Shown here piece by piece: positions 1 through 64,000 of a stretch of DNA of 64,000 nucleotides. The stretch covers positions 1 through 64,000 of the forward strand of contig NZ_AUHZ01000005.1 in NCBI RefSeq assembly GCF_000423445.1. The letters are read 5' to 3'. Each line of letters starts with the position of its first letter. Position 1 is the stretch's first letter. Source of the stretch: Acidipropionibacterium thoenii DSM 20276. Its GTDB lineage: Bacteria; Actinomycetota; Actinomycetes; Propionibacteriales; Propionibacteriaceae. Under the pieces are notes generated by a model. It did not search any database and was not told the DNA's origin. It saw only the letters and a list, made by a program, of their open reading frames with translations. The translations under genes and the position numbers were made by a program.

Positions 1-72
1 GAGTACCGGGTCGGCGGCGGGGCGGGGAGCGTCGCTGTCACTGCGGTTGAGCTGGGTGGGGTTTGTGTACAT
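1..72 (-). CDS. N-terminal fragment of unidentified protein (runs off window)
   Basis: Only the first 24 codons lie in the window. They begin MYTNPTQLNRSDSD and continue as a polar, Pro/Ala-rich stretch that may be a cytoplasmic or linker N-terminus. The ATG at 72-70 is preceded on the minus strand by a strong ribosome binding site (GGAG, about seven bases upstream). It is the next gene after the multicopper oxidase on the same strand, but a strong hairpin lies between them, so co-transcription is doubtful. No family can be recognised from this fragment. Confidence 0.6.
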   Translation of the reverse strand, partial: MYTNPTQLNRSDSDAPRPAADPVL

Positions 73-198
73 GGTGGTCTCCTTCGTCGTGTGTGGCTGG
101 CTGCCGTCACCATCCAGACTGTCGAGCGTCCATGAAGCTGGACCGGGGCAAATGATGAAGGTTTGACCAAGACGTCGGAGGCATGTGCGGGCATGCGG

Positions 199-234
199 CG
201 GTGCGGTTCCCGGGGCGACGCGGGAACCGCACCG
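199..234 (-). terminator. Strong hairpin downstream of the multicopper oxidase
   Basis: A perfect 14-bp stem (199-212 paired with 221-234) with an 8-base loop lies just beyond the stop codon of the multicopper oxidase. There is no clear U-tract, which is common in high-GC actinobacteria. It probably ends or attenuates the copper operon. Confidence 0.6.
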
Positions 235-247
235 GCGTGGGCTGGGG

Positions 248-1726
248 TCAGTAGCGCAGGCTGGTCATCATGCCGATCTCGGCGTGGTAGATGTTGTGGC
301 AGTGCAGCATCCAGGCTCCGGGGTTGTCGGCCTGCAGGTCGGCCTCGATGGTCTGCATGGGCAGCAGCAGCACGGTGTCCTTGCGTAGTCCGTTGCTGCC
401 CGGCAGGGACCAGGTGTGGCCGTGGATGTGCATCGGGTGGGCCATCATCGTCATGTTCGTCATCCGCATCCGGACCCGCTGTCCCAGGCTGATCGACAGG
501 GGTGTGTCCTCACCGAACTTCTTGCCGTTGATGCCCCAGGCGTAGGGCTTCATCTGGCCGTTGAGCTGGACCTCGAGGGTCTGCTCCGGTTCCTTGTCGG
601 GCAGCTTGGCTGCGTCGGCGGCGCGCAGGGCGGTGCCAAGGACAGCCTTTCCTCCGAGTTCGGGGATTCGGGTGGTGGCCGGCGGAATGCTGCCGGCGCC
701 GGTCTTGACGATGGCGCGGGCGGGAGTACCGGTCTTGCCCTCGGGGGCGGCCTGCAGCACGAAGACGCCGTCGCCGACGGTGACGGTGGCGTCGATCCTT
801 TCTCCCATGGCGAGGTAGATGGCCGTCGCCTCGACTGGCTGCACGGCGAATCCGTCGGCGTGGGTGATGGTGAGTCGGTGCCCGGACAGGCCGACCTTGA
901 AGATCGTGTCGGCTCCGGCGTTGATCAGCCGTAGCCGGATCTTGTCTCCGGGGCGTGCCGTGAGGGTGCGCGGTGCGGCCGGGATCCGGCCGTTGACGAC
1001 GTAGTGCGGGTAGCTCACGTCTCCGGCATCGCCCAAGGGGGAACTGCCGTGGTCCATGCCTCCCATGTCGTGGTTCATTCCTTGGGACAGGGGGCCGCTG
1101 TTGGCCTTGAAGTCGGCGAAGATCGCATCCGGTGACTTGCCCACCCCATCGGTCCAGTCATCCAGGACCAGGACCCATTCCGCGTCGTGGTCGCCCGGAT
1201 CGCGTGGGTCGTCCAGCACGAGGGGAGCGTACAGGCCCCGGTCGATCTGGACTCCGCTGTGGGGATGGAAGAAGTAGGTTCCGGCATGGGGTGCGACGAA
1301 CTCGTAGGTGAAGGCACTCTTGGCGGCGATGGGGTCCTGAGTGACACCAGGCACACCGTCGGAGGCGTTGCGCAGGGCAATGCCGTGCCAGTGCACCGAG
1401 GTGGCTGTGGGGAGCTGGTTGTCGACCGTGACCCGGAACAGGTCGCCCGCCTTGCCGCGCAGGACGTTCCCGTCGAGTTCGTCGGTGTAGGCCCAGGTCT
1501 TGGCCAGGACACCGCCCAGGTCCAAGGTGACAGGGCGCGGGGTCAGGGTGTGGGTGACGGTCGTCGCCCCGGCCGGGGTGGCGAGTGGTGTCTGGGTCGG
1601 GATGGCCCATGTGGCCGGGGTGGTGCTGGCCGGGGAGGGCTGCTTGGCGCCGCATGCAGCCAGGGCGCTGGTGGATGCCAGGCCGAGGCCGGCGAGCAAG
1701 GCCTGTCGGCGAGTGATCGTGTTCAT
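248..1726 (-). CDS. Exported multicopper oxidase, copper-efflux type
   Basis: 492 residues. A twin-arginine motif (TRRQALLAGLG, residues 5-15) is followed by a lipobox-like LAAC with Cys25, so the protein is probably Tat-exported and lipid-anchored. Three cupredoxin domains are expected. The four copper-binding His clusters are visible: HWHG near 113, FHPHSG near 152, HPMHIHGH near 432 and HCHNIYHAEIGMM near 475. An insert near 216-228 (GMNHDMGGMDHG) is rich in Met and His, like the copper-sensing loops of CueO-type enzymes. Family members oxidise Cu(I) and phenolic or siderophore substrates, detoxifying copper outside the membrane. It is the fourth gene of a same-strand run with a membrane protein and a two-component system; the gap to the kinase gene is 35 bases. 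Confidence 0.9.
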   Translation of the reverse strand: MNTITRRQALLAGLGLASTSALAACGAKQPSPASTTPATWAIPTQTPLATPAGATTVTHTLTPRPVTLDLGGVLAKTWAYTDELDGNVLRGKAGDLFRVTVDNQLPTATSVHWHGIALRNASDGVPGVTQDPIAAKSAFTYEFVAPHAGTYFFHPHSGVQIDRGLYAPLVLDDPRDPGDHDAEWVLVLDDWTDGVGKSPDAIFADFKANSGPLSQGMNHDMGGMDHGSSPLGDAGDVSYPHYVVNGRIPAAPRTLTARPGDKIRLRLINAGADTIFKVGLSGHRLTITHADGFAVQPVEATAIYLAMGERIDATVTVGDGVFVLQAAPEGKTGTPARAIVKTGAGSIPPATTRIPELGGKAVLGTALRAADAAKLPDKEPEQTLEVQLNGQMKPYAWGINGKKFGEDTPLSISLGQRVRMRMTNMTMMAHPMHIHGHTWSLPGSNGLRKDTVLLLPMQTIEADLQADNPGAWMLHCHNIYHAEIGMMTSLRY

Positions 1727-1761
1727 GCCCCCGACTCTTCCCGCCCCGCAGTGTGACCGGG

Positions 1762-2901
1762 TCAGGGAAGTGTGGAGATTCGATCAAGACTTCGTGGCAG
1801 CACCAGGCTGAACGACGCACCGCAGCCCACCCCCGGACTGGCCGCCAGCACGTCGCCCCCATGTGCCCGGGCGACGGCCCTGGCGATGGTCAGGCCGACT
1901 CCGGTTCCGCCGTCGACGTCACGGACCCTGCGTGATCCTTGGTGGAAGAAGCGTTCGAAGACGTGGGGCACCTCACCGGCGGGTATGCCTGCGCCGGTGT
2001 CGCTGACCTGGATGGACACCGAGTCCGTGTCAGACCAGCTCGTCACACATACCTCACCCCCGCGTGGCGTGTGCTGGACGGCGTTGCGCAGCAGGTTGTC
2101 CAGGACCTGGCCGATGCGTGCAGGGTCGACATCCACCTCCACGGGGCAGTTGCCACGGGTCACCAGCTGGATACCTGCCTCGGCACAGGCTTTCGCACAC
2201 GAGGTGACCGCCGATTCCACCAGGTCATCGATGCGGGTCAGCCGTAGTTCCAAGGGGATCCGCCCCTCCTCTGCCCTGGAGACCTCGGAGATGTCGGCCG
2301 CCAGCGCCGTGATGCGCTCGTTCTGGCGTTGGAGGACCTCAAGGACCTCCGGCCCATACACGGCGACTCCGTCCTCGAGGCTCTCGAGTGTCACCCGCGT
2401 CACGGACAGGGGCGTTCGCAGCTCATGGCCAAGATCGGTCAACATGCGTCGTCGGGTGGCCTCCGTGGCCGCGATCTGGGCCGCCATCCGGTTGAACTCA
2501 TGGGCCACGGATTCGAGTTCGCGCCCCAGTGGCGGCATGCGCACGGGGTCGTCGTAGTTGCCGTGCGCGACCCTCTCAGCCCCCTCGGCCAGGGCATCCA
2601 GCCCTCGGATGAGGCTGCGGTTCAGCACCCATGACGTCACCGCCGCGATCATCATCGCGGCGGCAAGTCCCAATCCCAGGGAGGCCGCACCGGCGTCATG
2701 GAAGGCACGCTCGGCATGGTCCAGCACCATGGGCTGGGTGTGCCCGGCCTCGGCCATGTGCTTCTTGAACAACGGCGGGCCCATCTCCAGGGCGGTCAGG
2801 ACCAGCGTGACGCTCATGGTGACCAGGACGGCGAACTGGGTCCACACCAGCCGTCGACCCCACGACAACCCGGGCCACAGCTCTGATGGCCGTCCTCCCA
2901 T
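1762..2901 (-). CDS. Sensor histidine kinase, probably copper or envelope responsive
   Basis: 379 residues. Membrane helices lie near 17-39 and 73-95 and enclose a short extracytoplasmic segment with several His and Met residues (HMAEAGHTQPM), which could bind metal. A HAMP domain follows (about 96-148), then HisKA with phospho-acceptor His159 in DLGHELRTPL, then an ATPase domain with the N box (NLLRNAVQHTP), DTGAGIP and GTGVGLTIA. The start codon overlaps the regulator's stop by one base (TGATG), so the pair is translationally coupled. The copper assignment rests on neighbours and the His/Met-rich sensor loop; it is inference. Confidence 0.85.
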   Translation of the reverse strand: MGGRPSELWPGLSWGRRLVWTQFAVLVTMSVTLVLTALEMGPPLFKKHMAEAGHTQPMVLDHAERAFHDAGAASLGLGLAAAMMIAAVTSWVLNRSLIRGLDALAEGAERVAHGNYDDPVRMPPLGRELESVAHEFNRMAAQIAATEATRRRMLTDLGHELRTPLSVTRVTLESLEDGVAVYGPEVLEVLQRQNERITALAADISEVSRAEEGRIPLELRLTRIDDLVESAVTSCAKACAEAGIQLVTRGNCPVEVDVDPARIGQVLDNLLRNAVQHTPRGGEVCVTSWSDTDSVSIQVSDTGAGIPAGEVPHVFERFFHQGSRRVRDVDGGTGVGLTIARAVARAHGGDVLAASPGVGCGASFSLVLPRSLDRISTLP

Positions 2902-3596
2902 CAGCCTCGGCCCATCCGGTAGCCCACGCCCCGCACAGTCAGCACGTAGCGGGGATCGGCGGCCTCCTCACCCAGCTTCTTGCGAAGGTGTGCCACGTGG
3001 ACATCGACCAGATGGTCGTCGCCGACCCAGTCCTCGCCCCAGACCATGTCCGTGAGCTGACGCCGACTCAACACACGTCCGGGATGCGCGGACAGGGCCT
3101 TCAGCAGGTCGAACTCGGTGCGTGTCAGGTCCACCGCCACACCATCCATGGAAGCCTCGCGCGAGTCGGGATGCACCACCAGTTCCCCGATCCTGCGGGC
3201 GACGGATGCCGAAGCCGTGGATCTCGGGCGACGCAGCATCACCTGGACACGTGCGACGAGTTCGCGCGGGCTGAAGGGCTTGGTGAGGTAGTCATCCGCG
3301 CCCACGGACAACCCGATGAGCATGTCCACCTCGTCAGCTCGCGCGGTCAGCATCAGGACGTAGCAGTCGCTGAAGGTGCGCACCTTGCGACAGACCTCCA
3401 CTCCGTCGAGGCCCGGAAGGCCGAGGTCGAGGATGACGACATCTGGCTGCTCCTCCCGGATCCGCGACACCGCCTCGTTCCCGTCTGCACAGGTGTCTGC
3501 GGCCATGCCGGCCCGTTCCAGGTAGTTCTTCACCGTGCCGGCCAGCACCGGTTCGTCGTCGACCACCAGCACCGAAGTGCGCGCCACATCGCTCAT
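2901..3596 (-). CDS. OmpR/PhoB-family response regulator
   Basis: 231 residues. The receiver domain occupies about 1-120, with the acidic pair DDE near 13-15, the phosphorylatable Asp57 in VVILDLGLPG and the conserved Lys in LTKPF near 106. A winged-helix trans_reg_C domain fills about 130-228 (TRTEFDLLKALSAHPG, VDVHVAHLRKKLG). A GGTGGAG ribosome binding site precedes the ATG. It is the partner of the overlapping kinase and the likely activator of this operon in response to copper; the signal is inferred from neighbours. Confidence 0.9.
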   Translation of the reverse strand: MSDVARTSVLVVDDEPVLAGTVKNYLERAGMAADTCADGNEAVSRIREEQPDVVILDLGLPGLDGVEVCRKVRTFSDCYVLMLTARADEVDMLIGLSVGADDYLTKPFSPRELVARVQVMLRRPRSTASASVARRIGELVVHPDSREASMDGVAVDLTRTEFDLLKALSAHPGRVLSRRQLTDMVWGEDWVGDDHLVDVHVAHLRKKLGEEAADPRYVLTVRGVGYRMGRG

Positions 3597-3627
3597 GGCT
3601 CCACCTCACCACGAGACCCAGCAGGCG

Positions 3628-4335
3628 TCACCTCGTCGGTTGCGAGGACGGGGACATGTTGTGGTTCATGCTGCCCATGTCGTGGTTCATGCCGGACATG
3701 CCACCCATGTCATGGGTCATGACGCTCGACGACGTGTCACCTCCCAGGACTGCCGGATCGACCATCCCGAAGATCATCGCCACGTGGGCCACCACGAGGA
3801 AGGCCGCCACCATCGCCACGTGCATCCGCAGACGGTTCTCACTACTGCGGCCCAGGACCCCCGCCTCGAGGAGACTGATCACGAGCATGGGCAGGCCACC
3901 GACCAGGTAGCTGAGGACCGCGATGACATCAGCCGGGCCGCGCCATCCCCCATTCATGGTCAAGGGCACCACCGCGTGGACCATCAGGTGCGTCCCGATG
4001 AAGACCCACACGGGACCGGCGAGCAGGCCAGCAGCCCGACTGAGCCTCGCCACCCACGGGGCTGCGGGCCGGTCATTGCGGCGCCCCAGCAGCATGACCA
4101 GTTCCGTGATCGCCAAGGTCTCGGCCAGGATGACCGGGAGGGCCATGAACAACAGCAGGTTCCACGGTTGCCGCACCGCGAGGAGTTCCATGTAGTGGGT
4201 CATCGCCATGCCAGCCATGCCCGAGCCAGCAGTCAGGTCGGGCACGGCCAGGGCCAGCCCGACCGCGGCCACGCTGGCAATTCCCAGGAATGCGAGGGAC
4301 CCACGAGCCAGGGATGAGGATTCATTCGTCGTCAT
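3628..4335 (-). CDS. Multi-pass membrane protein with Met/His-rich tail
   Basis: 235 residues from the ATG at 4335, chosen because GGAGG lies ten bases upstream; a longer reading frame to 4506 has no such site. About six hydrophobic segments are visible (first near 12-34). The cytoplasmic loop RRNDRPAAP follows helix 2. The last 35 residues carry repeated Met/His motifs (MTHDMGGMSGMNHDMG, MNHNM), typical of Cu(I)-binding segments, and resemble the Met/His insert of the downstream multicopper oxidase. No established family was recognised. Position and tail suggest copper binding or transport. It is the first gene of the copper operon, 31 bases before the response regulator. Confidence 0.75.
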   Translation of the reverse strand: MTTNESSSLARGSLAFLGIASVAAVGLALAVPDLTAGSGMAGMAMTHYMELLAVRQPWNLLLFMALPVILAETLAITELVMLLGRRNDRPAAPWVARLSRAAGLLAGPVWVFIGTHLMVHAVVPLTMNGGWRGPADVIAVLSYLVGGLPMLVISLLEAGVLGRSSENRLRMHVAMVAAFLVVAHVAMIFGMVDPAVLGGDTSSSVMTHDMGGMSGMNHDMGSMNHNMSPSSQPTR

Positions 4336-4359
4336 GCCGCCAAGCCTCCAGGCGGCATG
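4333..4359 (-). promoter_or_regulatory. Hairpin enclosing the start codon of the copper-operon membrane protein
   Basis: On the minus strand CATGCCGCC pairs perfectly with GGCGGCATG, whose last three bases are the start codon. The nine-base loop TGGAGGCTT contains the ribosome binding site. The stem would hide the start codon while presenting GGAGG in the loop. This is a candidate translational control element; no function is known. Confidence 0.45.
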
Positions 4360-4566
4360 TCGAGCACGAGCAAGACAGTGTGAAGAAATGATCAAGATCC
4401 ACCGCGAACACCGGCTGTCACCCACCTCCCCCGTCCGGACCATCGATGCCCCGGACCTGTGCAGTACCCGCAGTGGCACAGAAACCCACCAGAAGTCGAC
4501 CGGCACTCGGTTCGGCCGCCTCTCTGCCGTGCACTTCTCTCGATGGCCACGCCATGACCCGTCGAG
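4336..4566. other. Short gene-free spacer left of the IS remnant
   Basis: 231 bases between the copper operon and istB. It contains the upstream half of the start-codon hairpin and must hold the promoter for the copper operon and the left end of the IS21-type element. I could not fix the element's terminal repeat because the opposite end is missing. Confidence 0.4.
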
Positions 4567-5382
4567 TCACAGAGTCTGGCGAGCTCGCGTGTGGGCGAGG
4601 CGATAGGAGTGGGTGCCGGTCTCGATGATGGTGGCGTTGTAGGTGAGGCGGTCGACGATCGCTGCGCACAGTCGTGGATCGGTGAAGGTGTCGGTCCAGG
4701 CGGAGAAGGACTGGTTGGAGGCGATCGCGATGGCGTTCTTCTCCTCCCGCTCGGTGAGGACCTGGAACAACAGCTCGGCCCCGCGCCGGTCGAGCTCCAT
4801 GTATCCCAGTTCGTCAATGACCAGGAGATCCACTCTTCCGTAGCGGTTGATGGTCTTGGTGAGTTGCTTCTCGTCAGCGGCCTCGACGAGCTCGTTCACC
4901 AGGCGGGTGGCGAGGGTGTAGCGGACGCGGTAGCCCTGCTCGGCGGCGGCGGTCCCGAGTGCGATGAGCAGGTGGGACTTGCCGGTGCCGGAGTCCCCGA
5001 TCAGGCACAGCGGGTCGCCGCGGCGGATCCAGTCCCCGGTGGCGAGCTCGTTGATGGTGGCGGGGTTGATGTTCGGGTTCGCGGTGAAGTCGAAGTCGGC
5101 CAGCCACTTCTCGCGCGGGAATCCGGCGCTCTTGATACGGCGCAGGGTAGAGCGCCGGTCACGGTCGTCGACCTCGGCCAGGAGCAGCTCGGCGAGGAAG
5201 CCCTGGTAGGTGAGTTGTTCCTTGGTGGCGGTGGTGATCGCCTCATCGACGACGGACCGGATGGTGGGCAGTCGTAGGCGGCGGCAGGCCTGGTCGATCG
5301 CGGCCTGGGCGGCTTGTTCGGTGAGGCCGTGACGACGACGAAGACCGCCCGGACGGGAGCTGCTGGTGTTGGTGGTGGTCAT
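4567..5382 (-). CDS. istB: IS21-family helper ATPase IstB
   Basis: 271 residues from the ATG at 5382. The AAA+ core shows a Walker A motif (GDSGTGKSHL, near 128-137) and Walker B (DLLVIDELGYM, near 190), with the C-terminal VDRLTYNATIIETG typical of IstB. IstB binds DNA and ATP and assists the IstA transposase in target selection. The start overlaps the istA stop by four bases (ATGA), the usual IS21 arrangement. The gene looks intact, but its partner istA is truncated, so it is probably non-functional in transposition. Confidence 0.92.
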   Translation of the reverse strand: MTTTNTSSSRPGGLRRRHGLTEQAAQAAIDQACRRLRLPTIRSVVDEAITTATKEQLTYQGFLAELLLAEVDDRDRRSTLRRIKSAGFPREKWLADFDFTANPNINPATINELATGDWIRRGDPLCLIGDSGTGKSHLLIALGTAAAEQGYRVRYTLATRLVNELVEAADEKQLTKTINRYGRVDLLVIDELGYMELDRRGAELLFQVLTEREEKNAIAIASNQSFSAWTDTFTDPRLCAAIVDRLTYNATIIETGTHSYRLAHTRARQTL

Positions 5383-5897
5383 GGGGTTCCTGTCGGAGTG
5401 TGGTGATGGGCTTCGGCGGTGGCCGAAGCGGGGTCGGGTTGGCGACGTCGCAACAGCTCGTCGTAGGCGGTGACGCTGGGCAGGGGCCGGGTGTCGGCCG
5501 GTAGCGCGGCGATCAGCGAGTTCGAGTCGGTGTGGCGGCGCGGTGGCAGGTTCACCACGGTGCCGCCGCGCTGCGGCGCGGGCGCGGTGTGGCTGACGCT
5601 GTGGCGTCGGGCCTCGACGGCGACGACGTCGGCCGAGACGGCCCCGACGGACAGGGCGCTGGTGATCCCGGCGATCACCGCCTCGGCCGGCAGGGAGCGG
5701 TGGAGCAGGAGCACGTCGATCAACTCCTGGGTGCCCGCGACGTCGCCGCTGGTCTTGCGGGCGGCAGCCCAGAACGCGTCGTGGGCGGCGGTGAACGCCC
5801 CCGCGGCTCTGGCTTGGGCCAGGGCGGTCGAGCCGGGGAACGCGCCGGGCTTGTGGCGCAGAACCTCGAGGTAGTGGTCCAGCTCGACCCGGGTCAC
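5379..5897 (-). pseudogene. istA: Truncated IS21-family transposase IstA (C-terminal part only)
   Basis: The open frame encodes 172 residues starting near VELDHYLEVLRHKPGAFPGS, a conserved segment late in IstA proteins of high-GC bacteria, and ends with the Pro/Thr-rich tail that precedes istB. Full-length IstA is about 400-550 residues; the helix-turn-helix and the DDE catalytic core are missing. Homology stops near 5897, where ISL3 sequence begins in the opposite orientation. Confidence 0.85.
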
Positions 5898-5899
5898 GC

Positions 5900-6199
5900 C
5901 ACGAGAACCGGCGCCACGGCCGCGAGCTGATGGCCCGGCTCATCGACTCGATCAGCACCGGCGTCCCCAAGGCCCTGGTCGAGATCACCAAGCTCGGCAG
6001 GACGCTGAAGAAGCGCGCCACAGACGTCCTGGCCTACTTCGAGCGCCCCCACACCTCCAACGGCCCGACAGAAGCCCTCAATGGCCGACTGGAACACCTG
6101 CGCGGCTCAGCCTTGGGCTTCCGAAACCTGACGAACTACATTGCCCGCAGTCTCCTCGAGGCCGGAGGATTCAGACCCCAACTACACCCTCAATCGTGA
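5900..6199 (+). pseudogene. 3' end of an ISL3-family transposase gene
   Basis: The frame is open from before 5900 and encodes about 100 residues with the typical ISL3 C-terminus: RELMARLIDSISTGVP, LGRTLKKRA, TSNGPTEALNGRLEHLRG and GFRNLTNYIARSLLEAGGFRP. The N-terminal zinc-binding and most of the DDE domain are absent. The ATG at 5930 is not a real start. It is back to back with the truncated istA. Confidence 0.88.
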
Positions 6200-6205
6200 A
6201 GAGCC
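6198..6205. repeat. Right terminus of the ISL3 element
   Basis: GAAGAGCC lies just after the transposase stop codon. Its complement GGCTCTTC is the outer end I recall for ISL3-family inverted repeats. The matching left end is not in the window, so only this end can be placed. Confidence 0.55.
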
Positions 6206-6430
6206 GCATCACGGGCCACGGGTACGAGCGTATTGTGGTGGACGTGACATCTCCCGATGCCCACACGATGGGGGATCGCGTCGTGAGGACTGTCATGCCA
6301 GAACTGGCACCCGATTCCCCGACCCTGGCACCACAGCTTGGACACGGACGAATCCAGAATGAGTATGCAGGATTGGGGATCTTGAACCGTCACCACTCGC
6401 CGGAGTCTCTGCGCTACTTCCCTCTTCCTC

Positions 6431-7835
6431 ATGCCTGACGTCCCCGAGAGCGAAGCATCCGCAGCCGACAGGGTCGCGGACAGCATCGGGCCAGCTCAGA
6501 TTGCTCTGGCCGGCGGACTTCTGGTGGTGGAGCTGCTCACCGGCATCCAGACCTACCTGTCGCAGACGGTGATGCCACTGATGGCAGCCGAGTTGAGAGC
6601 ACAGTCGTTCTACGGGGTGGTCACCGCCACCGGCGCCGTGGCGAACTTCGCAGGACTGCCGCTGGGAGTGGGGCTGACGGTCCGGTTCCGGATCCCCCGA
6701 CTGCTGATGAGCTTCACCGCGTTGATCTGCGCTGGTGCGATCCTGTGCGCAGTCGCTCCAAGCATTGTGTGGTTCCTGACCGGCACCGCAATCCGCGGAT
6801 TCGCGGCCGGCTGCATCGCAACAGTGTCGATGGGCGCCGTCGTCACCGGCCTGGCGGGACGGGTACGCCAGATCACCCTGGCAGCGATGTCTGCCATCTG
6901 GGTCATCTCGGCGCTGTTCGGCCCGGTCTACGCCGCATGGATCTCGCACGCCCTGAGCTGGCGATGGGCGATGGTGCTGTATCTGCCCCTCCTGCTCGCA
7001 GCTCGCGCGATAGTGGCGCGCCACCTGCCCAACCGTGAACCTTCGCAGGACAGCCAGATCCGCTGGGCAGACGCCGTGCTGCTCGCCCTGGCGATGGGAT
7101 GCATCGCCGCGCCGGTCGACTCGCGGTGGCTGCGAATGGTGCTGCTGGGCACCGGCATCGCACTTCTGGCAGTGGCGGCACACCGAGTCCTTCCCAACGG
7201 GACCTTCAGGTTGAGGTCGCTGCGCCGGACGGTGATCGCCTTCATGTTCGGGCTGTGCGGGGTCTACTTCGCCGTCGACTCGGTGGTCGCGATCATCGCC
7301 CACGACGTCTTCGGCGCCAACGCTGGAGCCATCGGGATCGTCATCATGTCCGGAGGCCTCGGATGGGCCCTGACGGGCCTGTTCTGCGGCTGGAGGCCGG
7401 CGGGCAGCACGGCAGCTTATCGGCGCCGCGCAGGTCTGGGCGTCGCAATCCTCGCTCTGGGTGTGGTGGTCATGAGTTGTGCCTCCAGCCGCTGGTTCGG
7501 CACCACCCCGATCACGATTCTCGCGGTGGGATTGGGCCCTGGCCGGTATCGGGATGGGCCTGTGCTACGTCGACACCCTCAACATGCTCTTCACGCCACC
7601 TGAGGATCCTGACGGGCTGTCAGATCTGGATGTCAGCAATGCCGCGGTGATGGCCGAGTCGATCTCCGGGATCGCCACCATGACCGCCGCAACCACCTTC
7701 CTGGCGACCAGCCTCGGCGGCACCCTGGACATTGATTCGCGCTCGGTCGTCCTGCTGATGATCATCGCTGTGGCGGTGCTGGCCCTGGCCGCCCCGCTGC
7801 TCAGGATCCGTTCAGAGCAAGTGGTCGGGCGGTGA
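6431..7835 (+). pseudogene. Frameshifted major facilitator superfamily transporter
   Basis: Two frames together encode one MFS permease. The first (6431-7603) gives about 365 sensible residues with many membrane helices, starting near GPAQIALAGGLLVVELLTG and including QTVMPLMAAEL and RGFAAGCIATVSMG. Near 7525-7545 the coding switches by one base into the next frame, which continues as ALAGIGMGLCYVDTLNMLF to the stop at 7835 with further helices. This looks like a one-base insertion in a G-rich tract (GTGGGATTGGGCCC). The start is uncertain because no good ribosome binding site precedes 6431. Substrate unknown. It may be a true pseudogene or a sequencing error. Confidence 0.75.
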
Positions 7836-7935
7836 GACCAGCCGTGTGTTCGGCATCCAGAGACATGTATCTTGGGCCGGTCCGGGGGCCGCGGATCCCG
7901 CGCGGATCCTCATGGTGGGAGATGAGGTCTGGCTG

Positions 7936-8127
7936 ATGATGAGAGTCATGGGGTACGTGAGGTCTGCCACGTTTCTTGCAGGATTCGTCTGGGCAGTGGT
8001 TCGGGTGTCCGTCGTCGGCAATACGACTGCGTGGATTCTGTGCGGAGTGTTCTTTGCGGGGACGGTGGCGAGCGTCCTGTGGCAGCTCAGCGATCACAGG
8101 ACGGACTCACCGACCAGACGTGTGTGA
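7936..8127 (+). CDS. Small two-helix membrane protein, unknown
   Basis: 63 residues from the ATG at 7936, which has GAGG eight bases upstream. Two hydrophobic segments are seen (about 11-28 and 31-49), then a polar tail HRTDSPTRRV. No family was recognised. It lies about 100 bases after the broken transporter on the same strand; the rest of 7836-8315 has no other convincing gene. Confidence 0.4.
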   Translation: MMRVMGYVRSATFLAGFVWAVVRVSVVGNTTAWILCGVFFAGTVASVLWQLSDHRTDSPTRRV

Positions 8128-8237
8128 GAGTCCGCCACCGGGAGTGGATCCGCTGCTGCCGGAGCACCTCCACAGCTCGCAGTCGGAGGTTTCTCAGCAG
8201 GGCGAGTTAGCATAGACGAATCCTGGACGCCCGGAAG

Positions 8238-8255
8238 GGCCCCGTTCCCGGGGCC
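8238..8255. terminator. Hairpin upstream of the L,D-transpeptidase gene
   Basis: GGCCCCG and CGGGGCC pair around the loop TTCC, about 60 bases before the next gene. It may end transcription from the left; there is no T-tract. Confidence 0.35.
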
Positions 8256-8315
8256 ACTCTCCCCAGAGCCCGGCCCCCCGACGATCCATATCTGCAGACA
8301 TTGCTGGAGGCTTCT

Positions 8316-9527
8316 GTGCCGTCATTGCCCACTCGACGCTCAGTTCTGGCCGGCGGCGCCCTCGCGGTGCCGCTGGTTCTCGTTGGCTGCTCGCCGAAGT
8401 CCGACACCGGCTCCCAGAACGCAGGTTCCAGCCCCTCGGCATCCAACGGGAACTCCTCCCAGACGCCGAGCCCGACCCCCCCTGCGGCCTCGGTCAGCGT
8501 CACCTCCCAGCACGCTCTGGACGAGATCCGGCCCACTGACACCCTCACCTTCAAGGTGACCAACGGCACCCTGGCGTCGGTCGCGGTGACCAACGCCGAC
8601 GGGGACTCGGTCGACGGGACCCTGTCCGACGGCGTCTGGACCCCGAAGTACCCCTTCCGGCTGAATCGCAGCTACACCGTCGTCTCCACCCTCCAGGGCG
8701 CAGCCGGCAGCACCAAGGTGACCACGCCGATCTCCACCCTGGACGCCCAGGCCAACACCGCGCAGATGCTCTACAGCGGTGCCCAGGTCGGCGCCGGCAT
8801 GCCGGTCATCATCAAGTTCGCCAACGAGGTGGTCGACGCCGACCAGCGCAAGGCCATCCAGCAGGCGATGACCGTCACCACCACCCCCCAGCAGACCGGC
8901 GCCTGGGGATGGATCGACAACGCCCAGCTGATGTGGCGTCCCGAGAAGTACTGGCTGGCGAACTCCAAGGTGAGCGTCGAGGGCAAGATCGCCGGCCTGG
9001 CCACCTCCTCCCACCGTTTCCTCACCGACAACCTCTCCGGCGGATTCACCGTCGGTGGGGTGCGGATCCTCTACGTGGACATCAAGGCCCACACCATGAA
9101 GGTCACCGAGAACGGCAAGACGGTCAAGACCATTCCGATCACCACCGGCAAGGACGGTTTCATCACCCGCTCGGGCACCAAGGTCATCATCGAGCGCGAC
9201 TCCGACAAGATCATGGACTCCACCACGATCGGTATCCCGAAGGGCAGCCCCGATTACTACCGGCTGGACGTGAAATGGGCGATGCGAGTCACCTACACCG
9301 GTGAGTTCATCCACGCCGCCCCGTGGTCGGAGGGGCAGCAGGGCTCGACGAACGTCTCACACGGTTGCGTGGGTCTGTCGATGGCCAACGGCAAGTGGCT
9401 GTTCAACCTCTGCCGGGCCGGCGACATCGTCGTCAACACCGGTTCCAACCGGAACTTCAAGCCCTTCGAGGGGATCGGCTGCTGGGTCTACGACTGGAAG
9501 GGCTGGCAGGGCCTCAGCGCGGTCTGA
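8316..9527 (+). CDS. L,D-transpeptidase lipoprotein
   Basis: 403 residues from the GTG at 8316, chosen because GGAGG sits five bases upstream. The signal peptide carries twin arginines (TRRSVLAGGALAVP) and a lipobox ending LVGC, so export and lipid anchoring are likely. After a Ser/Thr/Pro linker come Ig-like domains (about 60-240) and a YkuD catalytic domain. The catalytic signature is complete: His in EFIHAAPW and the SHGCVGLS motif with Cys near 350. Such enzymes make 3-3 cross-links in peptidoglycan or anchor proteins, working outside the membrane. Domain order matches mycobacterial LdtMt2-type proteins. Confidence 0.93.
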   Translation: MPSLPTRRSVLAGGALAVPLVLVGCSPKSDTGSQNAGSSPSASNGNSSQTPSPTPPAASVSVTSQHALDEIRPTDTLTFKVTNGTLASVAVTNADGDSVDGTLSDGVWTPKYPFRLNRSYTVVSTLQGAAGSTKVTTPISTLDAQANTAQMLYSGAQVGAGMPVIIKFANEVVDADQRKAIQQAMTVTTTPQQTGAWGWIDNAQLMWRPEKYWLANSKVSVEGKIAGLATSSHRFLTDNLSGGFTVGGVRILYVDIKAHTMKVTENGKTVKTIPITTGKDGFITRSGTKVIIERDSDKIMDSTTIGIPKGSPDYYRLDVKWAMRVTYTGEFIHAAPWSEGQQGSTNVSHGCVGLSMANGKWLFNLCRAGDIVVNTGSNRNFKPFEGIGCWVYDWKGWQGLSAV

Positions 9528-9699
9528 CGGTCATGCGGCAGACCCCCCTCCGGCCGGTGCGCCGGTGGGTTCGGGCCGGGACATTCCGTCCTGCTCAGCA
9601 CAGCCTTCTCCGGCGTCCTGAAGTCTCAACCTCGAGGCCGGCTCGAGGGTTTCGGAGCGCATTATCAGCTGATCGACGACTGAGAACCCTCAAGTTCCT

Positions 9700-9728
9700 T
9701 TGAGGATTACGTCGGCATTTCTTAGGCT
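9700..9728 (+). promoter_or_regulatory. Possible promoter of the RlpA-like gene
   Basis: TTGAGG (9700-9705) and TAGGCT (9723-9728) are separated by 17 bases and lie about 60 bases before the start codon. The match to sigma-70 elements is modest. The remaining sequence between 9528 and 9789 shows no gene and no riboswitch that I recognise. Confidence 0.35.
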
Positions 9729-9789
9729 CCCTTCGCTATCAGGGTCCTGGACGTGATCCAGGTCCAATCCGAGGCCGGAGGGTGTCCCC

Positions 9790-10932
9790 TTGACTGCTCA
9801 TAAGCACGCGATCATTCAGAAGCTGCGCGGCACCGTCGTCACCCTCGCGCTGGCCGGCACCGTGGCCTTCGGCGTCCCCGCCGTGGTGGGGTCGATCGCC
9901 CAGGCCACCGACACCACCACCTTGCGCGCCACCACCGCGGTCAATGTGCGCTCGGGCCCCAGCACCTCCAAGGGCATCCTCGCCGTCCTCTACCCCGGCG
10001 ACTCGGTGGTCGTCACCGGCTCGGCGGTCGGCGGCTGGACGCCGGTCCGCTACCAGGGCAGGTCCGCCTGGGTGGCCAGCGCCTACCTCACCAGCGGTCG
10101 GCTCAACGGATCAGGCACCTCGGGGTCCGGCAGCGCCGGCTCCAGCGACGCGAGCCAGACCGGCGTGGCCTACTCGGCGGTCGGTCTCAACCTGCGCAGC
10201 GCCCCCGGGATGTCGGCCTCCGTCCGGGCAGTGCTGCCCGCCGGCACCAAGGTGATCCTCACCGGGAACGTCTCAGGCTCCTGGGTGAGCGTCAACTCCG
10301 GGATGGGATCGGGCTGGGTGTCGATGGGCTACCTGTCCCAGAACGGTGGACGGGTCACGACCTCCTCCAGTTCCTCCGGCTCGACCTCCTCCTCGACGCC
10401 GGCAACGGTGGGCACCCGGTACGCCACCGTCTCGCTGAACCTGTGGACCGGCTCCACCGGCTCCCGGTTCACCGACACCGTCGACTCCGGGACGTCGTTG
10501 AGAATCACCGGGACCACCTCCTCGGGGCGCACCCAGGTGGTCGTCAACGGCGTCACCCGATGGGTCACCAGCCGCTACCTGGCCACCTCTCCGCGAGTCA
10601 GCCCCGCTGCTGCCACCGCCTCGAACAGTTCCGGGGAGGGAATGGCGACCGCCACCGGCTCCTGCATCGCCTCCTTCTACGACGACCCCCAGCTCACCGC
10701 CAATGGCGAGACCTTCAACCCCAGCGCCCTCACCGCCGCCCACAAGACGCTGTCCTTCAACACCCGGGTCAAGGTCACCAATGTGGCCAACGGCCGGTCG
10801 GTGGTGGTGCGCATCAACGACCGTGGACCCTACGTCTCGGGTCGCTGCCTGGACCTGTCGAAGGCCGCCTTCGCCTCGATCGCCAACACCTCCGCCGGGG
10901 CGATCCCGGTGAGCTACTCGGTGCTGGGCTGA
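9790..10932 (+). CDS. Exported SH3b-repeat protein with RlpA-like double-psi beta-barrel domain
   Basis: 380 residues from a TTG start with GGAGGG eight bases upstream. A signal peptide (about 1-38) is followed by three bacterial SH3 domains (about 40-105, 120-185, 205-270), each with the pattern [16 protein letters not shown] or LNLWTGST, and Ser/Gly linkers. The C-terminus (about 290-380) is a double-psi beta-barrel with [44 protein letters not shown] and CLDLSKAAF, as in RlpA. RlpA proteins bind or cleave denuded glycan strands. The fold carries the conserved Asp of NDRGPY. It follows the L,D-transpeptidase on the same strand, pointing to cell-wall remodelling. Confidence 0.88.
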
Positions 10933-10954
10933 GACAACGGCCCTCGCGGACCCT

Positions 10955-10982
10955 CCCGGGCGGCAGCCTTCTGCCGCCCGGG
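10955..10982 (+). terminator. Terminator after the RlpA-like gene
   Basis: A perfect 12-bp stem (10955-10966 with 10971-10982) around the loop CCTT, 22 bases after the stop codon and before the citrate synthase promoter. No T-run follows. Confidence 0.75.
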
Positions 10983-11088
10983 CCCTGCCCCACCGTCCCT
11001 CGGTGCAGGGCTCTCTGCGGGGCACCGACAGCTCCCGGCCCGCTCGCGTCAAGCCCGGCCGACCCCGCTGCGCTGCAAGCCGATTCCG

Positions 11089-11116
11089 TTGACAGTTTTG
11101 CGGGCGGCCGTAATCT
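11089..11116 (+). promoter_or_regulatory. Sigma-70-type promoter of citrate synthase
   Basis: A consensus TTGACA (11089-11094) is followed after 16 bases by TAATCT (11111-11116). It lies about 85 bases before the start codon of gltA and after the upstream terminator. Confidence 0.65.
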
Positions 11117-11199
11117 GGGCGATGCATTATCCCGCCCAGTGACACTGTTGCGCTGCCCGACAGGACCTGCTCAGCACTGGCGCCCTCGAAAGGACCACG

Positions 11200-12483
<1,284 letters not shown>

Positions 12484-12532
12484 GGCTCGCCGGCCACCGA
12501 CCGTCGACGCCCCTCGCCACTAGGCTCGGAGC

Positions 12533-13639
12533 ATGGCTCTGAGCGACGACGTCATCCGATCGGCCCCCAAGGTGGCCCTGCACGACCATCTGGACGGCGG
12601 CCTGCGGCCGGCCACCGTGCTGGAGCTCAGCCGGGAGTTCGGGGCGCCGGGGACCGGTCTACCGGCCCCTCTCGGCCCAGCAGGCGAGTGGCAGACCCCC
12701 GACGATGTCGCGGACTGGTTCTTCCGCACCGCCGACTCCGGATCCCTGCCGCGCTATCTGGAGACCTTCGGGGTCACCGTGGCCCTGATGCAGACCGCTG
12801 CGGCGCTGCGACGGGTGGCCCGCGACTTCGTCGAGGACATGGTCGCCGACCATGTCGTCTACGCGGAGACCCGGTGGGCCCCCCAGCAGCATCTGGCCGG
12901 CGGGCTGTCGCTGGACGAGGCGGTCGCCGCGGTCCAGCAGGGTCTGGACGAGGCGATGGCGGCGGCACGCGCCGCCGGCACGCCGATCGTGGTGCGGCAG
13001 CTGATCACCGTGATGCGCCAGCTGGACCCCGACCCGGCGCTGGCCGAGCTGACCGTCTCCTGGCTTGGCCGCGGGGTGGTCGGGATGGACCTGGCCGGGC
13101 CGGAGGACGGCTTCCCCGCCTCCCGGTTCCGCGAGCTGTTCGACGCCGTGCGGGCAGCTGGCGGCCACCTCACCATCCATGCCGGGGAGGCCGCCGGGCT
13201 GGAGTCCATCCGGACGGCCCTCGACTGCGGGGCCGAGCGACTGGGCCATGGCGTCCGGCTGGTCGACGACCTCACCAGTCACGGCTCGGCGGTGATGAGC
13301 CTGGGGCCGATCGCCTCGCAGGTCCGCATCGAGGAGATCGCCCTGGAGGTGTGCCCCTCCTCCAATATCCAGACCGGGGTGTGCCGAACCCTGGCCGACC
13401 ATCCGGTCGGGGCCCTGTGGCGGGCCGGGCTACCGGTCACGATCTCCTGTGACAACCGGCTGATGAGCGCCACCTCGATGACTCGCGAACTGACCCTGGT
13501 CTGCCGCCAGCTCGACTGGGAGCTGGAGGATCTGCGCCGTGCCCAGGTCATCGCCCTGGAGTCGGCCTTCTGCGACGAGGAAACCTTCGAGACCCTCCAG
13601 GCCGACCTCGACGACCGGTTCGACGCGCTGGCCCGGTAA
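12533..13639 (+). CDS. add: Adenosine deaminase
   Basis: 368 residues. Adenosine deaminase hydrolyses adenosine and deoxyadenosine to inosine in purine salvage. Zinc and substrate motifs are present: HDHLDGG near 18, HAGEAAG (catalytic Glu), GHGVRL and CPSSNIQTG, then the metal-binding Asp in SCDNRLMS. The gene follows gltA by 49 bases on the same strand and may be read from the same promoter. It converges with the acyltransferase gene with 26 bases between stops; this gap contains a weak GCCCGG/CCGGGC hairpin. Confidence 0.96.
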   Translation: MALSDDVIRSAPKVALHDHLDGGLRPATVLELSREFGAPGTGLPAPLGPAGEWQTPDDVADWFFRTADSGSLPRYLETFGVTVALMQTAAALRRVARDFVEDMVADHVVYAETRWAPQQHLAGGLSLDEAVAAVQQGLDEAMAAARAAGTPIVVRQLITVMRQLDPDPALAELTVSWLGRGVVGMDLAGPEDGFPASRFRELFDAVRAAGGHLTIHAGEAAGLESIRTALDCGAERLGHGVRLVDDLTSHGSAVMSLGPIASQVRIEEIALEVCPSSNIQTGVCRTLADHPVGALWRAGLPVTISCDNRLMSATSMTRELTLVCRQLDWELEDLRRAQVIALESAFCDEETFETLQADLDDRFDALAR

Positions 13640-13665
13640 GCCCGGCACCACCGGATCCGGGCACC

Positions 13666-14595
13666 TCAACGGGGCAGGGTGAGCCATCCGGAGCAGCTGT
13701 GGACGTGCCCGCCGCGGCGCCACAGATCGATCATCGCGCGGTGCAGGCGGGAGTCGTAGGGCAGGTCGTCGAGGATCCCGGGCAGCTTCTCGGCATCGGC
13801 GAAGGGCCGGTCGAAGCCGAAGAAGATTCCCGAACCGTCGGAGACCGGGCGCTCCCAGACAGTCCACAGCCGGGCGAAGGAGTCCATATTGGACCCCGGC
13901 ATCAGGCCCATCAGCTCGGTGTCCAGCAGCCAGGACTCGCAGAACGCGATGTCGAAGGCCCCCGGTTCGCCGGCCAGCTCGGGGAAATGCGTCGTGAAGA
14001 ATCGGTGGGCCCGGGCCAGGGAGGCCGCCACCAGGTCTGGGGCCAGCGATCCGATCGGTGCGATGTGGGCCGACAGCACCAGGGGGCCGTCGCCGGCTCC
14101 CTCGCGCCCCAGGGTGGAACGCCGCAGCTCGAACTGGAGACGCCCGAGTTGGGCGAACCCGCCGCGCCAGATCATCTCGAGCCAGCTGGCCTGACCGAGC
14201 CCGAACCGTCCGGTCACCGCGATCGTCTTGCGGATCTGTCGGCCGAGGTCGGCCAGGGTGTCGGCGATGATCGGCTCGGGGTACCCCAGCCCGCGCCAGA
14301 ACTCCTCGACGTCGGGGGCGGAGAGGATGAGCGCCGCCAGTGGCACGGCTCCCTCGACCCCGCCGAGGCCGGCCAGGTCGGCCTGCGACAGCAGGGTCTG
14401 CTGGCCGAGGTACCGACCGATCCGGCCACGGAACCCGGCCACCAGCTCGCCGGTGCGGGCGGCTCCAGCGGGATTCCTGGCGACCGTCTCCAGCAGCCGT
14501 CGGGTGGGTGCGCGGAGATCGGCATTCACTCCGAGGCGGCCCAGCAGGTCGTCGGGGACGGACTTCAGCATCTCGGGGATGGATGCTCGGGGCAT
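13666..14595 (-). CDS. Acyltransferase-domain protein (GNAT-like C-terminal domain)
   Basis: 309 residues from the ATG at 14595 (AGGAGG five bases upstream). The sequence fits the actinobacterial family with an N-acyltransferase N-terminal domain followed by a GNAT-like C-terminal domain; the segments SAHIAPIGSLAPDLV, FCESWLLDTELMGLMPGSNM and SGIFFGFDRP are the recognisable parts. Substrate is unknown. It lies 17 bases after an alpha-L-fucosidase gene on the same strand, so the two are probably one operon, and a sugar or glycan substrate is possible (inference). Confidence 0.75.
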   Translation of the reverse strand: MPRASIPEMLKSVPDDLLGRLGVNADLRAPTRRLLETVARNPAGAARTGELVAGFRGRIGRYLGQQTLLSQADLAGLGGVEGAVPLAALILSAPDVEEFWRGLGYPEPIIADTLADLGRQIRKTIAVTGRFGLGQASWLEMIWRGGFAQLGRLQFELRRSTLGREGAGDGPLVLSAHIAPIGSLAPDLVAASLARAHRFFTTHFPELAGEPGAFDIAFCESWLLDTELMGLMPGSNMDSFARLWTVWERPVSDGSGIFFGFDRPFADAEKLPGILDDLPYDSRLHRAMIDLWRRGGHVHSCSGWLTLPR

Positions 14596-14612
14596 CGGAT
14601 CCTCCTTCTCGC

Positions 14613-15938
14613 TCATCGGAGGGTGACCTCCAGGACGGTGTCCACCGGGTCGGGCAGTGGATAGGTCCATTCCGGTTGGGGCCCGAAGGCCACGAAGGCC
14701 TGATCGGGATGGTCGGCCACCGACCAGGCCTCCACCAGCGGGACCTGGGACCCGTCGGACAGCAGGTGGACCTCGGCGACCCGGTCGCGTCGCAACCCCT
14801 GGAGCTGGAGGGGGCCGACCGGGGCCTCCAACACATGGGCATAGAGCTTGCCACCGCCCGCGGTCCACCACCCCCAGTCGGGTTTCGGCAGCCCCGCCGG
14901 CCCGCAGCCGCGGATCGAGGCGGAGTTGGCATCCATCCACTCCCCGATCCCGACGAGGATCCTGCGGCACTGAATGGGAAAGGTGCCGTGCGCGTCAGGA
15001 CCGACGTTGAGCAGCATGTTGCCGCCCTTGGCGACGCATTCCACCAGCTTGTGGATGAGCACCGGCGCGGTCTTCCAGTCGGCGTCGTGGCGGCAGTAGC
15101 CCCAGTGGTTGTTGAGGGTCAGGCAGCTCTCCCAGGGAACGGGAGTGCCATCGGCGCCGCGGATGCCCTCGGCCGGGATCACCTGCTCCGGAGAGGTGAA
15201 ATCCCCGCAGAACGGGGTGGGAGTGTCGGTGAGGATCGAGCCGGCTTCGGGCCCCGAACCCTCCAGCCGGTTGTCCAGCACGGCGTTGGGCTGGAGCTCG
15301 CGGACGATCCGGATGAGGTCGGCCGCACCCCACTGCTCGGGACCCATCCCGGGATAGGAGAAGTCGAACCACAGGACGTCCAGGTCGCCGTAGGTCGAGC
15401 AGATCTCGCGGACCTGGCCGTGCAGGAATGCTCGGTAGGAGTCCAGGTCGGGGGTGTGGTCGCGGTACTCCTCGGCCTCGCGCATCGGGTGGTGCAGGTC
15501 ACCGAAGTGCGGGAAATCGGGCTGGGCCCAGTCCAGCAGGGAGAAGTACAGCCCGACCTTGATGCCGCGCGCCCGGAAGGCCGCCAGGAACTCGGCGACG
15601 AAGTCGCGGCCCAGGGTGTGCACCGTGGAGTAGTCCGACAGCCGGGTGTCGAACAGGGCGAAACCGTCGTGGTGCTTGGCGGTCAGCACGGCATACCTCA
15701 TGCCGGCGGCCCGGGCGGTGTCGGCCCAGGCCTCGAAGTCCGGGTTCGGGTTGAAGGCGTCGATGGCCGGCTGGTAGTCGGCCACGCTGAGGCGTTCGTA
15801 GGACCGCACCCACTCGCCGCGAGCCGGCACGGCATAGGCGCCCCAGTGGATGAACATCCCGAACCGGTCCCGGCGCCACCAGGCCGACCGGTCGAATCGG
15901 GGGTCCAGCGGTTCGGGTTCGCCGAGTTGATGCGCCAT
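14613..15938 (-). CDS. Alpha-L-fucosidase, glycoside hydrolase family 29
   Basis: 441 residues. The (beta/alpha)8 domain starts WWRRDRFGMFIHWGAYAVPA, the standard GH29 opening, then shows YAVLTAKHHDGFALF and DLDVLWFDFSYPG, which holds the nucleophile Asp. KGGNMLLNVGPDAHG is another hallmark. A short C-terminal beta domain follows. No signal peptide is visible, so the enzyme should act in the cytoplasm on imported fucosides. It is the first gene of a pair with the acyltransferase. No transporter lies nearby, leaving the source of substrate open. Confidence 0.93.
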   Translation of the reverse strand: MAHQLGEPEPLDPRFDRSAWWRRDRFGMFIHWGAYAVPARGEWVRSYERLSVADYQPAIDAFNPNPDFEAWADTARAAGMRYAVLTAKHHDGFALFDTRLSDYSTVHTLGRDFVAEFLAAFRARGIKVGLYFSLLDWAQPDFPHFGDLHHPMREAEEYRDHTPDLDSYRAFLHGQVREICSTYGDLDVLWFDFSYPGMGPEQWGAADLIRIVRELQPNAVLDNRLEGSGPEAGSILTDTPTPFCGDFTSPEQVIPAEGIRGADGTPVPWESCLTLNNHWGYCRHDADWKTAPVLIHKLVECVAKGGNMLLNVGPDAHGTFPIQCRRILVGIGEWMDANSASIRGCGPAGLPKPDWGWWTAGGGKLYAHVLEAPVGPLQLQGLRRDRVAEVHLLSDGSQVPLVEAWSVADHPDQAFVAFGPQPEWTYPLPDPVDTVLEVTLR

Positions 15939-16020
15939 GGCCCCATCCTGCCGCCCTCGGCGCAGTGGCGCGAGGTGCGCTCAGTGCCGGTGCTCCCGGG
16001 CCGCCGCAGGGGACGCCGAC

Positions 16021-16671
16021 TCACATGTCGCGGTAGCGCCTGGCGATCGCCATCGCGTGCACCAACTGGGGAGCGCTCAACGGCTGCACATAGCCGGGGG
16101 TGTCGCGCTGGATACGCCACGACTCGCTCAGCGGCTGGACCGGGACCGGGTCGAAGCCGAAGGCGTCGAGGAGTCGCGACACCACGGCCAGAGCGGTCGG
16201 ATGATCGCTGACCGCCACCAGGGCGCGACGGTCGGGGTCGCCGGCGGGGCGTCCCGCAGTGGTGATCTCGGCGGCCGGAATGTGATTGAAGGCCTTCACG
16301 ACGAAGGACTGCGGGAGATGGTCCTGGAGCAGCTGGGAGGTGGTCGTCGTCTCCTCGTCGAGGGCTGCGATCTGACCATCGCGCTGCGGGTAGTAGTTGT
16401 TCGTGTCGATGACGATCTTGCCGATCAGCGGCTCGACCGGAACCGTGCCGATCTGGTGGAGCGGGATCGTCACCACCGCGAGGTCGGCGGCCTCAGCGGC
16501 CTCGGCCGGGCTGGCGGCGGCGCGAGCATGGTCCCCGAGTTCGGCGATGAGATCGCCCAACACCTGAGGCCCGCGCCTGTTGCTGATGACCACGTCATAT
16601 CCCAGTGAGACCGCCTTGCGGGCGAGCTGGCTGCCGATGTGACCTGCACCGATCAATCCGATAGTTATCAT
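16021..16671 (-). CDS. NADP-binding Rossmann protein, F420H2:NADP-reductase-like
   Basis: 216 residues from the ATG at 16671. The N-terminal Rossmann motif IGLIGAGHIGSQLARKA and SNRRGP are typical of the small predicted dinucleotide-binding enzymes (COG2085), which include F420-dependent NADP reductase. VKAFNHIPAAEI matches the conserved 'KAFN' segment. Substrate is unknown. The gene is followed and preceded by spacers of 80-90 bases and could be a separate unit. Confidence 0.8.
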   Translation of the reverse strand: MITIGLIGAGHIGSQLARKAVSLGYDVVISNRRGPQVLGDLIAELGDHARAAASPAEAAEAADLAVVTIPLHQIGTVPVEPLIGKIVIDTNNYYPQRDGQIAALDEETTTTSQLLQDHLPQSFVVKAFNHIPAAEITTAGRPAGDPDRRALVAVSDHPTALAVVSRLLDAFGFDPVPVQPLSESWRIQRDTPGYVQPLSAPQLVHAMAIARRYRDM

Positions 16672-16755
16672 GACCACAACGGTAGGCCGCCGGGCCCGTC
16701 ATTCCAGCCGCTTCACCACCGGCCGACCGGGCGGCGCCCAGGCGCCGGCACAGGG

Positions 16756-18159
16756 TCAGTTGCGGAAGGCGTGCACCGGAGCCGGGATGTGACCACCCCG
16801 GGCCACGAACTCGTCGGAACCGCATCGGCTGGTCGCCAGGATCGGCGCCCGGCCGAGCAGACCGCCGAACTCCACCTGGTCGCCGACCTCCTTGCCCGGC
16901 ACCGGGATCAGGCGCACCGCGGTGGTCTTGTGGTTCATCACCCCGATCGCCGCCTCATCGGCGATGATCGCCGCCAAGGTCTGGGCCGAGGTCGAACCGG
17001 GTAGCGCGATCATGTCCAGGCCCACCGAGCAGATCGCGGTCATCGCCTCCAGCTTGTCCAGCCCGATCGCCCCCATCCCGGCGGCCTCGATCATGCCGAT
17101 GTCCTCGCTCACCGGGATGAAGGAGCCCGACAGCCCCCCGACATGGGAGCAGGCCATCATGCCGCCCTTCTTGACGGCGTCATTGAGCAGGAACAGCGCG
17201 GCGGTGGTGCCGTGCGCACCGACCCTCTCGACCCCGATCTCCTCCAGGATCCGGGCCACCGAGTCGCCCACCGCAGGAGTCGGGGCCAGCGACAGATCGA
17301 CGATCCCGAATGGCACGTCGAGACGTTCGGCTGCCATCGTGCCGACCAGCTGACCCATCCGGGTCACCTTGAAGGCGGCCTTCTTGATGGTCTCGGCGAC
17401 CGTCCCGAAGGATCGGCCGGGGACCTTCTCCACCGCCCGCTTGATGACGCCGGGACCCGAGACGCCGACCGAGACGCAGCAGTCGGCCTCGCCGATCCCG
17501 TGGAACCCGCCGGCCATGAAGGGATTGTCCCCGACCGCATTGGCGAAGACCACCAGCTTGGCCGCCCCCAGACCGGCGATCGATGCCGTCAGCTCGGCCG
17601 ACTGCTTGATCGCGCGGCCCATCGCCGCCACCGCCGACATGTTGATCCCCGCCCGCGAGGAGCCGATGTTCACCGAGGAGCAGACGTACTCGGTGGCCGC
17701 CAGAGCCTGCGGGATGGAATCGATGAGCACCTTGTCGCTGTGGGTCCGCCCCTTGTCGACCAGGGCTGTGAAACCTCCCAGGAAGTCCACGCCGACCTCC
17801 TTGGCGGCGGCGTCCAGAGTCAGGGCGAAGGGCAGGTAGTCGTCCTCCCCCGAGGCCGCGGCGACCAGCGAGATCGGCGTCACGGTGATCCGCTTGTTGA
17901 TGATCGGGATGCCCAGTTCGGCCTCGATGCCCTGGCAGGTCGCCACCAGATCCTGTGCCCGGGTGGTGATCCGGTCATAGATCTTCCGGCGACAGACCTG
18001 GCCGTCGGAGTCGATGCAGTCCAGCAGCGAGATGCCCATCGTCACGGTACGGATGTCGAGGCGCTCCTCCTCGATCATCCGGATGGTCTCGAGGATGTTC
18101 TTGGCGGTTGCCGGGTCCGTCGGGTCCTGGCTGGCGGCAGCAGTCCTGGAGGTAGTCAT
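16756..18159 (-). CDS. PFL-like family protein (UPF0210/DUF711)
   Basis: 467 residues covering the whole UPF0210 family, whose structure resembles pyruvate formate-lyase but whose activity is not established. Conserved segments include [13 protein letters not shown] near 40, [38 protein letters not shown] and [22 protein letters not shown]. The gene begins four bases after the stop of a small ACT-domain protein, the usual partner of this family. Together they probably form one amino-acid-responsive unit; the ligand is unknown. Confidence 0.92.
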
Positions 18160-18163
18160 CCGA

Positions 18164-18433
18164 TCACAGCCTGTGCATGGCGTCGAAGATGGCCTCGGAC
18201 TGAATATGGACGACGACGCCCACCCGCTCCCCGGCGTCCTTCATCCGGGTCTGGATGGTGGCCAGATCGGGGGCGTCCTCGGAGAGCACGCACTGCATGA
18301 TCATCGTGAAGTAGTCACCCATCAGGGTCTGGGAGACGTTGACGATGTTGACCCCCATCCCGGCCAGTGCCGTGGAGATGGCGGCGATGATTCCCGGGTG
18401 ATCGTTCCCGGTGACGGTCATGATCGCGTTCAT
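18164..18433 (-). CDS. ACT-domain protein (UPF0237)
   Basis: 89 residues from the ATG at 18433, which has GGAGG eight bases upstream; this gives the family's usual length. The whole protein is an ACT fold ([41 protein letters not shown]). ACT domains bind amino acids and regulate partners. It lies immediately upstream of the PFL-like gene, a pairing conserved in many bacteria. Confidence 0.93.
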
Positions 18434-18498
18434 GAGGACATCCTCCCGCATCCGGTCCGCCGCGTGTCGCCGGAGGGTCGGACGCCGCCCGACCCGGC

Positions 18499-19050
18499 TC
18501 AGGCGATCTGGCTCCTCAGCAGGGACATCGTGATCGAGTCCCACCGGCGGCCATCCCACTCACGGGCCTCCGGGACCCGGCCGGTGACCGTGTACCCGAG
18601 CTGCTCGGCACATCTCATCATCCGGGTGTTGCCGCTCCAGGTGGTCAAGGTGACGACGTGGGCGTCGGTCTCCTGGAAGGTCTGCCGGGTCCACCTCGCC
18701 AGCGCTGTGGACCCGATCCCCTGGCCCCACAGCCGCGGCTCGAAGATCACCAGCCCCAGCTCCCACCAGCCACCGCCGGCCGGATCGATCTCGAACCGGT
18801 TGACGAACCCGCAGCGGTGCCCCTCCACGGTGATGATCGCCCGGTCCCCAGACCTCAGGCGGGGCCGCCAGTCGCGAGCGAAGTCACGATAGCTGCGATC
18901 GTCCTGGTCGCCGAAGTAGGGCCCGTCCCAGCGCTTCCACTCGGCATCGGGCACCTCGACATTCCAGTGCCACAGCCAGATGAGATCATCCTCGACCAGC
19001 GGGATCACGTCGACCTGGGGCACCAGAAGTCTCCTCAGTCGAGTGGTCAT
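18499..19050 (-). CDS. GNAT-family N-acetyltransferase
   Basis: 183 residues spanning one GNAT domain. The acetyl-CoA binding loop is LWGQGIGSTALARW near 110-123, followed by VVTLTTWSGNTRMMRCAEQLGYTVTGR, as in RimJ/RimL-like proteins. The substrate is unknown. Its ATG overlaps the murQ stop (ATGA), so it is co-translated with murQ; a role in amino-sugar or peptide modification is possible but unproven. Confidence 0.88.
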   Translation of the reverse strand: MTTRLRRLLVPQVDVIPLVEDDLIWLWHWNVEVPDAEWKRWDGPYFGDQDDRSYRDFARDWRPRLRSGDRAIITVEGHRCGFVNRFEIDPAGGGWWELGLVIFEPRLWGQGIGSTALARWTRQTFQETDAHVVTLTTWSGNTRMMRCAEQLGYTVTGRVPEAREWDGRRWDSITMSLLRSQIA

Positions 19051-20090
19051 CGAGGATCCGCCCCGGTGGCGGTGCGCGCCAGCTCGATGGCGGTGCGCAC
19101 CCCCGACGGGTCCCCGCGACGATCGGGGCTCGGTGGGGTGTGGTCCAGCGCCTCCGCTGCCCGGTCGGTGCCGACCCCGGCGGCCAACGCGACGATCGCC
19201 ACCCGGACTCTCCCGTCGGCGGCGAGCAGGGCCGTCCGGGCCTCCTCGGAGCTGGCGCCGGTGGCCTGCTCGACGATCCGGACCATCCGCACTCGCAACT
19301 TCTCATTGGTGGCGACGACATCAATCATGAGATTCGACCAGGTCTTGCCGAGCCGGATCATGGCAGCGGTGGAGATGGCGTTGAGGGTCATCTTCTGGGC
19401 TGTCCCCGACTTCATCCGGGTCGATCCGGTGACCGCCTCGGGGCCGGTGTCGGGCAGGATGGCGACGTCGGCCAGCTCGGCCAGCGGGGCCCTCGGGTTG
19501 GTGGAGATCAGGGCGGTCGGCAGGCCTCGGCGTCTGGCCTCTGCCAACGCCCCGGCGACGTACGGGGTCCGGCCGCTGGCGGCGATGCCGATCACCAGAT
19601 CGTGCTCCCCGGCCTCCTTCAGTTCCGCGGCACCCAGCTCCGGGGAGTCCTCGGCCCCCTCGACGGCCCGCACGAAGGCGCGCTGCCCACCGGCCATGTG
19701 GCCGATCACCTGGTCGGGGGAGATGCCGTAGGTGGGCAGCAGCTCCACGGCGTCCAGGACGCCGAGACGGCCGGAGGTGCCGGCCCCGACGTAGTGCACC
19801 GCGCCACCGGCGGCCAGGGCGGCCACGAAGAGGTCGACGACCTGGCCGATCCGGTCCGTGCAGGCCTGCACCGCGGCGGCCACCCGGGCGTCCTCGGCGA
19901 GGATCTCGGCCACCACCCCGGCGGCGTCCAGCTGGTCGATGTCCAGGGTCCGCTCATTTCGGGACTCGGTGGCCCAGGTGAGCTTCGGGGCTGCCTGGCC
20001 GACTCCTGCCACCAGCGGTGTCGATGCGGTCTCCGGTGTGCCGGAGGGGGTCGAGTGGCTGGCCTGGGGAGGTTCGGCGGAACTGGTCAC
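19047..20090 (-). CDS. murQ: N-acetylmuramic acid 6-phosphate etherase
   Basis: 347 residues from the GTG at 20090, chosen for the AAGGAG site six bases upstream; a longer frame to 20192 lacks one. MurQ cleaves the lactyl ether of MurNAc-6-phosphate to give GlcNAc-6-phosphate, allowing reuse of cell-wall sugar. The SIS domain is clear (VHYVGAGTSGRLGVLDAVEL, IGIAASGRTPYV, GSTRMKSGTAQKM). About 45 residues of Ser/Pro-rich sequence precede the conserved start TWATESRNERTLDID. The gene overlaps a GNAT gene and is divergent from a BadF-type sugar kinase across a 149-base promoter region. Confidence 0.94.
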   Translation of the reverse strand: MTSSAEPPQASHSTPSGTPETASTPLVAGVGQAAPKLTWATESRNERTLDIDQLDAAGVVAEILAEDARVAAAVQACTDRIGQVVDLFVAALAAGGAVHYVGAGTSGRLGVLDAVELLPTYGISPDQVIGHMAGGQRAFVRAVEGAEDSPELGAAELKEAGEHDLVIGIAASGRTPYVAGALAEARRRGLPTALISTNPRAPLAELADVAILPDTGPEAVTGSTRMKSGTAQKMTLNAISTAAMIRLGKTWSNLMIDVVATNEKLRVRMVRIVEQATGASSEEARTALLAADGRVRVAIVALAAGVGTDRAAEALDHTPPSPDRRGDPSGVRTAIELARTATGADPR

Positions 20091-20239
20091 AGGGTCTCCT
20101 TGGGTGGGCTCGGGTCCATATCTTGTCACGGTCCGGCCACCCCATTCGGCGTGCTCAGAACCCCGGTCCGAACACACATCAGCGATGAGCACTGGTGATG
20201 GTGCGGCGGGTCACCGGTACCCTCCTGAGGGTGACGGTG

Positions 20240-21322
20240 ATGGGGATCGATCTGGGCGGCACGAGCACGCTCGCCGAGCTGGCCGACGACTGCGGGGCGG
20301 TGCTCGGGCGCGGTGCCGCCGAGGGGGCGAACCTGAGATCGGCCGGCGGCGGGATCGCCGGGGCGGCGGCGGCTGTCCGGCGCTCTGCCGAGCTGGCCCT
20401 GACCGTGGCGGTGGCCGGCGGCCCCCGGCCTCCCGAGTCCTCGACGCCCACCGATCCCGCGCTCATCGACTCCCCGGACGCTGCCGACCCGACCGCTGTG
20501 CTCGAGCAGGCCGTCACCGGGAAACTCCTTCCCCAGGTCATCGTCATCTCGGCCTCGGGTGCCGGGGCGGCCCGTCACGATGAGGTGGCGGCAGCCTTCC
20601 GGGCGGCCCTGGCCGGGATCTGCGACCGGGTCCATGTCGAGAACGACCTGTCGGCGGCCTTCCGATCGGCCAGCTCCGGGGGCGACGGCTACCTGCTGCT
20701 GTCGGGAACCGGGGCGGTGGCCGGCCGCTACCGAGGAGGGATCCTCGAGCGCCGTGCCGATGGGCTCGGCTGGATCCTCGGCGACACCGGATCGGGGCTG
20801 TGGATCGGCTGGCAGGGTCTTCGTGCCGTCGCCGCCGATCTGGATCGACGCGGCCCGCACACCGAGTTGACCGCTCCGATGGTGGCATCCCTGGAGGTGC
20901 AGCCGGTGACCGGCGACCCCTGCCAGGACTTGGTGCGTCGGGTCGACGAGCTGGCCCCCGCCCAGATGGGCGGTCTGGCGCCGCTGGTGCTGGCGGCTGC
21001 GGCGACCGATGCGGTCGCCGGCCGGATTGCGGAGGCGGCCGCGGAGGCGCTGATCACCAGCCTCGACGCGGTCGTCGCCGACTCCGGGCCAGGACGCAGC
21101 GCGGACCGTCCGGACTCGGCACCCGAGGGCCTCGGCGTGGAGGGGGCGGGCGACGTCCCCCGCGAGGTGGTGCTGGCCGGCGGGGTGCTGGCCCACCAGA
21201 CCCCGGTGCGCGCCGCCGTGCTGGCCGAACTGGGGCGGCGTGGCGGATGGCGGGCCGTCACCGCCGCCGACCCGGTCGTCGGCGCCCTGCGGATCGCCCA
21301 GGACCTCCTCGACGCCGACTGA
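20240..21322 (+). CDS. BadF/BadG-type ATPase, probable amino-sugar kinase
   Basis: 360 residues from the ATG at 20240 (GAGGG eight bases upstream). The ASKHA fold shows the phosphate-1 motif GIDLGGTST, then ENDLSAAF, LLSGTGAVAGRY, GLGWILGDTGSG and LAGGVL. Related proteins phosphorylate GlcNAc, and MurK of clostridia phosphorylates both MurNAc and GlcNAc. Divergent placement next to murQ suggests it makes MurNAc-6-phosphate, the MurQ substrate, from free MurNAc; this is inference. No MurP-type phosphotransferase gene is seen nearby. Confidence 0.8.
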   Translation: MGIDLGGTSTLAELADDCGAVLGRGAAEGANLRSAGGGIAGAAAAVRRSAELALTVAVAGGPRPPESSTPTDPALIDSPDAADPTAVLEQAVTGKLLPQVIVISASGAGAARHDEVAAAFRAALAGICDRVHVENDLSAAFRSASSGGDGYLLLSGTGAVAGRYRGGILERRADGLGWILGDTGSGLWIGWQGLRAVAADLDRRGPHTELTAPMVASLEVQPVTGDPCQDLVRRVDELAPAQMGGLAPLVLAAAATDAVAGRIAEAAAEALITSLDAVVADSGPGRSADRPDSAPEGLGVEGAGDVPREVVLAGGVLAHQTPVRAAVLAELGRRGGWRAVTAADPVVGALRIAQDLLDAD

Positions 21323-21481
21323 GACCACCCTCGGAGCCGCCTCCCGCCGGCCACCGGCGTCCCCAACTCGGGAGTAGGTGCTCCGCCGTCACCACGGCCG
21401 CCCTAGTCTGGTGCCACGGCCGGGTTCACCGGCGCCCGGGATCGGTAGGACAACCCGCGGGGACCAGGGAGGATTACGTAC

Positions 21482-23464
21482 ATGACGTCGCAAGGACCGA
21501 TGCTCTCCCGCCGCGCGCTGGGCCAGGGGACCCTCGGCACCCTCGCCGCAGCCGCCCTGACCGGGTCCCTCTCCGGCTGCAGGAACACCTCCCCCGACAC
21601 CCCCGAGGTGCCCGACGCCGCCACTCAGGTCGCCCGGCAGCTGGCGGCAGGTCTCAGCAAGGGCGACCTCACCGGCGTCCCGGTCGATGACCCGGCAGGC
21701 GCCGCAGACGACATGAAGGTCATCTTCGCCGGGATGGACGGCCTGCACCCGACCACCAAGGTCGCCTCCACCAAGGTCTCCGACGGCGGCTCGGACAGCA
21801 CCTCGAGCACCGTCACCGCCACCCTGGCTCACACCCTCACGCTGGCCGGCCGGACCTGGTCGTTCACCTCCACGGCGCGCATCGTCAACACCAGCAACCT
21901 CTGGAAGGTCGCCTGGGAGTCCACCATCGTCCACCCCCGGCTCACCCCCGCCACCCGGCTCCGCCACACCCGGGAGCTCGGTGAGAGGGCCTCGATCACC
22001 GGCGCCAACGACTCCGACATCGTCGTCAATCACACCGTCCATGACGTCGGCATCGACAAGACCAAGGCCGACAAGACGGCCTGGGCCTCCTCGGCCACGG
22101 CCCTCGCCAAGCTGGTCAAGATCGACCCCAAGGCCTACGCCGCCCAGGTCCAGGGGGCCGGGGACCAGGCCTTCGTGGTCGCGATCACGCTGCGCGAGCA
22201 GGACATCCCCAGAGACGTCGGCGTCATTCCCGGCGCCGCGGTCACCGACCGCGAGCTGCCGTTGGCACCCACCAAGACCTTCGCCAACGGTCTGCTGGGC
22301 ACCGCCGGGCTGGCCAACGAGGAGGACGTGGCACGGGGCAAGGGAGAGATCGAGACCGGCGACGTGGTGGGCAAGTCGGGCCTGCAGCTGCGCTACGACT
22401 CCCAGCTGCGCGGCAAGGTCGGCCACCGGATCGATCTGGTCGCCCGCAAGGGCGCCTCCGACCCCGACGCCACCACCGCCACCACCGGATCCGCACAGCC
22501 GACGCCCTCCCCCTCCTCGGCAGCAGCCCTGCCGGCCAGACTCTTCACCACCCCCAAGACCGACGGGACACCGCTCAGGCTGACCCTCGACCCGACCCTC
22601 CAGTCCAAGGCCGAGACCGCCCTGGCGGGCGCCTCCGGGGTCGCCTGCCTGGTCGCCATCCAGCCCTCCACAGGCGGCATCCTGGCGCTGGCCAACTCGC
22701 AGGCGGCCGGTGCCAACGGATTCGCCAACTACGGCCAGTACGCCCCCGGGTCGACCTTCAAGATCGCCACCACCCTGGCCCTGCTGCGCGCCGGGCTCAC
22801 CCCCGACTCCACCGTCAACTGCTCGTCGACCGTCACCGTCAACGGCCGGACCTTCCACAACTACTCCGACTACGACTCGGCCTTCGCCGGCAGCATCCCC
22901 CTCAAGCAGGCGGTCGCCCAGTCCTGCAACACGGCCTTCATCTCCCAGCACGCCAAGGTCACCTCGGCGACCCTCAAGCGGGCCGCCGCCAGCCTGGGGG
23001 TGGGCACCGACTACGACGCCGGATTCCCCACCTTCTACGGCTCGATCGCCGACACCACCGCCGCCGATGTGCTGGCCTCCGACATGATCGGCCAGGGCGG
23101 GGTGCTGGCCTCCCCGATGGCGATGGCGGGGGTGGCCGCCTCGGTCGCCGCCGGCACGACCGTCGTCCCCTGGCTGATCCAGGGCAGGAAACCGACCCCC
23201 AAGGCCACCTCGCTGAGCACCCGGGAGGTGGCCGGGTTGCGCGAGGTGATGGTCACCACCGTCAAGCAGGGCTCCGGCCGGGTGCTCGCCGGGCTGGCCA
23301 CCGGCGCCAAGACCGGCACCGCGGAGTTCGGCCCGGCGGGCAAGGTGAGAACCCATGCCTGGATGATCTGCTGGACGTCGTCGGTCGCGGTGGCCTGCAT
23401 GGTTGAGGTCGGGGACTCCGGATCGGGAACCGCAGGCCCTATCATCAAGGCATTCCTGTCATGA
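21482..23464 (+). CDS. Class B penicillin-binding protein (transpeptidase) with MecA-type N-terminal domain
   Basis: 660 residues. A twin-arginine-like signal with lipobox (SRRALGQGTLGTLAAAALTG, then SGC near 37) suggests export as a lipoprotein rather than a membrane-helix anchor, which is unusual for a class B PBP. An NTF2-like MecA_N domain occupies about 45-165, a PBP dimerisation region about 170-330, and the transpeptidase domain the rest. Catalytic motifs are complete: STFK near 423, SCN near 480 and KTGTAE near 609. It cross-links peptidoglycan outside the membrane. It overlaps the MscS gene by four bases (ATGA). Confidence 0.92.
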   Translation: MTSQGPMLSRRALGQGTLGTLAAAALTGSLSGCRNTSPDTPEVPDAATQVARQLAAGLSKGDLTGVPVDDPAGAADDMKVIFAGMDGLHPTTKVASTKVSDGGSDSTSSTVTATLAHTLTLAGRTWSFTSTARIVNTSNLWKVAWESTIVHPRLTPATRLRHTRELGERASITGANDSDIVVNHTVHDVGIDKTKADKTAWASSATALAKLVKIDPKAYAAQVQGAGDQAFVVAITLREQDIPRDVGVIPGAAVTDRELPLAPTKTFANGLLGTAGLANEEDVARGKGEIETGDVVGKSGLQLRYDSQLRGKVGHRIDLVARKGASDPDATTATTGSAQPTPSPSSAAALPARLFTTPKTDGTPLRLTLDPTLQSKAETALAGASGVACLVAIQPSTGGILALANSQAAGANGFANYGQYAPGSTFKIATTLALLRAGLTPDSTVNCSSTVTVNGRTFHNYSDYDSAFAGSIPLKQAVAQSCNTAFISQHAKVTSATLKRAAASLGVGTDYDAGFPTFYGSIADTTAADVLASDMIGQGGVLASPMAMAGVAASVAAGTTVVPWLIQGRKPTPKATSLSTREVAGLREVMVTTVKQGSGRVLAGLATGAKTGTAEFGPAGKVRTHAWMICWTSSVAVACMVEVGDSGSGTAGPIIKAFLS

Positions 23465-24372
23465 CCCCACTCCAGATCCCGCTCCACATCCCGGTGCCGC
23501 TGAGGACCTCCATCGTGAAGTCCTTCACGTGGAACTGGCCGAACACCCCCATCAACCTGGCGATCATCATCGCCGCGGCTCTGCTGTTCCGGTGGCTGCT
23601 GCGCCGCGGGATCAACTGGCTGATCGGCTGGATGCTGCGCCGCACCGAGAAGCGGCGGTCCTCCGAGACCACCCACGGCGGCATCGCGATCGGCGAGCTC
23701 ACCGGTCTCAATGCCGAACGGCAGGCGCAGCGCACCACCACGGTGGGCCGGCTGCTGTCCAACATCGGTGTCGCGCTGATCGTGGCAGTCGCAGTGCTGT
23801 GGGGGTTCGACACCGTCGGCATCCGGTTGACGCCGGTGCTGGCCTCGGCCGGTGTGCTCGGCATCGCGCTGGCCTTCGGCGCCCAGTCCCTGGTCAAGGA
23901 CCTGTTGTCGGGTCTGTTCATGATCTTCGAGGATCAGTACGGAGTGGGCGACGTGGTGGAGATCAACGAGATCAAGGGCACCATCGAGGATGTCGGGCTG
24001 CGAGTGACCCGGATCCGCGACTTCGACGGGCTGATCTGGTACATCCGCAATGGTGAGATCACCCAGGTGGGCAACCGCACCCAGGGGGTGGCGACCTCGG
24101 TCACCGACATCACTGTGCACGCCTCGGAGGATCCGATGGTGGTGATGCGGGTGCTCAAGATGGTGATCCGCGAGATCGACCAGGACCCGCAGTTCAGCGA
24201 CTCCCTGCTCGAGACACCGACGGTGCTGGGCGTCACCGACATCACCGGGGACAAGATGACCTTCCAGATCGCCACCAAGTGCGTCGCCCAGACCCAGTAC
24301 GACGTGATCCGGACGCTGCGCCGCAAGGCCAAGGACGCCTTCGACGAGGCCCGCATCCGCGGCGCCTTCTGA
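23461..24372 (+). CDS. mscS: Small-conductance mechanosensitive channel, MscS family
   Basis: 303 residues. Three membrane helices are visible: about 23-48, 95-120 and the pore helix near 125-155 (PVLASAGVLGIALAFGAQSLVKDLLSG), which has the Gly/Ala packing pattern of MscS TM3. The beta domain follows (GVGDVVEINEIKGTIEDVGLRVTRI, IRNGEITQVGN). It opens on membrane tension to release osmolytes. Its start overlaps the PBP stop, linking wall synthesis and turgor protection in one operon. Confidence 0.94.
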   Translation: MTPLQIPLHIPVPLRTSIVKSFTWNWPNTPINLAIIIAAALLFRWLLRRGINWLIGWMLRRTEKRRSSETTHGGIAIGELTGLNAERQAQRTTTVGRLLSNIGVALIVAVAVLWGFDTVGIRLTPVLASAGVLGIALAFGAQSLVKDLLSGLFMIFEDQYGVGDVVEINEIKGTIEDVGLRVTRIRDFDGLIWYIRNGEITQVGNRTQGVATSVTDITVHASEDPMVVMRVLKMVIREIDQDPQFSDSLLETPTVLGVTDITGDKMTFQIATKCVAQTQYDVIRTLRRKAKDAFDEARIRGAF

Positions 24373-24383
24373 GGGATGACGCC

Positions 24384-24575
24384 GTGGCGTGGCAGTGGAT
24401 CTGGATCGGGGTGCTGTTCAGCCTGCCAGTGCTGATCGGGGGCGCCGGGCTGCTGGTGGTGCTGATGGTCAGACCGCTGATGACCGGCCGCCATCGTGGT
24501 TTCGAGGAGGCGCAGCGGCGCGACGAGGGGACCTCGGCCGGGCCGGCTAACCCTCCGACATCGCCTCGGCGATGA
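24384..24575 (+). CDS. Small single-helix membrane protein, unknown
   Basis: 63 residues from the GTG at 24384 with GAGGG eight bases upstream, eleven bases after mscS. One strong helix (about 5-30, IWIGVLFSLPVLIGGAGLLVVLMV) is followed by a charged tail (HRGFEEAQRRDEG). Unknown family. Its 3' end overlaps the convergent glycerate kinase gene by 29 bases. Confidence 0.55.
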   Translation: MAWQWIWIGVLFSLPVLIGGAGLLVVLMVRPLMTGRHRGFEEAQRRDEGTSAGPANPPTSPRR

Positions 24576-25698
24576 GCCTGGTGAGCAGCGTGCGCGCCCC
24601 GGAGATTGACTTGTCAGGATCCGGCTCGATGTCCGACAGCGCCAGGACGCCGTCGAAGGCGTCACGGTCGGCGCCCGTCAGTTCACACAACCCGCAGACC
24701 GCCCAGACCGGCACCCCGGCCTGGCGGGCCATCCGGCGCACCGCGTCGGGGGTCTTGCCCAGCAGGGTCTGATGGTCCAGCCGGCCCTCCCCGGTGATCA
24801 CCAGGGAGGCCTCGCGGATCCGCCGGGCGGCGTCCGACCAGCCGAGCACCACCTCGGCGCCAGGCCGGTAGTGCGCTCCCAGGCACATCAGCGCCCAGCC
24901 GACACCGCCGGCCGCGCCGGCTCCGGGATCGTCGCGGTGGATCACCCCCAGGGCCGGCTCGACGGCCCCTGAGAAGGTCTCCAGGGTCTTGTCGGCCAAC
25001 GCCACCCCATCGGCGTCCATCCCCTTCTGCGGGCCGAAGACCGCAGCGGTACCACTCGGACCGAGCAGCGGGCTGGTGACATCGCAGGCCACGGTCAGCT
25101 CCACCTCGGCCAACCTCGGGTTGAGGTGGGTGAGGTCGACCAGGTCCAGGGCGACCAGGCCGGCCAGGCCGGGCTCGACGTCATTGCGATGGGAGTCCAG
25201 GAAGATCGCCCCGAGGGCCTCGAGCATCCCGGCCCCGCCGTCGGTGCTGGCCGAGCCGCCGATCCCAATGGTGATCGAGGCCACCCCCTCGCGCAGGGCT
25301 GCCGCGATCACCTCTCCCAGACCTCTGCTGGACGCCGTCAGCGCGCGAGCCGGAGTGGGCGGTCCGGAGACCCGGTCGGCGCGTTCCAGACCGCAGCAGG
25401 CCGCCATCTCGATGACGGCGTCGTCTCCTCGGCGGGCCCAGTCGACCTGGGCGAGGTCTCCGGTGGCGCCGTGGCAGCGGGTGGAGACCGAGTGGTAGCC
25501 GGCCGCGATCGCGGCGTCCAGAGTGCCTTCGCCGCCGTCGGCGACCGGGATCGAGACGACCTTGATACCGGGGTCGGCCCGGCGCAGGCCCTGACTGACC
25601 GCCAGGCAGGCCTGACCGCTGGTCAGCGACCCCTTGAACGAGTCGACCGCCACGACCACGCTGCCGGCCTCCGACGCCCCGTCCCTGTCAGATGTCAT
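24547..25698 (-). CDS. glxK: Glycerate kinase
   Basis: 383 residues from the ATG at 25698. It belongs to the GlxK/GarK type, which phosphorylates glycerate to 2-phosphoglycerate in the cytoplasm. Family segments: VVAVDSFKGSLTSGQA at the start, VADGGEGTLDA, GIGGSASTDGGAGMLEALGA, ACDVTSPLLGPSGTAAVFGPQKG and TGEGRLDHQTLLGKTP. An extended frame to 25851 lacks conservation and was not used. The gene converges on the mscS operon and overlaps the small membrane protein gene. Confidence 0.94.
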   Translation of the reverse strand: MTSDRDGASEAGSVVVAVDSFKGSLTSGQACLAVSQGLRRADPGIKVVSIPVADGGEGTLDAAIAAGYHSVSTRCHGATGDLAQVDWARRGDDAVIEMAACCGLERADRVSGPPTPARALTASSRGLGEVIAAALREGVASITIGIGGSASTDGGAGMLEALGAIFLDSHRNDVEPGLAGLVALDLVDLTHLNPRLAEVELTVACDVTSPLLGPSGTAAVFGPQKGMDADGVALADKTLETFSGAVEPALGVIHRDDPGAGAAGGVGWALMCLGAHYRPGAEVVLGWSDAARRIREASLVITGEGRLDHQTLLGKTPDAVRRMARQAGVPVWAVCGLCELTGADRDAFDGVLALSDIEPDPDKSISGARTLLTRLIAEAMSEG

Positions 25699-25880
25699 GG
25701 GGCCAATGCTAGAGGGACAGGGCCCCAGTCGCCGCCGTCCGGCCGCGCCGATGGGCCGACAACGACGTGCCCGGATAAAGCCCTTCTGCCCGGCCGGAGC
25801 CCGTGGACCCCGGCACCGCGCCGATTCCTCGCCAATGGCGGCCGAGGGCATCGCCCCGGGGCCTCGTAGAGTAGTGACTC

Positions 25881-27431
25881 GTGTCCGAGACTCTTGCCTG
25901 CTTGAACCCGACCCCCCAGGAGAGGGGCCTCACTCTGCCTCAACTGCTGGAGCACCGGATATCCCACCTCTTCGAGACCATCCCGCTGGTCGGCGAGCTC
26001 GGCCAGCTGTTCGCCGAGCACGGTCACGATCTCTACCTGGTAGGCGGCTCGGTGCGAGATGCCCTGCTGGGCACCCTCGGCCATGACCTGGACTTCACCA
26101 GCGACGCCCACCCCGACCAGATCGAGGCCCTGCTGCGCACCCGGACCCATGCGGTCTGGGACATCGGGCGGGCGTTCGGGACCATCGGAGCCAATATCCG
26201 GGTGGCCGACGGTGCCGCTGCCGACCCGACAGCTACCGATTCGACCGCCACCGATCAGAGCCCCGACGCCTGGGTGGTGGAGATCACCACCTACCGCACC
26301 GACGTCTACCGGCCCGACTCCCGCAAACCCGAGATCGCCTTCGGGGACTCCATCGACGAGGACCTCATCCGCCGCGACTTCACCGTCAACGCGATGGCCG
26401 TCCACGCCGCCACCCGGCAGTTCATCGATCCCCATGCCGGGCTGGCCGACATCGCCGCCGCGACCCTTCGCACCCCCTTCCCCCCCGAGCGGTCCTTCTC
26501 CGACGACCCGCTGCGGATGATGCGCGCTGCCCGGTTCACCTCCCAGCTCGGCTTCGCGGTCACCGACCCGGTGCGCACCGCGATGACCGGGATGGCCGAC
26601 CGGATCGCGATCATCTCGGCCGAGCGGGTCCGTGATGAGCTGTCCAAACTGCTGCTCACCGACCACCCGCGGGAGGGCCTGGACCTGCTGGTGTCCACCG
26701 GGATCGCCGACCACGTGCTGCCCGAGCTGCCGGCACTGCGTCTTGAACTCGACGAGCACCACCGGCACAAGGACGTCTACCAGCACACTCTGACGGTGCT
26801 CGACCAGTCGATCGCCCTGGAGCGCTCCCGCGGCCACGCCCCCGACCTCACGGGCCGGATGGCGGCGCTGATGCACGACGTCGGGAAGCCGGCGACCCGC
26901 AGGTTCGAGCCCGGCGGGAAGGTGTCCTTCCACCACCACGACATCGTCGGGGCCAAGCTGACCCGCAAACGGCTCAGGGCCCTGGCCTTCCCCGGCCAGT
27001 TCGTCAAGGACGTCGCCAAGCTCGTCGAGCTGCACCTGCGCTTCCACGGCTACGGCGAGCAGGGCTGGACCGATTCGGCGGTGCGCCGCTACGTGCGCGA
27101 CGCCGGCGACCAGCTCGAGCGCCTCCACATCCTCACCCGCGCCGACTGCACGACGATGAACCGCCGCAAGGCCGAGCGACTCGAGTTCGCCTACGACGAC
27201 CTGGAGCACCGGATCGGTGAGCTGCAGGAGCAGGAGGAGCTCAAGTCGATCCGCCCCGACCTGGACGGCGAACAGATCATGGCGATCCTGGGGATCGCCC
27301 CCGGCCCGGTGGTGGGACGGGCCTACAAGTACCTGCTCGACCTACGACTGGACGAGGGCCCCAAGAACGAGCTGGAGGCCGGTGCGGCGCTCAGGGCGTG
27401 GTGGGCCGAGCAGCCGGAGTCGACGAGCTGA
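25881..27431 (+). CDS. cca: CCA tRNA nucleotidyltransferase with HD domain
   Basis: 516 residues from a GTG start. The polymerase head shows DLYLVGGSVRDALLG and the metal-binding DLDF near 75; RRDFTVNAMA and DDPLRMMRAARF are further hallmarks. An HD domain follows (MHDVGKPATR near 333, HHHDIVGAK). The enzyme adds or repairs the CCA end of tRNAs. Ser/Thr/Asp-rich residues near 111-130 form a low-complexity insert. In actinobacteria this gene (often called pcnA) heads the cluster that leads through DUF6049, murJ and sigM to parAB. Confidence 0.94.
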   Translation: MSETLACLNPTPQERGLTLPQLLEHRISHLFETIPLVGELGQLFAEHGHDLYLVGGSVRDALLGTLGHDLDFTSDAHPDQIEALLRTRTHAVWDIGRAFGTIGANIRVADGAAADPTATDSTATDQSPDAWVVEITTYRTDVYRPDSRKPEIAFGDSIDEDLIRRDFTVNAMAVHAATRQFIDPHAGLADIAAATLRTPFPPERSFSDDPLRMMRAARFTSQLGFAVTDPVRTAMTGMADRIAIISAERVRDELSKLLLTDHPREGLDLLVSTGIADHVLPELPALRLELDEHHRHKDVYQHTLTVLDQSIALERSRGHAPDLTGRMAALMHDVGKPATRRFEPGGKVSFHHHDIVGAKLTRKRLRALAFPGQFVKDVAKLVELHLRFHGYGEQGWTDSAVRRYVRDAGDQLERLHILTRADCTTMNRRKAERLEFAYDDLEHRIGELQEQEELKSIRPDLDGEQIMAILGIAPGPVVGRAYKYLLDLRLDEGPKNELEAGAALRAWWAEQPESTS

Positions 27432-27515
27432 GAGGCCGACGGCCGGTCATGGTTCCCGGCCGGTCCGAGGTGTCTGCGCCCCGGACCGCGCACCGAACCC
27501 GTGGCGCCGCGCCCC

Positions 27516-28460
27516 TCAGATCTGGTTCGGGTGGAGGACGATCTTGCCGTGCACGTGCCCCGAGGCCGAGGACTCGAAGGCCTGGCCGAGATCGGCCAGC
27601 GCGAAGGTACCGGCGATGTCGGCGTGCAGCACTCCGTCGGCCGCCAGTTCGGCCAGCTCGGCGAGCTGGGACCCGGAGGGCTTCACCCAGGTCGACAAGC
27701 CGCCGGCCTCGGCGGCGCCGGGATCGGCGATCGAGCCGTGCACCCCGCCTGGCGCCAGCACCGAGGTGGTGACGTCGAGCACTCCGCCGATCAGGTCCAG
27801 CACGATGTCCACCCCGCCGGGTGCGAGCTCGCGGACCCGCTCGGTCAGCCCCTCGCCATAGGCCACCGGCTCGGCCCCCAGCTCGCGGAGCCGCTCGTGG
27901 TTGCGGGCCGAGGCGGTCCCGATCACCCGGGCACCCAGATGCCTGGCGATCTGCACCGCGTAGCACCCGACCCCGCCGGACGCGTTGTGGATCAGCACGG
28001 TGCTGCCCCGTCCGGTGCCGAGCCGGAGCAGGTTCTGGTAGGCGGTCAGCCCGGCCAGCGGAAGAGCTCCGGCCTGATCCCAGTCCAGCCCGGCCGGCTT
28101 GTGGGCCAGGAACTCCATCGGCACCGGGACCAGCTCGGCGAAGGTTCCGTGATGGATCCAGGCGGTCCGGGCGTAGGCCATCACCTCGTCGCCGACCTCG
28201 AATCCCGGGGTGTCGGGGCCCAACTGCTCGATGACCCCGGCGACGTCCCAGCCGGGCACCGCCGGGAAGACGACGTCATAGATGGAGTCCAGCCCCCCGG
28301 ACATCACCTTCCAGTCGACGGGATTGACGCCGGCTGCCATCACCCGCACCAGGGCGAATCCCGGCGGCGTCCTCGGTGTCGGCCGGTCCTCGACCAGCTC
28401 GAGGACCCCGACATCGAGGGTCTTCCCGTTCGCGTACCGGCTGTACTGCTGTGCTCTCAT
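27516..28460 (-). CDS. Medium-chain dehydrogenase/reductase, quinone-oxidoreductase type
   Basis: 314 residues from the ATG at 28460. GroES-like N-terminal domain (VRVMAAGVNPVDWKVMSGG, GWDVAGVIEQLG, VGDEVMAYA) and a Rossmann domain with VLIHNASGGVGCYAVQIARHLGA near 145. Zinc-ligand cysteines are absent, as in NADPH:quinone reductases. Substrate unknown. It sits between the cca and C39-like genes and is transcribed the opposite way, converging on cca. Confidence 0.9.
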   Translation of the reverse strand: MRAQQYSRYANGKTLDVGVLELVEDRPTPRTPPGFALVRVMAAGVNPVDWKVMSGGLDSIYDVVFPAVPGWDVAGVIEQLGPDTPGFEVGDEVMAYARTAWIHHGTFAELVPVPMEFLAHKPAGLDWDQAGALPLAGLTAYQNLLRLGTGRGSTVLIHNASGGVGCYAVQIARHLGARVIGTASARNHERLRELGAEPVAYGEGLTERVRELAPGGVDIVLDLIGGVLDVTTSVLAPGGVHGSIADPGAAEAGGLSTWVKPSGSQLAELAELAADGVLHADIAGTFALADLGQAFESSASGHVHGKIVLHPNQI

Positions 28461-28611
28461 GACGCCACGGTAGTCACCGAAGGCTCTTCTTCCAGCCCTC
28501 ACGCTGCGGGCCGAAGCCGCCCCGACCCGCCTCGGAGTCGCTCCGCCGGCCGCCGGCGAGGCGCCCCGCTCACCCGGGGGTCGCCCCCAGCAGCGCGGCT
28601 ATGCTCCAGCC

Positions 28612-29943
28612 ATGAACTCTCCGGCCAGCTCCCCCCGAGCCCACTCGCAGATCGAGTTCTGGGCCTGGCAGGGCAGGCCGCCCGAGAATGCCCGAGGACG
28701 CCGGTCCTTCGCCTCCGGAGACCTCGATGGCTGTAGGGCGGACCACCGCGGACTCACCGTCGACCGTCCGACCGGCGAGCGTGTCCTGGCCGACCCCTTC
28801 GTCGACCGGCCCGACGGCTCGGTGCGCCCGGCCGCCGACGACCCCGGTGCGATCAACTCACCGGTGAGATATCAGACGGCGACCTGGACCTCGCCCCTCC
28901 ACCGTTTGGGCTTCGGCGGCCAGCAGATCATCGTCTCCTGGAACGCACTGACCCCGGGACACTCCTGGATCGAGGTGCAGATCCAGCCGATCATCGGCGA
29001 GGTGGCACCATCTGCCGCCGATACGCAGACCCCCGGACCGTGGTTCACGATAGCCCGCTGGTGCCGGCTGCTGCCCGCCCAGGGGGGCGCCATCCACCGC
29101 GCCAGCGTGGCGGGGCAGAGCTCAGCCGGCGCCTCGGTCGATGTCGACACCCTGGCCGCCTCCGAGGGCCACGAGATCACCGGTTACCGGCTGAGGGTGA
29201 TCCTGGCGGCCCCGCTCGGGGCACCCGAGCGCCCCGTCGTCTCGCTGCTGGGGGCGGTCGCCTGGGCACCCTCCAGAGGCCACGGATCGTCTCCCGCCCC
29301 CAGCGCGGCACCCGGCCCGGCCCCACTGCCGGGAAGGGAAATACCGGTCCCCCCGCTGTCCCAGATGACCCATCGCGGCCAGTACCCGCAGTGGGGCGGT
29401 GGCGGCGAATCCTGGTGCTCGCCGACCTCGGTGGCGATGACGATGGGCTACCACCGCTGCGGCCCCACCCCCGCCGAGCTGGCCTGGATCCAACCCCCCG
29501 ACGACCGGATCGTCGCCTTCAGCGCCCGGGCGACCTGGGACCACCAGTTCCAGGGCGCCGGAAACTGGGCCTTCTCCACCGCCTACCCCGCCGAGTATCC
29601 CCTCGAAGCCTTCGTCACCCGACTCGCCGGCCTGGCCGAGATGGCCCCCTTCATCGCGGCCGGCATCCCGCTGGTGGCCTCACTGGCCTTCGACGCCACC
29701 GAACTGGACGGCTCGGGATACTCCACCGAGGGCCACCTGATGCTGGTGATCGGATTCACCAGCGGTGGCGACGTCATCGTCAACGACCCGGCCAGCCACA
29801 ACCTGCCCGACAACGACCAGGTCCGGGTGGTCTACCGGCGCGACCAGTTCGAGCGGATCTGGCAGCGCAGTTCCAAGGGCACGGTCTACGTCATCCATCC
29901 ACCCCGGCTGCCGCTACCCCCCGGTCCGGCGACCGGGATCTGA
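28612..29943 (+). CDS. C39-like peptidase-domain protein
   Basis: 443 residues. The C-terminal part is a peptidase C39-like (papain-fold) domain: catalytic Cys in GGGGESWCSPTSVAM near 268, His in EGHLMLVIGFTSGG near 374 and Asp/Asn in VIVNDPASHN near 391. The N-terminal 240 residues form beta-rich sequence (YQTATWTSPLHRLGFGGQQIIVSWNA) that may bind a ligand. No signal peptide or helix is visible, so location is unclear. Conserved actinobacterial relatives lie in the same place between cca and sigM or near cell-wall genes; substrate unknown. Confidence 0.85.
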   Translation: MNSPASSPRAHSQIEFWAWQGRPPENARGRRSFASGDLDGCRADHRGLTVDRPTGERVLADPFVDRPDGSVRPAADDPGAINSPVRYQTATWTSPLHRLGFGGQQIIVSWNALTPGHSWIEVQIQPIIGEVAPSAADTQTPGPWFTIARWCRLLPAQGGAIHRASVAGQSSAGASVDVDTLAASEGHEITGYRLRVILAAPLGAPERPVVSLLGAVAWAPSRGHGSSPAPSAAPGPAPLPGREIPVPPLSQMTHRGQYPQWGGGGESWCSPTSVAMTMGYHRCGPTPAELAWIQPPDDRIVAFSARATWDHQFQGAGNWAFSTAYPAEYPLEAFVTRLAGLAEMAPFIAAGIPLVASLAFDATELDGSGYSTEGHLMLVIGFTSGGDVIVNDPASHNLPDNDQVRVVYRRDQFERIWQRSSKGTVYVIHPPRLPLPPGPATGI

Positions 29944-30005
29944 CCCCCGGCCGCCGGTGCTCCGGTCAGCAGTCCCCGATGCCGTTCACAGCTGGCGTCC
30001 ATAAG

Positions 30006-32339
30006 ATGAAGACCATGCCTGTCTCTGCCACCGATCGACCGGGGAGTCGCCAGCGCCCCTCCGGCACCCGGCGGCAGACCCGCAGGCGCGCCGCCCTGCT
30101 CCTGGCTCTGCTGCTCGCCGTCCTCACCGCGATGACCTCCGCCGCCCCGGCTCTGGCCTCCCCCGCCACGACACACCCAGCCAGGGCCACCCAGAACCCC
30201 TCGACCCCGGCAGTCACCGTCGACCTCACCAGCGTCACCCCCGACAGCGTCGATGCCAACGGCACCATCACCATCAAGGGCACCGTGACCAACACCTCGA
30301 AGGTCGCGATGACCTGGGTGCAGGTGTCCTTCTGGCGCTCCCGCGACCCGATCACCGACCCCTCCGCCCTCAGCTCCGTGCTCTCCTCCCCCATCACCAT
30401 GCCGGTCGGGGAGCGCTGGTTCGGTGAGAAGAACGAGGCGAGCATGGACAACATCACCGACCCGGAGGCGACCCAGACCTTCCAACCCGGCCAGACGGCG
30501 TCCTTCCAGGTCTCCGGCACCGCCAAGGAGATGGGCCTCACCACCGCCGGTGCCTATCTGGTCGGCGTCCACGTCCAGGCGACGCCGGTCGGCCGGTCCC
30601 GGCTGACGGTGGGCCGGGCACGGGTGCTCACGGTGGTCTCCGCCGCCACCACGAAGGCAGCCCTCACCCCGGTCGTCGAACTGTCCTCCCGGCCCGCCAT
30701 CGGGCTGGACGGCACCTTCATGGATGATCACCTGGCCGGCGAACTCACCGGGCGGCTCACCACCCTGCTGAGCGCCGCACAGAACCGCCAGGCCACCGTG
30801 CTGGTCGACCCGGGGCTGGTGGACGAGGTCATCGCGATGGCGGCCGGCTACACCGTCGACGGCAGACCCGGAACCGGCACCCAGGCCGCGATCAACTGGT
30901 TGGCCGCCCTCACCCCCGTTCTCCAGGGGGGCAACGCCTATCGCCTTCCCTATGGCAACGCCGATGTCGTGGGGGCTGCGCGGGCCGGCCACCAGGTGGT
31001 GCTGACGAGGGCACGCGACGCCCTGGCCGCCACCTCCACGGGGGCCAGCGGCACGGCTGGCAGCAGCTCCACATCAACCAACCCGGCGGCCAACCTGCCT
31101 CTGGCGGTGGTCGATCGGGCCGGCGCCCTGGACCGCCCATCGCTCACCTCGATCGTCGATGTGCTGCACCCCCAGGTGGTCCTCAGCTCCGCCGCCGACA
31201 CCACGGCCACCAGCTACTCGACCTCCGGGACCACCCTGGTACCGCTGTCCACCGATGTCCTGGACGGCGGGCCCGATCACACCTCCAGCCCCGCCCAGCG
31301 CCGCGGCCGGTTGCTCGCCCAGGCACTGCTGGACTCCCAGGACGGCCGGCCGGTGACCACTGTCGTCACCACCGAGAAGGAGTTGGCGGTGGTCGGGCTG
31401 ACGGCCACCAGCACCGAGCCCTGGCTCACCCTGAGGAGTCTGTCCGCAGCGGTGGGGACGCCGTCCACCACCAATCCGTTGCCGGCCCGCAGCCGGGTGC
31501 CCACCGTGCTCCAGGGGTCCTGGTGGACCGACCTGGAAGTCGCCGCCCGCCACGCGGCCGGCTGGGGCGACGTGCTGGCCGACCCGGCGCAGACCACCCT
31601 CAAGACCGACCGGGCGCTGTCCCGCGGGGTCTCGGTCGACCTGGCCGCCGCCCAGCGCTCCGGCTGGCTGACCACCGCGATGTCCTCGGCCACCCAGCTG
31701 CTGTCGGGAACCTCGATCAACCTTCACGCCGCCGAGAGCTTCGTGATGTCCTCGGCCTCCAACTACCTGCCGCTGACAGTCACCAATCGGCTCGACGCCA
31801 CCGTGCGAGTCAAGGTGGTGTTCACCTCCGAGTATCCCCAGCGGATCTCGGTGCCGACCACTCAGGTGGTGACGATCCGCTCGGGGGAGACCCAGACCAT
31901 CCGCTTCTCCCCGCGCGCCAGCTCGAACGGCCAGGTCGAGATGACCGCCCAGCTCACCAGTCCGGCCGGCCGCCCGCTGGGCGTCCAGCACCACTTCCTG
32001 ATCCGGGCGACCCGGATGGACGACATCGGCTGGGTCATCATCGTGATCTCCGGGGCGGTGCTGCTCGGGGCCACCCTGCTGCGCATCCACCAGGTCCGCC
32101 ACCGCCAGGGGACCGACGCCGCGACCCTGGCCGAGGAGCTGACGGCAGGGTTGGAGGAGGCCACTCAGCATCACGAGAGCACCTCGCCGACGCCGGCCGG
32201 GAGTTCGACGGTCGGCCCGGACGGGGCCACCCACGACCATCTGCCCGAACCCCGCCAGGAGCCGGGCGACTCACCAGGAGACGCCTCCGCTCCGCCGTCC
32301 GAGGCACCGATCGACCCGGCTTCGGGTACCGGCCGGTGA
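30006..32339 (+). CDS. DUF6049-family exported membrane-anchored protein
   Basis: 777 residues from the ATG at 30006 (30015 is an alternative; neither has a strong ribosome site). A positively charged start and hydrophobic segment (RRRAALLLALLLAVLTAM) form a signal peptide ending near ALASPA. The large extracytoplasmic part has an Ig-like beta domain (about 60-210) and a long domain with LVDPGLVDEVIAMAAGYTVDG. A C-terminal helix (DDIGWVIIVISGAVLLGATLL) anchors it, with a short charged tail. It corresponds by position and composition to mycobacterial Rv3909, which precedes murJ. Function unknown, presumed in envelope assembly. Here murJ does not follow. Confidence 0.8.
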   Translation: MKTMPVSATDRPGSRQRPSGTRRQTRRRAALLLALLLAVLTAMTSAAPALASPATTHPARATQNPSTPAVTVDLTSVTPDSVDANGTITIKGTVTNTSKVAMTWVQVSFWRSRDPITDPSALSSVLSSPITMPVGERWFGEKNEASMDNITDPEATQTFQPGQTASFQVSGTAKEMGLTTAGAYLVGVHVQATPVGRSRLTVGRARVLTVVSAATTKAALTPVVELSSRPAIGLDGTFMDDHLAGELTGRLTTLLSAAQNRQATVLVDPGLVDEVIAMAAGYTVDGRPGTGTQAAINWLAALTPVLQGGNAYRLPYGNADVVGAARAGHQVVLTRARDALAATSTGASGTAGSSSTSTNPAANLPLAVVDRAGALDRPSLTSIVDVLHPQVVLSSAADTTATSYSTSGTTLVPLSTDVLDGGPDHTSSPAQRRGRLLAQALLDSQDGRPVTTVVTTEKELAVVGLTATSTEPWLTLRSLSAAVGTPSTTNPLPARSRVPTVLQGSWWTDLEVAARHAAGWGDVLADPAQTTLKTDRALSRGVSVDLAAAQRSGWLTTAMSSATQLLSGTSINLHAAESFVMSSASNYLPLTVTNRLDATVRVKVVFTSEYPQRISVPTTQVVTIRSGETQTIRFSPRASSNGQVEMTAQLTSPAGRPLGVQHHFLIRATRMDDIGWVIIVISGAVLLGATLLRIHQVRHRQGTDAATLAEELTAGLEEATQHHESTSPTPAGSSTVGPDGATHDHLPEPRQEPGDSPGDASAPPSEAPIDPASGTGR

Positions 32340-32459
32340 GCCCCGTTCCGATCAGCAGCCCGAGACGGCAGACTTGGTGAGGGCGATGTCGAAGGTCCCG
32401 GGTGCTGCCGGCGGTGCCTCATGCGGCGTCCCCCGGGTTCGAAGCGCAGGGAGGTGACG

Positions 32460-34511
32460 GTGGACAGCGTATTCAACGACCGCCGCCAGGTCTCCCACTC
32501 CAGCGACCAGCAGTGGCACGAGGAGGACGAGCAGACCCGCCCCCAGCCACGCCCCACCGACCCAGACCCGGTTCCGGTGCTGCGCGCCGGAGCCCAGCTC
32601 GGCGGCCGCTTCCGCCTCGAGCAGGAGCTCGGCAATCCCCTCGGCACGATGACCTGGCGGGCCTTCGATCTCAAACTGCACCGCCCGGTACTGATGCACA
32701 TCATGGCCCCCGACGGGGCCCACACCGACGAGGTGCTGGCCGCCGCCCGGCGGGCCGCGGTCGCCACCGACTCCCGATTCCTGAGAGTCCTGGACGCCGT
32801 CGCCGCGGGGCCCGGGGACCCCGGCTCCTTCGTGGTCTGCGAGTTCGCCCCCGGCCGGTCGATCGCCGAACTGCTCCAGTCGGGGCCGCTGTCGGCCCTG
32901 GAAGCGGCCTGGATCATTCGCGAACTCGCCGATGCGATGGCCCCGCTGCACAGCCTGGGGCTGTTCCACGAGAGACTCAACCCCGACAACGTCATCGTCA
33001 CCTCCACCGGCAATGTCAAGATCGTCGGGCTGCTGATCCAGGCAGCCCTGCACCCCTGGCCCGGTGACCAGTCGTTGACCTGGTCCGACCGTGAGGCCCG
33101 CGACGTCTCCGACATGGGACGGCTGCTGTACGCCTGCCTGGTCTCCCGCTGGCCGGTGGGCACCGCCCGCCATCCGCGCCCGCTCGACAGCCTGGACGGC
33201 AGGGTCCGGTGGGGCCTGGTCCCGGCCCCCTCCGATGACCACGGCTGGCTGCCGCCGCACCAGGTACGGGCCGGCGTCTCCCCCGCACTGGACACCCTGT
33301 GCGACCAGATCCTCTCAGAGGTCCCCCGCCACAACGAGGTCCCGATCCGCACCGCCAACGAGGTGGCCCAGGCGCTGGCCCGGGTGCTCGGCAGCGCCGA
33401 TGCGGCCGCCGACCTCGAGCGCCGACTGCGCTACCCGGCCGAGCAGGGCAACAGCACCACCGCCCCGGTGACACCGGCCGCCGCAGTGGCCGCTCCCGGT
33501 GCCGCGGGCCGACCTGCCGGCTCGAACGGGACCCCCACCGAGTTCGGCACTCCCGGCGCCGACGACAGCTCTCGCGGCGACGGCTACCCGGATGACGACG
33601 GCACCGGCAGCTCGACGATTCCCGGCCGCGACGAGGACGGTTACTGGACCCCGGAGGCCGCCGCCGGGGAGTGGGCCCACGTTCCCGCACAGCACTACCT
33701 GGACGGGGGTTCGGGGGACCTCAGGGCCGTCGAGGGATCGGCGTCCGCCGCCCCGGGCGCCGGCCCCCGGGACCCGGGTTCACCGCGCGGTTCGCGGCGT
33801 CAGGCAGGATCCGGCAGCGCTGGCCGGCCCGACGGTCGCCCGATCCCGATGGCCTCCCATATCGCCCCCGCGGATGTCGAGAAGGTCTCCCATCAGCTGG
33901 CCCGGCCCCGGCCCGACCCCCGGCGCTGGCAGATCTGGGCGGTCGGCCTGGTCGCTGCCGTGCTGGTGGTCTGCCTGCTGCTGGTCGGGCTCAGGCGGGT
34001 GGCGGCAACCGAACCGGCCGGCCAGGCGGCGTCCTCGGCCTCGACAGCGGTCACCATCTCCAAGGTCGATGACTTCGACCCCGAGGCCGACGGGGGCAAT
34101 GACGAGGAGAACCCGAACAAGGTGTCTCTGGCCTGGGACGGCAAGGCCGACACCGCCTGGACCACCCTGGTGTACAAGAACTCCCCCAGTTTCGGACGGC
34201 TCAAGCCCGGCGTCGGGCTGGTGGTCGACCTCGGGTCCACGACGTCGTTCTCCTCGGTGACGGTCACCCTGGTCAACGGCGCCACCGACGTGGCCCTGTA
34301 CGTGCCGAGATCCGCCGGCGCTGAGCCCCCGATGTCGACCATCGGCGACTGGCGCCGGGTGACGGCCCGGCAGGGGGCGCGAGGGGCCACCACCCTGAAA
34401 CCCTCCCCGGCGGTGTCCAGCCGGTATCTGCTGGTTTACCTCAGCAAGCTGCCGAAGATCTCCGACAACCGCTTCCAGGGGGGCATCGCGGAGATCAAGG
34501 TGAACCCGTGA
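32460..34511 (+). CDS. MurJ-associated pseudokinase with membrane helix and discoidin-like domain
   Basis: 683 residues from the GTG at 32460 (GGAGG five bases upstream). A protein-kinase fold spans about 45-310 but key residues are changed: the lysine position reads RPVLMHIM, HRDLKPEN has become HERLNPDN and DFG is replaced by VGL, so it should not phosphorylate. A long Pro/Gly/Asp-rich linker, a helix near 488-510 (WAVGLVAAVLVVCLLLVGL) and an exported F5/8-type beta domain (KVSLAWDGKADTAWTT) follow. This matches the C-terminal half of mycobacterial MviN (Rv3910), here without the MurJ flippase half. It overlaps the sigma-factor gene by four bases. Confidence 0.85.
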   Translation: MDSVFNDRRQVSHSSDQQWHEEDEQTRPQPRPTDPDPVPVLRAGAQLGGRFRLEQELGNPLGTMTWRAFDLKLHRPVLMHIMAPDGAHTDEVLAAARRAAVATDSRFLRVLDAVAAGPGDPGSFVVCEFAPGRSIAELLQSGPLSALEAAWIIRELADAMAPLHSLGLFHERLNPDNVIVTSTGNVKIVGLLIQAALHPWPGDQSLTWSDREARDVSDMGRLLYACLVSRWPVGTARHPRPLDSLDGRVRWGLVPAPSDDHGWLPPHQVRAGVSPALDTLCDQILSEVPRHNEVPIRTANEVAQALARVLGSADAAADLERRLRYPAEQGNSTTAPVTPAAAVAAPGAAGRPAGSNGTPTEFGTPGADDSSRGDGYPDDDGTGSSTIPGRDEDGYWTPEAAAGEWAHVPAQHYLDGGSGDLRAVEGSASAAPGAGPRDPGSPRGSRRQAGSGSAGRPDGRPIPMASHIAPADVEKVSHQLARPRPDPRRWQIWAVGLVAAVLVVCLLLVGLRRVAATEPAGQAASSASTAVTISKVDDFDPEADGGNDEENPNKVSLAWDGKADTAWTTLVYKNSPSFGRLKPGVGLVVDLGSTTSFSSVTVTLVNGATDVALYVPRSAGAEPPMSTIGDWRRVTARQGARGATTLKPSPAVSSRYLLVYLSKLPKISDNRFQGGIAEIKVNP

Positions 34512-35167
34512 GCCGGGCCGCGGGGCCGGCGGGAGGATCGGCCCAGGGGGAGGACGAGCCGGGCCGCGCCGATCCCGAGGACCCTCTCGAGGCCGCCGAT
34601 CCGGGCCCGGGCCCCAGCGACGCCGACCTGCTGGCGGCCCACGTCGCCGGTGACCCGGACGCCTTCGGCACCCTGTTCCTGCGCCACCGGGACCGGCTCT
34701 GGGCGGTGGCGGTGCGCACCATGGGCGATCGTGAGGAGGCCGCCGACGCCCTTCAGGAGGCGATGATCTCGGCCAGTCGCAGGGCCGGGACATTCCGCGG
34801 TGACGCCGCGGTGACCAGCTGGCTGCACCGGATCGTCGTCAACTCATGCCTGGACCTGATCCGTCGCAACCGGGTGAGGCGTACCGAGCCGCTGCACCCC
34901 GGGGCCGATCGGGATCTGGCCCTGATCGCTGCTGAGGACCCGACCCGCCGGATCGAGTCGGCCGAGCTGGCCGCGATCGTCGAGCAGGCGCTGTCCCGGC
35001 TGAATGCCGATCAGCGGGCTGCCCTGGTGCTGGTCGACATGGAACAGATGCCGGTGGCGGAGGCGGCTGTGGAGCTGGGAGTGCCACGGGGCACCGTGAA
35101 GAGCCGGTGTGCCAGGGGCCGGGCCCGGTTGGCCGAACTGCTGGCGCCGTTCCGCGACAGTTTCTGA
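34508..35167 (+). CDS. sigM: ECF RNA polymerase sigma factor, SigM-type
   Basis: 219 residues from a GTG overlapping the upstream stop (GTGA). Region 2 is clear (DADLLAAHVAGDPDAFGTLFLRHRDRLW, DALQEAMISASRRAGTFRG, VTSWLHRIVVNSCLD), as is region 4 (ALSRLNADQRAALVLVDMEQMPVAEAA, GTVKSRCARGRARL). The first 35 residues are a variable Gly/Glu-rich lead. Position after the pseudokinase equals that of mycobacterial sigM (Rv3911). It probably directs an envelope stress response; its anti-sigma factor may be the small downstream protein. Confidence 0.93.
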   Translation: MSRAAGPAGGSAQGEDEPGRADPEDPLEAADPGPGPSDADLLAAHVAGDPDAFGTLFLRHRDRLWAVAVRTMGDREEAADALQEAMISASRRAGTFRGDAAVTSWLHRIVVNSCLDLIRRNRVRRTEPLHPGADRDLALIAAEDPTRRIESAELAAIVEQALSRLNADQRAALVLVDMEQMPVAEAAVELGVPRGTVKSRCARGRARLAELLAPFRDSF

Positions 35168-35322
35168 GCCCTCCACACCGGACCGTGTCCCCGAGATGGC
35201 CGCTGTCCGACCCGCTCGGGGAACCGATCGCGGTGCCGGCGCGTCACACCGGTGGTGGTCGGCCCAGTGCACAGCCGGTCCCCCTGGCCGGCTCCCGACC
35301 CGACGACACCCTGGAGGACCTG

Positions 35323-35613
35323 ATGGACGACAGCCATGACCACCGCCTGGATCCCTCCGATCCCGGCACCCCGCGCCACCTCGGCTGGGTGAGCGATCTG
35401 CTGGCCGCCCAGCCCGCCCCGACGGCTCCCGACGAGGTCGTCTCGGCAGTGGTCCGGAGGCTGACCCAGGAGCAGCCCCATCGGGACCTCACCATCCGCG
35501 ACAAGTCCGACACCGTGACCCAGGCCCTGCCCCACACCAGGGCCCCGATCTCCAAGGCGGTCCAGGTATCACCCGACGACGCCCTGGGGCCGGCCCGTCC
35601 CGGTGACCGCTGA
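35323..35613 (+). CDS. Small hydrophilic protein in the position of the SigM anti-sigma factor
   Basis: 96 residues from the ATG at 35323 (GGAGG seven bases upstream), 155 bases after sigM. The first half (MDDSHDHRLDP, HLGWVSDLLAAQ, APDEVVSAVVRRLTQEQ) has helices like the N-terminal part of actinobacterial anti-sigma proteins at this locus (Rv3912), but there is no zinc-binding HxxxCxxC and no membrane helix. It may be a shortened anti-sigma factor. Confidence that it is expressed is moderate; the function is inferred only from place. Confidence 0.55.
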   Translation: MDDSHDHRLDPSDPGTPRHLGWVSDLLAAQPAPTAPDEVVSAVVRRLTQEQPHRDLTIRDKSDTVTQALPHTRAPISKAVQVSPDDALGPARPGDR

Positions 35614-35639
35614 TTCAGGACTCGCGCTCCAGAACGCCC

Positions 35640-35683
35640 CCGGCCGGGCCCGATGGCGACTCAACGCCATCGGGCCCGGCCGG
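35640..35683. terminator. Perfect 19-bp hairpin between convergent operons
   Basis: 35640-35658 pairs with 35665-35683 without mismatch around the loop ACTCAA. It lies after the sigM operon and before the opposing glpK stop, so it can serve both. Confidence 0.85.
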
Positions 35684-35696
35684 AACTCAGCTCCCA

Positions 35697-35724
35697 GCCG
35701 GCCGGCCACGTCGGGCCGGCCGGC
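35697..35724. terminator. Second hairpin between convergent operons
   Basis: GCCGGCCGGCC (35697-35707) pairs with 35714-35724 around ACGTCG, nine bases past the glpK stop. It probably terminates glpK on the minus strand. Confidence 0.75.
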
Positions 35725-35732
35725 ACCGGATC

Positions 35733-37262
35733 TCAGTCGCGCACGTCGTCGTCGACCCAGTCGAAGGTCTTGGTGACGGCCTTCTTCCAGTTGCGGTAGA
35801 GGCGCTCGCGCTCGTCGGGATCGCCCTTCGGCTCCCAGCGCTTGTCCTCGGCCCAGTTGTCGATGACGTCCTGCTTGCCGTTCCAGAACCCGACTGCGAT
35901 GCCGGCCGCGTAGGCGGCACCCAGGGCGGTGGTCTCGGCGACCACCGGGCGGATCACCGGCACCCCGACCTGATCGGCCTGGAACTGCATCAGGGTGTCA
36001 TTGGCGGTCATCCCACCATCGACCTTCAGTGCGGTCAGCGGGACGCCGGAATCGGCGTTCATGGCATCGACCACCTCGCGGGTCTGGAAGGCGGTGGCCT
36101 CGATGACGGCCCGGGCCAGGTGGCCGCGGTTGACGTAACGGGTCAGGCCGACCAGGGCGCCACGGGCGTCGGTGCGCCAGTAGGGTGCGAACAGGCCCGA
36201 GAAGGCCGGCACGAAGTAGGCCCCGCCGTTGTCCTCGACGGTCTTGGCGAGGTCCTCGATCTCGGGGGCCGCGTCGATCATCCGCAGGTTGTCGCGCAGC
36301 CACTGGACCAGCGATCCGGCAACGGCGATGGAACCCTCCAGGGCGTAGACCGGAGCGGCGTCACCGATCTTGTAGCAGACCGTGGTGAGCAGTCCGTTCG
36401 AGGAGAAGACAGCCTCCTCGCCGGTGTTCATCAGGGTGAAACAGCCGGTGCCGTAGGTGTTCTTCACATTGCCCGGCTCGAAGCAGGCCTGACCGAAGGT
36501 GGCGGCCTGCTGGTCGCCCAGGATGCCGGCGATCGGGGTGTCGATCAGCAGGCTGTTCTTGGCGCCGTAGCCGTAGACCTCCGAGGAGGACTTGATCTCG
36601 GGCAGCATCGAGACCGGGATGCCGAAGTCGGCGCAGATGTCCTCGCGCCACTTGAGCTCGCGGACGTCCATCAGCAGGGTGCGGGAGGCATTGGTGACGT
36701 CGGTGACATGGATGCCGCCGTTGACCCCACCGGTGAGGTTCCACAGCACCCAGGTGTCGGGGGTGCCGAACAGCAGGTCGCCGGCCTCGGCCTTCTCACG
36801 GGCCCCGTCGACATTGTCGAGGATCCACTTGATCTTGGGGGCCGAGGGGTAGTTCGAGACATTCTCACCGGTGATCTGGCGGTAGCGCTCCGAACCCAGG
36901 TCGTCCCCGGCGTTGATCTCGTTGACGATCGAGGTGGTGCGTCCGTCCTGCCAGACGATCGCGTTGTAGACCGGCTTGCCGGTGTTCTTGTCCCACACGA
37001 TGGTGGTCTCGCGCTGGTTGGTGATGCCGACCGCGGCGAGCTGGTGGCGGTTGATGGCCGCCTTGACCAGGGCCTGGCCGACGACCTCGTTGACGGCCTC
37101 CATGATCTCGAGCGGATCGTGCTCGACCCAGCCGGCGCGCGGGAAGATCTGCTCGAACTCCTCCTGGCCGACCGAGACGACGTTGCCATGGTGGTCGAAG
37201 ATCATGGCGCGAGCGGAGGTGGTTCCCTCGTCGATGGCGAGAACGTACTGCTGGTCACTCAT
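35733..37262 (-). CDS. glpK: Glycerol kinase
   Basis: 509 residues, standard FGGY-kinase length. It phosphorylates glycerol to glycerol-3-phosphate with ATP in the cytoplasm. Hallmarks: [21 protein letters not shown] at the start, [50 protein letters not shown] and [18 protein letters not shown]. Glycerol is trapped for entry into glycolysis and, in propionibacteria, propionate fermentation. Downstream of glpF on the same strand but with a 355-base gap, so it probably has its own promoter. Confidence 0.97.
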
Positions 37263-37617
37263 GAGTGATCCCTTTCTGTGTCGATTGCTCCGGCTCGATG
37301 TCGCGTCATCAGGTTCGGCACGGTGTGTCGAGACTGCGGCACTGTGAGCCCGAGGAGTCGCGTGGGGCTCATCTGCGCCCCGTTGTGCTGATCCTCATCG
37401 GCCGGGTCGGTGCTGACCCGGTCGACATGCTTCTCAGTTACGTTGGTATCACATTCACACAACTCATGTGAGTCACGTGAGAGGGTGAACTACCTAGTCA
37501 GTGGTCAGACAGCAGAGAAAGAACGCCGTGTGGCCAGTCGCTGGTAGATCACCCTAACAGTTGGAATGTGAGGCGGGTGGGGGAGGGCCTGACATCGCGT
37601 CCTCCCCGACTCAGCGG
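37263..37617 (-). other. Gene-free region upstream of glpK
   Basis: 355 bases with no credible gene. It is less GC-rich than its surroundings near 37420-37500 and contains the near-perfect palindrome at 37464-37480. It must carry the glpK promoter; I could not fix the -10 and -35 elements with confidence. Confidence 0.5.
37464..37480. promoter_or_regulatory. Candidate operator upstream of glpK
   Basis: TCATGTGAGTCACGTGA is a 17-bp palindrome about a central G with one mismatched pair. It lies about 200 bases before glpK. The TGTGA/TCAC half-sites resemble sites of CRP/GlxR-type regulators, but a site for the SorC-type regulator of this locus is equally possible. Confidence 0.5.
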
Positions 37618-38373
37618 TCAGATCCAGAAGACCCGGTAGGTGAGGGAGGCCAGGAGGGCACCGACCATCGGGCCGACGATCGGAACCCATGAGTAGGCCC
37701 AGTCGGAGCTTCCCTTGCCCTTGATCGGCAGGACCGCGTGGGCGAACCGGGGAGCGAGGTCTCGAGCCGGGTTGATGGCGTATCCGGTGGGGCCGCCGAG
37801 GGAGGCGCCGATGGCCACGATCAACAGGGCCACGCCGAGCGGGCCGATGAAGGAGTTCTGCGTGTAGCCGGACAGCAGCACCCAGATCAGCAGCACGTAG
37901 GTGCCGATGACCTCGGTCATGGTGTTCCAGAAGTAGTTGCGGATCGCAGGACCGGTCGCGAATGTGCCCAGTTTGAGGGCCGGATCGCAGTCCTCGTCGT
38001 AGTGCTGCTTGTAGGCCAGCCAGGCGACCACGGCACCGACGAAGGCGCCGGCGAACTGGCCGAGGATGCAGACGATGATGTTGGTGGCGTTGGCCGGCAG
38101 GCCTGGGGCCAGGTCCTTGCCCGCCGCCCACAGGCCGATGGTGACAGCCGGATTCAGCTGTCCACCGGTCTTGTAGGCGCAGTAGACGCCGAACATCACG
38201 CCGAAACCCCAACCCCAGTTGATCTGGAGGGAACCCGGGGCATTGGCCTGTCCTTTGGACTTGGGCAGAAGGTTGTTGGCCACAACTCCCACACCAAGAA
38301 GAATGAGGATCATTGTGCCCAAGAACTCGGATCCGAAGGCCGTCCAGGCCGGGACCATTGTTTCTAGAAGCAA
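37618..38373 (-). CDS. glpF: Glycerol uptake facilitator, aquaglyceroporin
   Basis: 251 residues from a TTG at 38373 with AGGAG seven bases upstream; an ATG five codons later is the alternative. Six helices and the two half-helix NPA motifs are present (GQLNPAVTIGLW near 75 and AINPARDLAPR near 207). GlpF lets glycerol diffuse across the membrane. The Asp after the second NPA (NPARD) is the residue that marks glycerol facilitators. An acidic insert (KQHYDEDCDPALK) enlarges the periplasmic loop. Divergent from the SorC-type regulator. Confidence 0.93.
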   Translation of the reverse strand: MLLETMVPAWTAFGSEFLGTMILILLGVGVVANNLLPKSKGQANAPGSLQINWGWGFGVMFGVYCAYKTGGQLNPAVTIGLWAAGKDLAPGLPANATNIIVCILGQFAGAFVGAVVAWLAYKQHYDEDCDPALKLGTFATGPAIRNYFWNTMTEVIGTYVLLIWVLLSGYTQNSFIGPLGVALLIVAIGASLGGPTGYAINPARDLAPRFAHAVLPIKGKGSSDWAYSWVPIVGPMVGALLASLTYRVFWI

Positions 38374-38392
38374 GGGGATACTCCTGTGCCAT

Positions 38393-38410
38393 GGTGTCAC
38401 CAGCGACACC
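38393..38410. promoter_or_regulatory. Inverted repeat upstream of glpF
   Basis: GGTGTC and GACACC flank ACCAGC about 20 bases before the glpF start. It is a possible operator or leader hairpin in the divergent promoter region. Confidence 0.35.
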
Positions 38411-38524
38411 GACTTGTTCAGGGCTGCAGCGCCGTCCTCCATGGACACCGCGCGAGCAACCAGTCCGGATGTGAGCACCGAACCTGGCTCAGTCAAGCAC
38501 AAGTGAACACCCTCCACCCCCGCG

Positions 38525-38538
38525 TGCACTAATGTGCA
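38525..38538. promoter_or_regulatory. Inverted repeat before the SorC-type regulator
   Basis: TGCAC-TAAT-GTGCA, 15 bases upstream of the regulator start. A possible autoregulatory operator; unproven. Confidence 0.4.
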
Positions 38539-38553
38539 GCCAGGAGGTGGAGC

Positions 38554-39504
38554 ATGAACGAGTGGGCTGACGACCTGTGGACTGCGGCATCCATGTACTA
38601 CATGCAGGGCGAGACGATGGAGGTCATCGCCAAGCACCTGGGGACCTCGCGGTCGACCGTCTCCCGGCTGCTCAAACAGGCCCGGGAGACCGGTCTGGTG
38701 CGCATCAGCCTGGCCCAGCCCACCGGGGCCAGGACCGGGCTGAGCACCTCTCTGTCACGGATGTTCGGCGTACGGGCCACCATCGTTCCGGTCCGGTCGG
38801 GGACCACGGAGGTGCACCGGCTGGATCAGGTGGCCCGGATCGCAGGTCAGCTCATCACCGACCTAGTGCATGACGGCGTGGCGATCGGAGTGGCCTGGGG
38901 CACGACGATGGAGACCATCACCTTGCACCTGGTCCCCAAGGACACCCACAACGTGCGGATCGTGCAGATGAACGGGGCCGCCAACCCGGCCGCGTCGGGG
39001 ATCCCCTACACCGGCTCGATCATGACCCGGATGGCCCAGGCCTTCCAGGGGGAGGTGATCCACTTCCCGGTCCCGGCCTTCTTCGACAACCCGCAGACCA
39101 AGGCTGCGATGTGGCGCGAGCGTTCGGTCCAGACGGTGCTGGCGGCTCAGCGGGTGCTGGATCTGGCGGTCTTCGGGCTGGGCGCCCTGGAGGCCTCGGT
39201 GCCCTCACACGTCTACTCCTCGGGATACCTCACCGACGCCGAGATGGCTGAACTCGTCAGCTACGGGGTGGTGGGCGATGTCAACACCGTCTTCCTGCGG
39301 GCCGACGGCGGGTACGCCGACATTCCGTTCAATGAGAGGGCCACCGGGATGACTCCTCATCAACTCCAGAAGGTGCCGCGGCGGATCTGCGTGGTCTCGG
39401 GGAGGACCAAGGCCAAGGCCCTGCTGGCAGCGCTGCGGGCCCGGGTGGCCACCGATGTGGTGGTCGACGACGAGACGGCCAGGGCCGTTCTGGATCTGAT
39501 GTAG
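38554..39504 (+). CDS. SorC-family sugar-binding transcriptional regulator
   Basis: 316 residues with an AGGAGG site before the ATG. An N-terminal helix-turn-helix (about 10-55: AASMYYMQGETMEVIAKHLG, SRSTVSRLLKQARETG) is followed by a SorC/DeoR-type sugar-phosphate-binding domain (IGVAWGTTMETI, RIVQMNGAANP, VFGLGALEASVPS). Members respond to a phosphorylated sugar. It is divergent from glpF, so glycerol-3-phosphate or a related triose phosphate is the likely ligand and glpF/glpK the targets (inference). The 3' end carries a 17-bp tandem duplication overlapping the stop codon. Confidence 0.9.
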   Translation: MNEWADDLWTAASMYYMQGETMEVIAKHLGTSRSTVSRLLKQARETGLVRISLAQPTGARTGLSTSLSRMFGVRATIVPVRSGTTEVHRLDQVARIAGQLITDLVHDGVAIGVAWGTTMETITLHLVPKDTHNVRIVQMNGAANPAASGIPYTGSIMTRMAQAFQGEVIHFPVPAFFDNPQTKAAMWRERSVQTVLAAQRVLDLAVFGLGALEASVPSHVYSSGYLTDAEMAELVSYGVVGDVNTVFLRADGGYADIPFNERATGMTPHQLQKVPRRICVVSGRTKAKALLAALRARVATDVVVDDETARAVLDLM

Positions 39505-39520
39505 GCCTGGATTTGATGCA

Positions 39521-39542
39521 GGCGGCGCCGAAGGGCGTCGCC
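39521..39542. terminator. Hairpin between convergent regulator and htrA genes
   Basis: GGCGGCGCC pairs with GGCGTCGCC (one mismatch) around a GAAG loop. It lies between two convergent stop codons and could act for both strands. Confidence 0.65.
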
Positions 39543-39546
39543 CCGG

Positions 39547-41052
39547 TCACTTGGGAGCGGCCGCCAGGGTCGCCTTCACCTGCTGCTGGGAGCCGCCGCG
39601 CACCAGGGTCAGGGTGATCTGCTCACTGACCTTGCGGGCGCGGACCAGCCCGACCAGGGACTCCCCGGAGGTGACATTGGTGGAGTCCATCGCGATGATG
39701 ACGTCGCCCTCACGCAGGTCGGCGCCGGCGGCCGGGGAACCGGCCTGGACCGAGGCCACCTCGGCCCCCGACGTCGTCACCCCGTTGACGGTGGCGGTGC
39801 CGTCCTCGGAGGTGATGCCGAGGTAGGCGTGCCGGGCGGAGCCGGTGGCGATCAGCTGGTCGGTGATGTTGCGCACCTGGTTGGCCGGGATCGCGAAACC
39901 GATCCCGATGCTGCCCGACTGGGACCCCGATGAGGAGGAGGAGAGGCTGGCGATCGAGGAGTTGATGCCGATCAGCTGGCCCTCGGCGTTGACCAAGGCG
40001 CCGCCGGAGTTGCCCGGGTTGATCGGGGCGCTGGTCTGGATGGCGCTGGTGACGACCACCCCGTCGCTCGATCCACTGGACTGCTCACTGGAGGATGTCG
40101 TCACCGGACGGTTGAGCGCGCTGATGATGCCGGTGGTCACCGACCCCGACAGCCCGAGCGGGTTGCCGATCGCCATCACCGGTGCGCCGACCGCAAGCTT
40201 GTCGGAGTCGGCGAAGTCGATCTGCGTGAGCTCCTTCGGGATCTGCTTGAGACGGATCACCGCGAGATCTGTGGAGGCGTCGGTACCCACCACCGAGGCC
40301 TGGTAGCTCTTGTCCCCCAGGCCCACCGAGATGGTGCCCCCACCGCCTCCGGCCGAGACGACGTGGTTGTTGGTGACGATGTCGCCCTTGGCGTCCAGCA
40401 CCACCCCCGAGCCGGCCCCGGTGCCCTGGCTGGTACGCACCGTGATGGAGACCACCGAGTCGGAGACCGCCTTGGCGGTGGCCGTCCAGTCCGGATTGGA
40501 GGCATTGGCCTGGGCGACCTTGGTGACGGTGGCGGACGGGGCGCTGGTGGCCGATGCCGATGCGACGGCGGCCGGGGTGTCCTGGGTCTGGCTGCTGACC
40601 GCCCAGCCCGACAGTCCTCCGACACCGGCTGCCAGCAGGGTCACCAGGGCGACGGTGCCAGCCCGGATGCCCTTGCCGCGCCTGGGTTCAGTGAGGGTCT
40701 GGGAGGACTGGCCCGGGCCCTGGGGAGGGTAGCCGGAGCCGGAGACGGCCGCCCAGGGCTGGGACTGGCTGTAGTCGTACTGGCCCGACTGACCCGACTG
40801 GCCCGACTGGGCCTGGCCGAAGGCCTGGTACTGGCCGGTCTGCGGGTACTCACTGCCCTGGCCGTACTGGGCGCTCTGGCCGTAGTGGGCCCCCTGGCCA
40901 CTCGCTGGGGTCTGGCCGGCCTGGTCGTACTCGTTGCGGCCGTACCCGTATCCCGAGCTCTGGAAGTAGGGCTGGCTGTCGGGGTACTGGGTGCCCACCT
41001 GGTCTGACCGGTCGGGGTACTGGGCGCTGCCGGTGCCCTTGTTCTCGTCCAT
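39547..41052 (-). CDS. HtrA/DegP-type membrane-anchored serine protease
   Basis: 501 residues. The cytoplasmic N-terminus (about 1-125) is rich in Gly, Gln, Tyr and Ser in near-repeats (GQSAQYGQGSEYPQTGQYQ). A helix at about 130-152 anchors it. The trypsin-like domain has His in IVTNNHVVSAGG, Asp in DASTDLAVIRL and Ser in NPGNSGGALVN. A PDZ domain ends the protein (SVQAGSPAAGADLREGDVIIAMD). It degrades or refolds damaged envelope proteins. Actinobacteria often carry such low-complexity tails on HtrA, suggested to mediate interactions. Confidence 0.94.
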   Translation of the reverse strand: MDENKGTGSAQYPDRSDQVGTQYPDSQPYFQSSGYGYGRNEYDQAGQTPASGQGAHYGQSAQYGQGSEYPQTGQYQAFGQAQSGQSGQSGQYDYSQSQPWAAVSGSGYPPQGPGQSSQTLTEPRRGKGIRAGTVALVTLLAAGVGGLSGWAVSSQTQDTPAAVASASATSAPSATVTKVAQANASNPDWTATAKAVSDSVVSITVRTSQGTGAGSGVVLDAKGDIVTNNHVVSAGGGGGTISVGLGDKSYQASVVGTDASTDLAVIRLKQIPKELTQIDFADSDKLAVGAPVMAIGNPLGLSGSVTTGIISALNRPVTTSSSEQSSGSSDGVVVTSAIQTSAPINPGNSGGALVNAEGQLIGINSSIASLSSSSSGSQSGSIGIGFAIPANQVRNITDQLIATGSARHAYLGITSEDGTATVNGVTTSGAEVASVQAGSPAAGADLREGDVIIAMDSTNVTSGESLVGLVRARKVSEQITLTLVRGGSQQQVKATLAAAPK

Positions 41053-41196
41053 GAATTCATGGTGCCGCGGTTTCCTATGGACCAGATGAGAAGTTCACCT
41101 GAGGCTTCTGAAGAGCCCAGGTTCTTAGGGAAGTATCAGGGTCGGCCCGGCGTTGCACAGATCGGCCCACGAGGTGGGGCCTTCCAAGGAGGAGAT

Positions 41197-41799
41197 ATGA
41201 ACATCACCGTCATCGGTGCCACCGGCATGGTCGGTTCGAAGGTCGTCGCCGAGGCGCTGGCCCGCGGCCATCAGGTCACCGCGGTCACCCGCTCGGGCAC
41301 GCCGGTCCAGGGAGCCACCGCACTGGCCGCGGAGCTGTCGGACACCCCGACCGTCACCAACCTCGTCAACTCCGCCGATGCCACCGTCATCGCGGTACCC
41401 ACCGACCGCACCGGTGGATCGGCCGAGCCGGTGATCAACGCCCACCGCGATCTCATCGCCGCCGCCCCGACGGGGCGTCTGCTGGTGGTCGGAGGGGCCG
41501 GATCCCTGCTCATCGACGGGGTTCCGCTCAAGGACAGCCCGGACTTCCCGGCCGCCTACAAGAGCGAGTCCGAGGCCTTCAGCACCGTGCTTGACCTCTA
41601 CCGGGCCTCCCAGGGGCTGGACTGGACGCTGATCTCCCCGGCCCCCCAGGTCGCCCCCGGCGATGCGGCGCAGAACTACACCGTGGCAGCCGACTCGCCG
41701 GCAGGCGACTTCGTCAGCTCCGGCACCTTCGCCGTGGCGATCCTCGACGAGCTGGAGAGGCCTGCCCACCGCGGACAGCGGTTCACCGTCGCCCAGTGA
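41197..41799 (+). CDS. NAD(P)-binding atypical short-chain reductase, NmrA-like
   Basis: 200 residues with an AAGGAGGAG site before the ATG. The Rossmann motif is ITVIGATGMVGSKVVAEALARG at the start and LLVVGGAGSLL near 92. It resembles small NAD(P)H-binding proteins of the NmrA/SDR-a5 group (COG2910), some of which sense redox state. There is no catalytic Tyr-x-x-x-Lys. Substrate unknown. It ends 20 bases before the palindromic repeat at 41820. Confidence 0.85.
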   Translation: MNITVIGATGMVGSKVVAEALARGHQVTAVTRSGTPVQGATALAAELSDTPTVTNLVNSADATVIAVPTDRTGGSAEPVINAHRDLIAAAPTGRLLVVGGAGSLLIDGVPLKDSPDFPAAYKSESEAFSTVLDLYRASQGLDWTLISPAPQVAPGDAAQNYTVAADSPAGDFVSSGTFAVAILDELERPAHRGQRFTVAQ

Positions 41800-41819
41800 G
41801 GCCGCCGCCCCGATGAGCC

Positions 41820-41895
41820 TGCGCAGATCACTCCGCAGACGGGGGTATCAGCAGCTCAGGCTGCATGGACCCCCGTCTGCGGAGTGATCTGCGCA
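41820..41895. repeat. Palindromic repeat, copy 1
   Basis: A perfect 27-bp inverted repeat (41820-41846 with 41869-41895) around a 22-base loop that itself holds GCAGC-TCAG-GCTGC. The arm begins TGCGCAGATCACTCCGCAGA. A second copy with the same arm sequence and loop length is at 53972-54049. This copy lies between convergent stops and could double as a terminator. Confidence 0.9.
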
Positions 41896-41899
41896 TCCG

Positions 41900-42898
41900 T
41901 CACCCCCAACAGGCCAACTTCTGACGTGATCTGAAGCTGCGGAACTTTCCGGAGACCGGATCCGTGAAGGACAACTCATGGGCCTGGAGCTGGAGCGGCC
42001 TGGTGAAGTCGTCGACCGCGGTGTCCAGCAGCTCGGGGTAAAAGGGGTCGTTGAGGATGGGGGCGCCCAACCGGTTGAAGTGCAGCCGGATCTGGTGGGT
42101 CTTGCCGGTCAGGGGTGTGGCCTCGTAGAGCCCCAGATCCCCGCGCCGCTCCAGCAGCCGGACCCGGGTCCGGGCGTTGGGTGCGGCGCCGGGCACCTCA
42201 TGGGCCTGGATCACCCCGCGTTCCTTGACGATGCGGCTGGCCACCTCGATCCCCTCCGGTGGCAGATCGAGGGCCTCAGCGACGACCCGGTAGCTCTTGT
42301 GCACCAGGTGGTGCTCGAAGAGTTCCTGGTAGGGGCGACGCCACTGGCGCTGACAGGTGAGCAGCAGGACCCCGGCGGTGACCCGGTCCAGCCGGTGGGC
42401 GACCGTCAGCTCCGGCATGCCGAGCTCGGTGCGCAACCTGACCACCACCGACTCCAGGACGTGGGACCCGCGGGGAATCGAGGACAGGAAGTGGGGCTTG
42501 TCGGCGACCAGGATCCGGTCATCCCGGTACAGGGTGCCGATCGGGAAGGGTACCGGGGTCTCGACCGGCAGGTCGCGGTGGAAGTAGATGAAGGTCTGGG
42601 CGGTGAAGGGGGTCTGCGGGGTGATCGGCACACCGGTCAGGTCGACGAAGCGCCCCTCGGCCACCATCTCGTCGATCCGCGGCTGACCGATCCGTGGCAG
42701 CTTCCAGGTCAGGAACTGGCGCATGGTGAGCCACGGGGCGGCGCCGGTCATCGCCGTCGCGCCTCGGCCGGCCGCTGCCGAGATGTCGTCGGCACTGGCC
42801 GCCAACCGGCGGCACTCACCCTGATCGGGGGTGCGCACCCAGGCCGACTCCAGGCCGTGACGCTGGGGCAGTGGGGAGCGCGGGGGCATGCCGGTCAC
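41900..42898 (-). CDS. RNA pseudouridine synthase, RluA family
   Basis: 332 residues. The catalytic Asp lies in AHRLDRVTAGVLLL, the RluA-family signature (HRLD), near 170. IYFHRDLPVETPVPFPIGTLYRDDRILVADKPHFL and GKTHQIRLHFNRLGAP are further conserved parts. It isomerises specific uridines in rRNA or tRNA. The first 60 residues are variable. The target RNA cannot be told from sequence. Its stop is five bases beyond the palindromic repeat. Confidence 0.92.
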   Translation of the reverse strand: MTGMPPRSPLPQRHGLESAWVRTPDQGECRRLAASADDISAAAGRGATAMTGAAPWLTMRQFLTWKLPRIGQPRIDEMVAEGRFVDLTGVPITPQTPFTAQTFIYFHRDLPVETPVPFPIGTLYRDDRILVADKPHFLSSIPRGSHVLESVVVRLRTELGMPELTVAHRLDRVTAGVLLLTCQRQWRRPYQELFEHHLVHKSYRVVAEALDLPPEGIEVASRIVKERGVIQAHEVPGAAPNARTRVRLLERRGDLGLYEATPLTGKTHQIRLHFNRLGAPILNDPFYPELLDTAVDDFTRPLQLQAHELSFTDPVSGKFRSFRSRQKLACWG

Positions 42899-42982
42899 CC
42901 TATCCGCGCCGCCTGCGGCCGGCTGCGATGGTCTGGGCAGCGTCCTCTACTATCGGGAGGTCCCCGTCTTGAGAGGTTTTCC

Positions 42983-43309
42983 ATGAGCCAGGTCATCGAG
43001 GTCACCGACGAGACCTTCGCGTCGGTGGTCATGAGCTCGGCGAAACCCGTACTGGTCGACTACTGGGCCGACTGGTGCATGCCGTGCAAGCAGCTCTCCC
43101 CCCTGATCGCCGAGCTGTCGGACAGTCACGGCGATCGGATGACATTCACGACCCTGGACACCAACGCCAATCAGCGCACCGCGGCCGATCAGCAGATCCT
43201 CTCGCTGCCCACGATCCAGGTGTGGCAGGACGGACGGCTGGTCCGGTCACTGCAGGGCGGCAGGTCCAGACGAGCACTACTCAAGGCCCTCGACGATTTC
43301 ATCGGATGA
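42983..43309 (+). CDS. trxA: Thioredoxin with WCMPC active site
   Basis: 108 residues, the usual thioredoxin length, with GAGAGG before the ATG. The fold is complete (VLVDYWADWC, DTNANQRTAADQQILSLPTIQVW with the cis-proline). The active site is WCMPC (31-35), with Met in place of the usual Gly, which should alter redox potential. It reduces protein disulfides using thioredoxin reductase, but no trxB gene is next to it, unlike the related mycobacterial locus. Confidence 0.95.
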   Translation: MSQVIEVTDETFASVVMSSAKPVLVDYWADWCMPCKQLSPLIAELSDSHGDRMTFTTLDTNANQRTAADQQILSLPTIQVWQDGRLVRSLQGGRSRRALLKALDDFIG

Positions 43310-43316
43310 GCCTGCG

Positions 43317-44108
43317 ATGAGCGATGACGACCAGATGAGCCGACACCACCGCGGGCCGGCGCCCAGACGGGCAGCCCCGCCCGACGGCGAGGAGACCCCG
43401 GCCGAGCAGAGGACGCCGGGCAGCACGGCCTCCAGCGGCCCACTCCCCCACCGGGCGGGCTCCCCGAGCACCCCCGCCAGCAGCCCCCACGGCCAGGCCG
43501 CGACCGGTCAGGTCGACGACCAGCTCACCAGCATCCCCCGCCCTCCCCGGCGAGGTCGCCCGAGTCGGGCCGCCGATGACCCCGATCCCGCACCCTCCCA
43601 CAAGACCATGCTGATCGGCACCATCATCGCCCTGGTGGTGGTCACCATCGTCGGTGTCGCGGTCTACGCCATCAACTCCATCCAGCCGGCCGGGCCCTCG
43701 AGCACCCCGACCGCCACCTCGACCTGGAAGATGGAGCTGCCGGTGCAGATCGGGGCCTACACCCGCGACCCGAACGCCACCGACTCCCCCTCCACCCAGG
43801 CGGGCACCACGACCACCTCGGCGACCTATGCCACCAAGGGTCAGGACGCCGTCGTGGTCCTGATGAGCCGGCCCCAGACCGATCTCAAGGCCTTCATGGA
43901 TGACGCCGGGATGAACTCGGTGAGCGAGCAGCAGCTCTCGGACAAGTCCGGCAGTGCGCAGTGCGGCATCGACCCCGACCACAACGACACCGGCTGCGTG
44001 GTGCTCCAGGAGAACACCGCTGTGCTGGTGCTGGCGCTGCTCAACCAGTCGCGCCAGGATCTGGCGGATCTGGCCCAGCAGGTGGCCCGGCAGACCGCAG
44101 GCCAGTGA
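43317..44108 (+). CDS. Single-helix membrane protein with exported domain, unknown
   Basis: 263 residues starting seven bases after trxA, probably in the same operon. The N-terminal 95 residues are a disordered Pro/Ser/Arg-rich cytoplasmic region. One helix (about 98-122, MLIGTIIALVVVTIVGVAVY) precedes an exported domain (about 135-263) with two Cys (AQCGIDPDHNDTGCVVL) that may form a disulfide. No family recognised. Thioredoxin upstream and the paired Cys could be related, but this is speculation. Confidence 0.75.
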   Translation: MSDDDQMSRHHRGPAPRRAAPPDGEETPAEQRTPGSTASSGPLPHRAGSPSTPASSPHGQAATGQVDDQLTSIPRPPRRGRPSRAADDPDPAPSHKTMLIGTIIALVVVTIVGVAVYAINSIQPAGPSSTPTATSTWKMELPVQIGAYTRDPNATDSPSTQAGTTTTSATYATKGQDAVVVLMSRPQTDLKAFMDDAGMNSVSEQQLSDKSGSAQCGIDPDHNDTGCVVLQENTAVLVLALLNQSRQDLADLAQQVARQTAGQ

Positions 44109-44316
44109 CCCTGGCCGCAGCTGGCATGACGCCGTGCCGGCGCCCCGAGCAGGTCGCCCCCGCGGCGTCGGCGGCCGGCAGGAGGGCCAGGCATCACCGC
44201 CGACACCAGCACCGGGAATGACATTCGGCGGGCACGGGCGCACAATGGGCGAAGTGTTGCACCGGGCCCCCACCCGGGCTGGGGAAGATCACACACCAGA
44301 GCATCAAGAGGTCGTC

Positions 44317-44754
44317 ATGCCGTCAGCCACCAAGAAGGTCACCGTGTTCCGCAGGGGCGAGGGCCGATACGTCGCCACCAACGCCCGCGGCGGTCAGGTA
44401 CGACTCGGGAACGGAGCCGACGACGACTTCACCCCGGTGGAGCTGCTGCTGGCGGCCATCGGAGGCTGCTCCTCGGTCGATGTCGACAACGTCACCAGCC
44501 GTCGTGACGAACCCGAGCAGTTCGAGGTGGTCGTCAGCGGCGCTCGGATCGTCGACGAGGCCGGCGGCAACCGGCTGGACCCGGTCACCCTGGACTTCGC
44601 CGTCCACTTCAAGGACACCGAGGAGGGCCGCGAGGCGGCCGGTCTGGTCGAGCGACTGGTCAAGTTGTCACGCGACAAGGAGTGCACGGTGGCGCGCACC
44701 GTGTCGGCCGACACCCAGGTGGTCTTCAAGGTGGACGGTCAGCCCCTCGACTGA
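44317..44754 (+). CDS. OsmC-family peroxide-reducing protein
   Basis: 145 residues from the ATG at 44317. OsmC/Ohr fold with the two conserved cysteines: Cys51 in AAIGGCSSVDVDNV and a second near 120 in RDKECTVARTV. Members reduce organic hydroperoxides with thiol electrons. A typical YxxN/RGG segment (VATNARGGQVRLG) is present. It follows a 208-base gap in which no gene was seen. Physiological substrate and reductant unknown. Confidence 0.9.
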   Translation: MPSATKKVTVFRRGEGRYVATNARGGQVRLGNGADDDFTPVELLLAAIGGCSSVDVDNVTSRRDEPEQFEVVVSGARIVDEAGGNRLDPVTLDFAVHFKDTEEGREAAGLVERLVKLSRDKECTVARTVSADTQVVFKVDGQPLD

Positions 44755-44851
44755 GCGCTGACCCCCCGGCTGCGGGTCGCCGGCGTCGCCATCGCGGTCG
44801 GTCCCGGGCCCACCCACGGTGGCTCGGATCCCCAGGATGCCGGGAATGCCG

Positions 44852-45694
44852 TCAGGCCAGCGCCGTGCCGCGGAACAGGGTGGTGGTGTTGCCGCCCACC
44901 CAGACCGTCCCGTCATCGTCGGGAGTGATCGAGATCCGCCCGGTGCGGCCGAGCCTGGTGCCCTGGGAGACTGTGAAGGGCCCGGAGACCTCTCCGGTGC
45001 GCACCAGCCACTGGCCCACCGATGCGTTCATCGACCCGCACACCGGATCCTCCGCCACGCCGACCCCCGGGGCGAAGGTCCGCATCTCGAATGCCGTCTC
45101 CGAGCCCTGCGGGTAGGCGCCGATCGCGCCCACCATGGCATCGGGGATCGCTGACAGATCGGGCTCGAGCTCGAGCACCTGTTGTGCTGTGGGCAGCCGC
45201 AGCACCGCCCAGCCGGGTCCGTTGTCGACCCACTGGTGGGCGACCACCTGGGATGAGTCGATGCCGAATGCGGCCTCGATCCTCGAGAGGAGGTCCGGTT
45301 CGAGAGGGCCGGTGTGCGTTGTCGGCGGGGCGGCGAAGGACAGCACCCCGCCGTCACGCCGGATCGGGATCAACCCGGCCGTGCACTGCTGCACGACCAG
45401 CTCCGGATCGCGGGGGGATCCACCACTCTCCAGCCAGGCGTGCGCTGAGCCCAGGGTGGGGTGTCCGGCGAATGGCACCTCGCCCCCCGGTGTGAAGATC
45501 CGCAGGCGGTAGTCGGCCTCGGTGCTGGTCGCAGGCAGCACGAAGGTGGTCTCCGAGAGATGCGTCCATCGCGCCATCTGCTGCATGTCGGTGTCCGATA
45601 TCCCCTGGCCGTCGAGGACCACCGCGAGGGGGTTGCCGCGGTATGCGACAGCGGAGAAGACATCGACCTGGGCGAACGGGCGGGAACGTGGCAT
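44852..45694 (-). CDS. PhzF-family isomerase/epimerase-like protein
   Basis: 280 residues. The two-lobed diaminopimelate-epimerase-like fold shows VFSAVAYRGNPLAVVLD, WTHLSETTFVLPA (the conserved acidic residue), VPFAGHPTLGSAHAWL and EDPVCGSMNASVGQWL. PhzF isomerises a phenazine precursor; most relatives have unknown substrates. No other phenazine gene is present, so phenazine synthesis is not supported. It lies 73 bases after the efflux gene on the same strand and may belong to the TetR-controlled unit. Confidence 0.9.
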   Translation of the reverse strand: MPRSRPFAQVDVFSAVAYRGNPLAVVLDGQGISDTDMQQMARWTHLSETTFVLPATSTEADYRLRIFTPGGEVPFAGHPTLGSAHAWLESGGSPRDPELVVQQCTAGLIPIRRDGGVLSFAAPPTTHTGPLEPDLLSRIEAAFGIDSSQVVAHQWVDNGPGWAVLRLPTAQQVLELEPDLSAIPDAMVGAIGAYPQGSETAFEMRTFAPGVGVAEDPVCGSMNASVGQWLVRTGEVSGPFTVSQGTRLGRTGRISITPDDDGTVWVGGNTTTLFRGTALA

Positions 45695-45767
45695 CGCGGC
45701 GACCTTTCACAGAAGCGGTTCGGCAGCCATTCTGCAACTGGAGACACCGCGGCGGCACGGGGGACGC

Positions 45768-47309
45768 TCAGTGGACGGCGCGGGTGATGTCGTAGCGGCG
45801 CGGTACCAGGACGGTGACGCCGACCGCTGCCAGCGTCATGACCACGAAGCCGATCAGCCCGGTGTCCGCCAGGGCCGTCGTGAAGGCTCTGTCCGCGAGA
45901 GTCATCAGCTCCGGGGTGCCGGCGGCCCTGGCGATGTCCTCGGCCGCGCTGAGCGACTGCCCCGCGGACCGGACCTGCGCCAGGTCCAGGCCGGCCTGCG
46001 AGGCCAGCGAGGTGATCCTGGAGCTGTAGATCGCCGCAGCGGCACTCCCGAGAACGGCGATGCCCAGGACGCTGCCGAGCTCGTAACTGGTCTCCTCGAG
46101 GGCCGCGGCATGACCGGCCTTGGTCTGGGGCGTGCCGGAGATGATGAGCGCCGATCCGACGGCCAGTGATCCGGCGCCCGCGCCGAGCAGGATCATGGCG
46201 ACGACCATCCAGCCGTAGCTGATGGGCTGCGGGGCGAGATAGATGGTGAGGAAACCCATTCCGGTGACGCCGAGTTCGCCACCGAGCACGGCGCGTGCGC
46301 CGATCCGGGCCGCCAGACCGGGAGCCAGCGGCGAGGCGACCCCCACCGCCAGTACCGCGGGGAGCATGGCGAGACCGGCCTCGAGCGGGGATGCACCCTC
46401 CACGATCTGCAGCCACTGTGCAGACAGCAGCAACAGCGCAGACATCGCGAACATGAAGGTAGTGGCCGCCAGGATGCCTGCGGTGAAGGGCTTGCTGCGG
46501 AACAGGCCCAGATCCAGCATCGGGTTGTCGTGACGCAGGCACCGGCGGATGAACCAGGCGAGGATGCCGGTACCCGCCAGCAACGCGATCCAGGCCGGCT
46601 GATCTGTCACGCCGCGCTCGGCGAAGGTCGTGATGGCCCAGATGAGGGCGACCGTGCCGGTGATCGAGGCCAATGCCCCGGGCAGGTCCCACTGCGGGGG
46701 TGTGGGGCTACGGAACTCCGGGAGCAGCAGGGACCCGGCGACCAGCGCGACCCCCATCACCGGGATGTTGACGAGAAAGGCGGCGTGCCAGCTGCCGTGC
46801 TCCAGCAGGAATCCACCGAGAACGGGACCGATGGCCATCCCCACCGAGGAGGCGGCAGCCCAGATGCCGAGCGCGGTGGCGCGCTCCCTCGGGTCGGTGA
46901 ACACCACCCGGATCATGGACAGCGTGGTCGGCATGATCATCGCGCCACCGATGCCGAGCAGGGCGCGGATGGCGATCACCGCCGGCGCGCTGTCCGCGAG
47001 GACCACGAGCAGGGAGGCCGCCGCGAAGATCCCGTACCCGGTGAGCAGCACACTCCTGCGTCCGAGCCTGTCGGCGGCAGCGCTCATCGGCACCAGCAGG
47101 CCGGCGAGCACCAGCGAGTAGATGTCGACGATCCACAGCTGCTGGACCGAGGTCGCGTGAACATCGGCGGCCAGCTGCGGGAGAGCCACGTTGAGGATCG
47201 TCATGTCCATGCTGATCCCCGCCAGGCTCAGGCTCAGGACCGCCAGGGCCGCCCACCGACGCCATCTGCTGATCACCCGTGCGGGTTCCCCGGTGATCCC
47301 ACCCGTCAT
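45768..47309 (-). CDS. DHA2-family drug:H+ antiporter (MFS, 14 helices)
   Basis: 513 residues with about 14 helices, as in QacA/EmrB-type exporters. Motifs: DMTILNVALPQLAADVHA (helix 1), SAAADRLGRRSVLLTG (motif A loop), GPVLGGFLLEHGSWHAAFLVNIPV (motif C). It should export lipophilic drugs or metabolites. Its GTG or ATG start overlaps the TetR stop by four bases, so expression is tied to the repressor. Substrate unknown. Confidence 0.93.
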   Translation of the reverse strand: MTGGITGEPARVISRWRRWAALAVLSLSLAGISMDMTILNVALPQLAADVHATSVQQLWIVDIYSLVLAGLLVPMSAAADRLGRRSVLLTGYGIFAAASLLVVLADSAPAVIAIRALLGIGGAMIMPTTLSMIRVVFTDPRERATALGIWAAASSVGMAIGPVLGGFLLEHGSWHAAFLVNIPVMGVALVAGSLLLPEFRSPTPPQWDLPGALASITGTVALIWAITTFAERGVTDQPAWIALLAGTGILAWFIRRCLRHDNPMLDLGLFRSKPFTAGILAATTFMFAMSALLLLSAQWLQIVEGASPLEAGLAMLPAVLAVGVASPLAPGLAARIGARAVLGGELGVTGMGFLTIYLAPQPISYGWMVVAMILLGAGAGSLAVGSALIISGTPQTKAGHAAALEETSYELGSVLGIAVLGSAAAAIYSSRITSLASQAGLDLAQVRSAGQSLSAAEDIARAAGTPELMTLADRAFTTALADTGLIGFVVMTLAAVGVTVLVPRRYDITRAVH

Positions 47310-47878
47310 GCCCGATCACCCGCCTGGTGGAGAAGACCGGTCAGCGCGCCCTGGAGCGTGGCGACCTCGAGAGGAGTGCCGGTGAGGGTGGTCTGCATCG
47401 TCGCCCCATCGATGAAGACCGCGATACTGCGCGCCGATTCGGGACTGGTCCACTGCTCGGCGAGCGCGACGAAGCCCTGCACCCACATCAGCGCGATCGA
47501 CCGAAGGTCCTCGTGCTGCATCGCGGTGCTGTACAGCGCGGCATCGGCACGAATCTGATCCTCATCGGACAGGTACTCGTGCAACAGCTCGGCCAGCACA
47601 CGGGGGTCACCGCCGGAGGCCTTCACCCGCTCCGAGACCTCCGCGAGCTCATCGCAGACCCCTTCAGCCAGCTGGGTGATGGCGGCGGTGCGCAACTCAT
47701 GGAGCGAGGAGAAGTAGTAGGTCGTCGCGCCGAGCGGCACGCCGGCACGCTCGGCCACCACCCGATGGGTGAGGGCGCCGCTCTCCACCAGTACCGCGGC
47801 GGCGGCATCGACGATCGCACGCCGACGGGCCTGGGGGTCGCGTCTGCGCTGAGCCTTTCGGCTCGGGGGCTGGCTCAT
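47306..47878 (-). CDS. TetR-family transcriptional repressor
   Basis: 190 residues. The DNA-binding domain is at about 15-60 (RRRAIVDAAAAVLVESGALTHRVVAERAGVPLGATTYYF), with a helical ligand domain after it. It overlaps the efflux pump gene and has a 32-bp palindrome just upstream, so it probably represses itself and the pump until a ligand binds. The ligand is unknown. Confidence 0.93.
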   Translation of the reverse strand: MSQPPSRKAQRRRDPQARRRAIVDAAAAVLVESGALTHRVVAERAGVPLGATTYYFSSLHELRTAAITQLAEGVCDELAEVSERVKASGGDPRVLAELLHEYLSDEDQIRADAALYSTAMQHEDLRSIALMWVQGFVALAEQWTSPESARSIAVFIDGATMQTTLTGTPLEVATLQGALTGLLHQAGDRA

Positions 47879-47903
47879 CGGGTCTCCAGATCTCTCCGGG
47901 CTT

Positions 47904-47935
47904 CATGTACTAACGTACTAGTACGACAGTACATG
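47904..47935. promoter_or_regulatory. 32-bp palindrome, probable TetR operator
   Basis: The sequence reads CATGTACT-(2)-CGTACTAGTACG-(2)-AGTACATG: all but the two dinucleotides are self-complementary. It starts 25 bases before the tetR start. The repeated GTAC blocks are markedly AT-richer than the surroundings and could overlap the promoter. Confidence 0.8.
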
Positions 47936-47966
47936 ACGCCCCGAGGCGGGCATCCGCTGGTGACCT

Positions 47967-49241
47967 TCAGGGGCGGGCGAAGCGACGAGACCACCGCTGG
48001 GACCACCGCTGGAGCCGGGTGGTGGCCATGGTTCCGGAGAGCTGCTGGGCGATCTGGTAGCCGGCATCCCAGGCCTGCTGCTGGGTGAAGATCGGGTAGG
48101 GCGCGTAGATGATCCCTGGCGTCTCGGACGGCGTCACGGGTTCGAGGGTGGCCGGCTCAGGTTCGGTGAAGCTGGCGACGACATCCCAGTCGGTGGCGTC
48201 GGCGCGGTAGATCTCTGACAGGTCGGCGTAGAGAGTGGACTCCTCGATCGCGCTGTGGCCGAAGCTGGTGGCCACAATGAGGTGGTCCTGTTCGGCGTAT
48301 CCGTCGGAGATGTTGGAGACGACGGCGGTGTTCGCAACGCGGCCAGGCTCGGCCCACCCCAGATGGAGAGCGGAACTGTCAGTGGGACAGACTGCGGCCC
48401 GAAGCCAGATGGTGTGCCTGAGCATCGGGGCCGGCCGCGCGAGCACAGTCTCATGAGGGCTGTCCGCAGCTGGGTGCGCTGGGGTTGCGGGAACCTGGCC
48501 CCGCAGTCGAAGCGCCTCACAGTGCCCGGCGGCCACCACGACCACGCGACCCCAGATGTCGGCATCGCTGGTGTGGACGCAGTCCTCATCTGGACCGGTC
48601 TCCTTGATGTCCAGCACGGTGGTCCCGAGGGTTGGTGGGATGCTCGACAGAACGGTGCGCAGAGTGAGGTACGGCCTGCCGGATCCCGCCCAGGGCAAGG
48701 ACTTCTCAGCCAGCCAGTCCAGGGCCAGATCGGCGACCGTGTTGAAACTCACCGACTGGTCCAGGCTCCCCAGCATCGAGGCCAGTGCCCCGTCGACGAC
48801 TCGGGCCCTGAACTCATCGTCTCGGGTGTCACCTGGCGGACGAGAGGGGCCAGCGGCCCGGTCCAGACGGACCTGTTGGTTCCACGGCAGGTCGGGATGC
48901 CGCACACCTGACATCCAGGAGGCGAGCTGGGGAGAGTCGATACCAACGACCGGCAGTGGATCGGCGTCGATGAATCGTGGGCCCTCGGGGCCTCGGACCA
49001 CCAGGCCATCGGCGAGGGGGAAGTACTGGCTGTAGTTGATGATGCGAGTCTTGGGTCGGCCGCCGAAGACCGGTTCGAACGTCTGGTTGCAGGCAAATCC
49101 GTCGATCCGGTAGTTGCGGATTCGCCCGCCCAGCTCAGACTGAGCCTCGATCAGCTGGACCGGCAGGCCGTACACCATCAGGTGCAATGCCGTTGACAGT
49201 CCGGTGAGGCCACCACCGACAACCACGCAGTCGCTGTACAT
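47967..49241 (-). CDS. FAD-dependent amine-oxidase/phytoene-desaturase-like oxidoreductase
   Basis: 424 residues from the ATG at 49241 (GAAGG six bases upstream). The FAD-binding motif is CVVVGGGLTGLSTALHLMVYG, followed by the acidic residue and GGRIRNYRIDGFACNQ, the second part of the amine-oxidase/phytoene-desaturase dinucleotide signature. YAEQDHLIVATSFG and the C-terminal APYPIFTQQQAWDAGYQIA occupy the place of the family's C-terminal FAD contact. Substrate unknown; no carotenoid gene is nearby. It lies 172 bases downstream of a two-component system on the same strand. Confidence 0.83.
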   Translation of the reverse strand: MYSDCVVVGGGLTGLSTALHLMVYGLPVQLIEAQSELGGRIRNYRIDGFACNQTFEPVFGGRPKTRIINYSQYFPLADGLVVRGPEGPRFIDADPLPVVGIDSPQLASWMSGVRHPDLPWNQQVRLDRAAGPSRPPGDTRDDEFRARVVDGALASMLGSLDQSVSFNTVADLALDWLAEKSLPWAGSGRPYLTLRTVLSSIPPTLGTTVLDIKETGPDEDCVHTSDADIWGRVVVVAAGHCEALRLRGQVPATPAHPAADSPHETVLARPAPMLRHTIWLRAAVCPTDSSALHLGWAEPGRVANTAVVSNISDGYAEQDHLIVATSFGHSAIEESTLYADLSEIYRADATDWDVVASFTEPEPATLEPVTPSETPGIIYAPYPIFTQQQAWDAGYQIAQQLSGTMATTRLQRWSQRWSRRFARP

Positions 49242-49413
49242 GAGCATCCTTCAGGTCGCGGTGCACCATCGGTTCGAACAGGTCCGGGCGAGCATATCCA
49301 CAGCCGTCTCGACATCTGGCGGCGGCGTGCCTCTCCTTCAGGTGAGCACCTCGATCATCGGAGACGAGAGACACCGGTCCCGAGGACCGCATCGAAGGTG
49401 TCCGCGGGCAACC

Positions 49414-51354
49414 TCAGCCCGCGCCGGGGGCTCCTTCATCGGCAGGGCGATCCGGTGCTGTCGAGGTCAGGATCACCAGGACGTCTGAGCCGCCCGCAAT
49501 GATCTGCGCGTCCACCCCATCGGGTGTCGCGAGCCCTTCCAGGACGCCGTCGGAGTCGTCACCGCTGCCGACCGTGGTTGACCCGACGCCCCCCGACAGG
49601 GCCACGCTCGGCTGAGCGAAGTGCGACCCCGGCGCCCACCGGCAGGTCAACCTCGACCCCGCCCCGGCGGCAGCAGCCAGCTTCACGCACACCTCCCGGA
49701 AGGCCTCGGCGAGCCCGGCCCACTCACCATCCACCGGCTCGCGGCCTGCCACCACCACCTTGGCACCCCGCTCCCGCGCGCTGCGGAACTCGCGCCTCAT
49801 GGCGTCATCCATCACCAACGGGGCGACCAGCAGATCCCGCATGGAGACCTCCAGCAGTGCGCACTCCCGACGCAGTTCGGCGTCGATCGGCACCCCGCCG
49901 GCCAGTCTCTCCAGTATCAGCAGCGGCGCCCCCTCGATGGTGGCCAGACGCCGTTCGGTCTCGAGCCGCACGGCCTCGGCGTGGGCCTGTCTCCGGATCG
50001 CCTGGAAAGTCCTCTCGCGACGGTCGTGGACGGTCGCCAGAGCGGCGTCCATGCTCTTGGCGGCCCACGCCGCGGCCATCGACAGCACGACCGGGAAGGT
50101 GAAGGAGCTGGCCCGGCTGGCCATCAGCCACCAGAACCCCCAGCCCCTCATCAGAGCCGCCCCGGCAGTGACCACCGGCAGGCTGAGCCCGGCCACCACG
50201 CACCACCGCCGGTTCCTGGTCCGCCAGGCCAGCGGGGCGAAGACCCCCAGGCCGAAGCCGATGAACCACTCCTGCCACTCCACCTCCGCGGTGAGCCGCA
50301 GGTTGGCCAGCATGATGATCTGGGCGAACATCGTCGCGGTCACCAGCAGCGTGCACTTCCACCAGTCGAGCCGGGGCCAGAGCATCGCCCCGAAGATCGC
50401 CAGTACCAGGATGGCCAGGCCCAGATCCTCGATATGCCAGTTGATCACATAGGGACTGCACGGCACCCCCATCGACAGTGAGATCACCAGGGAGAGGATG
50501 AAGAAACCCATCATCATCCGGAAAGCCGGCAGCTGCCCGATCAGCACCTTCGAGGTGCGCGGTTGCTGCCAGTACATCGTCACCGTGGTGCCGTGCCCCG
50601 GGGAGCTGATCACCTCGGCGCGGCCCCCGCAGCCAGCCATCGTCCGACGCACCGAACCGGACAGGCCATGGTGTCTCTCGGACACATCGCCCGGGTTGAA
50701 GCCGCAGCCCTCGTCGCGGATCGTCAGCTCGGCGGCGTCGGTGCCGAAATGCCCCCACACCCCCACCTGGCTGACGCCGGAGTGCCGGGCGACGTTGGTG
50801 AGGGCCTCCCCGGCAGCACGCTTGTAGCACTCGACGATCGGGCCGATCGGGATCCCGCTGATCGCGATGTCGGCGTCCAGTCCGAGGACCGCCACCTTCT
50901 GGCGGACCTGCTCGACGAAGCCGTCGGAGGACCTGCGGGCACCCGGGTCGCGCAGCGCGCCCAGGGCATCGCGAGCCAGGATCCGGGCCGGCTCCTCGAC
51001 CTGCGGCACGACGGCGCGGGCAGCGGTGCCCAGGGCATTGAGGACCTTGTCGTGGATGAGCCCGTCCCACCGGTTGGACTCCGCCAGGGCCTCCTCGGAC
51101 TCGATGAGGGCCCGCTCGGAGCGCCGACTGCTGCGGTCGGCGTACTGGGCCATCCGCACGGTGTCCACGACGGCCGCCCAGCCCATCGTCGCCACCATCC
51201 CGATGGCGCCGTAGTAGGCGGAGTTCACCCAGCTCAGCGAGCCCAGCTGGGCGGTTCCGGCCAGGATCGTGCCGCCGATGGTCACGGTCAGCACGATGTC
51301 GAGGGCCGCGAACGGCCAGTACAGGCAGGTCCACGCGGCTGCCGCGCCCAGCAC
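49414..51354 (-). CDS. Sensor histidine kinase core, separated from its N-terminus by an in-frame TGA
   Basis: 646 residues if started at the GTG at 51354. Helices near 5-35 and 43-60 are followed by a dimerisation segment with phospho-acceptor His in GLIHDKVLNALG near 101 (HisKA_3 type) and an ATPase domain (GEALTNVARHSG, RDEGCGFNPGD, HGLSGSVRRTMAGCGG). After it come five or so more helices (about 275-440), a coiled segment (RRQAHAEAVRLETERRLATIE) and a final domain of unknown type. This order, catalytic core in the middle with a second membrane module behind it, is unusual. The frame continues upstream through a TGA at 51400-51402 into further helices. Confidence 0.8.
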   Translation of the reverse strand: MLGAAAAWTCLYWPFAALDIVLTVTIGGTILAGTAQLGSLSWVNSAYYGAIGMVATMGWAAVVDTVRMAQYADRSSRRSERALIESEEALAESNRWDGLIHDKVLNALGTAARAVVPQVEEPARILARDALGALRDPGARRSSDGFVEQVRQKVAVLGLDADIAISGIPIGPIVECYKRAAGEALTNVARHSGVSQVGVWGHFGTDAAELTIRDEGCGFNPGDVSERHHGLSGSVRRTMAGCGGRAEVISSPGHGTTVTMYWQQPRTSKVLIGQLPAFRMMMGFFILSLVISLSMGVPCSPYVINWHIEDLGLAILVLAIFGAMLWPRLDWWKCTLLVTATMFAQIIMLANLRLTAEVEWQEWFIGFGLGVFAPLAWRTRNRRWCVVAGLSLPVVTAGAALMRGWGFWWLMASRASSFTFPVVLSMAAAWAAKSMDAALATVHDRRERTFQAIRRQAHAEAVRLETERRLATIEGAPLLILERLAGGVPIDAELRRECALLEVSMRDLLVAPLVMDDAMRREFRSARERGAKVVVAGREPVDGEWAGLAEAFREVCVKLAAAAGAGSRLTCRWAPGSHFAQPSVALSGGVGSTTVGSGDDSDGVLEGLATPDGVDAQIIAGGSDVLVILTSTAPDRPADEGAPGAG

Positions 51355-51399
51355 CGCCGAGTGAGCCAGCGGAGGTGCCAGCTGACCAGGGGTGACCTG

Positions 51400-51816
51400 T
51401 CACCACAGTGCGGCCACGATGACCCCGAGGAGGCACAGGGCGGTGTGCACGACCAGCGCCGGACAGGCCGGACGGCGTCTGGCCACGCAGACCGTGATCC
51501 AGCCGGAGGTGAGCGCGACCGCCGGCAGCAGGATCGCGATGAGCAGGGAGTCCCGCGGGGTCATCTGGTGGGTCTGCCACTGGTGCACCGAGGCGCTTGT
51601 GCTCAGCGCCAGACCGAGCAGCGCGGCGAAGGCGCCGATGAAGTCGGCGGTGCGATCCATCCGGCGGCCCGCGCTGGGGGCCAACAGGCGGGCGAGACGC
51701 CGTGCGAGCCGGCCTGGGGGGCGTCCGCCAGGTGCGCCGTGGAGGGCGGACTCGTTGGAGGTCGGGCTGTCGTCGGACATCGGCCAGTTGTTCAGCATGC
51801 TCCCCGTGTTCAGCAT
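51400..51816 (-). pseudogene. N-terminal membrane part of the sensor kinase, ended by TGA
   Basis: 138 residues from the ATG at 51816. A basic, Pro/Gly-rich start is followed by three helices (about 70-90, 97-118 and 121-138). The frame stops at TGA (51402-51400) directly after ALW inside a helix and then continues, in the same frame, with QVTPGQLAPPLAHSAVLGAA and more helices of the kinase. One ancestral gene is the simplest reading: 51816-49414, 800 codons. It could be a real nonsense mutation, an assembly error, or two proteins acting together. Confidence 0.65.
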
Positions 51817-51827
51817 GGCAGGGGACC

Positions 51828-52595
51828 TCAGTGTCGCTGCGGACCCTCGCAGTAGCCGTCCTCCACCGCGCGGATGTAGAGATCGGTGCGAGTGGGGGCG
51901 GGGCGCCCGGCGTCGATGTACTTGCTCCGGATCCGTTTCAGCCAGGTGCCCACGGTGACCTTCTGGACACCCATCTTTCGGGCGATGGTAGAGGTCTTCA
52001 GACCGGCGGCGAAGAGGGTGAGTGCCTGCTTCTCCCGGTCGGCGAGATGGGGCATGACCCAGCCCTCGTCGGCGATCGCCCGGGCCCACTCCGGAGAGAG
52101 CCAGGGTTCGCCGTCTGCGACGGTCGTGATGGCCTCGGCCAGGGTGTCGGCGTCGGCGTTCTTCTCGAGAATCCCTGCCGCCCCGGCGGCGAAGCAGGCC
52201 TGCACGACGCTGGGACGGGCCTCCTGGGAGAACATCAGCACCGGGGATCCGAGCTCCCCGAGAATCCGGGCCACGTTCTGGTGGGGCGCGGAGTCATCAT
52301 TGAGTCGGATATCGAGCAGCACGACGTCCGGTTCAATCTTGGTGGCGATCAGGTCGTCAACGGTGGCCGCGCAGGCATAGTCGGCAATGGTGATACGGGT
52401 CTCCAGGACGGCACGAATGCCTTCCAGAAGGATCGGGACGTCATCAACCGCGGCTAGGATGATGGGTCGTGCCGCTATCGGGCCATCGTCGAATGAACTG
52501 GCGTCATCGCGAGTTCCTGACCGGCCCTGTACACGGTCACCGGCACCCTCGTCGTCCGCTGACGGTTCGGATGCGCCGCTTATCAGGCTGCTCAC
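51828..52595 (-). CDS. NarL/LuxR-family response regulator
   Basis: 255 residues. About 45 variable residues precede the receiver domain, which has VDDVP near 50 and the phosphorylatable Asp in PDVVLLDIRLND near 94. The DNA-binding domain is in the C-terminus (LADREKQALTLFAAGLKTSTIARKMGVQ, TWLKRIRSKY). It pairs with the kinase immediately downstream (11-base gap) and may control the FAD oxidoreductase gene. Signal unknown. Confidence 0.9.
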   Translation of the reverse strand: MSSLISGASEPSADDEGAGDRVQGRSGTRDDASSFDDGPIAARPIILAAVDDVPILLEGIRAVLETRITIADYACAATVDDLIATKIEPDVVLLDIRLNDDSAPHQNVARILGELGSPVLMFSQEARPSVVQACFAAGAAGILEKNADADTLAEAITTVADGEPWLSPEWARAIADEGWVMPHLADREKQALTLFAAGLKTSTIARKMGVQKVTVGTWLKRIRSKYIDAGRPAPTRTDLYIRAVEDGYCEGPQRH

Positions 52596-53072
52596 AGGGT
52601 CATGCTGACACGATTTTCAGTCGCTCATGATGAGTGAGCGTTCGAAGCCACAACCATGATCCTCGGACTAGGGGTGACGCACCGGGTTGTCCCCCAAACT
52701 GGGGACATAATTCCTGGCTCAACCCAGCTGCCGGGGCTCATCGCATTCAATCGGCACACCACCGCCATGGCCTCGACACCCCATCATGGCGACCAACTGC
52801 GCCTCGCGAGACTCTTCCGGTCCATATCCGCCAGATCGGGAAATGGCACGGACATTTTCGGCCTCTCACAATCCGAGGGATGGCGAGGGGCCCAATCCGA
52901 GCCCTCATCGAGCGTCGGCTGCCATCCTGATATCGACGCAGTGTCTGCCTCGAGCCACACCCCCCGTACCGGCCCGAGGATCTGGGATCACGGCGATATG
53001 TCGACAATCCTCGCTGATGACCATGCTGGCACCGTGTCCGTGCTTCCTCGCAGCCGCTACTGCCCGATCGCC
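52596..53072. other. Gene-free region upstream of the NarL-type regulator
   Basis: 477 bases without a convincing gene. It is less GC-rich than its neighbours. It contains CGCTCA-(7)-TGAGCG at 52622-52640, 27 bases before the regulator start, and GTCCCC-CAAACT-GGGGAC at 52689-52706, either of which could bind a regulator or end transcription. A reading frame at 52656-53126 shows no family features and overlaps the next gene. Confidence 0.5.
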
Positions 53073-53852
53073 TCAGCTCCGCTGGCCACCACGGACCTCG
53101 CTGTACTGGCCGCGGGAACCAGGTAGTCCAGACTCAACCTTCCGCTGCACGGTGCTGGGCTCGGAGGCCGGCTCATGTGACCAGCCTCGCATCCAGTCGA
53201 GGAATCGGTGGCCCAGATCCTCGGCCGCCACCGTGTGGCGCAGGTCGAGCTGCATCCGGCGGACCGGCGCGGCGTCCAGCGGGTCGACCAGGCGAAAACC
53301 GACTGACTCCAGCCATGGCTCCGGGGCGATCCGAAGGTCCCGGCAGTCACCCGGCCGCCCGCACTCCACCCCGCCGGCCTCGATCGCCGGAACGCTGCCG
53401 TGGAGCCGACCGGCCAGAAAGCCGGTGAGTTGGCGGCCCACCGGTACGGAGTGGAAACGGTCCCGGCAGCTCGCTCCGGCGCGATGTCCGGTTGGTGACG
53501 CATCTGTCTGGGGGGGTACCTCCGCGACCCGTTGCGCGTGACTGTCGCCACCACATCCGGCCGCGGGCGCACACGCCACGACCACGACTGCGGCTCCCGA
53601 GGTTCTCGGCACCCGCCGCATCGGATGATCCGCAGGCAGCGCCTCCCCCGGTGTCACCAGGATGAAGGCGTAGCCGTCAGTGCAGCGCATACTCACCCCG
53701 GCCATCCCCCAGGTCACCAGCGCGGCCTCCATCCACCCCGGCATCGGTTCCCCGTGAGCCATCCCCCAGGAATGCGCCAGCACGTCGTCGGGGACACCGC
53801 GGAAGTGGGCCACCATGTCGCGGGTGATGGGCCGGAAGCGTCGAAGACTCAT
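53073..53852 (-). CDS. GNAT-like acetyltransferase, tentative
   Basis: 259 residues from the ATG at 53852. The first 95 residues (FRGVPDDVLAHSWGMAHGEPMP, WMEAALVTWGMAGVSM, GYAFILVTPGEALPADHPM) and the end (LESVGFRLVDPLDAAPVRRMQLDLRHTV) follow the pattern of an actinobacterial GNAT protein usually coded near parAB. The middle (CAPAAGCGGDSHAQRVAEVP) is longer and less regular than in relatives and the acetyl-CoA loop is poorly defined, so activity is doubtful. Confidence 0.5.
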   Translation of the reverse strand: MSLRRFRPITRDMVAHFRGVPDDVLAHSWGMAHGEPMPGWMEAALVTWGMAGVSMRCTDGYAFILVTPGEALPADHPMRRVPRTSGAAVVVVACAPAAGCGGDSHAQRVAEVPPQTDASPTGHRAGASCRDRFHSVPVGRQLTGFLAGRLHGSVPAIEAGGVECGRPGDCRDLRIAPEPWLESVGFRLVDPLDAAPVRRMQLDLRHTVAAEDLGHRFLDWMRGWSHEPASEPSTVQRKVESGLPGSRGQYSEVRGGQRS

Positions 53853-54157
53853 CGCGACCCCCAGCCCGCCAGTCCAGCCCGGGACCCTCCCGAACCCTGT
53901 CCCCATCCTGCCCCACAGTGCCATCCGCCGTCGCCGGGAACCCGAAAGGGCATCCGGGCCAGGGCCGAGGTGTGCGCAGATCACTCCGCAGACGGGGGTT
54001 CGTGCTCGCTGGGCTGCAGATACCCCCGTCTGGGGAGTGATCTGCGCACCTGAGCGAGGCCATCGACCTGCAGAACAGCCACCCGACGTGAGAAACCACA
54101 CACTTTTTTCGGTGTCATTCTATGAACCAGGCCGCATTCTGAGGCACAGTAGGCGGG
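53853..54157. other. Divergent promoter region containing the second palindromic repeat
   Basis: 305 bases between the divergent GNAT-like and aminotransferase genes. Apart from the palindrome at 53972-54049 I see no gene and no clear promoter element. Confidence 0.5.
53972..54049. repeat. Palindromic repeat, copy 2
   Basis: A 28-bp inverted repeat (53972-53999 with 54022-54049) with one mismatched pair and a 22-base loop. The left arm contains the same TGCGCAGATCACTCCGCAGA as copy 1. The loops differ but share length and GGCTGCA. Here it lies between divergent genes, so it is not simply a terminator. Confidence 0.9.
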
Positions 54158-55732
54158 GTGAGTATCACGAACCGACTCAGCCATGCCGCACCCGACCTCT
54201 CCCACCTCGTCGCCCGCGCCGGCGCCGAGGCCACCGAGGCCGCCGCGGCTACTGAGCCGGTCCGCGCCGGTTCGCAGCACCAGTCCCATTCCACCGAGGG
54301 CAGCACCTCCAGCACGGGCGAGCCCACCACCAGCAGCGAGCGCACTGACATGACCTCTCACACCCAGCACACCCAGCCCCAGACCCCCCGGCCCCACCGC
54401 TCCCCCGCCGAGGGCGAGCCCCAAGGCCGCCAGCACACCCGGGTCGACACCACTTTCGACCACTTCCACGACCTCTACGCCACCCGGACCCTGTCGATGA
54501 AGTCCTCCCCGGTGCGCGCCCTCTTCGCGGTCGCCAACCGCCCCGAGGTGGTCTCACTGGCCGGGGGTATGCCCAACATCTCCGACCTCCCGCTCGATGT
54601 CGTCGGCGACGCTCTCAAGCAGCTTGTCGAGACCCGCGGCGCCCAGGCCATGCAGTACGGCTCCGGTCAGGGCGAACCGGAGATCCGCGAGGGGATCTGC
54701 CGGGTGATGGCCGTCGAGGGGGTCCACGCGGATCCCGATGACGTCACCGTCACCTGCGGCTCCCAGCAGGCTCTGGACCTGGTCTCCCGGATCTTCTGCA
54801 ATCCGGGGGACGTCGTGATGGCCGAGTCCCCCAGTTACGTCGGCGCCCTCAACACCTTCGCCTCCTATCAGGCCGAGGTGATCCAGGTCGGGATGGACGA
54901 GGACGGCCTGGACCCCGAGGACCTGCGGGTCCAGGTGAGCGCGGCCCGCCGGGCCGGCAAGAAGGTCAAATTCCTCTACACGATCCCCAACCACTCGAAT
55001 CCCTCGGGGATCTCGCAGACCGTCGAACGACGTCATGCCCTGGTGGCGGAGGCCCGAAGACTCGACCTGCTGATCGTCGAGGACAACCCCTATGGACTGC
55101 TCAATCTCGACGGCGACCCACTGCCGACACTGCGGGAGATGTCTCCTGACAATGTCATCTACCTCGGATCCTTCTCCAAGACCTTCGCACCGGGTTTCCG
55201 GGTCGGCTGGGCCCTGGCGCCGGCCTTCGTGCGGGAGCGGCTGGTGCTGGCCCAGGAGTCGGCCACGCTGTGCCCTCCGGTCTTCAGCCAGTTCGCGGTG
55301 GCGACCTATCTGAAGAGCTGGGACTGGCGCAGGCAGGTCCGGGTCTTCATCGACATGTACCGGCAACGGCGCGACGCCATGCTCGAGGCCCTGGAGGAGC
55401 AGATGCCGGCCGGCACCACCTGGACCCACCCCTCGGGAGGATTCTTCGTCTGGGTGACGATGCCCGATGGGTTGGACTCCGCCGCGATGCTGCCGCGCGC
55501 GGTCACCGAGCTGGTGGCCTACACCCCCGGCACCGCGTTCTACTCCGACGGCCGCGGCCAGCAGAACATGCGGCTGTCCTTCTGCTACCCGACCCCCGAG
55601 CGGATCAAGCTCGGCGTCGAGAGGCTGGCCGCGGTGATGCGCCGGGAGTTGGAGATCCGCGAGACCTTCGGCGTGGGGCCGAGTGCCGCGGGCGGCGCGC
55701 GGGACTACGGCCCCGGGCCGAACTCGCTGTGA
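54158..55732 (+). CDS. PLP-dependent aminotransferase, class I/II
   Basis: 524 residues from the GTG at 54158; an ATG at 54350 would give 460 residues. The fold-type I enzyme shows VVSLAGGMPNISDLP, QYGSGQGEPEIREGI, VTCGSQQALDLV, FLYTIPNHSNPSGIS, VEDNPYG and the PLP-lysine in YLGSFSKTFAPGFRVGW. It resembles 2-aminoadipate/branched-chain aminotransferases of the LysN/MocR-core type but without the DNA-binding domain. The first 100 residues are low-complexity (Ala/Glu then His/Pro/Gln rich). It lies upstream of ddl; a role in D-amino-acid supply is conceivable. Confidence 0.88.
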   Translation: MSITNRLSHAAPDLSHLVARAGAEATEAAAATEPVRAGSQHQSHSTEGSTSSTGEPTTSSERTDMTSHTQHTQPQTPRPHRSPAEGEPQGRQHTRVDTTFDHFHDLYATRTLSMKSSPVRALFAVANRPEVVSLAGGMPNISDLPLDVVGDALKQLVETRGAQAMQYGSGQGEPEIREGICRVMAVEGVHADPDDVTVTCGSQQALDLVSRIFCNPGDVVMAESPSYVGALNTFASYQAEVIQVGMDEDGLDPEDLRVQVSAARRAGKKVKFLYTIPNHSNPSGISQTVERRHALVAEARRLDLLIVEDNPYGLLNLDGDPLPTLREMSPDNVIYLGSFSKTFAPGFRVGWALAPAFVRERLVLAQESATLCPPVFSQFAVATYLKSWDWRRQVRVFIDMYRQRRDAMLEALEEQMPAGTTWTHPSGGFFVWVTMPDGLDSAAMLPRAVTELVAYTPGTAFYSDGRGQQNMRLSFCYPTPERIKLGVERLAAVMRRELEIRETFGVGPSAAGGARDYGPGPNSL

Positions 55733-55785
55733 GTCGCTGACCTCCGGCTGAGGCAGTCCGCACCGACCCTGGAAGAATGGAGCCC

Positions 55786-56739
55786 ATGAAGCACCCCGTC
55801 GTCGTCCTTGCCGGTGGTCTGAGCCATCAGCGCGACATCTCCCTGAAATCGGGCCGCACGGTGGCCCAGGCCCTTCGCGGCGCCGGCCACCAGGTCACCG
55901 AGACCGACGTCGACGCCGACCTGGTGCCCATCCTGCTCGCCACCCCCGGTGTCGTGGCCTTCCCGATGCTGCACGGCGGGGTCGGGGAGGATGGCGCACT
56001 GCCCGAGGTGCTGCGGATGCTGGACATCCCCTACATCGGCTCGGGGCCGGCGACCTGCCGGGTCTCCTTCGACAAGTCGATCGCCACCCGGATCGTGGCC
56101 GGGGCGTCGGTGGCGACACCTCGCCAGGCGGCCCTCCCGCACGACATCTTCCGTGAGCTGGGGGCAGCCGAAGTGGTCAAGGGGCTGATCCGTCGGATCG
56201 GACTCCCGCTGATCGTCAAGCCGGCCCACGGCGGCTCGAGCCTCGGCGTCACCAAGGTCACCGACGCCGCAGGTCTGCCCCAGGCGATGGCCACCGCCTA
56301 CGCCTATGACGACACGGTCGTCATCGAGCAGTTCATCTCCGGCACCGAGCTGGCGATCGGGATGATCACCACCCGCGAGGGCACCGAGGTGCTGCCGGCC
56401 GTGGAGATCCGGCCGGCCTCGGGGGTCTACGACTACGCCTCGATGTACACCGCCGGAGAGACCCGGCTCACCGCCCCGGCCGACATCACCGAGGCCCAGG
56501 CCGATGCCGCCACCGAGATGGCCCGGACCGTCCAGCAGACCCTCGATCTCAATGGCATCTCCCGGGTCGACGCCATCGTCGACGAGCACGGCCGCCCGGT
56601 CTTCCTCGAGGCCGGAGTGGCTCCGGGGATGACCGGCACCTCACTGGTGCCGGTGGGGATGAGGGCTGCCGGGCTGGATCTGGGGGAGGTCTGTTCCCGG
56701 CTGGTCTCCGATGCTGCCGGGGACGCCGTTGATGGCTGA
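55786..56739 (+). CDS. ddl: D-alanine--D-alanine ligase family protein
   Basis: 317 residues from the ATG at 55786 (55777 is the alternative). The ATP-grasp fold shows VVVLAGGLSHQRDISLKSG, the Ddl-specific FPMLHGGVGEDGALPEVL, IVKPAHGGSSLGVTKV, VIEQFISGTELAIGM and VFLEAGVAPGMTGTSLVP. The final loop normally reads ExNxxPG; here EAGVAPG replaces the Asn, a metal ligand, with Gly, so substrate or activity may differ. It joins D-Ala to D-Ala for peptidoglycan in classical members. It overlaps the SURF1-like gene by eight bases. Confidence 0.85.
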   Translation: MKHPVVVLAGGLSHQRDISLKSGRTVAQALRGAGHQVTETDVDADLVPILLATPGVVAFPMLHGGVGEDGALPEVLRMLDIPYIGSGPATCRVSFDKSIATRIVAGASVATPRQAALPHDIFRELGAAEVVKGLIRRIGLPLIVKPAHGGSSLGVTKVTDAAGLPQAMATAYAYDDTVVIEQFISGTELAIGMITTREGTEVLPAVEIRPASGVYDYASMYTAGETRLTAPADITEAQADAATEMARTVQQTLDLNGISRVDAIVDEHGRPVFLEAGVAPGMTGTSLVPVGMRAAGLDLGEVCSRLVSDAAGDAVDG

Positions 56740-57589
56740 CAGGCCGAGCGGCTCCCCCTCCGACGGACCTGTCGGCTCCCCTGCCGGCCGACCCGGTGCC
56801 CCGCGACCCCTGCGACCCGCCCGGTCGGGCAGGCTGTCGACCCGCCTCAGCCAGGTGCTGCTGGTGGGGATCGGCCTGGTGCTGGCGGTCATCATGACCG
56901 GTCTGGGACTGTGGCAGATGAACGTCTTCGAGTCCCAGCGGGCCAACACCGCTCAGGCCCGCGCCGGACAGCCACCGGTGGTCTGGGACGGCACGACTGC
57001 GCGCCGCGACCAAGTCGGCGAGGTCTATGGCAGGCGGATCCAGGTCACCGGACACTTTCTGAAGGACACCCAGGTGCTGGTGGGGACCTCGTCGCCCCTG
57101 AGGGTGGTGACCGGGCTCAAGATGACCTCGGGTGAAATCATCCCGGTGGTGCGGGGCGAGGTCACCGCGACCGAGAAGGTCACCGCGCCGCCCACCGGCC
57201 AGGTGACGCTGACCGGCGTGCTGCTGGCCTCCGACGCCCAGCCCTCGGATTTCGACTCGGCGTCGAGCCCCTCCGCCTCCTCCGGTTCCGGCGTGGCCTC
57301 AGGGGGCGTCCCGATGCAGGTCTCGGTGCTGCCCGCACTGCGTCTGGAGGTACTGGCCCAGAGCTGGCCCGAACCGATCGTGCCGGGGTATCTCACGGCG
57401 TCCCGCCAGGACGCGGCTCGCGAAGGTCTGCCGGCGGCGACCGCCCCGCTGCCGGAGACCGATGGAGGGGCGCGCAACCGCAGTTATGCCCTGCAGTGGT
57501 GGGCGTTCGCAGCCTTCGCGCTGGGAATGTCGATCGTGTTCGCCAGAACAGTCGGCGCCAGGGCCTCCCGACCGGGGCGGCGCTCCTGA
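56732..57589 (+). CDS. SURF1-family cytochrome oxidase assembly protein
   Basis: 285 residues from the ATG at 56732. Helix 1 is near 45-68 (LLVGIGLVLAVIMTGLGLWQM) and helix 2 near 255-275 (YALQWWAFAAFALGMSIVF), enclosing the exported SURF1 domain (QVTGHFLKDTQVLVG, QPSDFDS). SURF1 proteins help insert haem into cytochrome c oxidase. The typical N-terminal 'LGxWQ' and C-terminal 'YAxQWWxFA' signatures are both present. Overlaps ddl. Confidence 0.9.
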   Translation: MADRPSGSPSDGPVGSPAGRPGAPRPLRPARSGRLSTRLSQVLLVGIGLVLAVIMTGLGLWQMNVFESQRANTAQARAGQPPVVWDGTTARRDQVGEVYGRRIQVTGHFLKDTQVLVGTSSPLRVVTGLKMTSGEIIPVVRGEVTATEKVTAPPTGQVTLTGVLLASDAQPSDFDSASSPSASSGSGVASGGVPMQVSVLPALRLEVLAQSWPEPIVPGYLTASRQDAAREGLPAATAPLPETDGGARNRSYALQWWAFAAFALGMSIVFARTVGARASRPGRRS

Positions 57590-57605
57590 GGCCAAAGCCC
57601 GCGCG

Positions 57606-57641
57606 ACCCGCCTCCTCGAGCTCACCCGCCTCCTCGAGCTC
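57606..57641. repeat. Perfect 18-bp tandem duplication
   Basis: ACCCGCCTCCTCGAGCTC occurs twice in succession just after the SURF1-like stop codon. No function is evident. Confidence 0.9.
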
Positions 57642-57706
57642 AACTGCAACCCAGGCGTCACGCCAGGTAACACGGTCGACACGGTGACCTGCCTACGATT
57701 TGCCGC

Positions 57707-58438
57707 ATGGCTCGCGTTCGCGTCATCGTTCATCAGCCGGAGTGTCCCCTCGGTCGCCTCGGGAGTGTCTGGAGCGGCCTCGGCTGCGACCTCGAGGTGA
57801 TCGAGGCCTGGCATCAGCCGGTCCCCGAGTCGATCGGCAGCGCCGATGCGCTGGTCGTGATGGGCGGCACCCAGAACTGCCTGGACGACCACATCTGGGG
57901 CTGGCTCCCCTCGGTTCGCCGCCTGATCCGCTCCACCGTCTCCTCCGGGACGCCGTTCCTCGGCGTCTGCCTGGGACTGCAGTTGGCGACCGTCGCGTTG
58001 GGCGGTCCGGTGCACCGCAGCGACCATCTCACCATCGGGATGACGCCGGTGGGGCTGCTCGAGGCAGGTCGCGACGATCCCTTGGTCGGCGGACTCGACG
58101 GTGCAGACGTGGTGCACTTCAATGACGACGCCGCCGTCCGGCTGCCGCCAGGTGCCGAGCTGCTGGCCGTCGACCCCTCAGGTCAACCCCAGGTGATCCA
58201 GTTCGCCGAGCGGGCCTGGGGGGTGCAGTTCCACCCCGAGGCGGATCAGGCGATCTTCGAGGGGTGGATCGATCACTCCGCAGCATCGGGCTGGCAGGAG
58301 CGAGCACCGATGACAGCGGCCATCGCGGCGTCCCGCCAGGTCGGCGAGGCCGAGCCCGCCCTCGACCAGGTTGCCCAGGACCTCGGCACCCGGTTCCTCC
58401 ACCTGCTCGAGGCTCCTGCTCGCGTCCGGGTAGCCTGA
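57707..58438 (+). CDS. Class I glutamine amidotransferase-like protein
   Basis: 243 residues. The triad is visible: Cys in GTPFLGVCLGLQL near 88, His in GVQFHPEAD near 173 and Glu two residues later. VVMGGTQNCLDD near 50 marks the oxyanion region. Such proteins (GuaA-like domain, COG0518) hydrolyse glutamine or gamma-glutamyl compounds; the partner is unknown. TACGAT some ten bases before the ATG is a possible -10 element, hinting at a short or absent leader. Confidence 0.9.
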   Translation: MARVRVIVHQPECPLGRLGSVWSGLGCDLEVIEAWHQPVPESIGSADALVVMGGTQNCLDDHIWGWLPSVRRLIRSTVSSGTPFLGVCLGLQLATVALGGPVHRSDHLTIGMTPVGLLEAGRDDPLVGGLDGADVVHFNDDAAVRLPPGAELLAVDPSGQPQVIQFAERAWGVQFHPEADQAIFEGWIDHSAASGWQERAPMTAAIAASRQVGEAEPALDQVAQDLGTRFLHLLEAPARVRVA

Positions 58439-58442
58439 GGAC

Positions 58443-59021
58443 GTGCCAGACCAGCCTTCCGAGCAACCCACCCAGCGCCCCATCCAGCACCCGGTGGACG
58501 ACGTCACCAGCGACGCCTTCTACCAGAGCGCCGATGATCGTGAATCGGCACCGGATCGCGGCGCCGGCCCAGTTGCCGACGTGGCCTCCGATGGGCATTC
58601 GCCATCCCGGGTGGCCGACGACTCCGGCGAGCTGGCACCCGACGACATCGAACCGTGGATCGCACCCGAGGAGATCCCCGCGGTCAAGGGAGCGCTGCTG
58701 CGATACCGGGTGATGGCCTATCTGGTCGGCACTCTGCTGATCGTGCTGGTATGCATCGCGATGCCGCTGAAGTACTGGGGCGACATGCCTCAGATGACCA
58801 ACGTGGTGGGCGTGGCCCACGGTTGGCTCTATGCAGTGCTCCTCATCACCGCGTACATGCTGGGACGCAAGGCCGGCTGGCCACTGTGGAGACTGGCGGT
58901 CATCGCGCTGGCCGGGACCATACCCTTCCTGTCCTTCGTGGCCGAGTACTACGCCCGCACCGACGTCCAGCGCCGGATCGCGGAGACCGAGGCCTACTAC
59001 GCGGAGCATCCCGTCGACTGA
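58443..59021 (+). CDS. DUF3817-family membrane protein
   Basis: 192 residues from a GTG four bases after the amidotransferase stop. A 75-residue acidic cytoplasmic lead is followed by a DUF3817 domain with three helices (about 90-110, 118-140 and 146-165): LLRYRVMAYLVGTLLIVLVC, VAHGWLYAVLLITAYMLG and IPFLSFVAEYYA. The function of the family is unknown; it is common near parAB or guaA in actinobacteria. The long N-terminal lead may mean the true start is further in. Confidence 0.85.
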   Translation: MPDQPSEQPTQRPIQHPVDDVTSDAFYQSADDRESAPDRGAGPVADVASDGHSPSRVADDSGELAPDDIEPWIAPEEIPAVKGALLRYRVMAYLVGTLLIVLVCIAMPLKYWGDMPQMTNVVGVAHGWLYAVLLITAYMLGRKAGWPLWRLAVIALAGTIPFLSFVAEYYARTDVQRRIAETEAYYAEHPVD

Positions 59022-59140
59022 CCAGGATGATGCTCAGCTCAGCGACGCCCACCCTTCATTCCGGGAAGCAATAGATCATCCTTGTCAGGAGCATGATCCG
59101 GTGGCTCTCGAAGGCCCATTGGCACCAGATCAGCCGGCAC

Positions 59141-59181
59141 GATATTTATCGACAAATCGATATATGGCTATATAGCCTTAT
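59141..59181. terminator. AT-rich palindromes at the parB 3' end
   Basis: TATCGA-CAAA-TCGATA (59147-59162) and the 12-bp palindrome GGCTATATAGCC (59166-59177) lie between the convergent DUF3817 and parB genes. The AT content contrasts sharply with its surroundings. A bidirectional terminator is the simplest reading; the second palindrome includes the parB stop. Confidence 0.4.
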
Positions 59182-60349
59182 CGGTCCTGTCCAGGATCCC
59201 GACCAGCCTCTCGAGGTCCTCGTCGCTCTCGAAAGCCAGCACGATGGTGCCGCGCCCCTTGCTCCGCTTGACACGGACCTCGGTGTCATAGACATCGGCA
59301 AGCCGGGTGGCGAGCTCCGTCGCCTCCTCGTCGGCGCCCGGTTTGCGCCTGACATGGGGTTTTACCGCGGTCCTGGAGTCATTGGCGGCCTTCACCAAGG
59401 CTTCGGTGGCTCGCACCGACAGGCCGTCATCGACGATCTTCTCCGCGATCCTGATCTGTTCCTCGGGCTCATTGGCCCCCAACAGGGCCCGGGCGTGTCC
59501 GGCAGTCAGTGTGCCCTCGAGAAGGTGGCGTTGGATGGAGCGAGGCAGCTTCATGAGGCGCAGGGTATTGGCGATCTGCGACCTGGACCGCTTGATACGC
59601 CGCGACAGCTCGTCCTGGGTGCAGCCGAAGTCTTCCAAGAGCTGCTGGTAGGCAGCAGCTTCCTCCAAGGCGTTGAGTTGGGCGCGATGGAGGTTCTCCA
59701 GGAGGGCGTCGCGAAGGAGGTCCTTCGCGTCAGTGCCCCTGATGATCGCCGGGATGGCATCGAGACCGGCCAGTCTGGCGGCTCGCCAGCGCCGTTCACC
59801 CATCACCAACTCGAAGTTGGCACCATCCGGGTGCACCACGATGGGCTGCAGCAGCCCCACCTCCGCTATCGACTCGGACAGCTCGAGCAGCGCACCCTCG
59901 TCGAACGAGCGACGCGGCTGACGAGGATTCGGGTGAATTCGGCTCACCTGGACGAGGCTGAGCCGCGAGCCGTCGGCCAGCTCCGTGTCCCTCGTGACCC
60001 TCTGAGCCGGCTCGTCATCCGGGGGCGCTGACTCGCCGCGCGGGCTCCGAGGCTCCGGCGGATCCAGCACCGAAACTGATCGGCTGGAACGATCAGGGGT
60101 ACCCGGGACTGCCTCGGATGTGGTGCTGATCCGAGCATCGGTCACCGACGTCGGGAGACCGCTGGCCGATCTGGCTGCGGCCCCAGGAGCCTTCTCCGCC
60201 GAACCCTCCTCCGGCGATCTGGCGGCACCGTTCTGGCTTGTCACAGGGTACTTGGGGGTCTCCTCCGCGGATGCTTCCTCGCGTGTCGCCGAGGTCTGGA
60301 AGAACTCCCCGAAGCCTCGCCCGAGACCTCCTTGATGCTTCTTCGCCAT
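59168..60349 (-). CDS. parB: Chromosome-partitioning protein ParB
   Basis: 393 residues. After a variable 120-residue lead come the ParB/sulfiredoxin-like CTPase domain (HPNPRQPRRSFDE, VMGERRWRAARLAG near 185), the helix-turn-helix (QDELSRRIKRSRSQIANTLRLMKLP) and a C-terminal dimerisation domain. ParB binds parS sites, loads as a CTP-dependent clamp and segregates origins with ParA. AGGAGG lies inside the end of parA, one base separating the genes. Three parS sites lie upstream. Confidence 0.97.
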   Translation of the reverse strand: MAKKHQGGLGRGFGEFFQTSATREEASAEETPKYPVTSQNGAARSPEEGSAEKAPGAAARSASGLPTSVTDARISTTSEAVPGTPDRSSRSVSVLDPPEPRSPRGESAPPDDEPAQRVTRDTELADGSRLSLVQVSRIHPNPRQPRRSFDEGALLELSESIAEVGLLQPIVVHPDGANFELVMGERRWRAARLAGLDAIPAIIRGTDAKDLLRDALLENLHRAQLNALEEAAAYQQLLEDFGCTQDELSRRIKRSRSQIANTLRLMKLPRSIQRHLLEGTLTAGHARALLGANEPEEQIRIAEKIVDDGLSVRATEALVKAANDSRTAVKPHVRRKPGADEEATELATRLADVYDTEVRVKRSKGRGTIVLAFESDEDLERLVGILDRTDKAI

Positions 60350-60350
60350 C

Positions 60351-61328
60351 TCAGGACCTCCTGTCAGACATGGACTTCGGCGTCGATCTCACGGTCGTGT
60401 CCTTCTCGTCGGAGTGCCTCTTGGCGAACTCGGCGGCGGCTTTGCGATAGGCGACAGCACCTGTGCACTTGGGCTCGTAGGTGAGCACGGAACGCTGATA
60501 GCTCGGAGCCTCGGAGACCCGGACCGATCGTGGAATGAGAGTCTCCATGATCTCACCAGGGAAGTGGGTACTGACCTCCGCAACCACGTCGGCTGACAGC
60601 CTCGTTCGCTTGTCGTACATGGTCATGAGGATGCTGGTGAGTCGAAGGTCGGGATTGAAGGCCTGGCGCACGGCCCCGACCGTCCGTTGCAGCTGAGTAA
60701 CTCCCTCAAGGGCGTAGTACTCGCACTGGATGGGCAGCAAGACCTCATCAGCGGCCACCAAGGCGTTTATCGTGAGCAGGCCCAGCGACGGTGGGCAGTC
60801 AAGGAGCACGTAATCGATCTCGTGGGTCTTGAGATAGGTCGCGATCGCGTCCTTGAGTCGCCGTTCCCTGTTCGGCGCCGGCGCCAGCTGGAGTTCGGCC
60901 CCCGACAGGTCGATCGTGGCGGGCAGCACCTCGAGCCCGGGGGTCTCCGGACTCATCCGGGCCAGCGGCGAGATCTCCTCCTCGTCGACGAGGACCTCAT
61001 AGGTGCCCGGCGTGCCGATGTCGTGGGGTATCCCCAGTGCGGTGGAGGCATTGCCCTGAGGATCCACGTCGATCAGCAGGACCCGTAGACCGCTCATCGC
61101 CAGCCCCACGGCAAGATTGACGGCAGTCGTGGTCTTCCCGACGCCGCCCTTCTGGTTGGCAACCCCGACGATTCTGGGGGACGACGGGCGGGGGAGAGTC
61201 AGCGGAAGTGCCGCGATCTGGGCTTCATCTGCTGCTTCTGACTCTGAGGCGTCTGGACCAGGAGTGTCGGGAGCATCGAAGGACGCGCGTTTGGGTGCGC
61301 CCTGGTAGATGGGGACCTCGTCCTTCAT
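60351..61328 (-). CDS. parA: Chromosome-partitioning ATPase ParA
   Basis: 325 residues from the ATG at 61328, which has GAAGG six bases upstream; the ATG at 61334 overlaps that site. The deviant Walker A is KGGVGKTTTAVNLAVGLA near 61, followed by VLLIDVDPQGNASTALG and LLDCPPSLGLLT. ParA binds DNA in its ATP form and moves ParB-parS complexes. The first 50 residues are a variable acidic lead. A parS site lies 64 bases upstream of the start. Confidence 0.97.
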   Translation of the reverse strand: MKDEVPIYQGAPKRASFDAPDTPGPDASESEAADEAQIAALPLTLPRPSSPRIVGVANQKGGVGKTTTAVNLAVGLAMSGLRVLLIDVDPQGNASTALGIPHDIGTPGTYEVLVDEEEISPLARMSPETPGLEVLPATIDLSGAELQLAPAPNRERRLKDAIATYLKTHEIDYVLLDCPPSLGLLTINALVAADEVLLPIQCEYYALEGVTQLQRTVGAVRQAFNPDLRLTSILMTMYDKRTRLSADVVAEVSTHFPGEIMETLIPRSVRVSEAPSYQRSVLTYEPKCTGAVAYRKAAAEFAKRHSDEKDTTVRSTPKSMSDRRS

Positions 61329-61391
61329 GGGCATCCTTCGGGGTGATGGCTGGTGTCAGCGGCCGCCCCATCCTGCCCGCCCAGCCGTCGA

Positions 61392-61407
61392 TGTTTCACG
61401 TGAAACA
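61392..61407. other. parS site 1 (ParB-binding)
   Basis: TGTTTCACGTGAAACA, a perfect match to the bacterial parS consensus, 64 bases upstream of parA. Confidence 0.97.
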
Positions 61408-61497
61408 TCGACGATTCCGGTGCAGATGCGGATGGTCCAACCAGTGACCGACACTCTAGTCGGGGCGCGTCGTCACTTCATCACGCGCACAAGTCCC

Positions 61498-61506
61498 TGT
61501 GGACAA
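61498..61506 (-). other. DnaA-box-like sequence
   Basis: TGTGGACAA is the complement of TTGTCCACA, the box preferred by several actinobacterial DnaA proteins. It lies in the parA-rsmG gap. Confidence 0.5.
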
Positions 61507-61526
61507 CTTTTCCCGCTCCTGCACAC

Positions 61527-61535
61527 TTTTCCACA
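61527..61535 (+). other. Weak DnaA-box-like sequence
   Basis: TTTTCCACA differs from TTATCCACA at one base; 20 bases from the previous box and on the opposite strand. Confidence 0.35.
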
Positions 61536-61876
61536 GCCACTGTCGCCTGCACCGTTACAGCTGCCTCGCAGCGGAATTGGCGTGACGACGAAGCAGCGGA
61601 CACGCCGAAGACGTCCTCTCAGACCACCAACCCAGAGATCACTGAGATGGCCCAGACTCGCCATCAGCTCTCCGGAATCCTGATGTCTTCCCTTGTCACA
61701 GCGCTATAGCCGGCCAACATGCGGGCACCGGACGACCTGGGCCGTCGGCGCTCTCCCTCGCTTCAGGTGAGCTGGCATCCCTCGGACTCCGCCCTCCGGG
61801 ACGAAGCAGTGCCGACTCGTGCCCGGTGTGGTCCCTGTTCCTCCCCCTCCCGCGTTGTGCGGTCGGCACTGGTGAG

Positions 61877-61885
61877 TTATCCACA
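61877..61885 (+). other. DnaA box, perfect match
   Basis: TTATCCACA matches the classical DnaA box exactly. Confidence 0.55.
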
Positions 61886-62491
61886 TATGCACAGGCATGC
61901 CAGCACAGGATCGATTGCGCTCGTCTCCCCATCGATCCACCCTGTCCCGACGCCTGGCGGCCTGCCTGTGGGATCGGAATCACCCGCGACGGGACTGCCC
62001 CGATACGGCGGGCCCCGGGCAGTGACTGCCCCGCAGCGCCTGTGGGCCCTGGGCTGTGGTCGCATGGCGTCACCGCGATCCCCGCAGAGTTCGGACTGGA
62101 CTCAATGAATCCCTTGGCGCTCATCCCAGACCGGGCTGGCGTGGCGACCGTATCCACGCGCTGGTCCGTTGCGAACCCCTGCATCCCGCCGGGCACCCAC
62201 GTGGCACGCCGCCCTCATATAGCGAACGCTGCGAAGTCTGGCTGTCGCATCCGAGTCCCGTCTGCAGACTCCCACTTCGTCTCCGCCTGATCTCTCGAGT
62301 CCTCGACCCATTTCACAGACGTGGTTCCAGTTCTGTGTCCTTGGACTCGCTTCGTCCACCTACCCCAGGCCTTGCAACCTCGAACCGTCTGGTCTGATCC
62401 AGTCGCCTCTGGTTTACCTGAACAGCCTTGGATGAGGCCCGTCCGCCTCTCCTGGCCCTTCGTCGGCGTTAGTCGGGAGTGCGCCGAGCGG

Positions 62492-62551
62492 CCCCAGATC
62501 GGGTGGCGGCCACCCCACCGGCCCCCGATCGGTCGGCAACCACCCCACCGG
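62492..62551. repeat. 30-bp imperfect tandem repeat, two copies
   Basis: 62492-62521 and 62522-62551 are identical at 25 of 30 positions; both end CCACCCCACCGG. It lies in the gene-free gap. Confidence 0.8.
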
Positions 62552-63247
62552 CCGCCTGCCGAGTACTCCACCACCCATGGGGAAACAGGGGGGAGGCGCC
62601 GGCGTTCCGCATCGGCCCGAGCGCTGAGCTCCACCGCGGCACGGCCCTGGTCTCGAGCACCTGAGCGGTGGGCACCGCAATCCGAAGTCCACCCATCGCA
62701 GTTCTGAGTCAGCAGCAGGCGCACCCGCCCTGATCCTTCGGCGTATGCAGCTCCGCTGCGCGCCGCGACGTGGCCTTAGTTGTGGGGAGGCCGCACGAAA
62801 GCTGTCCTGGATGGGGGCCCCGGGCCGATGTGGGCGAAGTCCCGAGTTGCATCGCTGGCACACCAGGCCGACTTGCGCCACGGGCAGATCCACCTACGGG
62901 CCCGCGTGGAGCTGGGTGGGAGGCCAAACCGGACTGGATGGTGGACCGGGCCAACCGGGGTCCCGCCGCCCCGTCCTTTAAGGCTGGTGAGCGTTCAACA
63001 GAGGGGCCAACGGGGACAGTCGGACGTTCTTCTACGGCCCGTCCAGAGGGCGACCGATGGAGCCCCCTGGAAGGAACCTCTGACACCCGGGCAAGGGCGG
63101 CGCACCATGATCTGGGATCCCGACAGTGCGCATGCCACCTGCTGTGTCTTCGATCTCCCTGCGCCAGCGCCACCTGTCAGCTCCGATGGATCCCGCCGGG
63201 GGAGCGAACCCGCCGACGACGGAGCCCTCGAGGCGGAGGCGGCGGGT

Positions 63248-63263
63248 ATGTTTCACGTGAAAC
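63248..63263. other. parS site 2, one mismatch
   Basis: TGTTTCACGTGAAACG differs from the consensus only at the last base. It is 20 bases from parS site 3. Confidence 0.85.
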
Positions 63264-63283
63264 GCCAGTGGTCGTCCGGAACC

Positions 63284-63299
63284 ATGTTTCACGTGAAAC
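63284..63299. other. parS site 3
   Basis: A perfect TGTTTCACGTGAAACA about 165 bases past the rsmG stop. Confidence 0.97.
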
Positions 63300-63461
63300 A
63301 CTGCCCTGGATCTGGACCATCCCGGCATGTTCCACGGACTCACGCACCTCCGCCAAGACCCGGAACACCCTGCACGAATCAGCGGGTCCGCCTGCCGGAC
63401 ATGTCGCAGCTCCCATTACCGACAACCGGCCCCGATGCCCCGAAGTACTACGGCCGAGTGC

Positions 63462-64000
63462 TCACCGTGGCGAGATGCGCACCACGTAAGTAACATCGGC
63501 ATCCGGATGTGACCTCACTTGCAGCACCTCTGCAGTGAGATGGCCCGCCTTCAGAACCTTTTGTGCGCTCTGCACCTCAGCCTCGGCCGAGACTCCCTTC
63601 AGTGCGAGCAACTGACCATCGGGCATGAAGAGCTTCTTCGTCCACCCCAGCAGTGGCGGAAGCTTCGCCACGGCCCGAGCCGTGACGATGTCGAAGGTCT
63701 CGTGACAGTCCTCAGCACGCGCGCGAACGACATGCACCCGATCAGTGAGGCCCAGTTCCATCACCGTCTGCGTCAAGAAGTTGGACCGCCGCAGCAATGG
63801 TTCCATCAACGTCACCGTGAGATCAGGCCGCTGGATCGCCAACGGGATACCAGGAAGACCCGCACCGCTTCCGACGTCACCGACAGTCGAGGCCTCAGGA
63901 ATGAGGGAGGCCAGGGCAGTGCTGTTGAGGATGTGCCGCTCCCACACCCGCGGGGCCTCCTTCGGCCCCAGCACTCCCCACTCGACTCCCCGTGATGTCA
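63462..64000 (-). CDS. rsmG: 16S rRNA (guanine-N7)-methyltransferase RsmG, 5' end outside window
   Basis: About 179 codons are present; the frame stays open to the window edge, so the GTG at 63974 is probably internal. The start of the visible part ([16 protein letters not shown]) is the conserved substrate-loop region; the SAM-binding motif [17 protein letters not shown] follows, then [14 protein letters not shown] and [13 protein letters not shown]. RsmG (GidB) methylates G527-type nucleotide of 16S rRNA; loss gives low-level streptomycin resistance in other bacteria. It normally lies just before parA, here separated from it by 2.1 kb. Confidence 0.95.

Follow-up and report, generated by a model that had tools for sequence, protein, structure and literature searches.

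A dispersed 76-bp palindrome of Acidipropionibacterium thoenii and its related dialects within the genus

Two copies of a 76-bp palindrome, here termed F1, lie in the window, which is the whole 64,000-nt stretch of Acidipropionibacterium thoenii DSM 20276 that was analyzed (contig NZ_AUHZ01000005.1, positions 1 to 64,000). Both were located by arm matches, folds, and the family model, and neither is assigned to a strand. Copy 1 (41820..41895) follows a plus-strand gene for an NAD(P)-binding (NmrA-like) protein (41197..41799, with a possible earlier start at 41059), whose stop codon is 20 nt before the palindrome. A convergent minus-strand gene for an RNA pseudouridylate synthase (41900..42898) ends 4 nt past it. 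Copy 2 (53973..54048, or 53972-54049 when one flanking G-C pair is included) separates two divergent genes: a plus-strand aminotransferase gene (54158..55732; gene call and annotation) and a minus-strand gene (53184..53852) that is conserved and uncharacterized and has no Pfam match. The latter, which starts at 53852, was missed by the gene caller and was recovered through a homologous stretch, an ORF in genome G003 that is 57% identical. The original prediction had called for two palindromes here, the first between convergent and the second between divergent genes, and both the positions and the orientations were confirmed.

Each copy carries the consensus 20-mer of the family as its outer arms. 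In copy 1, the left arm (41820..41839, plus strand) and the right arm (41876..41895, minus strand) have no mismatches. The left arm of copy 2 (53973..53992, plus strand) is equally exact, and its right arm (54029..54048, minus strand) has one mismatch, at position 16. The apex was placed at 41848..41867 in copy 1 by alignment and folds, and at 54001..54020 in copy 2 by alignment. What had been described as a 22-base loop proves to be a decayed upper stem: intact F1 copies form a 36-bp stem with a 4-nt loop, as in the best copy of the genome (C6:78624-78699). The apex of the F1 family has a common TGCA...TGCA core. The two strands of copy 1 fold at -72.9 and -70.8 kcal/mol and those of copy 2 at -66.3 and -63.4 kcal/mol, which is 9.7-12.2 s.d. 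below dinucleotide shuffles. Likewise, the real copies have palindrome scores of 27 and 26, whereas two shuffled 20-kb stretches yielded one gapless palindrome, with a score of 14. Membership in a known RNA family was set aside because a search of Rfam 15 with positions 41700-42000, which include copy 1, returned generic hairpin models only (mostly microRNA), far below gathering score.

The A. thoenii genome contains 30 F1 loci, all of them one 76-bp palindrome, and 29 of these were used to build the F1 model. A lack of further copies in the genome had been named as grounds for refutation, which these loci rule out, and the noted conservation of the arms relative to looser inner parts is real. 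Of the 30 loci, 29 are outside called coding sequence. When up to three mismatches are permitted, the shared 20-mer has 60 matches genome-wide, and a reversed-pattern control has none. These matches form 76-bp pairs except for one tandem array and two single arms (C12:39871 and C3:42613 (within a gene)). Candidates for decayed REP singlets are few: the arm at C12:39871 and a half copy in G004. Such consistent pairing, together with a total of only ~30 sites, argues against a recognition signal under selection, for example a DNA uptake sequence (DUS). Species dialects, which are present among the palindromes described below, would suit a signal of this kind, and passages of one report note that DUS dialects exist in Neisseriaceae too, where the sequences frequently form inverted-repeat pairs at terminators (PMC3630211). 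On balance, we regard the uptake-signal explanation as scarcely credible.

Within a copy, arm identity is 19.03 of 20 positions, compared with 17.90 when arms are permuted, and none of 5000 permutations reached a value as high. Covariation in F1 is weak by a column-shuffle test, in which pairing was as high in 148 of 500 shuffles and the covariation score in 27 of 500. We infer that the two arms of one copy stay matched, probably via hairpin-templated (quasipalindrome) correction.

The proposal that F1 is a REP/MITE-like element is correct in outline, in that there are 30 mostly intergenic copies of one palindrome, but the target duplications of a mobile element are lacking. Duplications of at least 2 bp flank three of 29 copies, compared with 3.5 expected, and a MITE with target duplication was set aside on this basis. 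A further suggestion of recent mobility found no support in target duplications, a Y1 transposase, a neighboring transposase, or a clean 76-bp empty site. No transposase occurs among 29 neighbors of F1 copies, and neither these neighbors nor the arm matches with up to three mismatches revealed an insertion sequence or partner transposase with F1 ends. One F1 copy, used as a blastn query, matched none of 72,556 plasmid sequences and none of 50,697 phage sequences, and the exact F1 pattern is absent from viral contigs, so spread via plasmid or phage was also set aside. A pattern scan gave no match in a genome-contig collection that may exclude the source record and those closest to it.

The classical REPIN model, in which a RAYT (Y1) transposase that is now lost or unrecognized copied the population, would account for the doublet-hairpin design, the dispersed intergenic copies, and the dominant sequence with variants. 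Passages of one study also describe REPIN populations ranging from tens to hundreds, and their persistence once the RAYT is lost (PMC8049555). However, PF01797 (Y1/RAYT) has no match in G000, G001, G003 (86% complete), or G004 and one match in G002, in a search whose control genomes include five positives. We therefore consider this origin very improbable, and propose that a trans-acting activity other than a Y1/RAYT transposase may have spread the copies.

Pooled over families, the palindromes favor gene 3' ends. Convergent gaps hold 28 of 86 copies, compared with 33 of 215 gaps of at least 60 bp (p 0.0014), and 34 of 47 codirectional copies are nearer the upstream stop (p 0.003). For F1 alone, neither tendency is significant (convergent versus gap counts, p 0.06-0.13; codirectional copies nearer the stop, 11 of 17, p 0.33). 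Because most copies in the pooled families are at gene 3' ends, an RNA role at these ends remains likely. Most copies would be part of the transcript and form strong RNA hairpins at its 3' end, limiting read-through or shielding the end of the mRNA. No functional theme is apparent among the 29 neighbors and the ORF containing the L055 copy.

It had also been argued that the two sites in the window could not both be accounted for by an ordinary terminator. This stands for three F1 copies in divergent gaps and one within coding sequence, but pooled over families most copies do lie at gene 3' ends. Ordinary bidirectional transcription terminators that are alike through duplication and stem selection would produce this pooled bias, and would fit the shorter unrelated hairpins that other species have at some homologous gaps, such as one of 38 bp in both G003 and G004 (C23:9667) and one of 60 bp in G002 (41820). 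Against this, a TTTT run within 12 nt of the F1 stem is found at none of 58 ends, the divergent and coding copies are left unexplained, and F1, with its fixed 76 bp and 20 conserved outer bases, differs from palindromes of 32-56 bp in the source genome. These features make a terminator-only origin improbable.

Outside Acidipropionibacterium, the F1 model matches none of 52 genomes. Within the genus, related palindromes with arms of their own (F2-F5 and F7; ~68-81 bp) occur in the relatives. Most of these dialects are related to one another: measured against shuffles that preserve pairing, relatedness goes beyond the shuffle in 94% of sampled pairs for F1-F2, 90% for F1-F3, and 100% for F2-F5. 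An apex motif common to the families is weak at best, occurring in 15 of 27 F1, 4 of 31 F2, 7 of 36 F3, and 4 of 14 F4 copies, with F2-F4 only slightly above shuffle. Several families coexist in G003, and homogenization is thus incomplete. The source genome has F3 copies at C21, C4, and C6, of which those at C21 and C4 were checked for inheritance. Those copies are embedded in segments that share 96-99% identity with A. jensenii, which makes recent transfer probable, and for this reason they were left out of the inherited set. The open-access literature searched yielded no description of these families, although papers outside it may exist; passages of PMC12306157 give palindrome counts for A. 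thoenii and define no family.

Homologous sites were compared between species over covered stretches. At C1:5468, just past a stop codon, the source genome and G004 have different dialects, swapped without a gap, and the flanking sequence is conserved right to the palindrome. Different dialects also occupy homologous places at 41820 (versus G003) and C3:164423 (versus G004 and G003), and at C23:11068 a palindrome is present in all five species with differing dialects. Even the coding linker of a multicopper oxidase contains palindromes of different dialect in the source genome and G004, which suggests that dialect change is possible under protein-coding constraint. Different dialects at the same place suggest, from sequence comparison, that repeats may be overwritten as species diverge. 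We tentatively entertain a stronger version, in which the hairpin dialect evolves in concert and a non-RAYT trans-acting activity overwrites dispersed palindromes in place, even in a coding linker, with length and position kept.

Sharing of sites is only partial. A full palindrome is present in G004 at one of eight position-picked sites, many other sites are unshared, and several align on one side only. The homologous gaps in G003 have no family palindrome at 53973 and at C23:18579. None of the sites compared is a clean 76-bp empty site; C4:207847 was rejected as such because A. jensenii is missing ~210 bp there rather than 76. The unshared sites, the several families in one genome, and the copy in a coding linker would be expected if separate nonautonomous mobile elements had inserted independently at hot spots, re-using permissive gene 3' ends, a restricted set of places, with no replacement. 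This alternative is rather unlikely given the gapless swap at C1:5468 with flanks conserved to the element edge, the occupation of the same coding linker in two species, the lack of target duplication, and the relatedness of the families.

The interpretation that we favor, with about even confidence, is that the hairpins are the A. thoenii dialect of a genus-wide REP/REPIN-like superfamily of ~68-81 bp, in which a lineage's dialect replaces older copies and most copies probably act as 3'-end RNA hairpins. As a dialect rises in a lineage, some old copies would be replaced in place and new 3' intergenic sites would be occupied. REP-like palindromes are common, and the question at stake is how tens of dispersed copies are kept alike with no recognizable transposase. 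Because dialects differ among the five species and some sites are shared, the genus offers a natural system in which strain genomes would by themselves be enough to separate replacement in place, insertion, and loss.

Comparison with known systems places F1 nearest to REP-like elements. Intrinsic terminators likewise form strong hairpins near stop codons, as do many copies here, but F1 has no T-tract, a much longer stem, and divergent and coding positions as well. MITEs are also short, noncoding, dispersed inverted repeats, but F1 shows no target duplication, and the neighbors and arm matches covered gave no partner transposase or insertion sequence with its ends. The DUS of Neisseriaceae share species dialects and inverted pairs at terminators, whereas single F1 arms are almost absent and there is no counterpart to over-represented single copies, many of them in genes. 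The REP/BIME elements of E. coli are intergenic palindromes, too, and REPs are as a rule located at 3' ends and transcribed. F1, however, consists of one unit with a fixed length of 76 bp and a stem of 36 bp. The REPs of E. coli measure 25-35 bp and mostly occur in clusters, according to a passage of PMC5553809. REPIN-RAYT systems resemble F1 as short, dispersed, extragenic doublet hairpins in tens of copies, with a dominant sequence and variants and with conserved ends flanking a looser middle. They differ in that the Y1/RAYT gene is missing in four of five Acidipropionibacterium species examined, and that here the arms of different species appear at some homologous sites. A RAYT-less REP/REPIN-like element fits better than terminators alone, a classical MITE, an uptake signal, or a REPIN population copied by a RAYT.

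The two palindromes in the window lie precisely where the original prediction had placed them (41820-41895 and 53973-54048, the latter spanning 53972-54049 if one flanking pair is counted), and their folding energies are 9.7-12.2 s.d. under those of shuffled sequences. A 20-mer common to both has 60 matches in the genome at three or fewer mismatches, versus none for the reversed pattern used as a control. When the whole genome (G000; 2.94 Mb, 45 contigs) was searched with the arm sequence, further copies were indeed found, and this palindrome family, termed F1, comprises 30 loci. Each has an E value of 6.5e-11 or better with a covariance model built on 29 copies; 29 of the 30 were already in that model, and the sole new locus from this search is C9:53597-53672 (contig C9). 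Five weaker matches all fall within one tandem array at C15:36037-36280 (1738-1981 of extracted locus L050), where tandem expansion of a single F1 palindrome's right half, with a 42-bp period, has placed five right arms in a row. Two other palindromes in the window are not F1: a 52-bp example at 47894-47945, and one with 19-bp perfect arms and a 6-nt loop between convergent genes (35640-35683), which looks like an ordinary terminator.

F1 elements are 76 bp long (77 bp in one copy), and the best copy (C6:78624-78699) has a 36-bp stem and a 4-nt loop. Preservation is best in the outer 20 bp, TGCGCAGATCACTCCGCAGA, and the upper stem is frequently decayed. The 22-base loop noted originally is an appearance produced by this decay.

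The two arms of an F1 copy are closer to each other than to the arms of other copies. With the tandem-array copy excluded, arm-to-arm identity within a copy is 19.03/20 versus 17.90 when permuted (0 of 5000 permutations were as high), and the outer arms are identical in 13 of 29 copies versus 6.7 expected. A column-shuffle test gave a weaker result than this arm test, with pairing matched by 148 of 500 shuffles and the covariation score by 27 of 500. Template-switch correction at quasipalindromes, described as perfecting imperfect inverted repeats (PMC7202029), could account for the matching of arms inside each copy but leaves the agreement between copies unexplained. No target duplication was evident at F1 copies (at least 2 bp in 3 of 29, versus 3.5 expected), and a T-run was present at 0 of 58 F1 ends.

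Among 57 genomes, the F1 model found matches in four, each of them Acidipropionibacterium, and in none of the 52 outside this genus. Its matches in relatives are palindromes whose arms differ, and we call these arm types dialects. Family F2 (arm GGTCCCGATCACTCCCGA) occurs in the MAG UW_MP_PROP1_1 (G003), as does F5; F3 (arm GGTGAACATTTCACTCGC) occurs in both A. jensenii DSM 20535 (G004) and G003; and F4 (arm GACGAGAATCCCGCTCAACG) occurs in the related genomes G001 and G002, which also carry a further arm type, F7, at a single site. The mutual relatedness of F1, F2, F3, and F5 exceeds that of pairing-preserving shuffles, by which F4 is less clearly related and F7, with two sequences, is related to F1 and F3 only. 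Mean identity between F1 and F3 is 35.4/76, versus 19.9 for shuffled palindromes.

Additional long palindromes with other arms were seen in G001 (L298 5719-5809; L291 833-886, 1045-1114, and 1522-1643, these three within ~800 bp). Another type with GTTGATCCAGTTTCTCC-like arms adjoins an F1 copy in G000 (L054 ~640-960; L267 9222-9333), and A. jensenii carries a 72-bp palindrome resembling it in a different gap (L325).

By genetic context, the F1 loci are codirectional (17), convergent (9), divergent (3), or inside an ORF (1). The predicted divergent setting of the 53973 copy held after reassignment from codirectional. A conserved gene at 53184-53852 (-), overlooked by codon scoring, has no Pfam match and 57% identity to a G003 ORF. 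The 29 F1 neighbors searched against Pfam encode metabolism, transport, or cell-wall functions or have no match, and none is a transposase.

Relative to the share of intergenic bases, F1 alone is significant for convergent (p 0.008) and divergent (p 0.005) contexts. Relative to gap counts, taken from G000 stretches in part selected around F1 sites, it is not (convergent p 0.06-0.13; nearer stop 11/17, p 0.33). We also pooled F1 with F2-F4 elements (n=86), keeping 57 of the 60 examined after dropping two of undetermined context and one in an ORF. In this set, which includes some F3 copies clustered within one gap, 28/86 are convergent versus 33/215 gaps of at least 60 bp from the same partly selected background (p 0.0014), 11/86 are divergent versus 50/215 (p 0.056), and the upstream stop is nearer in 34 of 47 codirectional copies (p 0.003). 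Judging by position alone, transcription as a 3'-end hairpin is probable for most copies.

Eight F1 sites were chosen for comparison solely by position in G000: two lie in the window, and C19 and C23 contribute three each. Site identity is approximate for C19:12591, C19:31911, C23:9667, and C23:11068 due to one-sided alignment. In G003, the homologous gap contains a family palindrome at five of the eight (41820; C19:12591, 22707, and 31911; C23:11068). At C23:9667, G003 has one somewhere within an enlarged 3.2-kb gap, and there is none in its gaps homologous to 53973 and C23:18579. Among G003 gaps without F1 in G000, 4 of 25 contain a palindrome of at least 70 bp (counted by eye from a gene-pair table). 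A. jensenii has a family palindrome at one site (C23:11068) and half an F1 with the F1 arm kept at C19:22707; its remaining six sites lack one. In each of G001 and G002, the single such palindrome is at C23:11068, and there is none elsewhere in the homologous stretches examined. Immediately upstream of the C19:31911 palindrome, a direct duplication of ~56 bp was seen by eye (L052 ~840-960).

Two further sites, from comparison of extracted loci, are informative yet selected. At C1:5468, the G000 F1 corresponds base for base, with conserved flanks on both sides, to an F3-like palindrome in A. jensenii; the A. jensenii element is identical to its F1 counterpart at 45/76 positions (tied best among 28 F1 copies) and, among 32 F3 elements, to the closest at 48/76. 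At C3:164423, F3 occurs in A. jensenii, and G003 carries four palindromes, two of them F3-like and two F5.

The sharpest case of different dialects at one homologous place is the F1 copy at C3:242899-242974 (L055 1000-1075). It lies inside a long reading frame that encodes cupredoxin-like and multicopper-oxidase domains, in the linker preceding the cupredoxin domain. In the A. jensenii homolog (70.5% identity over 672 aligned positions), this linker contains a right arm of F3 type, which departs from the search pattern in two places, together with a left part that has decayed. Although linkers are permissive, two independent insertions into the same coding linker are unlikely.

Two G000 segments (C21 ~18468-23027 and C4:358-5424) are 96-99% identical to A. 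jensenii (G004:C13), versus the usual 75-90%, and carry F3 copies; this identity makes recent transfer probable. The contig end C23:1-402 (L174 1-402) is 99-100% identical to many A. jensenii contig ends and three places in G002, and is probably an insertion sequence shared between species.

Most economically, these palindromes are read as an inherited superfamily in which the arm dialect shifts by lineage. Older copies would be replaced as the dialect changes, alongside true gain and loss. No published description of these repeats was found in the open-access literature searched, though one may exist elsewhere; RepRanger (PMC12306157) gives palindrome counts for A. thoenii and describes no family. 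The Y1 transposase (RAYT, PF01797) that defines REPIN-RAYT systems was not found in four of the five Acidipropionibacterium species, and assignment to that class was therefore set aside. On the reading above, and despite this difference, the palindrome superfamily behaves like a REPIN population.
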